Positions 1 to 64,000 of a stretch of 64,000 nucleotides of DNA are shown piece after piece; position 1 is the first letter of the stretch, and every line of letters begins with the position of its first letter. The notes under the pieces are model-generated. The model was given only the letters and a program-made list of their open reading frames with translations. It did no database searches and had not been told where the DNA came from. Both the position numbers and the translations under genes were made by a program. The stretch comes from Anastatus disparis. Taxonomy: Eukaryota; Arthropoda; Insecta; Hymenoptera; Eupelmidae. The stretch is from the NCBI GenBank assembly GCA_017163975.1, contig JAFFSR010000301.1:1841001-1905000 (forward strand), written 5' to 3'.

Positions 1-238
1 GTCATAAGCACGCGTGTCATATTGTCACTGGGTCGTCGCATAGAGACCATCAAGAAACAGTTGTCTGCTAGTAAAATATACACATCGATGGAAATGATAA
101 AAAATAAATCTGCTAGTTTTTCAAACATACAAAAAAGTGCTAATTAAGGTAACACATCATGGAGTTATGTTTTTTGTATGTGTTACTATGACCAGTTTAT
201 AATTTGGTTAAGTTAAAGAACAAGAAAATAGTATATTT

Positions 239-450
239 CGGTACTAGTGCGATAAAGTGATTTTTTACTCATGTGGCGGTTTGCGCCCGAGCGAAGCGAG
301 GGTGAAAAGGTCACACGAGTAAGAAATCACTTTCTCGCACGAGTATCGAACACTATTTTTTGACACGACGTGTGAGAAGCTCCATTTTCGCACGTGTCAC
401 TTTGTACAGCGTGCGTGAAATCGAGCTTCTCGCACGGAGTGTCAAAAATA
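239..450. repeat. Pair of adjacent hairpins around a GCGAAGCGAGGG motif
   Basis: Two inverted repeats lie side by side. The arms at about 239-274 and 312-348 pair (both hold a GTGCGA...AAGTGATTT.TTACTC-type sequence). The arms at about 355-390 and 423-450 pair around GTGTGAGAAGCTC. The spacer of the first holds CCGAGCGAAGCGAGGGTG. Diverged sequences with similar wording recur near 30770-30880 and 43640-43780, so this is probably a short dispersed foldback repeat. Positions 1-238 and 451-990 show no gene. Confidence 0.55.
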
Positions 451-989
451 TCTTTTTTTTAAGTTAATGTATTGACATTGATTTGGTTTTTAAGTGTATA
501 TTGGCTATTTATTGAAAGCTGATTGTACCCTTATAATAACAAGGCTGAAGTTCTTAAAATTATGAAAAGTTGTTTTAAATCTTTTAAAACTTCTGAGGAA
601 GCACGTGAACTAACTATTTATCAGTTATAAATATAAATGTCAGATAAGTATTTAAGTTATTGTAACTTTTATTTTAATATTAATCATTTATTCAAAAGAA
701 TTTTGATTCTTTGTATTTATTTTCAGATCTATAGCAGCATTTTTCATTGTATTTTATGTGTTTTCTTGAAGCAGTTTTATATTTCATGTAAAACATAAAA
801 CACAGTCAAACATTTCAAGATGAATAAGAATATGAATGTTTCATAAAAGACGTAGAAAAGTACAAAACCAGTTTAAGTCGAATAAGAAGGAAAATAATTT
901 TTATATTATAGGTGTGTTAATAGATTACATTCCTGACTCCAAACTGTGCTCATAATTTATTAAATTAATTACTTTCCAGGTATACAAAT

Positions 990-1187
990 TAGCAGCTAAT
1001 CGATGAAAGACCAGTGACTCGACTAATGAGAAAAATGGTGTTTTCCATAAAAATTGCAAAATTCAAGATATAGAAAATGCGATATCTCAAGAGTATCTAA
1101 ACGTTAGACTCAAGGGCTCTACAGAACATGTCTTTTAGGTGGGATGAACCATATCTCAGTTTCAGGAAAATCTGTGACCCGAATAAA
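990..1187. repeat. Remnant of the AGGAGAGTGTC-end repeat family
   Basis: The segment ends in GTGACCCGAATAAAGGGTCC and CTCTCCTAGTAAGG. Similar ends (GTGACCCG... then CTCTCC.GGTAAG) appear near 13590, 14431, 16930, 19880 and 20795. It abuts the start of the Helitron remnant. The assignment rests only on the shared end wording, so it is tentative. Confidence 0.35.
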
Positions 1188-1199
1188 GGGTCCTCTCCT

Positions 1200-1880
1200 A
1201 GTAAGGTTCAAGAAACTTTACGTAAGAAGAAAGCTAATATGAAAATGAAAAAAAGGACAATCAAATAAATATAAACAGAAATTAGAAAATACTAAGATAA
1301 CAAAACGGCAATTCAAGGAAACAATGATTACTGATAAATTGCAACAAGTGCGAATGAGGCTTTACGCAAGAAAGAAGCTTATATAAAAACTAAAGAAAAA
1401 CAACCGAAAAAATATTAAGAAAAATTAGAAAATACTGAGATAACAAAATTGAAATTCATGGAAACAATGAGTAATGATAAATTGAAACAAATACGTGCGG
1501 ATAAGGCTTTACGTAAAAAAGAAGCTTTTATAAAAATTGAAGAAAAACAACCAGAAAAATATAAAGCAAAATTAAAAAATACTAAAATAACAAAATTAAA
1601 ATTCAAGGAAAAAATGAGTATTGATAAATTGGAACAAGTGCGAATGAGGCTTTACGTAAGAAAGAAGCTTATATAAAAATCAAAGAAAAAATTCTAAATA
1701 AATATGAAGAGAAATTAGAAAATACTAAGATAACAAAATTGAAATTCAAGGAAAAAATGAGTATTGATTAATTCGTACAAATACGTGCAAATGAAGCTTT
1801 ACGTAAAAAAGAAGATTATATAAAAATTAAAGAAAAACAACCCAATAAATATAAAGAAAAATTAAAAAATACAATAACAA
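1200..1880 (+). repeat. Tandem repeats of about 140-150 bp encoding charged coiled coil
   Basis: Four to five diverged units begin near 1200, 1330, 1470, 1630 and 1770. Each encodes a Lys/Glu-rich block such as ALRKKEAYIKIKEKQP and KYKEKLENTKITKLKFKEKM. Helitron/PIF1-type proteins of arthropods often start with such arrays of charged repeats (family knowledge). Several units carry stop codons (for example the TAA after AYIK near 1674). The longest open piece is 1449-1676. Confidence 0.6.
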
Positions 1881-2207
1881 TACAATGAATATGAGAGAAT
1901 GGAACTAATTAAAAATAAAAAATTGGAAAATGCCGATATTATTGAGAAAACACAAGTAAAAAATGATTGTGACCAATTAAAAGAATAACGCACAAGGTGT
2001 AAACAAATAGAAATTGATGACAATAAACATGTTAATAATGATACTACAATAAATAAACCAATAGATGAAAAAAAGCGAAAACATGAATATGATTCTTATC
2101 AATGAAAGATATTATTTATTAAGTGTAAACGATTAAAAATTGAAGACAATAATTATAATGAAAATTACAATAATAATAATAATTATAATAACAATCATAA
2201 TATTGTA

Positions 2208-4860
2208 TTGAACAAAGTCATTGATAAAACAATAAAGGGCAAAGTAGAAAAAAAATTAAAGAAATTAAATGAAAAAATATTCACTGAAAAAATTAATTCG
2301 AAACTGATTGGTTGTATAGCAAATATATATTTCGATGAAAATTTCATATCTGGAAATAACATTGGTTCCATGACAAATACATGTGTTTATTGTGATGCGA
2401 AACATTTTGTTCTCGAATATACTAAAAGTAACGATTTATCCAATTGTTTTCATGAAGGTAAAGTAGAATTGTTAGAAAATCCTCCTCACCCAGAACAATT
2501 GAAGTTTTTAGCAACTGAATTAATGGAAGAAATTATTGATTCTCGACGAAATGTTAGGTTGTACAATGATGCTTCAGCATTCGTAAATTTTGGTGCCAAT
2601 TTTGACACATTGCCAGGTAAAGGACTACACGTTATTAGAATATGTGAACAAATTTAACATAATGTATATGCGTTACATCCTAATAAAGATGAAGCACGTA
2701 AATATGGACAATTATATATTTTAGATAATGAAATGGCAACGATTGAAAGGAATAAGTTTAATATAAATTTAACATTATTAAAACATTTAGATATCTTGTT
2801 AAGAGACATTAACCCTTATGCTAAAGCCTATTAAATGATGCATAAAGTAGAAGAAGAAGAAGAAGGACTACAACGATGTGCAAAAATCTATTGTCCTCCA
2901 AGAACTGTTACTGTGTCTATTGTCCGCAATAATAATTTTGATAAAAATAGATATAATCTACCTACCTGTAATGAAGTTGCAATAGTATATGTTGGAGAAG
3001 ACGATCTTTCTCCTATTGAACGTGATATTGTCATTTACTCTAAGTTTGATAAACCAATCAGTATACTGACAATTAGCAAACATACAGATCCTATGACATA
3101 TTCGCTTATTCATCCTAATGGTGGTTTTGGATGGATACCAAATATGAAAAATATATTTGGAAAATCTAATATTTCAAATTTGAAATTTCATAATTATAGA
3201 TTTAGTGTTAGAAATGAATTTAATCCATTCCTTAATTTGGGAAAATTATCTCAACAGTTCATTGTTGATGCGTTTGAAAAAGTTGAAACTTCCAAATTAT
3301 ATTTTATACGAAATAACCAAAACGTATTAAGAAGTGATTGTTACAAAGGTGTTATGGACTATTTACATAACAAAAAAAATTAGATTTTTCAAAAATCGGA
3401 AAAATGGTAATATTACTATTAAACTTCACAGGAAGTCTACGATCTTTAAAACAAAATTACATTGACTCAATGATACTTGTAAATTATCGTGGTAAACCTG
3501 TCCTTCTTGTAACTATGACCTGTAACCCACATTGGAAAGAAATAACTGAAAACTTGGAAATTAATGAAAATGCAATAGATTGACCAGATATTATAACAAA
3601 AGTATTTTATCAAAAAGTAGAAGAATTAAAAAATTTAGTAATAAAGAAGGGAATATTAGAAAAATGTATTGCATATAGTTATGTAATTGAATTTCAAAAA
3701 CGAGAATTACCGCATATGCATATGTTAGTAATAATTTACTCTTAGATAAAAATGATAAATTTGATATTTTCGAAAAAGTTGATAAAATAATAAGTGCAAA
3801 AATCCCAAATTGAGATATTTATCCAAAATTATATAGTATTAAAAATTATCCGTGTATGGATAAAAATACGAAACAATGTACTGAAAATTTTCCAAGAAAA
3901 TTCAATAATACAACAACATTTAAATCCAATGGATATCCACTATACAAACGTAAAAATGATGGCGTCAAAATAATTTTCAAAAATAAATTTACAGAAAGAA
4001 TTGCAGATAATGGATTTGTTGTTCCTTATAATCCTTACTTATTATTGAAATTTAATGCACACATAAACGTAGAAGTTTGTTCTACTGTACACTGCATTAA
4101 ATATTTATTCAAATACTGTTATAAAGGTCATGATTGTGCATACATTAAAATACATCAAGTAAGTGTGGATTTTCAATCAGAAAATAAAGACACTTTTCAA
4201 AATGACAATCGTGGAAATGTTGAATATGAATATGATGAAACCCAACAATACATTAATACACGATATTTATGTCCACCTCAAGCAACGCACAGATTATGAG
4301 AATATCCTTTACATATTATTTCACATACTATAAAACGTCTAAGCGTTCATGAAGAAAATTAACAAAACGTATTTCTAAAGAAGAAAAAGAAGAAATAATC
4401 ATGCAAAAAAATGTGGGAACAGAATTAACAGCATATTTTGAATTGAATAGAGAAGATTTTGAAGCACGAAATAACGTGTATTCAGAAATACCAAATTTTT
4501 ATACATTTGATGAAAAACTGAAAAAGTGAAATAAAAGAAAAAAAAGAAAACCAATACTTAGTAGAATGTACTAAGTGAGTCCGAAAGTTAGAGAACGTTA
4601 TTTCATTGGGTTATTACTATTGCATGTTAAATGAGCCACATCTTTTGAAGCTTTGCGTACTGTCGATGATGTGATGTACAATTCGTTTTATGAGGCAGCT
4701 AAGGCAAAACAATTAATCAATGAAGATGAAGAATGGGATAGATGTTTGGAAGAAGCATCTTCAACAGAATTCCTTTATATTCTTCATGAATTATTTGCTT
4801 TCATTTGCGTCTTTCATAATCCTGTAAATGCACGAAATTTATATGAAAAATAAAAAGATA
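2208..4860 (+). pseudogene. Helitron Rep-domain coding remnant
   Basis: Open pieces at 2208-2654, 2835-3380, 3856-4296 and 4653-4850, with intervening frames, read as one Helitron-like N-terminal protein. Markers are EFQKRELPHMHMLV near 3690-3735 (the HUH histidines, H-M-H), then NYPCMDKNTKQCTENFPRKF and GYPLYKRKNDG near 3850-3960, and KYLFKYCYKGHD near 4098-4135 (the tyrosine region of Rep). Near 4650 comes LRTVDDVMYNSFYEAA, which in the family precedes the helicase. The Rep normally nicks and joins single-stranded DNA at the element ends. Stops near 2655, 2833 and 3382, plus frame changes, show it is non-functional. The family call is firm. Confidence 0.85.
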
Positions 4861-5975
4861 AGTTATACCATCCTAAATACGAAAAAAATACAGGTGAAAA
4901 TCTTGCGTTGAATGTTATTAAAAATAATTTACAAGTCAATGGATTTTCTTTAAACAATTTTAATTCACCTAACATAAGCACATTTATAGAAGATAATAAT
5001 TGAACAATTTTAAATCATAATAATAATATTCTTAATGAATGAGAAATAAAAATAAATTCTTTAAATGATGAACAAAGGCAAATATTCAACCCTACTATCA
5101 AAAGTTTAAACAACTAAAGTAAAGAAAAATATATTTTTATAGATAGACCAGGTGGAAGTGGAAAAAGTTATTTACTTAATGTTTTAATAGTTTATTTTAA
5201 ATATTATACTATACATTATTTATGTGTAGCTTGGACAGCTATAGCAGTGAATTTATTAGTCAATGAAAAAACCGTGCATACAACATTTAAACTCCCGTCA
5301 AGAGGACGCATGATCAATCTATCCTTTTTTAATTGAAAAATGTAGATTTTTGGAAAAACTAACGATTATTGATAGGGATTAAAAGTTATCCGCAACTTAT
5401 ACAGTAAAAAGCAATATTTTTCTGATGAGGACAAATTAATTTTGATGCTTCGTTTTCAAAAAAAGTTTGACATACTTACAAAATTATAAGTTAGGCTAGA
5501 GAATATGATGTTTAACTATGTCAAACTTTTCTTGAAAACAAAGCATCAAAATTAATTTGTTCACATTGGAAAAAATATTGTTTTTTACTGTGCAAATTGC
5601 GGAAAACTATTGATTTCTAGTAATAACTACTAGTTTTTCAAAAATCCTACATTTTTTGATTTGAAAAGGATAGAGAGATACAACGATCTCTTACATATAA
5701 CAGATTGCACAACTTGTAATGTTAAGTCTAATTCTGCTGAAGGCAAAAAAGGGAACATAAATAATTATTTGGGATGAAATATCCATGACTTCAAAATTTG
5801 CTTTTGAAGCAGTTAATCGTCTTTTTCAAGATGTATGCGATGTGAACTAACCCCTCGGTGGTAAAATTGTAATTGTATCAGGAAATTTAAGGCAAATATT
5901 AACAATTGTACGACGTGGGAACCGTATGAACATTATTGAAAATTCAGTTAAATTTAGTTTATTATGGCAGAATTT
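4861..5975 (+). pseudogene. Helitron PIF1-like helicase fragment
   Basis: A superfamily 1 DNA helicase normally fused C-terminal to Rep. The sequence LNDEQRQIFNP near 5060 leads into IDRPGGSGKSYLLN near 5140-5182, a Walker A motif. AVNLLVNEKTVHTTFKLP follows at about 5246-5298. After the MITE insertion, the Walker B region appears near 5760-5815 (IIWDEISMTSKFAFEAVNRL) and GGKIVIVSGNLRQIL near 5862-5900. Frames change and several stops occur. The C-terminal helicase motifs are missing because the sequence passes into a repeat array at about 5975. Confidence 0.8.
5300..5692. mobile_element. Foldback MITE (GAGGACG family) inside the Helitron helicase
   Basis: About 390 bp, almost entirely palindromic around position 5495. 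One arm reads ACAGTAAAAAGCAATATTTT...CAAAAAAAGTTTGACATAC and the other its complement. It starts AGAGGACGCATGATC and ends GATCTCTT. It is closely related to the copy at 38935-39324, and more distantly to 29105-29486 and the half copy at about 34940-35070. It interrupts the helicase between THTTFKLP and the Walker B segment, so it landed after the Helitron. It has no coding capacity. Confidence 0.8.
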
Positions 5976-6905
5976 AGAGCCCAAAATATAGAGCCAAAGT
6001 AAATATAAGAATCAAAAAAATATTGGGCTCAAAAAAATATAGAGACCAAGAAAATATAATGATAAAAAAAATATTAGCCCAAAAAATATGTTTTAAAAAA
6101 ATATTGGGCTCAAAAAAATATAAAGCCAGAAAATATATAAAAATCGGAAAAATATTTGGCCCAAAAAAATTAGAACCCAAGACAATATGAGGCCCAATGA
6201 AAATAGCACTCAAAAAAGTAGGGCCCGAAAAGTATAAGGCCCAGAAAAATATAGAGCTAAATAAAATATAGGACCCAAAAAAATATAAATTAAAAAAAAA
6301 TACTGGGCCTAAAAATATAGAGCACATGAATATATAAGAATTGAATAAATATTAGGCCAAAAAAAATATTGGGCCCAAAAAAATATAAAGCCCAAGAAAA
6401 TATAAGGCCCAAAGAAAATAGGACTCAAGAAAATGTAGGGCCTGAAAAATATAAGGCCCAGAAAAATAGAGCGAAATAAAATATATTTTGAGTACTATAG
6501 TACCCAAAAAAATTACAAAATCCAAGAAAATATTAATTTCAAAAAAATATAGGGCCCAAAAAAATATAAGGCCCGAAAAATATAAAGCCTAAAATATATA
6601 GAAACCAAAAAAATATTAGGCCCAAAAATAAATAGGGCCCACAAAAACATAAGGCCCAAAAAAGTAGAGCCCATAAAAATATAGAGACCAAAAAAATATT
6701 TGGCCCAGAAAAATATTAGGCACAAAAAAATATAAGGCTCAGAAAAATATAAAGCTAAATAAAATATAGGACCCAAAAAAATTATAGAACCCAAGAAAAC
6801 ATAAATTTAATATAATATTGAGCCCAAAAAAATATCAGGCGTAAAAAAATATAAGGCCCAAAAAAATATTGGGTCTAAAAAAATATAGGAGCCAAAAAAT
6901 ATAGC
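5976..6905. repeat. Degenerate tandem array of GGCCC + AAAAAATATA modules
   Basis: About 930 bp made of modules of 12-20 bp that alternate (G)GGCCC or GAGCCC with AAAAAATATA/AAATATT. Module length and order vary, so this is not a clean satellite. Long reading frames on the minus strand (5974-6327, 6513-6794) encode only hydrophobic low-complexity sequence (FGP..FF.. repeats) and are by-products of the array, not genes. It begins exactly where Helitron homology ends. Confidence 0.8.
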
Positions 6906-7089
6906 TCATAAAGATGCTTATGACTAATAAGGACTAGTTATATGGGGACCAATAAAAAATTGCTACGCTCACCAAAAGATTAGACACATTTAACAAATGC
7001 GGAGAACCGGAGAATCGGAGAACCGGAGGAACGGAAAAAAGTAGTTTCACTTTAATATCATATAGAATAGGATGATTATGATTTAATTT

Positions 7090-7188
7090 TATAATAATAT
7101 ATGCGTAAGGTAACCTTCTTTTTTGAAATTTATTTGATAATACATAAGCTATAACAGGACCAAAAATGTCTTTTACAATATCATTCAA
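7090..7188 (-). pseudogene. Helitron Rep fragment, opposite strand
   Basis: A short minus-strand reading frame gives MNDIVKDIFGPVIAY followed by LSNKFQKRRLPYAYIII. This matches the Helitron stretch that ends in the EFQKRGLPHAH motif, with both HUH histidines replaced. It is a scrap of a second, inverted Helitron. The rest of the 6934-7188 frame is not recognisable. The call rests on about 32 residues. Confidence 0.55.
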
Positions 7189-7320
7189 TAATAATTTAAA
7201 TTTATATAAAATAATCTTACTGTGATATTTAGTATGTCATTGGGAGTGGACTGAAAATTTTTTCAAATTCCTTTTAATTCTTTCTACTTAGGATTACATG
7301 TCATTGTCATAGAGAAGTCC

Positions 7321-7404
7321 AGTCTGCCGTCCGAAGTGTAAAAGTGGTTAACTACATTGGAATCCCATTGGAGTTAAGGTTTTCTTACTTTGGACGGCAG
7401 CAGT
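7321..7404. repeat. Short inverted repeat with CTGCCGTCC ends
   Basis: CTGCCGTCCGAAGT at 7324 and ACTTTGGACGGCAG at about 7390 are near-perfect complements about 80 bp apart. This could be a very small MITE or a stem-loop. The surrounding 7190-7560 shows no gene. Confidence 0.4.
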
Positions 7405-7587
7405 TTAAATTATTGTAATAATTGGGTAGTGAGGGGTGTCTTTTTCAAAAAAAGAACATTTCTAGACAGATTTTTAAGTTATTTTGAGGGGTGAGTTGTG
7501 TTGTTTTGAGAATACAAGGTAGAGGGAGGAATAATAAGGGGTACGAGAGGAAGGATATTGATTTTTATATAACCATATAATATAATA

Positions 7588-7612
7588 TAATACATATATA
7601 TATATATATATA
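7588..7612. repeat. (TA)n microsatellite
   Basis: A short run of TA dinucleotides. Nothing else is recognised in 7405-7915. Confidence 0.8.
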
Positions 7613-7915
7613 AATAGATATAAGGTATATGTTCCAGGACTTGGATTTTGTTCCATTTTCAACTCTTTACGTAAGGACCGTGGTTCCGTATATTTTTCGG
7701 AACGAAGTTACGTAAAACCAAAAGCACGCTTCTCTCATTGGTCGAAAAAAATCGCCCATCGGATTCCGAAATTCTAACTAAAGAAAGAATCTTCCCTAAA
7801 TTGTAAAACAACCTTAATATACATATATAGATATAAAAATAACATGGCAACTTTCAGCCATGTCCTTAAACAATCCCTTATACATTAGAAATATCCTGGA
7901 ACTACCCCTTACATA

Positions 7916-7917
<2 letters not shown>

Positions 7918-7992
<75 letters not shown>
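7918..7992. repeat. (TA)n(GT)n compound microsatellite
   Basis: About 26 TA units followed by about 10 GT units, directly abutting the left end of the large foldback element that starts at 7996. The reading frame through it on the minus strand (poly His-Thr, Ile-Tyr) is an artefact. Confidence 0.9.
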
Positions 7993-7995
7993 ATC

Positions 7996-10973
7996 GGTAA
8001 AAACGCTGGAATTTAACAAATATCGAGCGCAGTAAAATTTCTGATTTTGCTGAAACTTAAGTATATGAAAGTATATTAAAAAAGAATAACTCATGCAAAA
8101 TTAGAGCTCAAATGGACGCCAGGGGCCTGAGTTACATAACCTCAAACTTTAAAAATCAGCTATTTTTCAAAACATTGCCAAAAATCGAATACTCTGCCAA
8201 ATTTGATCTAACACAGCTCATTTTTTTTTTGTTTTGATCTATACTTTAACTTAACTATTAAGCACTTTTAGTTTTATGAGAAAGATGCTGTGCTACGACG
8301 TAAAATAGAAATATAACTTTTTATTGATTTTATGATTTTTTCAAATATCTGCCTAAATTTGAGTTTTCAAAATTTTCTAACGTACTACCTTTTAAATTAA
8401 AGGTCTCTCTGTGGTCTTTAAATTGCAAGGTGAAACGATTTGAAATATTGGAAAACTGCTTAGTTATGTTATTTGAAAGTGACTCTCGTTTCAAAAATGA
8501 TCAGCTTTGAAGTTGAATTAAAAGAATCCTTAGTTTTTTTTTTTATAAAACTTTTTAAGAAGTTAGTGTTAATATAGAAGAGAGTCCCCGAGAAGTTTGG
8601 TGGTGTTTTTTTATTTCGTTTTGAAGCTATAACTATTTAAATATCATAAAAATCAAATTTTCTAAAAATTCGCAATACGCAACATAGTCAATGCATTAAC
8701 GCGGAAAACTTGATATAGATCGTATTATGAGCACCCGAGTGTTATATATTAAAAAATTTGATTTTCAATTCATTAATTTGCGCGAAAGCTTTCTACAACA
8801 TTTAGATTTAAAGCTATAACAATTTAAATATTATTAATCGTCTCAGGTAGCAATATAAGAAACAGAAGTAAAATCCCATTGAGTACAAATGGAAGGCAAC
8901 ATTGAAGGTGATATAAATTCACCTACCCATATGATGTACAAAGCTTTTTGAAGAAGAAAATTGATATTCATTATTATATGTATAATTTCTTATCATATTA
9001 TTGAAAGTATATTTAAATTCAGTAAAATTAAAGACTACATGGCAACGGAATACGCATTGTAAATGCATATTGTTATGCATGTTATGTAATACAATTTTTA
9101 TTATTAAAAAAGAATAATTTATGTTCTGCTAATAAATGATATTCAAATACGGGTATGGTGTGTCGAAAGAATCAATAGAAAACTGAATAATATATGTGTT
9201 GAAAATTGTAAAGCGAATATGGGTATAGGATAGTTTATTCACAGACAAACGATAAGGTTTTGAAAATAATATTTATTGCTAATAAAATTTAAACTATATT
9301 AAATATAAATTTAACTTATGATGTTGTTATTTATTTAGCAAAATCAATAATTGTGCTAGCTTCATCGGAAGAGAAAATTTTAAATTCTGCCTTATAATCA
9401 TCGATGGGTCTGAAGTAATGGTATTTCCTAGTTAGTGAAGCTGTTTTGGCACAATCGAATCTTACAGTTAAATCTTTTCCACAGAATAGAGTAAGGGTAT
9501 TATAATACAATGATAAAATATTCAATTCTCCGTGGGTAACCATAAATTTAAGGACACGAAGAGTAACTTGGGTCATCAAAGTCCTGTTGATGTTTTTTCT
9601 ATGAAAATTCCGGTAAAAAAATCTGAAAAAGCACTAAAATACTCATTTTTGCATTGACCTTACAGTTTGGCAGTTTATATAATGATTTATAGTAAACAAA
9701 ATTGTTCATAATAATTTTTATTTCCAGAGATATTTGACCTGAAAATTTGGTTTGTGACATTAATGATCCAGGTTACCCACGGAGGGTTAATAAAAACATT
9801 TTTGTTTTAAAAAATTTGGAGATAAAGTATACTAACTACTCAGTACGAAAAAAGTAGTGTGGTTACAAAGAATTTATATTCTAAATAAATTTATTGGATT
9901 AAATGATATAACAGATCATTTGGGAGACGAAAATTTATTCATTCGATTGTTATCCTGTCAGAAATACATATTTTACATGAAAGGAGAGCTTGCATTGAGA
10001 GTTAAATATTTTTTCAAAAAGATTTGTACATCATCTGTATAGGTGAATATATATCACCTTCAATGTTGCCTTTCATTTGTACTCAATGGGATTTTACTTC
10101 TGTTTCTCATATTGCTACCTGAGACGATTAATAATATTTAAATTTTTGTAACTTTGAGTCTAAATGTTGTAGAAAGCTTTCCGACCGCGCAAATTGATGA
10201 ATTGAAGATAAAATTTTTTAATATATAACACTCGGGTGCTCACAATATGATCTATATGAAGTTTTCCGCGTTAATGCATTGACTATGTTGCGTATTGTGA
10301 ATTTTTAGAAAATTCGATTTTCATGATATTTAAATAGTTACAGCTTCAAAACGAAATAAAAAAACATCACCAAACTTCTCGGGGACTTTCTTCTATATTA
10401 ACACTAACTTCTTAAAAAGTTTTATAAAAAAAAAAACTAAGGATTTTTTTAATTCAACTTCAAAGTTGATCACTTTTGAAAATGAGGGTAACTTTCAAAT
10501 AACATAACTGAGCAGTTTTCCAATATTTCAAATCGTTTCACCTTGCAATTTAAAGACCACAGAGAGACCTTTAATTCAAAAGGTAGTTCGTTAGAAAATA
10601 TTGAAAACTCAAATTTAGGCAGATATTTGAAAAAATCATAAAATCAATAAAAAGTTATATTTCTATTTTACGTCGTAGCGCAGCATCTTTCTCATAAAAC
10701 TGAAAGTTCTTAATAGTTAAGTTAAAGTATAGATCAAAACAAAAAAAATGAGCTGCGTTAGATTAAATTTGGCAGAGTATTCGATTTTTGGCAATGTTTT
10801 GAAAAATAGCTGATTTTTAAAGTTTAAGGTTATGTAACTCAGGCCCCTGGCGTCCATTTGAGCTTTAATTTTGCATGAGCTATTCTTTTTCAATATACTT
10901 TCATTCACTTAAGTTTCAACAAAATCAGAAATTTTAATGCACTCGATATTTGTTGAATTCCAGCGTTTTTACC
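7996..10973. mobile_element. 3-kb foldback element with arms of about 935 bp
   Basis: The left arm 7996-8933 is the inverted copy of 10041-10973 at high identity. Outer ends read GGTAAAAACGCTGGAATT and AATTCCAGCGTTTTTACC. Inner ends are AAGGTGATATAAATTCACCT (left) and its near-complement near 10041. Shared landmarks include GGGGCCTGAGTTACAT (left, 8125) and ATGTAACTCAGGCCCC (right, 10832). The loop of about 1.1 kb (8934-10040) holds one short frame (9331-9579). No transposase is recognised. It is most simply a non-autonomous, long-TIR DNA transposon sitting between TA/GT microsatellite DNA and a MITE. Confidence 0.85.
9331..9579 (-). CDS. Unidentified 82-aa ORF in the loop of the foldback element
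   Basis: The only sizeable frame in the unique 1.1-kb loop. It encodes a non-repetitive protein with a normal amino-acid mix (LTVRFDCAKTASLTRKYHYF in the middle, ends STIIDFAK). I do not recognise it. A near-repeat of its upstream sequence (CAGGTTACCCACGGAGGG) lies at about 9767-9785 on the plus strand, so local inverted duplication has occurred. It could be a captured exon or the tail of a lost transposase, or chance. Confidence 0.25.
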   Translation of the reverse strand: MMTQVTLRVLKFMVTHGELNILSLYYNTLTLFCGKDLTVRFDCAKTASLTRKYHYFRPIDDYKAEFKIFSSDEASTIIDFAK

Positions 10974-10976
10974 CAT

Positions 10977-11448
10977 ACACGGAGAGAAAACTCGAAGCAT
11001 TTTACCATATTAACTCTCGAAGGTATTTTAGCATGTTTACTCTCGAAGGTATAACCTAAAAATGAGTTGGTAATGTTGCTTGAATTCGAGAGATTCGACC
11101 AAGTTGTTTACTTATAGTAAATTACTAAAAACGCGCTGCTACTGTCCCATAAGTTCGATGTTATAATACTTAGAATTCGTGGCACTATAGCAAAAGACTG
11201 TGCGTAGCAATTGTTCTATCAAGCAGTATCAAGGTTTATTTACTTGGGTGGCGCTGCGACAAAGTCATCGCGTTATAGCAATACTACCTCACGATCCGAG
11301 GTACTTTACTATAAATATTCAACATACTAAAAGACTGTGAATTCTAAGTGATTTACTTCGAGTTTTAAGGTAACATAGTATCGAAATTTTATATGGTACA
11401 AAGGCATGTTAAATTCGAAGAAAAATGCTTAGACTTTTCCCTCCGTGT
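10977..11448. mobile_element. 472-bp MITE with ACACGGAGRGAAAA termini
   Basis: Left end ACACGGAGAGAAAACTCGAA, right end (as complement) ACACGGAGGGAAAAGTC. Subterminal sequences also match (GCATTTTACC / GCATTTTTCT). The interior has no ORF. Flanks are CAT on the left and ATAT on the right, so a TA or AT target duplication is possible but unproven because the right flank is TA-rich. It directly abuts the 3-kb foldback element. Confidence 0.7.
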
Positions 11449-12860
11449 ATATATATATATGTTTTTTATAAAAAAAAGTTTTTTATTGATAGTTTATGAG
11501 CTCAATTTCTAGAATGCTGTTTTCGAATAAAATTATAAATTGTTTAGATTTTTAAGCAAATATTATTGTAAATATATTTAGGAGAATCTATAGTTATGTA
11601 ACAATGTAAGCGTAACATCAAAATTAAGATTTTTTTTGTAAAATATTATAGTGGTAAAGACTATGAGAAATGATATGTTTTTAAATTATTTAAAGACGTT
11701 ATTTGAAGTGATTGTGATTAGAAAATATTGTGTATTAATATTTTACAAGAAGACTGTATGTACTTATGGTATTTCAGTAAGACCAAAAGTACATTTTCCA
11801 TGTTTGGATTCAAATCTTTAACGGTGAATGTTAGACATTATTAGAGGGTTTTTTTTTCGTATTTCGACCGTGTAAGTTGTGGTTTATGATACCTACCGTT
11901 GTTATGTTCACCAAACGTTGATATTCAAAACTATATCTTACACGGTTAAAATCCGAAAAAAAGCACTCTAACAATGTCTACATTTTTCGTGTAAAAGATT
12001 GTATTAAAGAAAATCGAGGCCTAGGTTTTTACAGTGAACAGGCTAGGAAAGCGGTTCATTTTGATTATTCTGCAATATTGGCTAATATAAAGTATGGTAA
12101 AATGATTTTAATTATGCAGATAAACTATTAAGAGCAGTATGCGAATATAATTTCCTGTAAACAAACCATTTTCAAGTACTCTTCGAGGGCTTTAAAAACG
12201 ATGTATAAAATTATTTTGAAAGTTTTTTTATTGTATTGAAAAAGTAACTTGAAAATAAACATTTATTGCCAATTTTTTAAATTTTGGATTCGCTTGGACA
12301 GTTTTTTGAGTATGAGATAAAAAATCTGAAAAAAATTTATTTTAAATTACTCTGAAAAGCTTTCATTTGCATTTTTTTTTTAATTTTCTGCGATGATTTT
12401 TCGTCAAGTTATGAGGTTTTAATGTTTGGTATTTTTGCTGTTTTTTGCAAAAAAAATGGCATATTTTCCTTTTTATAACAGGAATTCAGGTTTTAGATTG
12501 TAGAAATTTATTTGCTATTTTCAGTTTCTAAGTTTAATATAAAAATTTAAAATGTCATTTTGAAATTTTATAAGATAATTATTGATATTAGAAACTTATG
12601 CAAATTGATTGTTCTATTAATTATTAATATTGCTATTGTGAAATGTGCATTTGAATTTTTTGTATAGTTCTCTTATTTATAAGTTGAAGAATATTTCTAT
12701 CAGTCTTACAGTCAAATAAAAATATATAATAATAATAAATAAACAAAAATGGACAGTCAGAATGCCTTTGTTTATAATCACCCTCGAAGAATAATCTGAA
12801 ATAAAATCTTAAAATTAATAGCGTTAAAACCTGAAAATAAATAAAATTAGTAAAACACAA
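11449..12860. other. Gene-free AT-rich spacer with one small inverted repeat
   Basis: No coding or RNA gene seen. Within it, 11831-11981 forms an imperfect foldback: TTAGACATTATTAGAG... with CGACCGTGTAAG on the left and CTTACACGGTT...CTAACAATGTCTA on the right, possibly a MITE of about 150 bp. The minus-strand frame 12633-12860 is AT-rich low-complexity sequence. Confidence 0.6.
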
Positions 12861-13189
12861 TCTGACTGTTCCCCACCATTAAATATCCTTGATTCGATTA
12901 TAAACTCCACTCTTCTTAAAACTGTCCGACGTTTCGAGCACGCTACTGCTTATCCTCAGGGATTGTATACCTGAAATATATTAATATCTCCTCCACCCCC
13001 ACCCCAGACATTAATTAATATACATCTATCACCAATACAAATCACACGTCTATCACCAATGCTAAAACACGCACAATCAATAAACATAATAACTTATAAA
13101 TATGAGCTGCCTCCACATGCGTTCATCAAGAAGCAACTCGCATCTATCTCACTTTAAAATTAAGTCAAAAAAGGATAATAAATACTAAT

Positions 13190-13330
13190 TAATTCATTCG
13201 ATTCTGACATTAAATTAACATTGTTTTTATTCTGAAGAATATAAATATTCTCAAAACTTTCTATTTTAAATTTATTACTAATATTATGTCCCATAATATG
13301 AACATTTACAAAATCAAACGGATGAATGGA
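13190..13330 (-). pseudogene. Penelope C-terminal (GIY-YIG tail) fragment
   Basis: The minus strand reads ...KFKIESFENIYILQNKNNVN then LMSESNELISIYYPFL, matching the last about 45 residues of Penelope endonuclease-type proteins (E...I....N.N..). The GIY-YIG core itself is absent. Support is pattern-level only. Confidence 0.5.
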
Positions 13331-13337
13331 ACTCAAA

Positions 13338-13640
13338 CAATTTTACAACTACTATTTCGAAAGGATTTTAGCTCAGCTTTCATTTAAAAAAAGGTTTGAG
13401 CTTCAAGCTAACAATGCTGGCGAACTATGAGCATTCGAAAAACTAGTAACTTTTTTAGTGATTTTCCTCAATTGACTGTAACCAGGCAAATATTAACTGT
13501 CGGCCTCTAAAATTTTGGCTTTCTTCATATTTCTGCATCCAGAAAACATTTCTAAAATTTGAGCAAAATCGGTGACCCGAAAGTGAAACACTCTCCTTGT
13601 AAGTTAAGTTATCTTTTCTGAAATCTTTACGAGACAGTTT
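13338..13640. repeat. Insertion remnant of the AGGAGAGTGTC-end family in the Penelope copy
   Basis: Contains GTAACTTTTTTAGTGATTTT...CAATTGACTGTAACC and ends ATCGGTGACCCGAAAGTG...CACTCTCCTTGTAAGTT. The same sequence in reverse orientation is seen at 20797-21000 (CTTACTAGGAGAGTGTC...GATCACGG...TCACTAAAAAAAGTTACTAG). It separates the two Penelope pieces. Confidence 0.6.
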
Positions 13641-13736
13641 ATTCGCGCGGTCAATCACACCCTTTAACGTACCTATTTTGTTTCCGAATCGGTGTTGGGA
13701 ATCAAAATTTAAAAATCTACCAGACCAAATTGGCTT

Positions 13737-14085
13737 TCAGTACCAATTTAGTTCAACTTTATTATTGCTATCTCTAATTACTTTAATATCTAAAAAACTC
13801 AACCAGTTATCAGATTTTACTTCTTTTGTAAATTTAATTCTATCATGAATAGAATTAAAAACATCAACCATTTCATTCACAAAACATTCTGGCACCATCG
13901 CAAAGATGTCATCGCTATGCCTCTTAAGAATTATTGGCTCAAAATTCAACTTTGACAAAGCAATACCCTCTTATTTTTCTATCACCAAATTAGTAACTAC
14001 AGATGACAATGGTGATCCCATTGGACAACCATACCTCTGTTCATAAAAAAATTGTTCAACAGAAAAAACTGGATTATTAAGCACA
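13737..14085 (-). pseudogene. Penelope-type reverse transcriptase fragment
   Basis: Minus-strand frames give FFYEQRYGCPMGSPLSSVVT (the PLE motif of form Y.Q..G.pMGSPLSp), a stop, then LSKLNFEPIILKRHSDDIFA (a diverged YvDD region, with H-S-D-D in place of Y-V-D-D). Then come FNSIHDRIKFTKEVKSDN, LSFLDIKVIRD and VELNWY, all in the order seen in Penelope RTs (NSIHPSIKFT.E, LPFLDvlv). The missing catalytic tyrosine, the internal stop and the truncation show it is dead. Confidence 0.8.
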
Positions 14086-14808
14086 GAGACAACGTTGCGA
14101 GTTCGTATACTTCGACTTTTTAGATTCTAGTACTGCAAAAGTCGATATTAATACTTTATGTCAATTTAATTTATGTGTTAATTTAATTTTCATTCAAAAA
14201 GTGTTTATATGATTACTAAACAAGTAAATGTTTTAATTCTTTAATATTATTTTGATTAAATTTTATTTATTAACATATTATACGAAACGTTTATTAAATT
14301 AAATAAGGACTAATGTTTCGTTATACTTTAATATTTACTCGAATTTCAAAAATTAGTTATCTTTTTTAAGTATATTCATTAATTATTTATAATAAAATGA
14401 AGTTGATCAATATTTTACATGAAAATATTTACTAACCAGGAGAGTGTCTGAGTTGCGGGTCACAGATCTTAATGAAACTTTGGGATAAGTATTAAGGTAC
14501 TAAAATATGAGTAAAGCCACAGCGGTACGGTCTAACGCTTCGAAAAACTGAAGTTATGGACAATTATAGTCTTATTTTCAGAAAAATATGAAAAAAGAAC
14601 TCCTAATCGAAGGGTAAATAATTCTGTCTAGAAAAGTCTTTCAAAAATTCACAATAACTAAAATGAAAACAGAGAAAGCAAGCTTTAATTTGCTAGTTTC
14701 CGAATTAAAAAATAAAAATTAGATCTAAAGTTATGCTTGTTTCAAGTTAAGCAGCAAAAGAGTACTAAAAATCATCATCCCTTAGAATTTAGACTATTTT
14801 TGGTACTC

Positions 14809-16606
14809 CCCACACAGCATGGAAGATTTCACTGGAATATTTCGAATTATTCCACTGGAATATTTCAATGGAACCTTCCATGCAGATTATTGGAAGTCTC
14901 CACGGAATATTTCAAAATATTCCATTGGAATCTTCCATTAAAAGCTTCCAGGAATATTTCAGGAATATTTCAAAGGAATGTTCAAAAACTTTTTTGAAAT
15001 ATTCCATGAAATATTCACGGAAGATTTTTGAAATATTTCATGAAATATTCCATGAAAGGTTTATGAAATATTCCAGTAAAATATTTCATGGACGATTCCA
15101 GGAAGATTCCATAAACTTTTCGCTGAAAGATTCCAAAAAACCTTCAAATCGTACAGCGAAATATTACATAAATCTTCCATAAATATTCCACGAAATATTT
15201 CACAGAAAGATTTCAGTAATCTTTCGGTGAAATATTCCATGAAAGATTTCAGAAAGATTCCATAAACATTTCATTGGAAGATTTCGAAAAACTTTTAAAT
15301 CGTACAGCGGAATATTACATAAATCTTCCATAAATATTCCACAAAATATTCCACAGAAAGATTTAAGTAATCTTCCAATAGAATATTCCATGAAAGATTT
15401 CAGAAAGATTCCGTAAACATTTCATTGGACGATTTCGAAAAACTTTTAAATCGTACAGCGGAATATTACATAAATCTTCCATAAATAATTCACGAAATAT
15501 TCCACAGAAAGATTTAAGTAATCTTCCAGTGGAATATTCCATGAAAGATTTCAGAAAGATTCCATAAACATTTCATTGGAAGATTTCGAAAAACTTTTAA
15601 ATCGTACAGCGGAATATTACATAAATCTTCCATAAATATTCCACGAAATATTCCACAGAAACATTTAAGTAATCTTCCAGTGGAATATTTCATGAAAGAT
15701 TCTAGAATGATTCCATGAAGTTTTCGTTGGAAAGTTGCGCGGAACTTACGGAAGGTTTCCAGTGACGCCGATAGGGGGATGTTCGTTAAATGGGAGTTTT
15801 ATCCCCAAGTGGTTGGAAGATACCTCACTTACTATATAAGCGAAAGTGTATCGGCGCTTTGATGTGTACAGTCGAAGCGAATATGTATATGCGATTTTAT
15901 AACTAAATGTTTATGTATGCGTATATGTATTGATGTATAAGTTTAATGTGTTATTATATAATATATATACTATCCCCTCACAGCATTTCACATCTTCCAG
16001 GAACATTTCATGAAAGATGAGAGATTACCCAAACCTTCCTTTGAAATATTCTTGAAATCTCTCAAGAATATTCCATGGAATATTTCAATGTAGGAAGAAT
16101 CAAGGACATACGAATATTAAAGGAATATTTCATGGAAGATTCCTGAAATATTCAAAATCGTCCGTGCCAATATTCTGCGAATCTTCCATAAATATTCCAC
16201 GTAATTTTTTACGATAGATTTCTAAAATCTTCCAGAAATATTTCATGGAATATTTCATGAAAGATTCCTTAAATCTTTCGTGCATATTCCATGAAAGGTT
16301 CATGAAATGTTTCAAATCTTCCGTTCCAATATTCCGGAAATCTTCCATGAATGTTCCAACGGAATATTTCATGAAATATTTCTGCAAGATTCCTGAAATA
16401 TTTCAATGAAAGATCTGAGATGTCCTAAATCTTCCAATGAAATATTCTTGGAATCTTCCAACAATATTCCATGGAATATTCCAATTTAGGAAGAATCAAG
16501 GACATACGAATATTACAGGAATATTCCATGGAAGATTCCTAAAATATTTCAAATCTTCCGTGCCAATATTCCAGGAAGCTTCCATAAATATTCCATGCTG
16601 TGTGGG
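14809..16606. mobile_element. CCCACACAGCATG element built of GGAATATTTC modules
   Basis: Termini CCCACACAGCATGG and CCATGCTGTGTGGG are perfect complements, flanked by TC on both sides (possible 2-bp duplication). Nearly all of the interior consists of 10-20 bp palindrome-like modules (TGGAATATTCCA, GAAAGATTTC, ATCTTCCATAAATATTCC). At 15270-15710 there are also three higher-order units of about 160 bp containing AAATCGTACAGCGGAATATT. The only different sequence is 15755-15990, which has a TATA box. No protein-coding gene is present. A second family member is at 26889-30410. Confidence 0.75.
15833..15875 (+). promoter_or_regulatory. Possible core promoter in the module-built element
   Basis: TATATAAG at 15833-15840 is followed about 27 nt later by ACAGTCG (15868-15874), which resembles an arthropod initiator. 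This lies in the only non-modular part of the element (15755-15990), which is also more GC-rich. No ORF follows, so a non-coding transcript is the only product I can imagine. Speculative. Confidence 0.3.
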
Positions 16607-17328
16607 TCTCTTACTGATCAACTTCAAACAAGCATAACTTTAGTTCTAATTATTATTTTTTAATTCGGAAACTAGCAAATTAAAGCTTGCTTTCTCTGCT
16701 TTCATTTTAGTTATTGTTAATTTATTAAAGACATTTCCAAACAGAATTATTTACACTTCAATCAGGAGTTCTTTTTTCATATTTTCCTAAAAATAAGACT
16801 ATAATCATCCATAACTTCAGTTTTTCGAAGCGTTAGACCGTACCGCTGTGGCTCTACTCATATTTTGGTACCTAAATACTTATCCCAAAGTTTTATTAAG
16901 ATCTGTGACCCGCAACTCAGACACTCTCCTGGTAAGTCGACTCAATCAGTTAATATAATCTAATAAATACCTATCTATCTATCTGTCTAAATGATATCTG
17001 ATAAAAAATGTATTCGTATGTTTTCTTCAAAATTAAGAAGAAAAAAAAGATCTTATAATCGATTATAAAATGAATATTTTTCTGACTCTTTTGCAAATTA
17101 AGAAGTTTTCAGTTATTTCCCTGTTGAAAATGAGAAAATTAATCAGGCAAATTTCTTATTAAGTTTTTTTGTATATTGAATAGTAACCTTTCACCAATCA
17201 GGTAAACTTAAAAATTTACATATTGTAATTTTCAAAAATTCAATTACATTCTATATTTTATTTATTAGAAGAATGGTTCTATTAAATTTTTACTTTGGTT
17301 CGATAGTTTTGAATTGAAAATTCATTAA

Positions 17329-17709
17329 GATCAGGCTGAACTATCTGTCTTTGTCTAATAGAGTTTTTCATAATTTATATAAACACCATCCGTTGTAGCA
17401 TGAAAAAATAGTAGCCCCCGTTAGATATTAGTATAATAAGTAAATTTTGTAATAACAATCAAATTATTTTATTGCGTAGTTTTTGAATAATATGAGACCT
17501 ACGAACAAACTAAAATATAACCCATCTTTTTTTGGTACGTCTCATATTATTCAAAAACTACGCAATAAAATAATTTGATTGTTATTCCAAAATTTACTTA
17601 TTATACTAATATCTAGCGGGGGCTACTATTTTTTTCATGCTACAACGTATGGTGTTTATATAAATGATGAAAAACTTTATTAGACAAAGACAGATAATTG
17701 AGCCCCCTG
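17329..17709. mobile_element. Near-perfect palindromic MITE with TTAA target duplication
   Basis: 381 bp, centred near 17519. Ends are GATCAGGCTGAACTATCTGT and its imperfect complement ACAGATAATTGAGCCCCCTG. TTAA lies directly on both sides (17325-17328 and 17710-17713). The uninterrupted partner arm at about 20395 has only one TTAA (ATTCATTAAAACATTAA in complement), which shows that the target was a single TTAA. TTAA targets are typical of piggyBac-type transposases, so a piggyBac-mobilised MITE is the likeliest class (inference). Confidence 0.85.
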
Positions 17710-17872
17710 TTAAAACATCAATTTAAAAAAAAGATTTGAAACTAGAGCTCTAAAATTTATTTTTTCTATTTTGGGATCCAATTGGAACTTATTCCCTCAA
17801 TTTTATCAATTTTTATTTTTCAATTGTATCAGTGAACATGAAATATCTCATATACATACATAAAAGTGTATT

Positions 17873-18332
17873 CCCTATTTTTAAAAAACACGTGTTTTAT
17901 ACATGTAAAATTTGCGTGTTTTTAGACGCGTATTTTTCAGGTGTATTTTTCACATATTTTTTCATAGCTTTTCGAAGATCTTCTACTATCTGGTCTCTTT
18001 TATCTGCGTCTTCCAAATTTGTGTAAGGGATGACAAAACTTAGAAAAACGCCACCTAGTGAATTAAGATCGCTATTAATGATCGATTACGTTGGTTTGAC
18101 TTTAAGTCACTAGGTGGCGTTTTTCTTAGTTTTGTCATCCCTTACACAAATTTGGAAGACGCAGATATAAGAGGCCGGGCAGTAGAAGCTCTTCGAGAAG
18201 CTATAAAAAAATATGTGAAAAATACACCTGAAAAATACACGTGAAAAAAACACGTGAAAAATATGCGTGAAAAAACACGCAAATTTTACATGTAAACAAC
18301 ACGTGCAAAATACGTGTTTTTTTTAAATAGGG
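17873..18332. mobile_element. 460-bp palindromic MITE with CCCTATTT termini
   Basis: Starts CCCTATTTTTAAAAAACACG and ends CGTGTTTTTTTTAAATAGGG. The arms pair along almost the full length (GGATGACAAAACTTAGAAAA / TTTTCTTAGTTTTGTCATCC; GCCACCTAGTGA / TCACTAGGTGGC), with a loop of about 50 nt near 18085. Repeated ACACGTG/TACACGTG modules lie near both ends. There is no ORF of note. Confidence 0.8.
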
Positions 18333-19877
18333 TTATTTTATTGAAAATTCATTAAATATAATAAAATAATATTTGAATAAAATTTATTTCAAATAAAATT
18401 CAAATATTTGAAGATAAATTTTTAAACGTTCTAGCTTTGTATGTAACTTTTTTGAAACAATTTTCAAATAGTTACCATTCTCTCACATTAAAAAATACAC
18501 AACTGTATTTGCGAATAAATTGTCCGTTTTGAAAATAATAAACAAAATTTATTTTTTTCAAAGCTATATTACCTTTAAAATTTCATAAAGAGTATCAAAT
18601 TTTTAAGAGAAATAACGGGCTTATTGTTACATCCGCATAATCACGGATGTATGAAAAATCATTTTTCATTTTAATTTTTTTTAACCTTTTGTTATATGTG
18701 CGTACATATATATAATTACATGTACGCATATACATTTTGCATGCATATAAACATGCAATATTTGCAGTTCATTCTCCCGATAACATATATTTTTAAACAT
18801 GTATTAATAAAAATAATATAAAGTAAATTTTATATTGGATAGTTAGTATTAAGAAATAATTTTAAGTCTCTTTATATTCGTAAAATCAAGTCAGTTAGCG
18901 AGGCGCGAATGCTATTCAGCATTTTTAGGCGCGATAAGAAGATATCCTCTGTCAAAAAATCTGAGACTTTTAAACCAATTCGGCCGTGAGAAGCTCTCCA
19001 CGGAGCACTTTTTATGTATCCAAGTCTTTTAAAGTTTTAGCAAATTATATTTTTTGTCTCTTTTCTTCTTCAAAATTTGCATCTACCTTGCAACAAAAAA
19101 AGATTTATTGTCAGTCAGTCCGCAGCTAGACCTCACAAGGGTAGCGCCTTCTTTTCTCTTGCACATAGACCAAGGATAGAATCATAACATTAAAACACTT
19201 GTAACTCGCGTTTTATTTCCTCAAAAATTCTATTACAAGGGAAATAACTTTATTGCACGCTCAATTTAACAAGTCGTTTTAACATAAATCATAATTATAT
19301 ACAGCTTACAAAAAAGAAAGGTGTGTTAACAATAAAAAAATGAAAAACTTATTCCCTTTTTTCAATTGAACCAATAATGAATAAAGTGCTACCGAAGTTT
19401 CTTCAATCTATCACTGTAAACTCGCGTGGCTCACTTGTTCAGATTTTTTTGTACAACATTTATAATAAATTTAAATAAATATCATTATTACAAAAATAAA
19501 TACAAAAAAACCAAAATTTTAAATTCTGTGAACATAAATATCATTGATCCAGACCTAAGCGGGCAACCAGAGAGGAGCACTACGCTCTTCAAATATAAGT
19601 TATTTTCATAACAGACTCCTTGCTTTCGACCACGCAGCCAGCAGTTAAGACAAGGTAAGTGATTAAGCTCCTCTATCCCGCAGTCCAGCGATGCCGAAAG
19701 TGGCAGAGTCAGAGAGGGAAATTCAAAAATGTATAAAAAAAAAGTATTAAAATAAATAGTTTTCAAAATTTGATAATTAATAAATAATTCTAAAAAACAA
19801 AGTTACTATAACAAAATAATTTTTTTTCTATTTTTTACATTTTTTTGAGTTTGTTAAACTTTAAATTTTTAAATAAA

Positions 19878-20110
19878 CTTACAAGGAGAGTATCACATCT
19901 TTGAATTACGGATTTTGCTCAAACTTCGTGATAAATTTTCAGAGAACAAAATATGGAAAAGCTATTATTTATAGTCACAAATGCTAAATATTTCCCTAGT
20001 CCAGGCAATTAAAGAGTATCAATAAAAAATTTACTAGATTTGCAAATACTTATAGCTATTAAGCATTAATAAAACTTAAATAAAAACTATTCTCAAATCC
20101 TTTCAAAATA
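19878..20110. repeat. AGGAGAGTGTC-family end fragment
   Basis: Begins CTTACAAGGAGAGTATCACA...TTACGGATTTTGCTCAAACTT and parallels 20791-21055 (CTTACTAGGAGAGTGTCACA...TCACGGATTTTGCTCAAACTT) for about 200 bp. It is a direct, diverged copy of the same element end. Confidence 0.65.
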
Positions 20111-20790
20111 GCACTTGCACGATAAAAGAAAATGTTTTTTGAATGTGTAGATATGTCAATAAAATAATTTTTACTTTTAAAAAAAGATTTCATTCTTCGA
20201 AAATTTTATGCATACTTCTTAGTAAAATAATGATATTTATAAACGATATACAATCAAGTATTCATTGATTTTGAAAAAGTATTTCAAAATAAATAAAAAT
20301 TTATAAAATTGAGGGAATAAGTTCCGATTGGATCCCAAAATAGAAAAAATAAATTTTAGAGCTCTAGTTTTAAATCTTTTTTTAAATTAATGTTTTAATG
20401 AATTTTTTATTCAAAACTATCGAACATAATTAAAAATTTAATAGAACCATTTTTCTTATAAATAAAATATAGAATGTAATTGAATTTTTGAAAATTACAA
20501 TATGTAAATTTTTTAGTTTACCTGATTGGTGAAAGGTTACTATTCAATATACAAAAAAACTTAATAAGAAACTTGCCTGATTAATTTTCTCATTTTCAAC
20601 GGCGAAATAACTGAAAACTTCTTAATTTGCAAAAGAGTCAGAAAAATATTCATTTTATAATCGATTATAAGATCTTTTTATTCTCCTTAATTTTAAAGAA
20701 AACATACGAATACATTTTTTATCAGATATCATTTAGATAGATCGATAGAGAGGTATTCATTAGATTATATTAACTGATTAAGTCGACTTA

Positions 20791-21055
20791 CTAGGAGAGT
20801 GTCACATCTCCGGATCACGGATTTTGCTCAAACTTGGAGGTAAGTTTTCAGATGACAAAATATGAAAAAAGGTAAAGTTACAGTTACAAACGCTCAATAT
20901 TTCCCTAGATACAGGCAATTGAAGAAAATCACTAAAAAAAGTTACTAGATTTTCAAACACTTATAGCTCTTAAGCATAGATAGCTAGAAGCTTATAACTC
21001 TTTTTAAATTAAAGCTGAGTTCAAATCCTTTCGAAAAAGTAGCTAGAGCATATCA
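20791..21055. repeat. AGGAGAGTGTC-family end fragment, second copy
   Basis: Same family as 19878-20110. Continues into AATCACTAAAAAAAGTTACT and TTTAAATTAAAGCTGAGTTC, which also occur, inverted, in 13340-13480. The other terminus is not clear. Confidence 0.6.
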
Positions 21056-21188
21056 AAATATTATTTTTTCCCTAAGTTATAGCGTAATAAAGATTGTACT
21101 TGATTTGAGCTTTTATTATTATGTTTTAGAAAGAAAATTCAGGCACAATCTTTATTACGCTATAACTTTAGGAAAAAATAATATTCTG
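21055..21188. repeat. Hairpin-forming inverted repeat
   Basis: ATATTATTTTTTCCCTAAGT followed by TATAGCGTAATAAAGATTGT on the left is complemented by ACAATCTTTATTACGCTATA and ACTTTAGGAAAAAATAATAT on the right, with a spacer of about 55 nt. Small foldback repeat. Confidence 0.65.
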
Positions 21189-21189
21189 A

Positions 21190-21812
21190 TATCTATTTAT
21201 TTTAACAAATGAGAAGCAAAAGCGCGTAAATTTGTCCAAATTAAAAGAATAAGCCGAAAAAAATAAATAAAAATAAAATATCTTTTTTAGCTATTTTCGA
21301 TCGCTATAGTTAGGCGAAAGCTGATCCGATGTGGAAAGTGACGCCATGAAATACAATGCAAATTAAATTAAGTGGCTAAAATAAGGAATACTAACCCCGG
21401 GCAAGATGCATTGGGTCTAGTGGCTCCACTAAATTCATTGAATATGATGATGTTCTGTATTTGAATACGTATTTATAATATTAATGTAAATAAATACATT
21501 GAGAACATAATGAAGTTCGCCCTTCTGATAATATTTGTTATCCAACTTTATGAGTGAATGAAAAATTTAATCGGGTTTTTCCACTTCAAGAAAAAAAGTA
21601 GTAGGATTCAACTTGAGTACGGACAACTAAAGAAATCTACCGAAATCTTATATTTGAAAAGTTATATACAAGTTTTCAATTTATAGTATTTTGAGGTTAG
21701 ATTTGTTAACTTTGATGTCTAATTTGCGATCTAAGTTCATAAAAAAATAACACCACCAAAGGATTTTTTATTTTAACTAAAATAATGGTATTAATATAGC
21801 TAATGTCAAAAT
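21190..21812. other. Gene-free spacer
   Basis: AT-rich. CTTTTTTAGCTATTTTCGATC near 21270 recurs with a few changes near 63725. Nothing codes for a recognisable product. Confidence 0.5.
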
Positions 21813-22325
21813 TTGTCAAAATTTAAAGAGCAAGCCGAAAAAAGTAAACAAGTAATAAATACCTTTTTCAAATTTTTTAAATTGAATAAAATATATAAAA
21901 AATCCCATGTGAGATCACATATGAGATCGCACACGAGATTGCATATGAGATGTCACATGAAATCGACTATGAGATCGCATATGAAATCGAATGTATATTC
22001 GTTAAACTTTTAAAATAAAATAAATATACACTCGACGGACATTGATTCGTGTGGAAAATTTTAAAATTGTACAATGCTATTGGATAATACTGTTGTATCG
22101 GTTATTCTCATTGAAGGATTTCAAAAACATTCCACACAAATTAATGTCCGTCGAGTGTATGTGCGATCTGACATGAGATCCCACATATATTTATTTTATT
22201 TTCAAAATTCAACGAATATATATGAGATTTGATAGGCGATTTCATATGAGATCTGACATGAGAGTTCATACAATATTTTGAGTAGGGATGATTTTTCTCG
22301 GATTGTTCTTTAAATTTATACATAT
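21813..22325. mobile_element. 510-bp foldback repeat with internal ATGAGATC modules
   Basis: The outer arms TTTAAAGAGCAAGCCGAAAA (left) and TTTTCTCGGATTGTTCTTTAAA (right) pair. Inner arms CACTCGACGGACATTGATTC / AATGTCCGTCGAGTG pair around 22080. Between them lie repeated CATATGAGATCG/ACATGAGATC modules in both arms (21905-21990, 22170-22270). The open frames here (21813-22013 +, 22141-22323 -) are mirror products of the repeats. Confidence 0.65.
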
Positions 22326-22380
22326 TTACACTCTTCTGATTCTCATTTATTTAAAATAAGTTCATACCTATAAGTAGAAT

Positions 22381-22545
22381 CGGTGGTAGCGTAGGGGCTA
22401 ACGCTCTTGGCTTATGCTGTCGTAGACCGGAGTTTAATCCCCGGAAAAATCTTGGAAAAATTTTTCTGAATTTTTCTTTGTGAAATAGAACTAAGAGACC
22501 AGGAATAACCAATTAAAAATTACCTCTGGCTAATATTTGGTACGA
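22381..22545 (+). mobile_element. tRNA-derived SINE head
   Basis: A 5' tRNA-like part: TAGCGTAGGGG at 22387-22397 fits the pol III A box (TRGYNNANNNG). GTTTAATCC at 22432-22440 is a B box with one mismatch to GWTCRANNC, 45 nt downstream. The sequence between resembles D and anticodon arms (GGCTAACGCTC..., GTAGACCGG). It continues into an AT-rich body to about 22545. It is not a functional tRNA because the 3' acceptor half does not pair. Confidence 0.65.
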
Positions 22546-23214
22546 AGAGCAATATTTTATTGATATTTAAAAATGTTATTTTCACTGACGGAATAAATGA
22601 TATTGATACAAAAAGTATTTCACCAATTGCCAGAAAGAATCTATTCGATACAATAAAATTTTTTTCGTTACAAAGAATTTTTTTTTCCAGTGTAGCTATT
22701 AGATCAAGTAACGGTTGTATCATCTATCTTTTATACTTATCATGGAAAGACAAAGACGGAATTAAGTTCAAGTAACAACCGCTACTTGAGTTAGATATAT
22801 GAATAGGAGTCTAAGATCGTCTATGATAATGAAAATTTATATGGTTGGAATATATATTCAAAATAGATTGAATAACAAATACTATTTTCTTCATTAAGAA
22901 ATAATAAGTTGATTGAAAAAAAATTTTCTCTTATTTATTTTTTAGTCTATTTTTAACTATAATAAATTTTATTAAAAACGGAGCAATTTATTCTAACATA
23001 TTTAAACAATAAAAATAATACTTTTAAGGAGACAAAACACTCTTATAACCTGCAAACACAAATATTCAATATTCATTACATTTAACTTAGTTATTTTCTA
23101 ATAAATGAAATATTTAAAAGTAGACTCGAATACCTTTAATTTAAGCTATTATAAGCAAATTTTGCTTTAGTTGTAAGCCCACAATCATTCGATGAACCTT
23201 TGTACTCATAAGCT

Positions 23215-23527
23215 CTTGATCGTAAGGTTGAAGCTGAATCCATGGAAGGATTTAACTTTTCCAAATGGTTTTAGCTTCAATATTAGTACCATTCTCGCAT
23301 CAATGAAGAAATTTTTGAAACACAAAAATTTTTTTATTTTTCAACAAAAAATATCAATTTTTTAAATAAATTTTAATATTTTTACCTTATTTTTGGGGTT
23401 TTCTACTACTTCTAGTCATACGATTTTAAAATCCTCTGTTCATGCGAGAATGATGCTAATAATAAAGCCAAAACCGTTTGGAAAAGTCAAATCCATCCAT
23501 GGGTTCAGCTTAAACCTTACGGCCCAG
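23215..23527. mobile_element. 310-bp palindromic MITE
   Basis: CGTAAGGTTGAAGCTGAATC...ACCATTCTCGCAT (23221-23300) pairs with ATGCGAGAATGATGC...GGGTTCAGCTTAAACCTTACG (23439-23524). The loop of about 140 nt is A/T runs. A separate hairpin with GGTATCTC / GAGATACC arms follows at 23637-23683. Confidence 0.65.
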
Positions 23528-24372
23528 GACTTAAAATTTTAAAATTCATTGTTCGAGAAAAATAGCTTGAAAGTTTTGAGTTATTATAACTTAAAATTAT
23601 TAATTATATACTTATCTTTTGTAGAATAATTTTTCCTGGTATCTCCTTTGTACCTTAGTCTTTCATATAAAAAAGAGATACCAGGTAACCGTAAACTGTT
23701 ATGGACTAGATGAAGCTGAAATACATAAAAATAAAAATTAGTAAAATAAGCAATATTCATAATTTATCTTGTTATATAATATTTCATTTATACTCATCTT
23801 TTTTTCATCGTAGCTATAAAACTTTGTATTTGTTGTGACAGTCTTAACCTTAACTCTCACTCTGCTGGTTGTTTCATTAATTCGTATCCACCTTGAATCA
23901 GATGAAAACTAAGAAATAATATTTAATATGGAGTAATCATTTTATATTTTATTTTATAATTCAAATTCAAAATTAAGAAATAAAATTTAGATTCAAAATT
24001 TATATTTTAATTGATATTAAAATTTATAAATAGAATTTATATCCAAATATGTAATAATTAGAATTATACACTGACATGAATTTAATATGCATACGGTGTT
24101 TAGAAATCCATCACACCTATTTGTACTTTTCTTTTCAGAGTATGTGCTTCTTTCGAATGAGACTAACTTGATCACTCTAGATTGAATTATCTTCTATCAT
24201 TCAAAGCCCTGACCCACTCGACAGATACATTTCCAAGTTCGATGTTCAATTTCTCCAACATCTTGAAAAAGTTGTATCAAGATCAGCACTATTTGAGGAA
24301 GTCGATTCAAGTTATTTCTTAACAGCTTCAGATGTAGAACCTTTTGCCACTTGTTCGTATACTTTTGTTATA

Positions 24373-24900
24373 TTAACTATTTATTGCACTGAACGCTGAC
24401 TGGGCAACTGACATTGATAAATCTACTAAACTACAAAAGCTAGACAAACTTGCAAGTCCATGGCCAGAAACACGAGCAGCAAGAATACTATATCTGTTAA
24501 CTTTATACGTATTGTCCATAGCACTTTCTCTCTTGTTGGAGTTGACAGTTACTTATTCATGACAAAAATCACAATTCATATTAAATGTGAATCCTTCTCC
24601 TCCAAAAGAGGTTTCAATAAATTTTATCTTATGATGGCACACAATGCAACACAATTTTTCTAACATAGAAGATAGAACGTTGATATCAACATTTCTATTT
24701 TTTGCCCTGGAACTTGAAAATTCTGTTCTTTACAGTTTAGTAAAAGAAGTAGAGGGTCTACTTCTCTTAGCTTCAGGAGAATTTTTTTCACTTCTACCAA
24801 GAAATTCCTTTGGCCTCGTTTCAGATCTTCCTGTAGATCGTTTTCTATCATGATGTTGGTTAGGAAATCTGCCCCTTGTATCTCTTTCATTATTTGACAT
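24373..24900 (-). pseudogene. N-terminal part of a Mutator-like (pfam20700-type) transposase
   Basis: A minus-strand reading starts at an ATG at 24900 with a basic, low-order N-terminus (MSNNERDTRGRFPNQ...). After frame changes it continues with LCCIVCHHKIKFIET and NMNCDFCHE (a C..C / C..C zinc-like pair), then VNRYSILAARVSGHGLASLS and FCSLVDLSMSVAQSAF. The order of Cys pairs, N.R..LA....G.G...L..F...., then a short S/T-rich step is that of Mutator-like transposases common in arthropod genomes (recalled family pattern). A TAA follows FCHE, and the DDE core is absent. No TIRs were found. The N-terminal 55 residues are not diagnostic. Confidence 0.5.
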
Positions 24901-25264
24901 TTTTGAGGATCGTATTCTTAATGTCAATTATAGATTTTTATTTTTTAAATACACTTTCTATTGAAATAAACGTAAAATTTCAGGTGAACATAAAAAAATG
25001 TGAGATAACTCGTGAACGTGTAATTAATTAATAATTGAAAATTTTACGTAAATTAAACCACAAAACCGACTAATAATTTAATAATCAGCTGAGACTGACT
25101 GTCATGTAGCGAAATGATACGAGCTGAAAGCGCGAACGCACAAAATTCAAATTAATAAAAAATTACACTATTAACTATCTGCCTCTCATTTCTTTACAAA
25201 ATCAAAACAGAATAAAATATGGATGTAGAACTATTTAAAATTAAATCAAGATAAATATTTGGTT

Positions 25265-25383
<119 letters not shown>

Positions 25384-25955
25384 AATAATTTTAATATTAA
25401 ATTAAAATATTTATTTTTATTTTCAAAGTTATCAATTCTTTTAATTATTTTATAATTCTTTAAATTCATTTTTGATTTTTTTTTTTTTTAAATAAGAATA
25501 TTATACTTCATAATTATTTTATAAAATTAATAAAGTAACAATAAATACTATATTTACAATTTTACACTTTCAATAATCATTGAAATGTATTTTTTAAAGT
25601 TTTTTCACTGCATTTCATTTATATTCTAATTTTGAATTACAATAATGAAAAAAATATTATCATTATTAATATCCCACTAATATAATTGCAAACATAACTA
25701 ATTGATAATACAAGCTTTCTCTCTGCATTTCCTTTATTCAGATAAATATATAATATTTATATTTCTATATATTGTATCTTTATTTTACTTGTTAAAAATA
25801 TTTACTAATTACAAAAGTAAATTATAAATTACAAAATGAATTTCACTTAATTTCCATAGGTACTTTATGAACACTTGTATTTAAATGAAAAATGTTTTTT
25901 TTTCTCTAGAAATAAAATATTTACATATTTATCTTAATAAAAGATTTTTGGGCTT
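25384..25955. other. AT-rich spacer
   Basis: No gene or clear repeat apart from the start of the palindrome arm near 25712 (TTTCTCTCTGCATTTCC, matched near 41604). Poly-T and poly-A tracts only. Confidence 0.5.
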
Positions 25956-25959
25956 GAGA

Positions 25960-26279
25960 CCAGCATAAAAATATATGGCTGCATTAAAAGCTTTAAAAGC
26001 TTACAAATTCATTTCTTATTGTTGCTGAAGCGTACAGATCTATTTTTTGTTGTCTCTAAAAAAAAGCTAATAAAAGCGTACATATTTATTATTTGTTGTC
26101 GCTAAAAAAAGCTTATAAAATGCATACAGATTTATTGTTTGTTGTCGCTAAAAAAACTTCATATAAGCATGCAAATATATTTTTAGTTGTTGCTAATAAA
26201 AATTATAAATTTATTTTTCATAATCGCTAGAAGAAACTTACAAATTTATATCTCATCGCCGCTGAAAAAAGCGTGCAAA
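25960..26279. repeat. Subterminal tandem repeats of about 50 bp (TTGTCGCTAAAAAAAGC)
   Basis: Six diverged units, each of the form AGCRTACAGATTTATT...TTGTTGTCGCTAAAAAA. The last unit is interrupted by the 9.5-kb element at 26280 and resumes after it (35782-35870). The inverted counterpart lies at 41440-41540 (AGCGACAATGAAAAAAAAGT). Subterminal arrays of this sort are typical transposase-binding regions of DNA transposons (inference). Confidence 0.65.
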
Positions 26280-27561
26280 GGCTCTAGGGGGATAAGCATG
26301 TAAAAATTGCCCACAGCGGTTTTGATAAACAGGCTTTTTTACTCGAAAGGTCATATAAAAAAAACTCCTTAGCCAAATTTATAGACCTCTAGACCCCGCC
26401 TTTCACCATATAACCTCAAAAACGTGATTTTTCGATTTTTTTAAAATTTCTGACGCGATATTACTCAAAAGAATCTGAAAATTTGCATGCAGGAGTTTTT
26501 ATAGACTCCGAATATTCTTAATTTTTTTCAAACTCTCTCGTTAAAAAATGAGCTTTTGCGATCTCGTTTTATGTTTCATTGTTCGGGATCTATTTCGTAA
26601 ACTTATTTGGCTAAACTTTTAAACTATTTTTTTTCTGTATTTTTTTCCGCTCTTTCGAATGACGGAATCAGAACTATGAATTTCAAGGTGTGTCATACTC
26701 AAAAGTTGAAAAAAACGATTTTTATTGCATTTCACACTATATTTGGGGACTTGACCGCAACAAACAGTGACTGTGTAGGCGAAAAATAGTTTTTTACACA
26801 TCGAATTGTGTTTTCAGTTGCATTTCGATACAGATTAAGTGCTTTAAAAAATTACTATTATTTTACTTATGACCATAACAGACAGCATCCCATACAGCAT
26901 AAAAGGACTTTGAAAGGATTCTGAAAGGATTAATGAAAGGACTACAATCATTCAGAAAGATTTCACTGAAAGGATTCTGAAATAATTCTATGTCCAAGGT
27001 ATTATTCTTTTAAAAATAATACAAAAAAATATTTCATAAAGAATTCACAAGACATTTCAAAATCCTTTCAAAGAAAGAATTCTGTAAGGATCCATGAATT
27101 CTTTTGGTAATAATTCGTAAATCTTTTCATACATCTTCCATTAAAAGGATTTTGTAAGAATGATAAGAAATATTTTTGAAATATTTCATTGTATTATTTC
27201 TTAAAGGAATATACCCCGGAGATAGAATTATTACAGAATCCTTTCAATGAAAGAATTCTGTAAGGATCCATGAATTCTTTTGGTAATAATTCGTAAATCT
27301 TTTCATACATCTTTCATTGAAAGGATTCTGTAAGAATGATATGAAATATTTTTAAAATATTTCATTGTATTATTTCTAAAAGGAATATACCCCGGACATA
27401 GAATCATTACAGAATCCTTTCAATGAAAGGATTCTGTAAGGATCCATGAATTCTTTTAGTAATAATGCATTAATCTTTTCATATATCTTTAGTTGAGAGA
27501 CGTGTGAAGTTGTAGAAACTTTATTCTTTCCTGTATTATTTAAGAATCAATCTAGAATTAA

Positions 27562-27562
27562 T

Positions 27563-27614
<52 letters not shown>
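27562..27614. repeat. (CA)n(TA)n microsatellite
   Basis: About 11 CA units followed by about 16 TA units in the middle of the module element. It is followed by a stretch (27620-27830) that differs from the modules. Confidence 0.9.
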
Positions 27615-27616
<2 letters not shown>

Positions 27617-29104
27617 CGGATATGATGATATAATTATTTATAGGATTACGAATAGTTTCACAGCGGTTAAAATCGAAGTTATCATAACACAGACATCGCA
27701 CGAATAACAATTTATAGCTTCCATTTTAAAGTCTTATTTTTCTTATATATGAAACGGGAAGCACTCTTACCGCTCGCGAGAGTAAGAGATACCGCCATCA
27801 AGCGGATAAATTATAAACTAATCCTGAAAATATTTCTAAATGAGTCTGCTATATTTCACGTTTTCTTTCAAAAAGTCCTTTCAAATTATTATGAATTATT
27901 TAAAAAAGATTTCAAAATCATTTCATGTATAATTTCTTCAGACTTTACCAAAAAAATTGCATGAATTATTACATGAATGCTTTTTGAAAGAATCTCGAAA
28001 TGATTCAGTGAAAGAGTACCTTAGATCATTTCGAAAATTTTTCTGAATTATTTTACGACTGGAACTTTCAAAAGAGTTGTGAGTTCTTTCTTGTTTCCTT
28101 TCAAGAAGTCTTTTCAAAATCCTTTCAGTAAGGATTTATGTAATAACTTTTATTCTTATCATAAGTTAATTCATGAAATATTTCAAAAAGATTTCGTAAT
28201 TATTTCATGTAAGATTTCGTGCGACATTACCAAAACATTGCATGAATTATTACATGAAAGCTTTTTAAAAGAATCTTGAAATGATTTGGTGAAAGAATAC
28301 CTTAGATCATCCCAAAAATCTTTCTAAATCATTTTCTAATTTTAATCGTTAGAAGATTTCTGAGTTGTTTCTTGTTTCCTTTCAAGTAGTCTTTTCAAAG
28401 TCCTTTCAGTAAGGATTCATGTAATAATTTTCATTTTAATTATAAGTTATTTCATGAAATATTTCAAAAAGATTTCAAAATTATTTCATGTATGATTTCT
28501 TAAGACTTTACCAAAATATTGCATAAATTTTTTCATGAAAGCTTTTTGAATGAATCTTGAAATGATTCGGTGAAAAAATACCTTGGATCATTCCGAAAAT
28601 CTTTCTTAATCATTTTCTGATTTTAATCGTTAGAAGATTTCTGAATTGTTTCTTGTTTCCTTTCAAGTAGTCTTTTCAAAGTCCTTTCAGTAAGGATTCA
28701 TGTAATAATTTTTATTATAATTATAAGTTAATTCATGAAATATTTCAAAAAGATTTCGATATTATTTCATGTATGATTTCTTAAGACTTTACCAAAATAT
28801 TGCATAAATTATTTCATGATAGCTTTTTGAATGAATCTTGAAATGATTCGGTGAAAAAATACCTTGGATCATTCCGAAAATCTTTTCTAAATTATTTTAC
28901 GACTGGATCCTTCGAAAGATTTCTGAGTTCTTTCTTGTTTTTTTTTTCAAGCAGTCTTTTCAAAGTACTTTCAGTAAGGATTTATGTAATAACTTTTTCG
29001 TCATGATAGGTTCTTTCATGAATTATTTTAAAAAGATTTTAAAATTATTTCATGTAAGGATTCGTGAGATTTTACGGAAATCTTACATGGAATTATTACG
29101 TTAA

Positions 29105-29486
29105 GAGCAGGTCGTATATCTCTGTCCTTTTCTAATCAAAGAATTAATTTTTTTTGCAAAAACTAATAAATGTAGCAAAAAATAAGGAGATAGCCCCATC
29201 TCATATAATAAAAAGCAAGATTTTCTTTGATGAGGAAAAATTATTTTTATCGATTCATTTTGAAGAAAACCTTGAAAAACTTAAAAAATAGAGGTTAGGA
29301 TGGACAATACAGTTTTTCAAGGTTTTCTTGAAAACGAAGCGATAAAAATAATTTTTCCTCATAAAAGAGAATCTTGCTTTTTATTATACGAGATGGGGCT
29401 TTCTTCTTATTTTTTGCTACAATTATTAATTTTTGTGAAAAAATCAATTCTTTGATTAGAAAAGGACAGATATACTCGACCTCCTC
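29105..29486. mobile_element. Palindromic MITE (GAGGACG family) with TTAA duplication
   Basis: 382 bp. Ends GAGCAGGTCGTATATC and (complement) GAGGAGGTCGAGTATATC. TTAA at 29101-29104 and 29487-29490. The arms pair throughout (AGCAAGATTTTCTTTGATGAG / CTCATAAAAGAGAATCTTGC). It interrupts a module unit: a sister unit at about 29757-29785 reads continuously through the same point (ATTATTACGTTGAAGCTTTTTGG). Confidence 0.85.
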
Positions 29487-30759
29487 TTAAAACTTTTTGG
29501 AAGAATCTTGAAATGATTCGGTGAAAGAATACCTTGGATCATTCCGAAAATCTTTCTAAATTATTTTATGATTAGAACCTTCGTAAGGTTTCTGAGTTCT
29601 TTCTTGTTTCCTTTCAAGAAGTCTTTTCAAAGTACTTTCAGTAAGGATTCATGTAATAACTTTTATCGTCACGTTAAGTTCTTTCATGAATTATTTCAAA
29701 AAGATTTTAAAATTATTTCATGTAAGGATTCGTGAGATCTTACGAAAATCTTACATGAAATTATTACGTTGAAGCTTTTTGGAAGAATATTGAAATTATT
29801 CGGTGAAAGAATAACTTAGATTATTCCGAAAATCTTTCTGAATTATTTTACTGGAAACTTCGAAAGAGTTCTAAGTTATTTCTTTTTTCCTTTCAAGAAG
29901 TTCTTTCAAAGTACTTTCAGCAAGGATTCATGTAATAACTTATATTCTCATCATAAGTTGTTTCATGAAATATTTCAGAAAGATTTCAAAATTATTTCAT
30001 GTATGATTTCTTGAGACTTCACCAAAATATTGCATGAATTATTTCATGAAAGCTTTTTGAATGAATCTTGAAATGATTCGGTGAAAGAATACTTTAGATT
30101 ATTCCGAAAATCTTTCTAAATTATTTTATGACTTGAATCGTTGGAAGATTTCTGAGTTCTTTCTTGTTTCCTTTCAAGAAGTCCTCTCGAAGTCCTTTCA
30201 GTAAGGATTCGTGTAATATTTCATGTCTTATCTTTCGTTTCCTTTTTGGTATTATTTTTGTAAAGACTTTGTAATCTTCCTGTATATTATTTCATAAATT
30301 TTTTTCAAAAGAATATAGTTATCTTTTCAAGTTCTTTTTAAATGCTTTCAACGTATTATTACTTGTAATATTTCATGAAATTATTTCAAAATTCTTTCAT
30401 GCTGTGTGGGATATTGCTTTGAACCCAGAGATACTTCATATTAAATTATCAAGCTATTCGATACATTTATAAATATTTGTAATCACATTAAAAATATTTT
30501 TTTAAATATTGATTGTTTGATAGAAAGGCTGTGTTATGATGAGAAACTTTTAAATACTTTCATTTAATGTATTTTTAGATGCGTAGTAGTCAAAAGGAGA
30601 AAAAAATCTGTTTTTTAAAGTTTTTGCTTTTTATTGGGGATGTTACCTGAAAAGTTAATAAATAATTATCTTTTTGAAAAGCAGATAGATGGAAAAGTAT
30701 TACAATGGATCTTATAAAGATCTAGGCGTATGAGAACAAATATTAGTACATTATGATGC

Positions 30760-30916
30760 AAGTGACAAATTGACTATCATGGCACGAAGTGTATTAGCAC
30801 CTGAATGAAGCGAGGGTGATAATTCACGTCGTGCAACGTAGGCAATTTATACTACGAGTATCATATGATTTTTTAGAACGCTTACTAGCATAAATCCGCT
30901 GTTACGCCTGTCCGTA

Positions 30917-30960
<44 letters not shown>
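30760..30960. repeat. GAAGCGAGGGTG foldback repeat and (TA)n tract
   Basis: The TTTGACTATCATGGCACGAAG...GAATGAAGCGAGGGTGATAA sequence resembles the hairpins near 239-450. A TA run follows at about 30917-30958. Confidence 0.5.
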
Positions 30961-31220
30961 TTTGTGAAAATTATGATAAAAATTATATAAAAGAAAATTA
31001 TCTGTTTCATAACAATCATAAGAAAAATTATTGATTTAAAAATATAAGTTTTCAGTTACAGTATGAACTTGTGATTAAGCATATCTTTACAATGTAATTA
31101 TGTTACGTACAATTTCTAAAATAATAATATATTTGCACAAGATTATTCCAAGCAAATATAAAGAAAATTTTAATTTTATTCAACATATACATATACATGT
31201 GTGTATGTATAAATAATAAT

Positions 31221-32752
31221 TATTGGGATTTAAAGTGTCATGGCTGACTCTCCAATATGGCCGACGGAAGGCAGTCAGTCTGCTAAATTTTAAATTGTTT
31301 ACAATAGACTGAGATACATTTAAAGTTAAATATAAAGTAAATATGTGTCTTCCAATGGACAAAATTTGCAGATTTATAAAATACAGTTTTCTAAGTAGGA
31401 AATGCATTGAAGAAGAAAGCATTTTAAATTCTCATAACGTGTTATATTATGAAAAATCTAAAGATGAAAGTACAGGTACCGTATCGTGGCTCACTGTCTT
31501 CAAGCATTCAATATGCGTAAAAGTCTACGTAAAATAAAAGGAAATATACAAAAATAGATCTATTGATTTTATATAGTGTAGTGGTAATGCTGGGTTAAAT
31601 GAGATGTGTAAACAAATTGTTCGTATCTTATTACATCTGAATAGGTTAGAGTTTAACTAGTTAAAACATCTCCTATTTACTATTTTACTTAGTACACTAC
31701 TTATTATCAAAATAATATTTTTTGTTACAAACAAGAATTTAATTCTATTCAAGTGATCGATTGTAAAAATAAAATAAGATCAAAATTATTTTTCATAGGA
31801 GAGAATTCTGCACTAGCATTCGTAAGAGAAAGAATTTTTAAGCAGTTTGTTTACACATAATGTCAATTATGAAATGATTCTAATTTATTATTTTGTATTT
31901 TAATTAATTTTTTTTTTTTGAATCAATCATTTTATGTTTGACAATGTGTGTAAATGAACTGCTTAATAATTCTTTCTTTTTCAAGTGCTTAGATAGTGCT
32001 GAATTCTCATCTATGAAAAATAATTTTGATCTTATTTCACTTTTACAATCAACTGCTTGAATAGAATTAAAATTTGTTTGAAACACTGATGCTTTTTAAG
32101 AAGTGAAGGATCAAAATTTTATAAGACAACTTTATATGTGGTTTTCCATGAACACTTTTTTGAGTAGAAGAAGCTACTTCTAAAACACACAGATCATTTC
32201 ATAACAACAAAAATTATTTTGAAAATAAAGTAGTATACTTAGTAAAATAGTGAATAAAAGATGTTTCAACTAATTAAACTCATTCAGATGTAATAAGATA
32301 CTAACTCACTCATTCCTATTCAGGTATAATAAGATATTAACAATTCATTTACACATCTTATTCAACCCAGCTTTACCACTACACTACATTAAATCAATCA
32401 ATCCATTTTTTGTATATATTTATTTATCGCTTTATTTATTTCATGTAGACTTTCACGCATATTTAATGCTTGAAGACAGTATGTGGTAACCTGTACTTTC
32501 ATGTTCAAATTTTCCATAATACAATATATTATCAGAATTGAAAATTCTTTCTTCTATAATGTATTTCCGATTTAAAGAACTGCATTTTAGAAATCTGCGA
32601 ATTTTGTCCATTAGAAGACATATTTATTTTATATTTAACTTTAACTGTATTTTAGTCTAATGTAAACAATGTAAAATTTAGCAGACTGACTGCCTTCCGT
32701 CGACCATATTGGAGTGTCAGCCATGACACTTTAAATCCCAATATCTAGGAAT
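31221..32752. mobile_element. 1.5-kb foldback element
   Basis: The two arms meet near 31890. The outer parts pair closely (TATTGGGATTTAAAGTGTCA / TGACACTTTAAATCCCAATA, GACGGAAGGCAGTCAGTCTG / CAGACTGACTGCCTTCCGTC). The inner parts pair with gaps (GAGAATTCTGCACTA / TAGTGCTGAATTCTC). The right arm is about 180 bp longer. The frame 31343-31537 is not conserved in the opposite arm, so I do not call a gene. Confidence 0.8.
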
Positions 32753-33717
32753 GTATTGTTGAAAACATTAATCAAACATATGATTTACATTCTAAACATT
32801 TATTATTACTATTTTATAAAATACATATTCGATTACATTGTTTATAGTTAATATTTACAAACGCATAGAAAATACAGAAAGCATCAGTTGGTATATTGCT
32901 TGTTAGTATAAGTTAATTACAATTATTTCTCTATAGTCATAATTTGTGACCTTCGTGCGAATGTAAATATTGACTATTAATACTTTAGATATGTTTACTA
33001 TAATAAATGTCTAGAAAATGGATTAACTGTTTCATTAGTTTTAAAAGATAGAATTTTGATATAAAAATATAAGTTTTCAGTTGTAAGTTTTGAAGTTAAA
33101 TTCAGCTTGTACCTTTTAACTGTTAAGATATACTTGATCGCAATTGTGACTGTGTACAAAAATATTTAATCTACATTTCATAAATGACATTTATAAAAAT
33201 GAAAGTATATGAATAAACACATTTGTTTTGTTAAATGTTATTTAAACATACAATTAATACTCTTTATTTATTATTCTATTGTATAAAAGAATGTGCAATT
33301 GGAGTAATATTAAATATATATTAGTTTTTATTTCTTACAATTATAAGTTAACCAATCGTAAAACCATTATATATACATATATTCAGTTTTTAATGTTGCA
33401 ATTATAATTAAAAAAATTTTATAATGATTTAAAAAATAAATCCATTTTGCACAAATTAAATCTGTCGACTACATTCAGTGTTTTTACTAATAGATGTGTA
33501 TATACATTGGGTCCATGAACTTGAGCCTCAATGATATTTATGATATAAGCTAATTCTAGACAAATATTTTAAGTTATTTTATAATTATATGGTATACTTG
33601 AAAGAAATCTCTTTTAATTTGTAACAGAATACGTCTGCTACATTTTTGTTTATACTATACTTTGTAAAGCGACGTACATAATTTATAAGTAAAAGATGTC
33701 AAAAATATAAGGCTTGA
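32753..33717. other. AT-rich spacer
   Basis: No gene, RNA or repeat unit recognised in about 960 bp inside the 9.5-kb element. Confidence 0.5.
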
Positions 33718-33774
33718 TGTGTGAGCGGTCCGTTCCCGTTCCAGTGGAACATCCGTGGAACTACGGACCACTAG

Positions 33775-33812
33775 TATATAAGGCCTTACGAATGCTAGTT
33801 GAGTCGAGTCTT
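33775..33812 (+). promoter_or_regulatory. TATA box and putative start region
   Basis: TATATAAG (33775-33782), then 21 nt, then TCGAGTC. It directly follows the 33728-33770 hairpin and precedes the stem-loop array, so the array would lie in the 5' part of any transcript. Confidence 0.4.
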
Positions 33813-33888
33813 GCTCCACGGTTGACAGGCTTCGCTTTAGCCAATCACTGGGTTATTGGGCGCAGTAGTTGAAAGATGTGTTATGTCT

Positions 33889-34261
33889 CTCATCTCCAGG
33901 GGATTGCTCGTGGTGATGAGCTGGTACGACTAGACCACTTCCTAGGGGGAGCTGTTTAGTTTCAACCATCGGTTAGGGAATTGCTCGTGGCCTGTGTGAG
34001 AAACGGTACAGTAAGGTTAAAGGTTGTAGCATGCGTGTTAAAACCCGAACCCCCTCCCCATTTCCTGCTTACCTGCCGACGACGATTGTACGAACCAGGG
34101 GATTGCTCGTGGTCGTATGATTGTCTAGGTAACATCCTAGTTATCCTGCATAGAGTTTGTACTCGGATTGCAGTCAGGTGATTGCGCATGACTGTAAAAC
34201 GAGTCGGGCTGGAAACCGTTAATTGCGCTCTGTGCCAGGGGATTGCTCAAGGTGCAGTGAG
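33889..34261 (+). ncRNA. Array of five stem-loops with a conserved 12-nt loop
   Basis: Hairpins at 33889-33920 (CTCATC/GATGAG plus CCA/TGG), 33971-33992 (GGTTA/TGGCC), 34089-34117 (TACGA/TCGTA plus CCA/TGG), 34169-34196 (TGCAGTCA/TGACTGTA) and 34226-34261 (CTGTGCC/GGTGCAG with GCTC/GAGC outside). The stems differ in sequence yet pair, with G-U wobbles where they vary. The loops are nearly identical (GGGGATTGCTCG, with GGGAATTGCTCG, GGTGATTGCGCA and GGGGATTGCTCA as variants). A fixed loop with changing, pairing stems is the classic sign of RNA-level selection. I know of no named RNA family with this loop. It could be a retroelement packaging or translation signal, or an independent structured RNA. 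Confidence 0.5.
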
Positions 34262-34939
34262 CAAGTATACGAAATGCACTCCTAGTCCTACGCATGCGCG
34301 TTCGTGATTTGCTTGAACCAAGATAGAAATTAGCCAGATTATTGTAACTTGATCTGTAAAGAATAGAAACTAGCCAGATTATGGTAACTTGATTGATGAA
34401 GAACAGAAAGAAACATGTAAACTTGATGCGTAAATGCATATAAAAGCCTGTTTAAGTGTAAAACTAAGAACAACGTTATTTTCCGTTTGTTTCAGACTGC
34501 CGAATCCTGATGAAGCAGTTAATTAAAGACTACATTATTTATATTCAATATTAACTTCACTTTATTTTCTACTTTTGTTATTTTACTTAAGAACATATGA
34601 ATTTGTTATCTTAATTATATGCTTTCTTTATTCCAATTACCCTGCGCCACGAATCTTGAAACGCTGAAGCTTCTGGCACCCTAGCTGTAATTAGTAGCTT
34701 TATTACAAATTAGAGCATCGATTTAGTACCTAATATTTTATAATTATGCTTTGAGGTTTAAATCTTATTCTGTCTTTATCTCTTAGACCAATGAGACAAT
34801 CATTACTTGCGTTACATTTATGAACATGAACCTAAAGATTGAATTTATGGACCCAACTCAAGCAATGATTGTTATGTGTCACATGCTTCATAACCAACGT
34901 AAACATTACAAGAACCCCGCTGATATCACTACATAGAAG

Positions 34940-35070
34940 ATTGCATAAGCAAGATAGCTTATTTTAATACGCGATGGGGCTTTCTCTTCATTTTTCAATA
35001 AAGTTATTTGTTTTTGCAAAAACTCAATTCTTCGATTAGAAAAGGACGGAGATACGTAACCTCCTCTTGA
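34940..35070. repeat. Half copy of a GAGGACG-family MITE
   Basis: ACGCGATGGGGCTTTCTCTT...ATTAGAAAAGGACGGAGATA...CCTCCTCTT parallels the right half of the MITE at 29105-29486. The left half is absent. Confidence 0.65.
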
Positions 35071-35989
35071 AGGTTGTAACCAGTGTTTTTATTATTCTTC
35101 CCGGATTTCTTGTATTTTTATACTTTAGCAAACAAGTACTCACCAAGGAAGCAGAATCTGGGGTTCAAAGTAATATGCTATCTGTCATGGTCATAAGTAA
35201 AATAATAGTAATTTTTAAAGCACTTGATCTGCATCAAAATGCATCTGAAAACACATTTCGATGTGTAAAAAACTATTTTTCGCCTACACAGTCACTGTTT
35301 TTTGCGGTCAAGTCCCCAAATATAATGTGAAATGCAATAAAAATCGTTTTTTTCAACTTTTGAGTATGACACACCTTGAAATTCATAGTTCTGATTCCGT
35401 CATTCGAAAGAGCGGAAAAAAATACAGGAAAAAAATAGTTTAAAAGTTTAGCCAAATAAGTTTACGAAATAGATCCCGAATAATAAAACATAAAACGAGG
35501 TCGCAAAAGCTCATTTTTTAACGAGAGAGTTTGAAAAAAATTAAGAATATTCGGAGTCTATAAAAACTCCCGCATGCAAATTTTCAGATCGTTTTAAGCA
35601 ATATCGCGTCAGAAATTTTAAAAAATCGAAAAATCACGTTTTTGAGGTTATATAGTGAAAGGAGAGGTCTAGAGGTCTATAAATTTGGCTAAGGAGTTTT
35701 TTTTATATGACCTTTCGAATGGAAAAGCCTGTTTATCAAAACCGCTGTGGGCAATTTTCACATGCTTATCCCCCTAGAGCCTTTATTGTTTATTGTCGCT
35801 AAAAAAGCTTGCAAATTCATTTATTATTGTCGCAGAAGCGTACAGATCTATATTATATGCTTTATTACGTTAAAAACGACATCACATCTTATATGTTTTC
35901 ATTTTTTTTTAATATAAGCAGTTAATTAGTTTACATTGTTTAATATTTTAATTGATTTTATTTTTTTAAATGTGATTTAAATATAATTA

Positions 35990-37640
35990 TTCTTACCCGA
36001 TGCATCAAAGGCTGTCTTAAGATCTAAGGAAACTATATGAATTTTATTTTCAAATAATTATATTTCTTGAAAATTTGAAATATATTTTTATGCATCTTAC
36101 ATCTGTAATTTGATTCCAATCTCTTGATAATTCTACTTTACATCTTTTTAAAATATTTATCATTCTTTTAAAATATATATTTTCTTTGATCTCATCTAAC
36201 AATATTAATACTTTGTACTTGATTTTTAATTCTTAAAAAAACACTATTATTCAATTATTAGTAATTAATTATAAAACTTTTATATCATATCATATTGCTT
36301 GTTGACATATATTTTTATAAAAACGGAAAACCTCCTATCCAATTACGTTTTTGAAGTATTTTTATCGATGAAATTAATTAAAAATTATATATTTGAGATT
36401 CCTATTTCTGTTGAAACTTGATCTATGCAAATTATTACAGGTTATATTCCAGGAAGACATTTTGTTCAATCATCTTGACTTTTACAAATAAAAAAGAAAT
36501 ATAAAAAACTAAGTAAAAAAAAAATATTTTTATAGAAATCAACTTTCAAATTTACATTGTTACCATCGATTTTATGCGATTCATTTTTCGTGAACTGACA
36601 ATGTTTCAACAGAATTAGATATAAGAAACTTATTTAATTCAACTTTTTTCGGTATTTAAACACAATATCATTATTTTAATTTTTGTGCAGTCTTCAAATA
36701 CTCCTACAATTTTATAAAAGAAATTAATAAACTTAGTTCAAACTTCTTAAATCATCTTCTAATATTGAATAATTTTTTTGCAAAAATTGTATTACCAGGT
36801 TTGGTATTTACATTGACAAGCAATTCTCAAAAACTTTACTAAAAGATATATTAAAATTGTTAAATCTTTTATTTGTTTCCTAATGACAATAATGATTTAC
36901 AATTTTAAAATTATAAAATTAAATAAATGAATTTTAAAACGTATAAAATTTATTTGTAATATAATTAAGGTAAAGTATGAAATTTGCGAAAGATGGATGC
37001 TTACTGTTGTAATTAAACATAAAATTCAATACATGTCATCATTTATACGATTTACCCTAAGGAAAAGAAATATGTAAGGGTGCAGTCAGATGAGTAGAAA
37101 AGAGATTGCCGAATAGAGGATGCGTAATAGAAACAACCAATCAGCGCTATTCGGCAAGTTTTATGCGAAGAATAGAATTCTATTCTCTATTCCACTGTAG
37201 AATAGAAAAGCGAGTTGCGATACGAAGTAAATAAACAAAAATAATTAAATTATAAATATAAATCTACTTCATTCATTTTAAAACAAATTGTAGAAAATCG
37301 CTCTGTATGAGCTACAATTTTAAAGAGGTAATGTTTATGTTTACGCGACCTAATACGCAAGCATCTTCTTTCCATTCCACGGATTTTTTCCCCCTATGGT
37401 CACATGGAGAGAAAAAACAGTAGAATAGGCGGTAGAATAGAAAAATCAATATATAGCTAAATGTTTGTTTTAATCAATTCATTTTGTTGTCTTTTCCAAG
37501 TTTTTAAAAACAATTGTAAAAAACATGTACTTTTTTCAAATATATGATTTCCTTAGATCTTAAGTCAGTCTTTGATACAGTTGGTAAGAATATTTACATT
37601 AAAATCACATTGTAAAAAACATATACTTTTTTCAAATATA
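35990..37640. repeat. Inverted repeat with LINE RT-motif fragments in both arms
   Basis: Near 37548-37590 (+) the sequence encodes SLDLKSVFDTVGKN, and near 36000-36045 (-) SLDLKTAFDASGKN. Both resemble RT motif A (LDLkkAFDtvd) of non-LTR retrotransposons. The arms continue for about 90 bp (TTTCAAATATATGATTTCC / GGAAACTATATGAATTTTATT). The 1.4 kb between includes a possible MITE (about 37075-37440; GGTGCAGTCAGATGAGTAGA... ends) and otherwise AT-rich DNA. The fragments are too short for a family call. Confidence 0.45.
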
Positions 37641-37651
37641 TAATTTCCTTT

Positions 37652-38180
37652 TTGAATGTGACCTCATTAAGAGCTCACATTGGACAGGTGCGTGAGCTCT
37701 TATGCGATGGTCCCTCTTATGATCTGTTTGGAGTTGCTGAAACCTGGCTGGGACCGACTGTCTCTGATGACGTCATTGAGATTAAAGATTATAAGTTGTT
37801 CAGGCAGGACAGAAACCTTCATGGAGGAGGGGTTGCCCTCTACGCTAAAAATAATTTAAAATGTGAAGTATTAGCTCTTTCTAGTACCACAACCATCACT
37901 AGCAGCGGTAAACCTGAAGTGCCAGAATATATTTTTTGTTCGATTAAGGATGGCGACTCTGAACCTGTGCTGGTTTCTGTCATTTATCGCCCTCCTGCCA
38001 TTTCATTTACAAAAAATTCTGATTTGTTAAATTCTTTAAGAGATTTATCTCATGATTCTTCACATAAAATTATAATGGGGGATCTGAATGCCGATCTCCT
38101 GCGAGAAAGCAGTGATGCGAGGTTTCTTAGTAAACTAACAGCAGAGCTTTCGCTTCAGTTGGTCCAGCATGGTGAACTCA
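37652..38180 (+). pseudogene. LINE AP-endonuclease domain
   Basis: Encodes the N-terminal endonuclease: NVTSLRAHIGQVRELL, FGVAETWLGP (catalytic E in AETW), GGVALYAKNNL, PVLVSVIYRPP and KIIMGDLNADLL (catalytic D.N). These are the APE motifs N..S, E, Y...P and GD.N in the right order. Homology ends near LQLVQHGE at about 38178; the last motif (D.i) is replaced by a hairpin insertion. The first codon of the frame is TTG, so the natural start or ORF1 is not present. Confidence 0.85.
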
Positions 38181-38765
38181 ATAGAATTCAAATAAAAAAA
38201 ATTTTTTCGACTTTTAAATCTACTAAAAAATTATAAAAAATTTATAAAAAAAAAAGTCGAAAAAATTTTTTTTATTTGAATTCTATTTTAAACTGCAACT
38301 TTGTTTTCTATACGTAAAAATGTAACTTTTTTTTCTCTAAAGTTTTTTTCTATCTCGCTTACTTTTCAAAATATTGGCATTTGAAAAAAACGTGTTTTTT
38401 AACAAAAAATCCTGTAGCTCTGGTAAAAAATGACAAAAACAAATGCTTGACCCCTCATTTTAAAGCTGAATAAATACCCTTTTAAACCCAGTTTGTTTTT
38501 TCAAGCTACGATTATTGGATCTAAATCTGCAGCAAATTAAAAAAAGACCAATTTTTTTGCTTTTTTTTAGTTGTTTTTTAACTTTTCCAAACGACTTAAA
38601 TTTAAGTTTTTTAAAGTTCATAATAGTATTTTCGAAAGCTTTTCACCTGCTCCTTCGAACACCGTTGGATTTTTTGAGTTACGACTTTTAGCTGCTGAGT
38701 AATAAAATGTTTTAGCTCTTACAATTTTTTCTCTGGGTGCACAAAAGCATGTGGAGGGGAGTGTA
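38180..38765. mobile_element. Unidentified insertion in the LINE, starting with a tight hairpin
   Basis: Begins AATAGAATTCAAATAAAAAA...TCGACTTTT and folds back on itself (AAAAGTCGA...TTTATTTGAATTCTATT, to about 38287). About 480 bp of AT-rich sequence without an ORF follow. The LINE resumes at 38765-38771 with CGATGGGGTTTTCC. The missing LINE sequence (the first part of RT) is longer than a target duplication can explain, so deletion came with it. Confidence 0.6.
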
Positions 38766-38934
38766 GATCGATGGGGTTTTCCAGGGTCACTCTCGTGTTG
38801 ATTAACTCTTATATTTCAGGAAGAAAACAAATGGTTTTAACACACTTACAAGAAGAATCAGGTTGGCTAACAACCAACCTAGGAGTTCCACAGGGATCGG
38901 TACTGAGGCCTTTGTTGTTTTGCCTTTACATTAA

Positions 38935-39324
38935 GAGGACGTTGGATCTTTCTATCCTTTTCTAACCGAAAAATGTAGGATTTTTGAAAAACTAGTAGTT
39001 ATTACTAGAAATCAATAGTTTTCCGCAACTTGTACAGTAAAAAACAATATTTTTTCTAATGTGAACAAATTAATTTTGATGCTTTGTTTTCAAGAAAAGT
39101 TTGACATACTTAAACATCATAATCTATAGCTTAACTTATGATTTTTTAAGTATGTCAAACTTTTCTTGAAAATAAAGCATCAAAATTAATTTGTCCTCAT
39201 AAGAAAAAATATTGTTTTTTACTGTACAAGTTGCGGACAACTCTTAATTTCTATCAATAATCACTAGTTTTTCCAAAACCCTACAATTTTTAAGTAAAAA
39301 AGGATGAAGGGATCCAGCGTCCTC
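38935..39324. mobile_element. GAGGACG-family palindromic MITE with TTAA duplication
   Basis: 390 bp. Starts GAGGACGTTGGATC and ends GATCCAGCGTCCTC. TTAA lies at 38931-38934 and 39325-39328. Removing the MITE and one TTAA joins the LINE frame ...LFCLYI and NNVRDAL without a shift, which shows both the exact limits and the TTAA target. TTAA duplication points to piggyBac-type mobilisation (inference). Closest relative is at 5300-5692. Confidence 0.92.
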
Positions 39325-39630
39325 TTAATAACGTACGTGACGCTCTTGGCTCTGGTTGTGTTGAGCACCTACTGTATGCAGATGACCTGCAGATTTATAC
39401 GCAAGTTCCTCGTGAGAATGTGGATGCAGGTATTCTAATCTCACAGAGGGCGGCCAATGCGGTGTCGGAGTGGGCGGCTGGTGCCTCACTCACTTTAAAT
39501 GCTAGTAAAAGTAAGGCAATCGTCTTTAGCAGTAATCGTTTGATCAATTCATTTTATGCTGAGGCGCCACGGACGATTGACCTTGAAGGAGGTGTCAGCA
39601 TTCCTTTCTCTGACATTGTAACGAGTCTTG

Positions 39631-40450
39631 TAGTCCAGTCAAATTAGATTTTTTCATGTAAAAAAATTTAACAGCAAACTGACTGCACAATTATGTAAAG
39701 TAGGTTTGTAAACTAAGCAGCTAGGCATGCTAGGCAGACTACCCGTTATACATTTCCCCTTCGTTATGAGTTTCCCCCACTACTAACGTTAATTCATGCG
39801 CCCAAGCGAAAGATCCAATGTTTAAGTGAATTTTTAAGGACTTTCTAATCACTTAATCAAAAATCTGAAATATACATTTTGTAGAGGGATATCTAAACTT
39901 TCAGAATCGATGTTGAACATTGTAAAAAGTTAATCGTGTGAGATAGAGTGGCCTACTGAAAATTAATTATTTATAACTTATAAATGTTATTATGGAAAAA
40001 CTATAAGTCCTACAGGATTCTGCTTGCGAATGCTTATTGTGCACATTAAGAACTATTTATTGCCACAAGCCCAATTCTTAAATCATTAAATTAAAAAAGT
40101 TATGAATTTTTTTAAATTTAATCCTTTTTTGTGGTTTTTTGCATTTTTCTTGAAAACTATAAATGCAATCAAAATAGTTAAAAATTCATTTTAAAGGTCT
40201 TCAAAAAACCTACATTTTATCTTATTGGACCAATATGATAACTTTTATAGCTCCAGAAATATTTGCAGATAAAGAGAAAAAATGTCAATTTTCAATGTTT
40301 AAACATTGTTTAAACAAAAACGGACAACATCTGTTGGGGCCATTTTGGATATTTTACTCCCACAAACCTACTTTACATAATTGTGCAGTCAGTTTGCTGT
40401 TAAACTTTTTTACAAATATCAGCCATTTTTTAGCTAAATTGACTGGCCTA
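39631..40450. mobile_element. 820-bp MITE with TAGNCCAGTCAA ends and TTG duplication
   Basis: Ends TAGTCCAGTCAAATTAG and CTAAATTGACTGGCCTA. A second, better-paired block lies just inside (TTTAACAGCAAACTGACTGC / GCAGTCAGTTTGCTGTTAAA). TTG occurs at 39628-39630 and 40451-40453. Removal with one TTG restores the LINE frame TSL-GVVLDS exactly. A 3-bp duplication fits PIF/Harbinger or CACTA-type enzymes, but the termini match neither consensus well. No ORF of note inside. Confidence 0.85.
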
Positions 40451-41439
40451 TTGGTGTTGTGCTTGACTCTAAGCTTTCTTGGAAGCCTCACATTAATATG
40501 GTTACAAAAAAATTCAATAGAGTGTTGTACGCTTTGCGGTTTTTTGTCCGTACACCACGGAGGCTCTGCGTAAACAACTTGCAGCCGCCCTGCTCTTTCC
40601 GCATCTCGATTACTGTTCGGTGGTTCTGCTCGATGCTTCTCAGGGCTTGAAGAGAAGAATACAAAGACTGCAGAATTCGTGTGTGAGATATATATTAGGT
40701 ATAAGAATGGGAGCTCATATTTCTCCTTATAGAGCCGCGTTGGGTCGGCTGCGTACTGATTCGAGGAGACAGTATTTTTTGGCTGTATTTATGTACAAGA
40801 TCGTGCGCATGAATACTTCGGAGCATCTAATGGGTCTCTTCACTAGATGTGTACCCAGAGTGGCTACTAGGGAAGAAATCAGGAATCTAGTGGTGCCCTT
40901 TATGCGTACTGAGGTTGACAGGAATTCCTTCCAAGTTCAAGGTGCGCATTTTTGGAACTCCCTGCCTGCTGAGATTAAACATCTTCCATCTCTCAGCAGC
41001 TTCAAAGCAGCAATGAGAGGGTACTTGCTCGACCTAGATTGATATTTTTTACTATTAATTTATATTAATTTATTTAATTTATTTTTGTAACGTCCTGTAT
41101 ATAGGCTTAAGGTGTGAGTGTATTTATTGTATGAGTGTTGGCTGAATGGTTGGTGAGTGAGAGTTTTTATTCTATTTTATTTTTGACTACGTTTCATGCT
41201 ATTGCGTACGCTTGTTATTTTATTTTATTATGTATTAAATTTAATTTTTTTAAATTCTAATATTGTGACTGATAGATATTGTATGACTGATTTTTATTTA
41301 TATGATTATTTTTATTTATATTGCGTGTATTGTATGATTACTCTGTGATATCACTTTTATTTATTTTTGTTTATGACTTACTTATTCAGTATTATTAGAT
41401 TTAGAACTAAACTGTGAACTAAACAGCGACAATAATAAA

Positions 41440-41640
41440 TAAATTTGTAAGCTTTTTCAGCGACAATGAAAAAAAAGTGTACGCTTCTTTAGCGACAGTA
41501 AAAAATGAAAGTGTAAGCTTCTTTTAGCTACAATGAAAAAAACATTCTTAATGCAGCCATATATTTATATGTGTTGGTCTCAAGCCCAAAAATAAAAAAT
41601 GCAGAGAGGGAGCGTTTTATTTGCATTTTCTCGATATGTA
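41440..41640. repeat. Inverted counterpart of the subterminal repeats
   Basis: Three to four units of TAAGCTT..TTTAGCGACAATGAAAAAA, then CAGCCATATATTTATATGTG and TTGGTCTCAAGCCC. These are the complement of 25940-26150. They directly follow the LINE 3' end. Confidence 0.65.
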
Positions 41641-41992
41641 TAAATATAGGACATAAGAAGATAAAATATTTATTTATAATCACAATTTTCTATCATTCTA
41701 TTATTCGCTCATAATTATTATTAAATATCATTATATACAATCATAACTTGAAATTTTATTGTTGTTTACTATTCTATTTTTAATTTATTTCAAAAATGTA
41801 TAAGTTTGATTCATTGTGAACTTTTGAATGTCGCGTTAAACCATCTTTTTTTTTATTAATTCTAATTTTATAACTTCATATCTTACATTTTTATGTATCG
41901 GTGTTTCCTATTGAACTTTTTTCACATTCGCAAATATAAAATTTAGCTTCATTATGTCCTACTTTTCTATTTACTTTGAAATGTGTGTTTCG

Positions 41993-42034
41993 GGGGGTTG
42001 GCGAGCGGAGCGAGCAGGGAGGAACCCCCCTTAG

Positions 42035-42109
<75 letters not shown>
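41993..42109. repeat. GC-rich hairpin followed by a (TA)n tract
   Basis: GGGGGGTT and AACCCCCC (41993-42031) pair around GGCGAGCGGAGCGAGCAGGG. A run of about 37 TA units follows (42034-42109). Frames passing through it (Ile-Tyr repeats) are artefacts. Confidence 0.8.
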
Positions 42110-42111
<2 letters not shown>

Positions 42112-42910
42112 TTTACGAACGGAGCGTGCGCAATCCCGAGAAGCATCTGGTACAAAGCCGATTTATTAGAAAAGTACAAAAAAAAATACTTTCGTGTCTT
42201 TTGTGCCAGACGATTGTGAGGACTTTGATAATAATGGATTTCACTCCGTTAAAAATTACCACTGTCAACTTCACTGTAATCCTTCGAGTCACAAAAGCGA
42301 ATATTCGAGAGCCAACATTTTAATTCTGGCAGGTAAAATGAAAATATTTAATCCTTTACTATGAATTTTATAGATTGAAATTCTTTCGATAGTACTTTTA
42401 AATATGAATAAAAGTATTATTTCTAAATAAATTAAAAGTATTATTTTCATTGTTAAAATATGTTAAAATAAATTGCTCCGTTTTTAATAAAATTTATTAT
42501 AATTGAAAATAGACTAAAAATAAATAAGAAAAAATTTTTTTTTAATCAACTTATTATTTCTTAATAAAGAGAATAATATTTGTAATTTAATCTATTCTGA
42601 ATATATATTCCAACCATATAAATTTTTATCATCATAGACGATCTTAGGCTTCTATTCATAGACCTAACTCAAGTAGCGGTTGTTACTTGAACTTAATTCT
42701 GTCTTTGTCTTTCCATGATAAGTATAAAAGACAGATGATACAACCCTTACTTGATCTAATAGCTGCACTGAAAAAAAAGTTTAATAGTTACAAAAAAAAA
42801 TTTTATTGTATCGAATATATTCTTTCGGGCAATCGGTGAAATATTTTTTTTATCAATATCATTTATTCCGTCAGTGAAAATAAAATTTTTAAACATCAAT
42901 AAAATATTTC

Positions 42911-44810
42911 TCAACATACATAAGATATTTCTTGAACTTAAGAATACCTCATACTGGAAATTATTAGTTTTATTTTTAATTTATATCTCGTAATGTCAAA
43001 ATAAAAATTAAGTTAAATAATTAAAATAAAATTTTTTTCCTTCAAGAAAATATTTTTATGCGTATAAAAAATTTTACGTATTAATTAATTTCTGCGTACC
43101 AAATAGAAGTAACTATTCATTGAATAAATATTATCTTTCTTTAAAAATATATCTGAATTTTTCAAGCCTGAAAAATATTTTTTTGTAGAAGAATATATTA
43201 TTTTGAAAACATGAAACATCACTTTTAAGCATAGAAATAATTTTTCACAAGTAAATTTAAAATATTAATTCAAATAAATGTTTCAACAAATTTAAGTTCT
43301 TTTTCTGAAATATAAATTTCAATTTTTTTCAATTGCTAAAACTCTTTTGATTCAAAGAATTATTTTTTCACTCAAAGAAATATTTCTTTAAAAGAGTTAA
43401 ATAATGATTTTAATTGAAATTTACTTTTTGTAATTATGTTTATAAATAATTGTTGTAAAATTTTTTTTTTACTGAAATGTACGTTTTTAATCAAAATAAT
43501 AATAACTTTATTAAAATTAGAATTTTCAAAGTTTTTCAGTTATATTTTCTTTATTCTGACAATTATTTTTTTTCAATTCAAAATCCTCTTTGTAATGTAA
43601 TAGTATATTATTCACCAAGGGAGTTAATTTCAAAAATGTCTTAAATCGTACGTAATTGTCACCCGAGCTTGGTGAATATACGATTTTTTTACACGAGGCG
43701 CGAATAGTGGGTGCTTTTTATTCTGTCGGTAGGAAGAAAAGTACCCACTTTTCGCGCAGAGTGTAGAAAAGAAATGTAATCAATTACACTGCTTTTTTGC
43801 ACCAACAAACATTCTATTGTTGAAAAGAGATAGGTTTATCGAAGTCATGAACTAATTTGTTTAATTCAAAAATGATGTCTTTGAATTAAAAAATTATTTG
43901 ATGTAAGATATTTTTTTCATTTTTATATAAAAATTATTTTAAATAAATATTACATTTTTTCAATAAAAAAATATAGCATTGTTTTTAAGAAAGTTTTACT
44001 GACTTACAACACTATTTTGGAAGTAACTAATTTCTTAAAGTTAATAAGATATTTTTCTAAATTCGAACATTTTTTTTCAAATATAATATTTTACTAAAGA
44101 ATATTCAAAGGTTTTTTTTTCATTTTAAAAATTATTTTATGAATTTAAAAATGATTTTTCTTCGACTCAAAGAAATTCATTTCTTTGCACCGTATTTCTT
44201 CTATTAAAAAACACCTTCTTTAAAGTTAAAAAAACTTTTTACGCTATGTAGTTACAAATTTTGCGCGAAATTCCGTGATAAAAGGAACATTTTCACATAC
44301 TAATTTAATATCATTTCAAAACAATGTATAATAACTATTCTCATGGTGAAAAATAAGGTTTCCTTTTTTTAACATTCTGCAGTTAAAAATGAAATTTCAT
44401 TTCATTAATATGAAAGGACAAAGATGAGCCACCTGCTCTAGGATAAATTTAGAACAAACGTGCCTGTTTTCTTTTAATATCTTACAAATAATACATGTTT
44501 TTGATTAACAATCATTGATTATTTTATTACTCACCAATGTCAAATTATTTTTTTCTTTTATGCTATATTATTGAAAAAATCAATAATTTATAAAAAAATT
44601 ATATCTTTTTATTATTATTTAGTTTTCGAATAACACTAATTTAAAAATTCATTTCATGACACAATATATAATAAAGTTGAGATTTAGATTAGAAAAGGAC
44701 AAAAATAAATGACCTATTATAAAACAAAATTTTTAAGGGTTTGCTTTATCGATCAAATATAATTTAAAAATAAATTTCGTTTTTTTTTCATGAATAAATA
44801 TCAGAATTGT
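42911..44810. other. AT-rich gene-free region with one foldback repeat
   Basis: No gene seen. At about 43640-43790 ACACGAGGCGCGAATAGTGGGT...ACCCACTTTTCGCGC pairs (stem GCGCGAA.AGTGGGT / ACCCACTTTTCGCGC), resembling the repeats near 239-450. ATTAGAAAAGGACAAAAATA near 44689 is a trace of the GAGGACG MITE family. Confidence 0.55.
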
Positions 44811-44814
44811 TTGT

Positions 44815-45127
44815 AATCCCTAGCAGAAATATAAAATGTTTAAAAATGTTTGAAACTGTTCAAAATTGTTTGAAACTGTTTATAAGTGCGAAATTTAGGA
44901 CATTTAAAACAGTTATGAACAGTTTCAAACATTTTTAAACACTTTCAAAAAGTTTTGAAAAGTTCGAAATGATTTCAAACGGTGTTCAATAGTTTTAAAT
45001 TTTTTATGTTAAAAAGTTATAGATTATTTTAAATAGTCAAAATATTTCAAAACAATTTTAAATCAATATTAACTATTTTTTATTAATTTGAACAGTTTTG
45101 AACGGTTTCAAACAGTTTTAAACACCT
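44815..45127. repeat. GTTTGAAACTGTTCAAA short-module array
   Basis: About 310 bp of modules such as GTTTGAAACTG, AACAGTTT and TTTTAAACA in both orientations. It is similar in style, but not in sequence, to the module-built elements at 14809 and 26889. It abuts the truncated 3' side of the minus-strand LINE at 45127. Confidence 0.65.
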
Positions 45128-46165
45128 TTAAAGATTTCGTTGTTTGTTTTTTTTTTTGCATTGTTTGTATAGATTATCTTTTGTATTACATGATTTTATA
45201 ATTCCTTTAGTAATCCAAGATTTTCTTGGTTTATTTTTATTATTACTTTTACTACTCTTTATTGCCAAGTTCATACAATTTTGAATTTCGCTAATTATCA
45301 TTTCAATAGCTAAATCAGGATTTGTCTCAGTCCTGATTAATTCCCAGTTCTTTGATTTTACAATATTTTTCAATTTATAATAGCTTATTTTACTGTAATT
45401 AACTTTATCAATTTCTTTAGAACATATATTTTCAGTCGTAACTATTAATGGAAAATGTTCTGTAAAATCCAGACTTAATTTGTATGATTTAATATTTTTA
45501 CCATCTGTTTAAATAAAAACATTATCTATGCAAGAACCTTCAGAATTGTTATCTTTTGGTCTTGTTATACCATTAAAGTAAGGTATGTATCCTTTTTCTA
45601 AGAAATTATTTAGGAAATCAAGACTGAGACAGTCCTGCTCCAAGATATCGATGTTAAAATCCCCAATAATATAATGATTTTTAATATTTTTCTTTGTTTT
45701 TAAGAATCTTTCTAAATTTAATATAAATTCCGTTTTATGTAAGTCATGTGATCTGTATATTCCGCTTATTTCTATATTTTCGTTATCTTGCATTTTGATT
45801 TTAGTATTAATTATACTTAGTTTACCATAATTCTCTGTACTAGTTGTCTCACACAAGTTTTCACTAATATACATAACCACACTATCTGCTTTATTTAATC
45901 TACTATTATTGTAGTATATTTTGTACCCATTTATCCCATAGTATTTGTAATGTTCAAGATTCCATGTCTCTGCACATACAATTATATTCGGCTTAGTCAC
46001 CAAACTCTCAACCAACATTTGTAACCTTTCAAAATTTGCGTTCAAGCTTCTTATATTTACATAAAGTATTAAGTTATTAGTATCACAAACATATCCGTTG
46101 AGAGTTTCAAGACTATCATAAATTTTTTCATTTTCTACTATATCTATATCATTATTATGTGCCAT
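45128..46165 (-). pseudogene. LINE ORF2 endonuclease, truncated before RT
   Basis: LILYVNIRSLNANFERL, PNIIVCAETWNL (E), ISGIYRSHD, YIIGDFNIDILE (D.N), then TRPKDNNSEGSCIDNVF form a complete AP-endonuclease series. A stop (TAA at 45509) follows DNVFI. The same frame then continues with TDGKNIKSYKL..., a second open piece from 45373 (VKSKNWELIRTETNPDLAIE) and KPRKSWITKGI, the normal linker to RT. The RT itself is absent. Confidence 0.85.
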
Positions 46166-47628
46166 TGCGCTTATTATTGTTTATATGCCGAGGTGAGTCG
46201 TCACTTAATAAACTGTTTCTGCTTCCCGTCAGTGCTTCTGGTGTAGACGTCATCGATTGTGTAGTTGTAGATCTTCTTTGGTAGTTTCCTGTTGTACCAT
46301 CATATTTCGGTAAAACAGGCTTCATTGGATAATCAGTCTGTTCTATGTATTTTTTTATTTTTGATTTGAATATTGCACACGTGTCACTATCACATGCAGA
46401 GTGATTTGTATCATGGTTAGCTTGGTATTTTTTATTGCTGTAAATGCAATTAACACATTGCAAAACATTTTTATTACAATGATTCGCCTCATGTTTCCCT
46501 GCACATTTCGTACATGCCACCTCATTGTAGCATTTTGTTGTACTATGTCCAAATCTTCCACATTTATAGCATGGTTTAACATTAATAAGGTCATAGACCT
46601 TACATCTTTGGTGTCCCACAAAAATTTTATCATTGTTCTCTTTAATTTTCTTATAAATTTCGGCTGTTACCTCAATTATTGCAGTTTCTGTTTTAGATGT
46701 CTTATTGGTATACATATGCAAAACTTTGCAGGCGTTACTTGCTGATTTGTCATTTTTGAAATTTCTTTTATTGATGTCTTCTTCAATATCAGCGTCTTTG
46801 CACTTATTAAATTTTTCTATTCCAACAATTTTCATTTTCGGGTTCATTAGTTGTTCTGTTTGTACTTTAAAACTATTTTGTGTTTTTTGTTTTAATAAGT
46901 TTTCTACAGTAGCTACACTTTTCTCATTCATGCAATCTATTACGACTTCGTCATCACTTTTATAGCTTATTCTTTTCGTTTGTATACTCTTTTCTTTATT
47001 TAAGTAATGTAAAACAAAACGCTTTGCAGAAACTTTTCCTTCTTTTTTAGTTTTTTTAACTGTAATTTTTGGTATGCGTTTTTGCATTGGTTTCTTGTTT
47101 GTAATCACTTCTGCATAAGATTTTTGATATTGGTATTGCAATTTCTGATATTGATGATTGTTATTGATATTGTTGCTATTCTTTTCTTTTTCGAGCAGTT
47201 CTTTTAATAAGGCGTTTTTATCTTCAAGTTCATTATTAAGTTGTTTTAATAATGTATTTTCTATTTTGAAATTTTCCAATTCTGAGTTATTTTCATAAAT
47301 TGTTTCCTCCTTGACCTGAAATTTCTTCTAATATTTCTTTTTTTAATTCTTCTCTTTGTTTTAATTTTATTTGTGCTATTAATATTTTTGCATTTTCATT
47401 TAGTTCCACGTTATCATTTTTTGAGGTTAAGGTTATTTCGTCCACATGATCTGGACATATTACCAATGTGTTACTGATAAATTTTATATTATCTAATCTT
47501 TCAAAATCACTTTTATGGTAAACACTTTCACAAATTAGGCACACTACAGTTGTACACTTCTGTTTAGGATGACATTTAAAATATTTATCTTTAGACTTGT
47601 CGGGAGGCACTTTCGCCTTCGACGCCAT
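46155..47628 (-). pseudogene. LINE ORF1 (PHD-like finger, coiled coil, zinc knuckles)
   Basis: The N-terminal part from ATG 47628 has a Cys/His finger (CHPKQK...CLICESVYHKSDF...CPDH), as in ORF1s of Jockey/CR1-type LINEs. It runs into a Glu/Lys-rich helix, hits TGA at 47293 and continues one frame over (KEETIYENNSELEN, LKELLEKEKNSNN). It ends with two CCHC knuckles, CYKCGRFGHSTTKC and CTKCAGKHEANHC, and a third Cys/His group. ORF1 binds LINE RNA. A single frameshift near 47295-47310 separates the halves. Otherwise it is open for about 490 residues, suggesting a fairly young copy. Confidence 0.8.
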
Positions 47629-47760
47629 CTTGGCGAAGTGTAATATAAAATAAAATTCTGTTTGTTAAAATATAATATGAAAATCTATGAATAAATATTA
47701 AAAAATTGAATTTACATTTTTTTTGTTTATTTTACATTTAGTTCCAAAATTTCATCTTTA

Positions 47761-47850
47761 AAAATGAGGCCCCGCTTCAAAGTGGGGCCCGGGGCTTTAG
47801 CCTCCCTAGCCTCCCCCTTAATCCAGCGCTGCCCCCCCCCCCCCCAACCG
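47761..47850. repeat. GC-rich island with hairpin and 15-C run
   Basis: AGGCCCCGCTTCAAAGTGGGGCC forms a hairpin (GGCCCC.. / ..GGGGCC), followed by CCGGGGCTTTAGCC and a C15 homopolymer near 47830-47845. It is strikingly GC-rich against 70% AT flanks. It could be a SINE or MITE end; I cannot assign it. Confidence 0.4.
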
Positions 47851-48822
47851 TATAAGTAGTACTCGAAAATTGAATCACCGAACCTAATTCATAATTATCA
47901 ATCATGTAATTTGTTAAATAAATAATAATTATATAAAGGTTATTTATAAGTGAATTTTCTAATAGTAATGTATGTCATAAATGTATTACTTCATTCTATC
48001 ATTGAATTAGAAATAATAAAATTTAAATTCATATCATTAAAATTTAAATGATTTAAAAATTAAATAATATAGAATATTAAATTCATTTAAACAATTCTCT
48101 TATTTTATTAGGAATATTTAAATTTAATACAACGTCATTGCTCAAAATTTTTGATTCTGAAGTGCAAATATAAAGGACATTTTCGCAGCTACCTGGTGTT
48201 TCATTCATTATAATGTTAATTACTTTTCAGCATTAATTTTTTAAATCGTTACATAATTAATTTAATCTTTTAAAGATAAATGTAGATATATTGGTTTCTA
48301 CTGCGACTTCTGTGGAAAAACTAATAATCAAACTAGTCAAAGTAGTATATGCTTATCCTATATGATTTAACTGTGGTTGTAATTATAACAATAAAAATAT
48401 CAAAACAAATGCAAGCAAACTGTACATTTTTTTCTTGCGCAGTCTTCTATTCTCCGGAATAAATGTTAATTACAAAAAAATTTTGATTTCTTTTAATTTC
48501 ATGATTTCTGTTCATTTTATTTGATATTTCTTATCATTTTAATGATTTTTACTCTAGTTGATTTTAAAATTGATTAATTTGATTTTGTAATATTACAGTG
48601 ATTTCACTGAATTTCATGTGATTTAGAATCGATTACAGAGCAAGGTGGTCACTGATTTCAAAGAGTGAATAGCCCCTCGGCGTACACGCGTATTCCAAGC
48701 GTAGTGAAGCTTATATATGCTATATACAGCTTTGAGTCTTTGAAAACTGGAAAACTATAATGTCGATGTACAAGTTCCCACGGTGATATGAAATATTAAA
48801 AAATCCTATATTAGTAGGTAAA
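47851..48822. other. Gene-free spacer before the Polinton
   Basis: AT-rich. GTAGTGAAGCTTATATATGCTA near 48700 and CCCTCGGCGTACACGCGTATTC near 48675 stand out but are not recognised. Confidence 0.5.
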
Positions 48823-48824
48823 CA

Positions 48825-48875
48825 AGGGGGATTCTAGCCCAGGGGGGATTCTAGCCCAAGGGGGATTCTGGCCCA
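48825..48875. repeat. Three tandem AGGGGGATTCTAGCCCA units, putative left terminus
   Basis: Units at 48825, 48841 and 48859 (17-18 bp each). They are followed by CTACATTTGTAGCCCACTAC, which contains the palindrome CTACATTTGTAG. Consistent with a Polinton TIR tip, but without a matching right TIR this remains inference. Confidence 0.45.
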
Positions 48876-48995
48876 CTACATTTGTAGCCCACTACTTGTC
48901 ACGACAGGTTAGAATTTTAATAACTCAAGTTTGTGGCAACTTTAATAACCCAAGTTTATAATTTTTAAACAGTTTATTACGTTTAAATTTTTTGT

Positions 48996-49011
48996 GGCTC
49001 TGAAAAGAGCC
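48996..49011 (-). terminator. Histone-mRNA-type 3' stem-loop after the 48-aa gene
   Basis: On the minus strand GGCTCTTTTCAGAGCC: a perfect 6-bp stem, TTTC loop, preceded by AAAAT and followed by ACA. This is the canonical metazoan replication-dependent histone 3'-end signal. It sits three bases after the stop codon of the 48-aa ORF (49015). Such RNAs are cleaved after the loop, not polyadenylated, and are expressed in S phase. A matching element follows the outermost gene at the other end (62087-62102). Confidence 0.75.
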
Positions 49012-49014
49012 ATT

Positions 49015-49161
49015 TTAAAGTTCTTTATATTTAATATTTGGGGGTGGTATTTGTGATTTATATTTTTCGTAATGCTCCTTCCATGACATCTCTTTTTTAG
49101 AAGAATCAATAAGAGGAGTATACTCGTTTCGTTTATCGGTGGTGCTTGGACTTTGTCCCAT
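49015..49161 (-). CDS. 48-aa putative N-myristoylated Polinton protein
   Basis: Starts MGQSPSTTDKR, which fits the N-myristoylation consensus (MG...S/T), and ends PPPNIKYKEL. The frame is open further upstream to 49218, but the MGQ start is preferred because it yields the lipidation signal and lies about 45 nt after TATAAAAG (49202-49209). The middle is hydrophilic, with no membrane segment. A histone-type stem-loop follows the stop at once. Small myristoylated proteins in viruses often link capsids or replication to membranes; this role is inference. I do not recognise the family. Confidence 0.5.
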   Translation of the reverse strand: MGQSPSTTDKRNEYTPLIDSSKKEMSWKEHYEKYKSQIPPPNIKYKEL

Positions 49162-49230
49162 GATGAAATAATATAAGTCATGACATGCTTCTACTTTTAT
49201 AGTGATGAGAGCTCTCATCTATGTAATCAT

Positions 49231-49731
49231 TTACTTACACTCCATAGGTATTTCCAATGACAAACGACTCTCAGTAAAATATTTTTTCATGAGTCTGACG
49301 TTATATAGAGCACAACAAGCTTTATACATTCCATCGTGATGGGGGCAAACAGTCACTAGCTTTATCTTATCCAGCGGTGGATAACCCATCTCTGTAACAT
49401 CGGTAACGTTGAACTTGAAGCGCTCTAACCATCTTTCCTTTATACTTCCCATCACTAAAATTTTTCTAGCATCTTGTAGAGCTTCTTTAAGAATGTTTTC
49501 TATTTCGGCGTAGGGAATCGTACCAGAACGCCAAGACAAACCATGATAATATTGTTTAAACCATTTGTTTTGCGTCTTATATTTCTCTGTGAGTCTTCGC
49601 CAAGCAAACAGTTTTTTAAAAAGTAGTACGTCCGGATCAGAATCGTCGTTCAATGAAACTATAGCCAATTCTTTTAAGACATAGTCATTACCAGGCTGCT
49701 TGAAGCCTTGCATATCGACCAAGTACTCCAT
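49231..49731 (-). CDS. Conserved Polinton-associated protein (166 aa), left copy
   Basis: The intact frame starts MEYLVDMQGFKQP, followed by KELAIVSL, WFKQYYHGLSWRSG and a C-terminal Cys/His-rich part (VCPHHDGMYKACCALYNVR). The same arrangement occurs in the plus-strand gene near the right end (61183), so the two form an inverted pair. Proteins of this wording are common in insect Polintons and related sequences (recalled). The acidic D.QGF, KE, HG..W and late C/H residues might form a nuclease-like active site, but I cannot show it. The promoter is TATA at 49762-49769 and TCATTC at 49735-49740, with the initiator 4-9 nt from the ATG. Confidence 0.7.
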   Translation of the reverse strand: MEYLVDMQGFKQPGNDYVLKELAIVSLNDDSDPDVLLFKKLFAWRRLTEKYKTQNKWFKQYYHGLSWRSGTIPYAEIENILKEALQDARKILVMGSIKERWLERFKFNVTDVTEMGYPPLDKIKLVTVCPHHDGMYKACCALYNVRLMKKYFTESRLSLEIPMECK

Positions 49732-49734
49732 TGT

Positions 49735-49769
49735 GAATGACTCTTTTGACGATAAACATCCAATTTATA
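49735..49769 (-). promoter_or_regulatory. TATA/initiator promoter of the 166-aa gene
   Basis: Minus strand: TATAAATT, 21 nt, TCATTCACA, ATG. Same layout as at 61138-61173, 62363-62398, 51898-51932 and 51128-51161. Confidence 0.6.
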
Positions 49770-49785
49770 ACTATTCCCCCACCAC

Positions 49786-51011
49786 TTAGACAAGTTTTCG
49801 TACATTACCATTGACAGGATTGTACTCGACTACGCGATCGTGTATGATCAAACAGTAAGCTGATGTTCCAGCAAGAATATTATTTCTTGATTCAAATTCC
49901 AAGCGAACATCCACAGGAGCGCTTTTCAGAGACTCGTTTTGTTTCGAGCAATCGATTACAATCAACGGCACATGGTCAATGAAATCTTGCTTTTTTAAGC
50001 GCGGTTCTGCATCTTTCTCATAGTACGCAGGTTGAAAATTAGCATACATATCGTATAACATAGCAATTGATTACGTTCAATATTTAAATTTAGATTTTCA
50101 TATGGATAGTATAGCGAATTAAGGAAAAGCTTTACATTACTTATGTTGCAGTGATCAAAGCGACTCGCATTGGCTGTTTTTAAATTTTTTCGATTCGTTT
50201 GAAAAGCTAGAATAACAAAACGTGGCTTTTCTAATTGGTTAGAAGTTTTAACAGTCCAAACGTGTTTTGATGTGGTTGGAAGGAGTGGATACTTGTACAA
50301 GTCCCAACTGTGGAAACTCATTGCAATCGGTTTATCTTTTTCAATATGATTGAGTAAGCGAAGCTTGTAGGCATTCGATAATATTACATAGGGCATAAGC
50401 CATTCTATTCTTTGCAAATTGATCTGAAAATCTTCGTATCTATTTTCATGATGTGTTTGAACTACCGCATTCAAATCATTCCTAAATCTTGTCAGTATAA
50501 GTTCATGTTTTACATTAACTACAATTTTACGATAGTCTTCAGCGAAACCGAAAATCATACTCAGAGGAATAGATAGGTCAAAGTAACCTGCCTCGTCGTT
50601 TACTTTTAGATTCTCCTCTACATCAACCCAACCAGCGTTCTCAAGAATTGACTCTTGACTAGAACAAAAGGAAAGCCATCCTTTCATAAGTGTAGTTAAA
50701 CCAACATTTTTACATTTGTCAATCTCCACAGCATTGATTCCATATCGAATTTCTTCAAACATGTGACAGATGGCGTTATTGACTAGGACCGTATTAGCTA
50801 CCGCAGTTCCGTCAGCTTTCACGATTCTACCACAAATATGGAGTGAACTACGGGATGGTAGAAGACATAAGTCTTGATGTTGAATAGATATACGAATCTC
50901 ATCACTATTATTGAATGAAGATGCGGAATAAGGTTGATGAGCATGTACCTCATAATGTTCAACGGATTCATCAAACTTTACTCCCGACTGTATGCTCAAA
51001 ATTCCTTTCAT
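49786..51011 (-). pseudogene. Polinton major capsid protein (double jelly-roll), one frameshift
   Basis: ATG at 51011. Residues 1-310 are open (SIQSGVKFDESVEHYEV..., SSLHICGRIVKADG, NAICHMFEEIRYGIN, LMPYVILSNAYKLRLLNHIE, FHSWDLYKYPLLP). The correct frame then passes into a second open piece from about 50061 (YDMYANFQPAYYEKDAEPRL ... EYNPVNGN) and stops at 49786, so one base has been lost near 50062-50068. The total of about 408 residues is near the usual length. In the family this protein forms the hexon-like capsid shell. It lies downstream of the minor capsid and 51-aa genes and has its own TATA box inside the latter. Confidence 0.85.
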
Positions 51012-51041
51012 ATTTTTGAAAACAACAGAAGAATATACAAG

Positions 51042-51197
51042 TTACTTTCCACCACGGATTCTTAGTCCGAGACTTTTTAGGAACTGAATGTTTTGCCGTG
51101 TTAGCGCTTTCTTTGTCGTTTGACGACTGATGACTGGTCGACATGTTGACTTACTTATATAGCCTCTGCCAGCTTTAGTGTTGTAAACGATACCCAT
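51042..51197 (-). CDS. 51-aa basic protein between the two capsid genes
   Basis: Starts MGIVYNTKAGRGYISKSTCR and ends LKSLGLRIRGGK. It is strongly basic. Its ATG overlaps the ancestral stop of the minor capsid frame in TAATG, and 30 nt separate its stop from the MCP start. Short basic proteins at this place are seen in insect Polintons (recalled); a DNA-condensing or capsid-cement role is plausible but unproven. The codons around GYISKS contain the TATA box of the MCP promoter. Confidence 0.65.
   Translation of the reverse strand: MGIVYNTKAGRGYISKSTCRPVISRQTTKKALTRQNIQFLKSLGLRIRGGK
51128..51161 (-). promoter_or_regulatory. Internal promoter for the major capsid gene
   Basis: Minus strand TATATAAG (51154-51161), 20 nt, TCATCAGTC. 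It lies within the 51-aa ORF and 117 nt before the MCP ATG. Layout as in the other Polinton promoters. If used, the 51-aa protein would be made only from the longer minor-capsid transcript. Confidence 0.5.
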
Positions 51198-51883
51198 TAC
51201 GTTTGTTTAAATTGTAATCTTATTGTAAAAATTTCTCCTCGAAAATTAATCAAGTGTCCGTCTTGATCGACTATCCGTTCTTAAATGTGATCTATGCTCT
51301 TAACGCTGATCGGAAGATAAATGACTGGAGATGGAACTTCGATGATCTTATATCCCGGTGGGACTGCAGGAAAGAACTCGTGTATGGTATGCACTCGTCG
51401 ATTGTTTATATAGGCGCCAGAGGTTATGTTGCACTCAACTCGGAGTGCGTTAACTTTTAAAATAGCTACTGGTAAATCAGAATCGTGAGAGATTTTTTCT
51501 GTAAGAACACGTTGAGTAAAACCCAACAATGAACCTATGGAATCTTGTGGTTGAAAATCAATAGGATGACTGCAGGTTATAACACAACGTAGTCTGCTGT
51601 TATTGGGTCTTATATCGATTGAAATTCCTTTTGATGCTAGTGCCTCACAAAGATAATTTTTTATATCTTTAATTTCGTGACTTCCAGTCGGTAATAAAAT
51701 TTCTTCCTCACCAACGTAAAACTTATTATTTCCACTGTCGATGTTAGGTATTGAGTTGAAGGTCGAAAGACCAATTAATCCAAGAACATAGTTCTTATCG
51801 GGTAAAAGTTCGATCGGAGGAAAATACTGAGCTTCGAGCACTGATGATGTACTAGAAAAACTTAGCGTCAATGAATCTTCCAT
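51197..51883 (-). pseudogene. Polinton minor capsid (penton-like) protein with a late nonsense codon
   Basis: ATG at 51883: MEDSLTLSFSSTSSVLEAQY, then PDKNYVLGLIGLSTFNSIPN, LPTGSHEIKDIKNYL, IGSLLGFTQRVL, VNALRVECNITSGAY, HTIHEFFPAVPPGYKIIEVP and YLPISVKSIDHI. TAA at 51281-51283 breaks the frame. The next 27 codons are still open and conserved in style (DQDGHLINFRGE) up to the TAA at 51197-51199, which overlaps the next start. The single-jelly-roll penton-like role is family knowledge. The loss of the last 27 residues makes function doubtful. Confidence 0.8.
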
Positions 51884-51897
51884 GATTGTTCAATGGA

Positions 51898-51932
51898 TAA
51901 TGAGAGATAGCTAATTTGACTTTCCTTTTATA
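51898..51932 (-). promoter_or_regulatory. Promoter of the minor capsid gene, overlapping the protease 3' end
   Basis: Minus strand TATAAAAG (51925-51932), 21 nt, TCATTATCC, with the ATG 15 nt further on. The TATA box also encodes part of the last codons of the protease (KKLIKGK), so the two genes share these bases. Confidence 0.6.
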
Positions 51933-53080
51933 AGTTTTTTACTCAAAAACTTCAAACATAAATGACCACAATTAAATGTATCATAGTCTTGATTCCTCTC
52001 ATAGTTATATTTAACCTCATCTACTCCCAAGTATAGCATTAAATCCAATGGTGGTTAAAGGTCTCCGAAAGAATCGAAATAAACAACGTTTTGGCCTCAT
52101 TTTCTATAAGCTACCCAATGTGTACCTGGACCATCTACATTATCGAGATTAACGATCGCTGTTTCGTGATAATGAGATCCACTCTTTGGTAAAGCATTTC
52201 GCATGAAAACTCCTCGAAAATTTGGAATTTTTAGTATTTTAGCATACTTTATGAGATCATAATCTGTCAAAGCTCTTTGCGGTAACCTTACTTTGAGGAT
52301 CTTTTTTTTTAAACCAGACTTTATATGAAGACCAAGTCCTGTCTTGTAAGGTTTCAAATAAAGACCTTTACCCAAAGCTATTTCTTCCATCTTTTTATTG
52401 TGTCTTTGTTTTTCTTCTAATTGTTTTTGAGCAGCTTTTTAATCATTAACTGCTTTAGTTATACCAGCCGCACCACCTGCTAAACTACCAATTGCACCTA
52501 GACCTGCAAAGACAGGTATAAGAAACCGTAAGAATCCTCCTACTTTAGTTGTAATTGATAGTTTGCGGGGTACTCTGACTTTATGTTTACCACCTGCTTT
52601 TCTCACAGCACTTCGAGCACCCTTCAAAGCAGGGAAGATAGCTTTACGAGCACACTTACTAGGTTTCATAGATTTGGAAGCGGCCCTAATTATTTTATTA
52701 AGAGTAACAGAGGGAGTCTTTTTCTTTTTTGCTCCCATTCCAAGTTTAGATTTTACTTCCATAGCGTTTGCAATAGCGAATGTAGCTGCTTTGTCACCAA
52801 TACTAGCGTCTTTCGATGAAACTCTTTCCCAAGCTTTTTCTCCTAAAACCTTATCAGCGGTATTTCTAACCTCAATATTTTCACGATTCTGTGAATAAGC
52901 TAAATCGTGCTCCTAGTAGGATTTGTCGAGTGGATTGATTCCTGAATCACCTCTTGCTAAACGCTTGGCTAATTTTGTCCCTGGTCCAGAATATTGATAT
53001 CCCGGTAGATGAAGTTCCAGTGGAAGATTATTAATGATTTTATTAAGCAAACCACGACTGCGTCGTCGATATATGATCAT
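51911..53080 (-). pseudogene. PLA2 / pVI-like / adenain-like protease fusion, four in-frame stops
   Basis: A single frame of 390 codons from ATG 53080 to TAG 51911. Residues about 15-70 are a phospholipase A2-like part (LELHLPGYQYSGPGTKL, then EHDLAYSQN; the usual Y-C-GPGT Cys is Ser). Residues about 105-240 form a basic, then glycine-rich hydrophobic pVI/pX-like part (KLGMGAKKKKTPS, FLIPVFAGLGAIGSLAGG). Residues about 230-390 are a cysteine protease of adenain/Ulp1 type with His in GTHWVAY, Asp in VYFDSFGD and Cys in FNCGHLCLKFL. Stops at 52913-52915, 52439-52441, 52097-52099 and 52055-52057, all in frame with no shift, show decay by point mutation only. In viruses the protease matures the capsid and a PLA2 breaches membranes. 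Confidence 0.85.
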
Positions 53081-53172
53081 AACACTTTAAAGTTCAAAGG
53101 ATAACTAACCCATTGGGCATATAAGCAGCGTATTTATAGTTAATCGAACAGTCGCAGTTTGTGTCTGTCGAG

Positions 53173-53877
53173 ATGAATTCCAAAGAGCACTCTGTAAAAC
53201 TTCTGATGGCAAATTTCGGTGCCATTTCGGAGCAAGAAAATAAATCAAAGAAACATGGAAATTTACTTCCAGATAGTATAAGAGGTGTATTTTGCGGACC
53301 ATCTAATTATGGTAAAACTAATAGCCTACTCGCACTCATAACACATCCTAATGGTCTAAGATTTGAGAATGTCTACGTCTATTCGAAATCTCTTAATCAA
53401 GCAAAATATAAGTTTTTGAAAGAGCTCTTTGAGCCACTGGAAGGTATGCAATACTTTCCAATTAGCGAACACGAATCAGTAATATCTCCGGATAACGCTT
53501 TTCCAAATTCTATAATGATTTTCGACGATGTAGCTTGTGAAAAACAAGAACACATCAGGGCATACTTCTGTATGGGTAGACACAAGAACTTTGATTGTTT
53601 CTACCTCTGCCAGTCTTATGCTCGAATCCCAAAACATCTCATAAGAGATAATGTTAATCTCTTAGTTATCTTTCGTCAAGATGATGTCAATCTGAGACAT
53701 TTATACGACGATCATGTTAACTCTGACATGACTTTTTTATGTTTCAAAGAATTGTGTTCTAAATGTTGGATAGATGATAAATATGGATTCCTAATGATTG
53801 ACAAAGATAGTCCACTAAATGCTGGTAGATATCGAAAGGGTTTAGATTGTTTTGCTATAAATATAACTCATACTTAG
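53173..53877 (+). CDS. Packaging ATPase (FtsK/HerA, A32-like), intact
   Basis: ATG at 53173 (the frame is open slightly further upstream from a GTG). Walker A GVFCGPSNYGKTNSLLALI at residues about 37-55, Walker B SIMIFDDVA near 115-123, then FYLCQSYARIPKHLIRDN (sensor-type Q) and IFRQDD. About 234 aa, the normal size for Polinton ATPases. It pumps DNA into the capsid, in the cytoplasm or nucleus. It is divergent from the PLA2/protease gene (93 nt between start codons). A TATA-like ATATAAGC at 53119 with ACAGTCG 27 nt later could be its promoter. The next gene starts 42 nt after its stop. Confidence 0.88.
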   Translation: MNSKEHSVKLLMANFGAISEQENKSKKHGNLLPDSIRGVFCGPSNYGKTNSLLALITHPNGLRFENVYVYSKSLNQAKYKFLKELFEPLEGMQYFPISEHESVISPDNAFPNSIMIFDDVACEKQEHIRAYFCMGRHKNFDCFYLCQSYARIPKHLIRDNVNLLVIFRQDDVNLRHLYDDHVNSDMTFLCFKELCSKCWIDDKYGFLMIDKDSPLNAGRYRKGLDCFAINITHT

Positions 53878-53918
53878 CAGAGATTCATCAATCTATCTTT
53901 GAAACTCAAAGAGATAAC

Positions 53919-54764
53919 ATGGCAGACCTTAAACAAAAGAAAGTCCTACTCCAGCAACTTATTCAAGCGCGTAATGCTGTGAAACGCAAGTATGACATGT
54001 TAAAATATGAAAAAGAAATTACGGAAAGAGTTGTTCAACTAACTCTTAAACCCATCATTGAGCCACTTGAAGAGATTGCTTTTGAAAGCAAGAGAAAAAG
54101 AAGAAGACTCATTCCTGAAAAAGAAGAAATTATTCTACCTGAAGTTAAAAAATCTGAATCCGATGAAGAATTGGAGCATACTATACAAAATGATTCCTCG
54201 CATTCTCTTGAGACCTCGTTTGAATCTGCTAGCGAAGATTTTACAGAAGATTTGCAATATAGAGAATTGGATAAAGTTTATGGTGTACGTAGGGAGGATG
54301 ATAAACTTTTTCTCGGTAATACACCAATACATATTGAAAAAACTTATGTGCAATTAGGAACTGAAAAGTTCCCAAAAACTCGAGGATTGTACGAATTGCT
54401 TGTTGAGAAGCATCCATCTCAAAAATTAGTAACTCAAAAAGATTTAGATAACTATCAAAAGATCCTGGTACTGACAAATGCTTATAAAAAACGTTTCAGA
54501 AACGATGAAGGAATTCGTTTGCATACTAGTAAAAAGTTCGCCAGCATTATTGCTCCTCTATTCGGTAAAAAAGGAGGTTCGCTATCTAGATATAAAATTG
54601 CAAGAAAATATACCAAGTTTGATTTTGTCTACTGGGGTGATCCAAACGAGTTAGTTGATCGACCGCGTTCATTGGTTGCTGAAAAAGCAGCTGGTAATCC
54701 TAGTCATACTAACGAGATTCATTCCATCATCGAAGAGTTACGAGAAGCTAGCTATATATATTGA
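53919..54764 (+). CDS. Conserved Polinton protein (281 aa, DUF8207-like), intact
   Basis: Start chosen at MADLKQKKVLLQQL (53919), 42 nt after the ATPase stop; the frame is open upstream across the ATPase end but with no better start. The N-terminal 60 residues are helical and charged (coiled coil likely). A basic cluster (SKRKRRRL, a possible nuclear signal) and an acidic Ser-rich linker follow. The conserved C-terminal half includes VYGVRREDDKLFLGN, RGLYELLVEKHP, SRYKIARKYTKFDFVYWGDP, NELVDRPRSLVAEKAAGNPS and IIEELREA. I recall this C-terminal pattern from many arthropod Polintons, often named DUF8207. The function is unknown; a minor virion or replication role is possible. Confidence 0.78.
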   Translation: MADLKQKKVLLQQLIQARNAVKRKYDMLKYEKEITERVVQLTLKPIIEPLEEIAFESKRKRRRLIPEKEEIILPEVKKSESDEELEHTIQNDSSHSLETSFESASEDFTEDLQYRELDKVYGVRREDDKLFLGNTPIHIEKTYVQLGTEKFPKTRGLYELLVEKHPSQKLVTQKDLDNYQKILVLTNAYKKRFRNDEGIRLHTSKKFASIIAPLFGKKGGSLSRYKIARKYTKFDFVYWGDPNELVDRPRSLVAEKAAGNPSHTNEIHSIIEELREASYIY

Positions 54765-54795
54765 GCTGCAAGTTAAAACTCGTTACACTATCAAA

Positions 54796-55071
54796 ATGAG
54801 CGTCGATGTATTCGGAAGTAATCTTAACCGAAGCGAGGGTAATCGAGGACCTCCCGGAATTGGCTATAAATTGACAAAAGATGGACATTTCGATGTAGAA
54901 AATAAGAGGTTATGCAATGTTGCCACTTTTCAGCAATCGAATGATGCCGTTAATTTTAATACACTGCAAGGTTTGATTACATCTGAAGTCCAGAGTATAT
55001 ACATAGTCACTGCTAGATTAAGAGATGATCTTAGCACATCAGAATTAGAACTGCAAAAGTTAATAGGATGA
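54796..55071 (+). CDS. 91-aa conserved Polinton protein
   Basis: MSVDVFGSNLNRSEGNRGPP, then GIGYKLTKDGHFDVENKRLC, ATFQQSNDAVNFNTL and a C-terminal helix (ARLRDDLSTSELELQKLI). The GN.G..G...T.DG.yD..nK.l.nv..P....DA...... layout resembles short fibre-like or coat-associated proteins of Polintons and some phage tail fibres (pattern only). 31 nt after the preceding gene. The DAVN...LQ part could form a trimeric coiled coil. Confidence 0.6.
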   Translation: MSVDVFGSNLNRSEGNRGPPGIGYKLTKDGHFDVENKRLCNVATFQQSNDAVNFNTLQGLITSEVQSIYIVTARLRDDLSTSELELQKLIG

Positions 55072-55214
55072 GTATGATGAGAAGATAAAAAAAATTAATA
55101 TAAACATTGAAAATCTATACGAGTTAATTAAAAATTGGATGCAAAATGTTAAAATTAAATCAAATAGTATAAGAGCCAATTTTCTGTAATTAAGCAATCA
55201 TTAACTCCGTGACC

Positions 55215-56075
55215 ATGGAACACCAAAGAGTTGTAGAAGAGCTTCATAAACCTGCCAGACGTCGCTATCCCCGTCGAACATTTGATGTGCGAGGTTTAGA
55301 TGAAACTTGGCAAGCTGATCTTGTAGAGATGCAACCTTATTCTCGAGATAACAAAGGCTACAAATACATGCTTACAGTTATAGACATATTTTCCAAATAC
55401 GCATGGGCCGTTCCTGTGAAACAAAAAACCGGAGCAGAAGTCTCTGCTGCGATGAAATCTATATTACGTCAAGGACAAGTTCCAAAAAATTTACAAACAG
55501 ATAAAGGCAAAGAGTTTTATAATACTAATTTTAAAAATCTTATGCAACAATACAAGATTAACTTATACTCAACGTATAGTAATCTCAAAGCATCTATTTG
55601 CGAACGCTTCAATCGTACTCTCAAACACAAAATGTGGATGAAGTTCAGCTTACGTGGTAGCTATAAATGGATCGATATTTTACCTGATCTGATAAAATCT
55701 TACAACAATACAAAACATCGAACGATTGGTGCTAAACCAGAAGATGTTACAGTTGCAAATGCATTTCAGTTTCGCGCACGATTTGGTCAAAAAGTTGTGA
55801 GAAAAAGAACAAAATTCAAGGTTGGTGATAAAGTACGAGTAAGCAAATTGAAACAAGTATTCGAAAAAGGATACATACCTAATTGGTCTGCTGAAATATT
55901 CACGATTGAACAAGTTAAAGCAACGCAGCCGACAACGTACCGTCTCAAAGACTATCAAGATCAATCAATCGCTGGTGGCTTCTATGAAGAAGAACTTCAG
56001 AAAGTCAAGTATCCAGACGTTTATCTTGTAGAAAAAGTTCTAAAGAGACGTGGGAATCAAGTATACGTAAAGTGA
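55215..56075 (+). CDS. Polinton integrase (rve, DDE), intact
   Basis: ATG 55215 (a GTG lies two codons upstream). The RNase H-like core has D in ETWQADLVEMQPYS, D in VPKNLQTDKGKEFYN and E in ASICERFNRTLKHKMW, with about 33 residues between the last two, as in retroviral-type integrases. The C-terminal part (KFKVGDKVRVSKLKQVFEKG, WSAEIFTI, YRLKDYQ) is an SH3/chromo-like domain. It joins element ends to host DNA. The protein is 286 aa, and no N-terminal HHCC zinc finger is present, so the N-terminus may be short or start elsewhere. A 137-nt gap separates it from the 91-aa gene. Confidence 0.9.
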   Translation: MEHQRVVEELHKPARRRYPRRTFDVRGLDETWQADLVEMQPYSRDNKGYKYMLTVIDIFSKYAWAVPVKQKTGAEVSAAMKSILRQGQVPKNLQTDKGKEFYNTNFKNLMQQYKINLYSTYSNLKASICERFNRTLKHKMWMKFSLRGSYKWIDILPDLIKSYNNTKHRTIGAKPEDVTVANAFQFRARFGQKVVRKRTKFKVGDKVRVSKLKQVFEKGYIPNWSAEIFTIEQVKATQPTTYRLKDYQDQSIAGGFYEEELQKVKYPDVYLVEKVLKRRGNQVYVK

Positions 56076-56135
56076 CTCAGCTTTGATAGTACTCATAATA
56101 GTTGGATCGACAAAACATCAGTCCAATAAGTACTC

Positions 56136-56534
56136 ATGTATCATACGGAGCAAAGTCGTCTTGACAGTTTTAAAAACTGGCCTTTGACTTTTTGAAAACC
56201 CAAAGATCTGGCCACTGCAGGATTTTATTATACAGGTGAAATTGACGAAGTCCGTTGTTTTGAATGCTCTACAGAGATCTGTAGGTGGGAAATTGGTGAG
56301 GATCCATTATCAGAACATAAGAAATGGAATAGTCGCTGCCGTTTCCTTCAAAATATAATTCCTACAGATAATTCTTTACAAAATAAATGTAAAGTTTGCT
56401 TTGATAAAGGAATAGAGATAGCATTTTTACCATGCGGACATTGTTGCTGTTGTTACCAATGCGCAAGTAAAGTTAAATTATACGTAATCTGTAGAAGAAA
56501 CATTAACTTCAGAGCAAGGGTATTTATATCTTAA
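56136..56534 (+). pseudogene. IAP-like BIR plus RING gene with one nonsense codon
   Basis: Read from ATG 56136. The BIR domain covers residues about 7-70 (SRLDSFKNWPL, then ATAGFYYTGEIDEVRCFEC, EDPLSEHKKW, SRCRFL); its zinc ligands fit CX2CX16HX6C exactly. The C-terminal RING at residues about 86-132 reads CKVCFDKGIEIAFLPCGH...CYQC and ends CRRNINFRARVFIS. The seventh RING ligand is Tyr instead of Cys (KLYVIC for K.CPIC). A TGA follows NWPLTF (56193-56195). IAPs block caspases and ubiquitinate partners. Viruses and their relatives often take up such genes to delay cell death. Plus strand, 60 nt after the integrase, so it probably belongs to the element. Confidence 0.82.
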
Positions 56535-56553
56535 GCGCTTTAAACAAAAACAT

Positions 56554-56682
56554 TTTTTGTTTAAGAAGTGATGGGAGCCCCAACCTTCGCGCCCATCTGT
56601 GAGGTACAACCAAGAATCGCCACTTGTGAACTCCTTACTCCGAAAAGTAAGAAGTACACCCGTGACTCGTATACCTCTCCGT
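56554..56682. repeat. 3'-flank repeat, copy 1
   Basis: About 130 bp between the IAP gene and the first SSB-like gene. It is nearly identical to 57112-57249 (GTGATGGGAGCCCCAACCTT, GTACAACCAAGAATCGCCAC, CCCGTGACTCGTATACCTCT). In the sense of the flanking minus-strand genes it is the 3' untranslated part. GGGAGC/GCTCCC-type pairing (perfect in copy 2, one mismatch here) could form a terminal hairpin. Confidence 0.75.
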
Positions 56683-56696
56683 TAACTTCCAAGCGC

Positions 56697-57008
56697 TTAA
56701 GCCAAGGAGAACTCGAGATCTTTTCCTTTATCATCATCTAAATACTTCACAAACAACTTAAAATTTTTAATGGCCGCTTGCAACTTGAAGTGAAACTCCT
56801 TATTCTCCTGTAAGGCTCTGCATGCGCGAGATGGAATAAAAATGCGCCATTCATGATCTAAAGTTGCCATCAATCTAAACTCATTCTTACATTTAACTGG
56901 TCTAAACTCACTCACATAATAAGTCTGATCTTTCTTCAAGGGGAATATATTCTCAATGGCACGATGGACGCGTCCACGAGCTGCCTCGTTGAATTTATCA
57001 AGATCCAT
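56697..57008 (-). CDS. Small conserved protein, paralogue 1 (possible SSB)
   Basis: Start MDLDKFNEAARG at 57008 (an in-frame ATG nine codons upstream is less like the paralogue). About 103 aa: YYVSEFRPVKCKNEFRLMAT, WRIFIPSRACRALQEN, NFKLFVKYLDDDK and the end DLEFSLA. It shares order and end with the next gene at about 40% by eye. Proteins of this kind (lN..a...f......L.kg..Y.i..l......yG.....L.....i.LP.R....L) occur in many insect Polintons and invertebrate viruses and look like an OB-fold ssDNA-binding protein; that role is inference. Confidence 0.65.
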   Translation of the reverse strand: MDLDKFNEAARGRVHRAIENIFPLKKDQTYYVSEFRPVKCKNEFRLMATLDHEWRIFIPSRACRALQENKEFHFKLQAAIKNFKLFVKYLDDDKGKDLEFSLA

Positions 57009-57111
57009 ATTTCTCTGATCAAGGCTTTTTCTCAACAGAGACTAATGAAGAAATGGCTCAGGAGTTCTGTTAAATAGCATTTGCGTAGATCTCCCCCTCC
57101 ACAGAGAAAAC

Positions 57112-57249
57112 TTTTTGTTTAGGAAGTGATGGGAGCCCCAACCTTCGCTCCCATCTGTGAGGTACAACCAAGAATCGCCACTTGTGAACCCCTTACTCTG
57201 AGTAAACTCAAAGTAGGAGGTGCACCCGTGACTCGTATACCTCTCCGTT
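57112..57249. repeat. 3'-flank repeat, copy 2
   Basis: See 56554-56682. It lies 3' of paralogue 2 and contains GGGAGC...GCTCCC pairing on the minus strand. The two flank copies are more alike (about 90% by eye) than the genes they follow. Confidence 0.75.
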
Positions 57250-57262
57250 CATTTTCATGCGC

Positions 57263-57568
57263 CTAAGCAAAGGAGAACTCAAGATCACTCTTGGTCTCGC
57301 CCAAATACTTTACAAACAACTTGTAGTGTTGAATGGCATCCAATAACTTATAATGGAAGTTCTCATCCTTCTCTAAGGCAAAGGAAACTCGAGTTGGCAG
57401 AAAAATGCAGAATTTACTATCTAAATCCGCAACAAAACGGTCACCATACCGTGTTTTAACTGATTTTAGTTCAGTCTCCATGTAATCTTGGTTTTTCTCT
57501 AACTCAGCTACCTTTTTAGTGGGTAAAAAACCTCCACGAGCAATCTCATTCAATTGAGCAAGATCCAT
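57263..57568 (-). CDS. Small conserved protein, paralogue 2 (possible SSB)
   Basis: 101 aa from ATG 57568: MDLAQLNEIARGGFLPTKKV, LEKNQDYMETELKSVKTRYG, FCIFLPTRVSFALEKD, HYKLLDAIQHYKLFVKYLG and the end DLEFSFA. It is open and complete, and closer to the family pattern than paralogue 1 (TRYGDRFVADLD). Both lie just downstream of PolB on the same strand, consistent with a replication role (inference). Confidence 0.68.
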   Translation of the reverse strand: MDLAQLNEIARGGFLPTKKVAELEKNQDYMETELKSVKTRYGDRFVADLDSKFCIFLPTRVSFALEKDENFHYKLLDAIQHYKLFVKYLGETKSDLEFSFA

Positions 57569-58969
57569 CTAAAATGAATAAATATTCTAAGTCCTTTAGA
57601 GTATGAAATTTTTTTAAGTATAAAAATTTTAACTTACCTTAAATTTTTTTTTCTTGATAAAATTTGAAAGTCCTTTTTAAATATTCAAATTTTTACTGAG
57701 TTCTCTGCCTCTTGCTTGGTGGCTCTTCAGATGTAGGAATGACTTCTTCGGGCTCGTTGTCTTCTATAAGTAGTGGTCCCCCTTCTACTTGAGCCACGAT
57801 CCCCTCTTATTTGTATATTCCCTCGTATTTGGTAATAACCCCGCGGCAAGGTATCTGTGCTCCCCTCCAGCAGATAACGCTTGTCGTCATTGGAGCTCAG
57901 CACCACCTTTTTCTCCTTCTCAGTCCGAACGACATGTTGTCTTGATCGAATGTTGCACTGTTGACAAGCTATAGTTTCTTGTTTAAACAGGCAACGACGA
58001 TAGTCGTCAAACTGGATGATGTTCTTTACAACCAACCTCTTTGGCCTTCTTGATAGGGTTTTCATTCTGGATCTTGACGCAATACATTTTGCTCTTTAAG
58101 CTAATGAACTCTGTCATTATTTTACCGTCGCACTCGTCTTTCATTACACCGATGACTTTTTTATTGACGCGAGGCATAGCAAACTGATTGTCTTCGGCAT
58201 AATCAGACGTATCAAACCTCATGATGTCTTCTTTCATCATTTCGTATACGTTCTGACCTTTCTGTCAATGTCTGTGAGGAGTTCAAGCTGTACTCATGTA
58301 TGCTTGAGCATAGCATCCCAGGTGAGACCAGGTGTGGTATAATAATGAGCAGGATCTAGACCGTAGGCTTCGATGCAAGTCGAGCGAAAATTCTCGAATA
58401 CATCTGCTAAGAGGAGAACGTCGGTCTTAAGATAAAGATCCGAGTACTCACCTAGCGTCTGGATGTTAAATGTATTCCAAACATTCTGCGCATGCTCGTA
58501 CTCACTATCACTAATTTCACGATCCATCAGCTGACTGTAGAAAGCCTCTTTGAATGGGAGATACGCATCTTTTAGCTTGTCGAATTCACTAACGTAATCG
58601 TAGGGAAAAACTCCTTTCCGCTTTAGTAATTCCATTTGCTCGCTTGTTTATCCATCAGTTTGGGATTCCTTTGTAGCGATATTTAACTCACTCAAGTAAG
58701 ATGCAAGCTTCTCGAGAGAGCAGGCCATAAAGCGGAACGAATCGATGAACCTGAAGTTGATTTCGCTTCCCTCGATATACTTTATGAATGAGATGTAACG
58801 TTCTTTATTTTCTGGAATGAGACTCACCCGTCCTTTAAAATCGACAGCTGTTGCAATCTTCTTAACAATAAAGTGCGAGTCATATCCTGTTAGATTGTGA
58901 AATACGACGGGAATAAATCTTGAATCTTAATATTTAATATTACAAGATTGATGTGCTGCTCCGCGAAAT

Positions 58970-59034
58970 CTGAAAAAAAATAAAGTTGAATTTAAAGAAT
59001 TATAAGTTTACATAAGAATAAAGATAAAACTTAC
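58970..59034 (-). other. Spliceosomal intron A in PolB (65 bp)
   Basis: Donor GTAAGTTTT and acceptor TTTTTTTTCAG on the minus strand. Splicing joins HCHLTG to FRGAAH through a split Arg codon (AG/A, phase 2) and restores the family sequence HCHLTGRFRGAAH. Confidence 0.75.
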
Positions 59035-59765
59035 CTTCCAGTGAGATGGCAGTGTTCACGAACCTTGACGTCTTTATCTGTGAAAGACTTTCTACAGATA
59101 TGACAAAAAGTAGCTCTTTCGAATAAAAGATGCTCTCTATCTGTGAGGTTTAGAAGCTTGGGATTTCTATATAATTGTTCCAATTTACTTCTGAGTTGAT
59201 CTAATTCTCCCACAAACCACTGAGCAGGAGTTAAGTCGTTTTCTTCCATTTGTCTATAGCTTCTATATTCGGAATATGTATCGTTGAAGCTACACTTGAT
59301 ATAGTATCCGATACTGTATGCCTGATGTTCTTGAAAAGCACGCACATCATTATCTGCTGGCTTTAGGAGACACTCGAAATCGGCGTATATGACGAATGGT
59401 ATTCTTTCACAATTCTTATGATTTTCAAATTTTAAAATATTGTCTTTTTCAGAAGGAAGTTTAACTTTACACTTGTTAACTTTAACACAATCAACTTCGT
59501 GTTCTTTTAAGTTCGCTTCTGTTCTAAGGAAATGAAGACAACGTTCACAAATATAGGTCTTTGCTCTATAATTTGTTAATTGTGAACGCACCAATCTTGA
59601 TAAATTTTTTATCTAAACGTAGTGATATTTAATTACTACGTCAACATCATCATCATCGATTTCGTCTTCTTCTTCTTCCTCGTCAAAATATTTATTTTGT
59701 ATTAGAAGAAGATTGACGTGCTTTGCCTTCTTATTCATCGTAAGGTGAAACATCAAATTTTTCTC

Positions 59766-59827
59766 CTGCGAAAATTTATTATTATAAATATCTTTACAAA
59801 GTTGAAGAAAAAAATTTATTTACTTAC
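59766..59827 (-). other. Spliceosomal intron B in PolB (62 bp)
   Basis: Donor GTAAGTAAAT, acceptor TTTTCGCAG. The join KKSG|EKFD keeps the frame through a split Gly codon (G/GA, phase 1). Confidence 0.7.
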
Positions 59828-60814
59828 CACTCTTTTTCAGGATGAAAAGATTGATGGATACATCGTTTTGACGCTCAAATTTTGGAATTTGTTTTGGTGT
59901 CACAGGGAAGTCAATTCCAGTGAAGTCAAGTTCTTGTTCATACTGTCTATATTTAGATACGCGTTGTGCATGACGCTCAGCGGGATGTAATCTAGAGAGA
60001 ATTGCCCATTTAAAACATTGATCATCGGTATTTTGTACGTTAATACATGCTTTCTTCTTTTCAATCACTTCTGGTAAATCAATGTGAGAACCACCTCGCA
60101 TCGGATTAAGTTTATTTATATTCACACTTAAACTTAATATCTGGCGAAGAGACCAACCAGAATCACGTTCTTGAAATTCTGCCATCGCAGTCTAAATATA
60201 TTCCATAGCATTCAATTGGAACCACTTCATTATGTCGTTAGTATTAAAAATAGAGGTATTCTTTGTATTAAAGTATTTAACCTCAATTATTTCTGTCTCA
60301 CTCTTCCGTAGAACATATTCGGCTGCGAGTTCGAGGTTAACAGAGATGGTGTTGTGTAGAGCGAGAGCATCTTTCACTTTTTTCTCGAAAATAGGAAGAG
60401 CATCTTTCATGAATGTTTCTAGTCCTAAATGTCCTAGATTGGTAATCACACCCGACAACATTCAAGAAGCGAAGGCTGATTGAAAATCTTTCCATTCTAC
60501 ACTTGGCGTTTGAATATCAGCCTGAAGCTGACCACCTTTCTTAACAAACTCTAATAGTCTTTTGTGAATGGTTATAAGATGTCTCAGTGACGTTTCATTT
60601 TTTTGTTTTTCTGCTCGTGTCAACGATGATTCACTTAACACAACTTGTAAGTCTTTGACCACTTTATCTACCAACTCTAACCACCTTTGAATGTCTTCAC
60701 TATCAGCTGTACCACTTGCCGCGTAATGCAAAGATTTCCACAAATTCTTCACTGTATTTATGTAGTACTTTGACATGATGAACTCAGTTTTATAATTAAC
60801 TAACAATTCACTTT

Positions 60815-60945
60815 ATATATCCACTTTATTGTTCGCTGTGAAATCTTCAAAGTCCACTTTAAATATTTCCAAGTCCACTTTCACTTAAATTTTTCTAAGT
60901 CCACTTTTACTTTTAATTTTACTAAGTCCACTTTTAATTTTCACT
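60815..60945. repeat. AAGTCCACTTT repeats upstream of PolB
   Basis: Five spaced copies of AAGTCCACTTT (at about 60821, 60848, 60870, 60894 and 60922) separated by 20-26 bp of AT-rich DNA, just upstream of the PolB TATA box (TATATAAAG, about 60811-60819 on the minus strand). Related CACTTTTCACA words recur at 63330-63410. They could be binding sites of a regulator or origin protein (inference). Confidence 0.5.
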
Positions 60946-61137
60946 TGTAGATTTTAATGTTACTTGATGATGTTTGATGGATAATGATCCTCTGCGAGTC
61001 TGCAGCTGCTCATATGCACTCTTAGTTGAGCGTGGGAGGTGGCGGAGTGGGAGTAGTGGGGTAGAAGAAATCAGAGTTACGTAGTGGGGGGAGGGGGTAA
61101 AGTGTCGTGATTGGTTCATCAGAGATATTAGTGCTAA

Positions 61138-61173
61138 TATAAAAGCGTGAACGATATTATAAAAGTATCATTC
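61138..61173 (+). promoter_or_regulatory. TATA/initiator promoter of the right-copy gene
   Basis: TATAAAAG (61138-61145), 22 nt, TCATTC (61168-61173), ATG at 61183. A second TATAAAAG at 61158 is too close to the start to be the working one. The preceding 61000-61110 is unusually G-rich (GTAGTGGGGGGAGGGGGT). Confidence 0.6.
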
Positions 61174-61182
61174 ATTACCGAG

Positions 61183-61705
61183 ATGGAGATCGTACTGGAC
61201 GTCCAAGGCTTCAAAAGGTCTTTGGATAAATTTGTATTCAAAGAAGTTGCTATAATTACTCTCGAAGATGATTTGGTACCGATGGTCTTCAATTTCCAAT
61301 CGCCATATCTTTGGAAATATCTTTTAAGCGAATACAAAAGTGTTAACAAATGGTTGGAAAAATATTGGCACGGTATACCTTGGAATTCTGGAGACATTCC
61401 TTACAAAAGACTTACAGATATTTTAAAAGAATGTTGTAAAGATGCGACGAAAATTTGGGTGAAAGGAGAAGAGGAGAGAAAATGGGTAGCCGAAATATTA
61501 CAAGTAAGTAAATTATTTAAAACTAAAAATATTTTTTACTAATAAATTGTTTTTTCAGATTAATCTGTAATATTGAGCATAGTGGCTGTCCATCTTTCTC
61601 AACACTAGCAGAGAATGATGAAACTCTGACATGCGCCATCCATTAGTGTTCAAACCCCGCTTGTGCATTTAAGAATGTTCAAATGCTTAAATAATCGCTT
61701 CTCGG
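61183..61705 (+). pseudogene. Right-end paralogue of the 166-aa protein, with an intron
   Basis: ATG 61183: MEIVLDVQGFKRSLDKFVFK, then YWHGIPWNSGDIPYKRL, WVKGEEERKWVAEILQ. Then GTAAGT (61504) to TTTTTTCAG (61558) forms a 55-bp intron in phase 0. The second exon in that frame stops after three codons. One base over, it reads CNIEHSGCPSFSTL, CAIH, stop, CSNPACAFKNVQMLK, which is the Cys/His-rich tail of the family. So a one-base change plus a nonsense codon have broken it. It has the inverse orientation to its sister at 49231-49731, which has no intron at this point. AATAAA near 61820 could end the transcript. Confidence 0.7.
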
Positions 61706-62080
61706 GAGTGGAAAAGGTGTTGATGAAGTAGATGGCAACTGTAGTTTCACCTCGTTCAATTCTTTGATGGTATCAGAAAAAGAAGAAGAATGTCCATGTA
61801 ATAAAAATTATTGTATGATAAATAAAGATTTATTACATTCTATGTATACTTGAAAAAAAAAAATAATTCTTAAATGGAGAGATCATAAGTTTATGATAAA
61901 TTTATTGATACAATAACTTATCGTAAACGGGTAGGATCTCACAGGTAACGAGCGAAGGAGGGGCTCTTACCACATTAAAAAAAAAATTTTTTAATTCAAT
62001 AAATTATTTTAAAAATTATTACTTTAAAAGTAAGTTCAAAGAGAACACACTTCTAAAATAGTTTACTCCACGTTCAAATA
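61706..62080. other. Intergenic region
   Basis: No gene seen. It holds the likely 3' end of the preceding gene (AATAAAGATTTATTACATT near 61820) and a G-rich word (AACGAGCGAAGGAGGGGCTC near 61948). Confidence 0.5.
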
Positions 62081-62086
62081 ATTGAT

Positions 62087-62102
62087 GGCCCTGAAAAGGG
62101 CC
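62087..62102 (-). terminator. Histone-mRNA-type 3' stem-loop, right end
   Basis: On the minus strand GGCCCTTTTCAGGGCC: a perfect 6-bp stem with TTTC loop, fitting the consensus GGYYYTTTTCARRRCC. It lies 18 nt after the stop of the minus-strand proline-rich ORF. Compared with the left copy (GGCTCTTTTCAGAGCC) one base pair differs (C-G for T-A), a compensated change. Confidence 0.75.
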
Positions 62103-62119
62103 GATTGTATAAAAATTTT

Positions 62120-62356
62120 TTATATTTGTAAAATTATATTTGTAAAATATAATGGCTCCATTGCTAAAGCCATTAACTCCTCACCTAAGGCCTCAGCGAT
62201 TGATGGAAGTGGTGATTGTGGTTGTAAAAGAGGTCTTGGCCACGAAAATTTCCTAAGCGAAGATGGCGAAGGTACTGTCAGTGGTGGCGTTGGTGGTAGA
62301 CCTTTCCACAGCACTGGTAAGGATGGAGCTGGTAGAACCGGAAGATGCCGTTCCAT
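62120..62356 (-). CDS. 78-aa proline-rich ORF with promoter and histone-type 3' end
   Basis: MERHLPVLPAPSLPVLWKGL, a Pro/Ser/Leu-rich middle (PPTPPLTVPSPSS) and the end LALAMEPLYFTNIILQI. Product not recognised. The evidence that it is expressed is positional: TATAAATA (62391-62398), 22 nt, TCATTC (62363-62368), ATG 7 nt further, and a histone-type stem-loop after the stop. The opposite strand is also open (62082-62489, Gly-rich), but it has neither promoter nor 3' signal, so I favour the minus strand. Confidence 0.45.
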   Translation of the reverse strand: MERHLPVLPAPSLPVLWKGLPPTPPLTVPSPSSLRKFSWPRPLLQPQSPLPSIAEALGEELMALAMEPLYFTNIILQI

Positions 62357-62362
62357 TGTGAA

Positions 62363-62398
62363 GAATGAGATAACTCGTTGCGTAACGGGTTATTTATA
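62363..62398 (-). promoter_or_regulatory. TATA/initiator promoter of the proline-rich ORF
   Basis: Minus strand TATAAATA, 22 nt, TCATTCTTCACAATG, closely matching the left-end promoter TATAAATT, 21 nt, TCATTCACAATG (49735-49769). Confidence 0.6.
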
Positions 62399-62449
62399 TC
62401 CTAAATTCCCACTTAATCGCTTTGGTGGGGATGTACACTTCAATAACTC

Positions 62450-62482
62450 GCTCTTTGAAAATTTAAAACCTTTTCAAAGAGC
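62450..62482. repeat. 12-bp perfect hairpin
   Basis: GCTCTTTGAAAA and TTTTCAAAGAGC separated by 9 nt, about 50 bp upstream of the TATA box of the minus-strand ORF. Could be a protein-binding site. Confidence 0.6.
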
Positions 62483-62489
62483 AAAATGA

Positions 62490-63840
62490 ATGCGCACTAA
62501 TCACTTCATTTCAAATTAATTTAAATAATATTTTAATGCAGAACATTCTCAAATATTCTGAACTTATATTTTTTTTTCACAGATTTTTCAGATTTTTTAG
62601 TTTTTTTCTTAATTTGACAGCTAAACAACTTTCACTTATAAATCAAATTAAATTTTATAAGTATTAATTTATAAAAATCAAATAATTCAAACTTTAGATT
62701 TATACGAACAAACTTCACTTTTTTTTATATTAACTTTTTTATCATCGGATGAAGAAATAATAATTTTATGGACTCGAAACTTTATTTCCTCTTTTCTATC
62801 AACAGAACAAAGCTACACACCAATTTTTAAGTGTCTAGCTCTTTTAGTTGCTGAGATATGAAAATTAGGTAAAAAAGACCAAGTGCCCATAATTGGGTAA
62901 AATTGAAAAAATATAAATTATGAGTTATTTGCCAAGCATGACTTACTTAATTGAGATATAAATTATTAAAAAAAATATAATTAAATTGAGCATTATTAAT
63001 AAAAATAAAGCTCAAAAAATCTTTTTGAATTAGAAGTTGAAAAAGAAAAACTTAATTTAATGCACTTTTCAAAAAATCACTTTTTACAATTCACATTTTA
63101 AAAAACACTTTTATTAAATTATTTTAAGCCCATCAATTTATATTATTTATTAATATCTACAATAAACAATTTTTAAATATCTTTTAATTTCATAAACATA
63201 AAAGGTTATCTAAATTTAATAAATAATTTATAATAGTACACTTTCACAAACACTTTCATTAAATTTATTAAATTTTATTTTAAATTATTATTTTATTTTA
63301 AAAGTTAGTTAAATATAACAAGTAGCACTTTTAATAATTCACTTTTCACATCACTTTTTTCACAAATACTTTTCACATGGACTTTTTTCACAACACTTTT
63401 CACATGCACTTTTACATAAATTTATTTTAAAATTATTAACTAATTTTATAGCTTAAATATTTCCTTCAATATTGTAAAGAGTTATTAACATTTAACTCAT
63501 GTTTCTGAACCTGGAAAAGATTTTAATAAATACATTAAAATAATTTAATTCCACGTCATTTTCCAATTAAGGATCAGATTTCGACTAACTTTACCAATCG
63601 AAAATAGCTAAAAAAGAATTTCGACAAATGTACACGCTTCCGTTTCTCATATGTTAAAATGAATAGATATTTACAAGTGAAAGCAATTCTGATATGTATT
63701 TTTATTAAAAATAAATCAAATTACTTTTTTAGCTACTTTCGATCAGTAAAAAATGTCTAAAACCTCGTCTAAAACTGACCTGTAACATGTCAAATAGTAT
63801 AATACTAAAATATGTGTATTACCTTACTTTTAACGTTTAG
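62490..63840. other. AT-rich region with CACTTTT words
   Basis: No gene. Words CACTTTTCACA, CACTTTTTTCACA and CACTTTTACA cluster at 63330-63415 and are sparser at 63060-63260. CTTTTTTAGCTACTTTCGATC near 63725 matches 21270. It could still be Polinton interior or terminal DNA. Confidence 0.4.
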
Positions 63841-64000
63841 ACTTACATTGCATACAAATATAATTCTTATTATGAAAACTATGTGAATGGTCTGTATGAA
63901 TATGATTATATATCATGGTTTGAAATTATATTCGAGCAAGATTTTAAAAGTTTTTCAGATTATGGTAGATTCACGACTGAATTGGGAAAACAAGCAATAA
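63841..64000 (+). CDS. Possible exon running off the window edge
   Basis: One frame stays open for 53 codons to the last base (TYIAYKYNSYY..., SWFEIIFEQDFKSFSD). It is preceded by AACGTTTAG, which could be a splice acceptor. Aromatic- and Asp/Glu-rich, not recognised. In such AT-rich DNA 160 nt of open frame is weak evidence. Confidence 0.2.

Follow-up and report, generated by a model that had tools for sequence, protein, structure and literature searches.

Histone-type 3' stem-loops follow small accessory genes of an endogenous Polinton family in Anastatus disparis

Introduction

To our knowledge, metazoan mRNAs that end in a stem-loop and lack a poly(A) tail are regarded as nearly private to histones. 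Polintons and adintoviruses (now Eupolintoviridae) are known for a capsid gene, an integrase, a packaging ATPase and terminal inverted repeats, all of which the element described here shares. Accessory 'Oncoid' genes of related animal viruses are treated in a passage that concerns another virus group (PMC11071296). In the literature searched we found no earlier report of histone-type 3' ends in Polintons or adintoviruses. An initial annotation of a 64,000-nt stretch of A. disparis DNA (contig JAFFSR010000301.1; hereafter the window) had proposed that the outermost genes of a Polinton borrow the RNA processing of host histone genes. Here we compare this locus with other copies in the host genome and with the host histone genes.

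Results

The element and its core genes

The family consists of endogenous Polintons of adintovirus-like type: the window encodes a double-jelly-roll capsid, 71% identical to that of 'Megastigmus wasp adintovirus', together with an rve integrase and an A32-like ATPase, and terminal inverted repeats are found (Table 1). The left repeat has inverted matches of 79–91% in seven loci (L033, L037, L041, L042, L043, L045 and L050). The window holds the left end only and no right terminal repeat; the matches of seven loci (L006, L017, L020 and L024-L027) stop at 63518. The capsid frame is split near 50060, its C-terminal part forming ORF 49786-50061. The protein that we take to be penton-like gave no Pfam match. 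Neither capsid, nor penton, nor a 25-row capsid alignment brought up relatives in IMG/VR, where the pattern GGCYCTTTTCAGRGCCAC had 0 matches as well. The small loop-bearing genes look real because their pooled pN/pS lies at 0.15–0.39 in four gene sets.

Table 1. Features of the Polinton copy and its surroundings (positions in the window)
Feature	Position	Strand	Remarks
Left terminal inverted repeat	48812..48960	.	Inverted partners found only in other copies
Putative histone downstream element AACGTAATAAACTGTTT	48967-48983	-	Overlapped by AATAAA at 48973-48978
Histone-type stem-loop 1 GGCTCTTTTCAGAGCC	48996-49011	-	Pattern and Rfam Histone3; 3 nt past the MGQ stop
MGQ gene, 48 aa (MGQSPST...)	49015..49161	-	C-terminal part of a 67-aa ORF
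Major capsid protein (double jelly roll)	49995..51011	-	PF21738, E 4.2e-80
Penton-like protein (presumed)	51281..51883	-	ORF, matched in other copies
Packaging ATPase	53173..53877	+	PF04665, E 5.1e-5
Retrovirus-type integrase	55215..56075	+	PF00665, E 3.4e-13
Putative DNA polymerase B region, separate ORFs	58294..60185	-	Conserved in other copies
Putative histone downstream element AACGTGGAGTAAACT	62060-62074	-	Host-type motif 3' of stem-loop 2
Histone-type stem-loop 2 GGCCCTTTTCAGGGCC	62087-62102	-	17 nt past the stop of the 78-aa gene
Proline-rich gene, 78 aa here	62120..62356	-	126 aa in intact copies
Sequence beyond the end of similarity to fuller right ends	63519..64000	.	Acidic multi-loop gene and right terminal repeat not in the window

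Two stem-loops and their downstream elements

Both 16-mers were recovered where the initial annotation had placed them, on the same strand, by a pattern search and by Rfam Histone3 (RF00032). Each has a 6-bp stem and a 4-nt loop of UUUC/UUUA type, and they do differ by a single compensated pair. Within two mismatches of GGYYCTTTTCAGRRCC the whole window holds just these two sites, both exact, against a chance expectation of 0.17 on average and of at least 2 sites in 1 of 100 shuffles; a strict paired rule gave 2 sites in the window versus 0 in 60 Markov shuffles. The covariance model, which had been proposed as a check, places the left loop above the gathering score of 34 (36.4 bits over 48971-49016) and the right one under it (31.6 bits, E 9.1e-6 in 16 kb, 62063-62107). 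The short gap between the MGQ stop and stem-loop 1 was described correctly, while the one before stem-loop 2 had been put at 18 bases, one more than we measure. Stem-loop 1 borders the left terminal repeat on its inner side.

The initial annotation saw no clear downstream element. A putative one is present, in the host's own AAYGT form rather than of the AAAGAG type, and in both window copies the AACGT-type element begins at the 13th base after the loop. Polinton tails have AAYGT downstream in 41 of 53 cases (3.3 on average and at most 9 after shuffling), host histone tails in 13 of 19 (1.0 on average and at most 5); the counts are not independent because the copies are related. The Polinton set leaves out L040 and all loops having another exact loop within 50 nt downstream; it includes L034 and L047, which carry the acidic gene and show no match to the window's Polinton proteins. 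The window copy, L048 and L049 each have an AATAAA that overlaps the left downstream element, as do 3 of 4 further copies chosen by capsid.

Recurrence in related copies

Absence of the loops at equivalent places in related copies had been named as evidence against the proposal; most of the copies sampled for this have them. Four copies were picked solely for a capsid match of 97%, and in all four a loop stands 3' of the MGQ gene (stem intact in three). Of 8 right ends fetched for a different loop, 7 also have the one that belongs to the 78/126-aa gene, 3' of that gene. The MGQ gene itself measures 48–53 aa across copies, with amino acid identity of 94% in L049 (pN/pS 0.15) and 82% in L048, and its start presumably represents an N-myristoylation-like motif. 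The left loop is subfamily-specific: in a subfamily of 80% identity the MGQ-type gene lacks it in both sampled copies, and likewise in L046 and L038. For the MGQ-type genes of L052-L055, L057 and L060, the carrier element was sought upstream of L054: the 2 kb there gave no match to the window's Polinton proteins and nothing above the Pfam cut-off, and one of the ORFs had no PDB match.

At the right end, the 78-aa ORF of the window is a shortened 126-aa gene, in which most of the 3' coding part is gone and the loop and downstream element are kept. Of nine other copies of the 78/126-aa gene, eight have the loop 3' of it; in the six copies whose frame reaches the end, it lies 16–18 nt from the stop. 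The pooled pN/pS of this proline-rich gene is 0.31 (6 other copies, one partial). Other copies also have an acidic gene with tandem loops, missing from the window copy, and in some copies 2–4 tandem loops follow one gene. The claim that the loops follow the outermost genes therefore stands for the MGQ gene at the left; fuller copies have at least one loop-bearing gene and a further loop to the right of the proline-rich gene, so we reject the right loop as a mark of the outermost gene. The acidic gene ends in an RxL-type C-terminus in 5 of 7 copies and contains IDL/IDI stretches. Neither singly nor as a 7-row alignment did it yield homologues, in searches where the queries were very rich in proline and glutamate and only candidates sharing most words were scored.

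The loop in the host genome

Exact copies of GGYYCTTTTCAGRRCCA number 1,319 in the 939 Mb host genome, compared with 0 for the reversed pattern. Sampled copies lie 3' of histone genes and of small Polinton accessory genes (MGQ, proline-rich and acidic). Among the non-histone 10-kb loci around the top Rfam matches, 17 of 20 match the window's Polinton proteins at E <= 1e-4, L038 among them through only 23 residues of the MGQ gene. The search pattern leaves two stem positions free to vary, without forcing them to pair; counting G-U as a pair, one of them is paired at 95 and the other at 91 of the 100 sites listed first out of the 1,319. We disregard a covariation count made on 25 chosen loops, since a pairing rule had served to select them. 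Values under the Rfam gathering score were obtained for L074, for the L052-L055 and L057 loops and, in L042 and L043, for the loop that follows the 126-aa gene. Of the seven capsid copies scored on fully listed contigs, three have no exact loop closer than about 15 kb, and many capsid copies contain internal stops.

Host processing factors

The RNA-binding domain of SLBP was found at one host locus. For U7 snRNA, the best RF00066 match in the host genome (L051) reached 25.7 bits versus a cut-off of 34, and at that threshold RF00066 also matched in 12 of 14 control genomes; L051 was rejected as U7. A U7 pattern (complement of AACGT before a U7-type Sm site) had 19 matches versus 27 in the control, and none of the 10 fetched out of these 19 had a convincing 3' hairpin.

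Discussion

Several accessory genes ending in a histone hairpin suggest that the element borrows the replication-linked message finishing of its host. We consider SLBP/U7-type cleavage the best explanation, with a probability of about 0.7: a Polinton family would have fitted some of its small accessory genes with the 3'-end signal of the host's replication-dependent histone genes. The earlier proposal of borrowed RNA processing holds in so far as recurring loops lie on the coding strand 3' of Polinton genes and are followed by a host-type motif, and has to be narrowed in that the left loop is subfamily-specific and only the left gene is outermost. Besides the stem-loop, the signal would include a flank resembling A(C)C and a downstream element of the host's AACGT type. 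After transcription of the accessory gene by host RNA polymerase II, the RNA would be cut just past the loop under the direction of SLBP and the U7 snRNP, leaving an mRNA whose 3' end is the loop and not a poly(A) tail.

It could be argued that the loops are relics, a captured piece of a histone 3' end that spread with the elements, and that present transcripts are polyadenylated downstream. The AATAAA over the left downstream element, the internal stops in capsid copies and the subfamily that manages without a loop after its MGQ-type gene would all agree with this. Nevertheless, loop and downstream motif recur behind more than one class of gene and in element groups that have diverged, and the stem positions co-vary at sites not selected by pairing, so we regard relics as unlikely. 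Retention of the loop beside a broken 126-aa frame (window copy, L033 and L050) is neutral in this respect. Still less probable is a role chiefly as SLBP decoys, in which many transcribed copies would bind SLBP, reduce the host histone supply and favour naked element DNA; high copy number and tandem loops would suit it, but placement right after the stop, together with a downstream element, suits processing more than mere binding. In mimiviruses hairpins serve as terminator or polyadenylation marks, and a hairpin after a stop codon might by itself point to such a generic, SLBP-independent function. We give this the least credit of all, as the fixed letters, the loop type and the flanks fit Rfam Histone3 and the downstream motif is that of the host histone genes.

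A different question is which transcript the left loop ends. Rather than serving the MGQ gene alone, it may be where a long transcript ends that runs leftward through the virion genes (penton, capsid, PX and MGQ) and gives them a shared 3' end. All ORFs annotated in the window between 53080 and 49015 point to the left, and on that strand the stretch from the penton stop (51281) to 48978 contains one ATTAAA (at 49035) and no AATAAA. L048 and L049, however, do carry AATAAA inside the corresponding stretch, and we take a common end to be less likely than not; the poly(A) signals examined 3' of the core genes do not tell how these genes end. A common end is in any case compatible with SLBP/U7-type cleavage.

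If cleavage is as proposed, expression of the loop-bearing genes would be tied to S phase. We tentatively extend this to an S-phase regulon, somewhat less probable than not, in which the accessory genes would be expressed only in histone-making cells because their mRNAs need SLBP; among their products would be the acidic protein, which is E1A-like and has an RxL tail of cyclin-docking type. The element would then keep time with DNA replication in the host and need no regulator gene of its own for this, and a genomic parasite would have a direct means to sense S phase. More generally, these transcripts, from a large transposon/virus family, would add to the histone mRNAs another natural class of stem-loop mRNAs without poly(A), and their many variants would be a natural set for reading the rules of SLBP and downstream-element recognition. 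Poly(A)-selected RNA-seq would miss such transcripts, and we therefore predict that the activity of insect Polintons is underestimated.

Among known systems, adenovirus E1A and the 'Oncoid' genes resemble the acidic gene by eye, all being small, acidic and proline-rich with IDL/IDI stretches; the acidic gene differs in having no detected homologue. The closest counterpart is the 3' end of replication-dependent histone mRNAs (RF00032), with which the Polinton signal has in common the loop letters, the flanks, the short distance from the stop and the downstream motif of the same host. In the Polintons, in contrast, the genes that precede it are not histone genes but belong to a mobile virus-like element, it sometimes forms a tandem series of two to four loops, and cleavage is proposed.

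Results

Stem-loops of the window copy

The two stem-loops that the initial annotation had placed after the outermost Polinton genes were confirmed as described by the Rfam Histone3 model, a pattern count and shuffles, the stop-to-loop gap being 3 nt on the left and 17 nt on the right. They belong to a single Polinton copy, in which Pfam also recognises an A32-like ATPase and an rve integrase. The copy bears damage, with a split capsid frame and a proline-rich gene, of intact length 126 aa (127 in locus L043), cut down to 78 aa. Among the best 120 of 1,124 protein matches, capsid identity reaches 76%, with 71% to a Megastigmus 'adintovirus' and 70–71% to Nasonia; since wasp capsids are among the closest relatives, the host was probably hymenopteran.

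Features of the Polinton copy and its surroundings (window positions unless a locus is named)
Feature	Position	Strand	Details
Polinton copy	near 48812 to at least 63518		starts at left terminal repeat; resemblance to fuller right ends reaches as far as 63518
Left stem-loop	48996-49011	-	after MGQ gene (48 aa)
Right stem-loop	62087-62102	-	after proline-rich gene (78 aa)
Capsid protein	49995-51011		PF21738, E 4.2e-80 (Pfam); frame split near 50060
Related ORFs near opposite element ends	49231-49731; 61183-61542	-; +	42-49% aa identity between the two forms, from matches to other copies of this family; GTAAGT splice-donor-like site near end of similar part in both (by eye)
Direct duplication	56549-57286		94% over 95 nt and 87% over 77 nt, spacing about 560; coincides in part with a pair of related small ORFs (103 and 101 aa)
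Retrotransposon-like ORFs beside Polinton	45509-47087	-	like parts of a non-LTR retrotransposon (by eye)
134-aa ORF	62085-62489	+	antisense to 78-aa gene, begins at stem-loop; probably chance
Second, different MGQ-type ORF	L060:49-240	-	MGQCAGKIAS...; just upstream of L054 MGQ gene

Loops across the host genome

A Histone3 search of the genome gave at least 71 matches at E <= 0.001, from 75 scored candidates among 191,936; in the control one of 14 genomes gave a signal and none passed the cut-off. Among the 30 best loci, cut out as L001–L030, nine contain histone genes, with ORFs judged by eye (L002–L005, L013–L015, L019, L029). Twenty of the 21 non-histone loci (L027 was left out) were refetched with 10 kb, and 17 match window Polinton proteins by tblastn at E <= 1e-4, L038 being counted solely because 23 residues match the MGQ gene. 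No such match was found in L034, L040 and L047; L034 and L047 do contain the acidic gene treated in the next section.

There are 1,319 exact matches to GGYYCTTTTCAGRRCCA in the genome (reversed control, 0). This pattern does not force pairing, and at its first 100 sites variable stem pair 3-14 is C-G in 57, T-A in 37, T-G in 1 and C-A in 5, while pair 4-13 is C-G in 86, T-A in 4, T-G in 1 and C-A in 9, which shows consistency and not 100 independent events, as many sites are related copies. The capsid gene gave 2,596 first-look candidates; each of the 119 scored matches with E < 1e-169, and in many a 418-aa frame is open: a very large expansion, perhaps partly young.

Genes that precede the loops

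In L049, too, 3 nt separate the stop of the MGQ gene (49 aa) from its loop. By the initial annotation, an absence of loops at the equivalent places in related copies would count against its reading; the copies sampled divide. In C15, C23, C247 and C319, copies picked by a 97% capsid match alone, a loop stands at the expected place in 4/4: three have a UUUA loop and intact stem (35.8 bits each), and the stem of the fourth has a mismatch and gives no hit above the Rfam cut-off. An 80%-identical subfamily, sampled in two copies, has no loop after the MGQ-type gene in either. This gene is likewise loopless in L046 and L038. Pieces of 451 bases were also taken at eight more of the first 100 exact-pattern sites. 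Six of them have GGTCC loops: five (L052–L055, L057) come after MGQ-type genes of a further element, and L056 is a right end of the window's family. Only L054 and L055 keep the MGQ frame intact (53 aa, with the loop 28–29 nt after the stop); it is broken or diverged in L052, L053 and L057. The MGQ proteins of the window and L054 agree at 40% across 43 aligned columns, with E 3e-6 when this pair alone is compared.

The proline-rich gene is followed by a loop in 8/9 other copies, the exception being L037; eight of the nine were fetched on a different loop, and 7/8 of those have it. L033 and L050 retain the loop despite a broken frame. Further right lies an acidic, proline-rich gene (168 aa in L043, where four loops follow, starting 2 nt past the stop). 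Other members of the window's family carry 2–4 strict loops after it, and diverged relatives (L032, L035, L036, L038, L047) carry 1–3 loops at 15–78 nt from the stop. Seven acidic proteins align at 26–35% identity to the first with only two invariant columns; part of them share, for example, YDP, SPxK and a C-terminal RKL/RRL, and an RxL-type motif lies in the last 12 residues of 5/7 (shuffles, 3–10% each). An 85-aa gene in L035 and L036 and its 60-aa relative in L046 have a loop 12 nt after the stop. Several copies carry an extra loop near the right repeat, with no convincing ORF before it. As to coding potential, pooled pN/pS is 0.31 for the 126-aa gene (six copies, one partial), 0.22 for the acidic gene (three), 0.15 for MGQ (two) and 0.39 for the 85-aa gene (three).

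Downstream elements and host factors

The initial annotation saw no AAAGAG-type downstream element; a putative element of host type, AAYGT, is nevertheless present after both window loops (AACGTAATAAACT, AACGTGGAGTAAACT). It lies 8–33 nt past the loop in 13/19 histone tails (shuffled mean 1.0, maximum 5), and the six tails that lack it are five after H3 ORFs and the unassigned one of L015; the H3 tail of L013 has AACGT. The H3 tails without it (L002, L003, L004, L019, L029) have ACAAGGAA-like or related letters there, and the H1, H2A, H2B and H4 tails listed differ. Across the window and 19 of the 20 10-kb loci (without L040, and skipping loops followed by another exact loop), AAYGT occurs in 41/53 Polinton tails (shuffled mean 3.3, maximum 9), tails of related copies not being independent. 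At a single locus the host genome has an SLBP RNA-binding domain, split into two exon-like pieces (56.4 and 42.9 bits, cut-off 27), with a stop counted inside the second. U7 RNA was not found in the host genome by an Rfam model and a pattern search.

Discussion

Several observations weigh against histone-type 3' ends, among them the failure to find U7 RNA and the MGQ-type genes that lack a loop. In the window, L048, L049 and three of the four capsid-matched copies, AATAAA overlaps the left downstream element, so polyadenylation there is possible. The 12 loci scored with Histone3 gave seven matches over the gathering score; none was found in L074, L052–L055 and L057, and the loops that follow the 126-aa gene of L042 and L043 also fall short. 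The contigs covered fully by the first 100 exact-pattern sites, which end within C27, bear 7/119 scored capsid copies. With distances taken by hand, two (C2:1316544, C6:426617) have an exact loop about 11.3–11.5 kb off, as expected for the 126-aa gene, two (C15, C23) have only a GGTCC loop 12–14 kb off, their left loops being of the UUUA form, and three (C2:821226, C12, C17) have no exact loop; loops of the UUUA form escape the exact pattern, so this tally is too low.

The listed literature matches on Polinton/Maverick, adintovirus, SLBP, U7 and viral histone stem-loops describe no histone-type 3' ends of Polintons or adintoviruses, and 'stem-loop' occurs 0 times in the text of PMC11071296; in a fig wasp, 26 'histone downstream elements' are annotated (PMC9160881).

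Polinton genes of this genome carry a stem-loop signal that matches that of the host histone genes. A histone-type route is the most likely one: host polymerase II would transcribe the gene, SLBP would bind the loop and U7 snRNP, by pairing, the AACGT-type element, and a cut between the two by the histone cleavage complex would give an mRNA without poly(A), made and stable mainly in S phase. The left loop may also form the 3' end of one long leftward transcript of the virion genes. Beyond the signal and its match to the host, the steps of the histone-type route are taken over from established histone biology.
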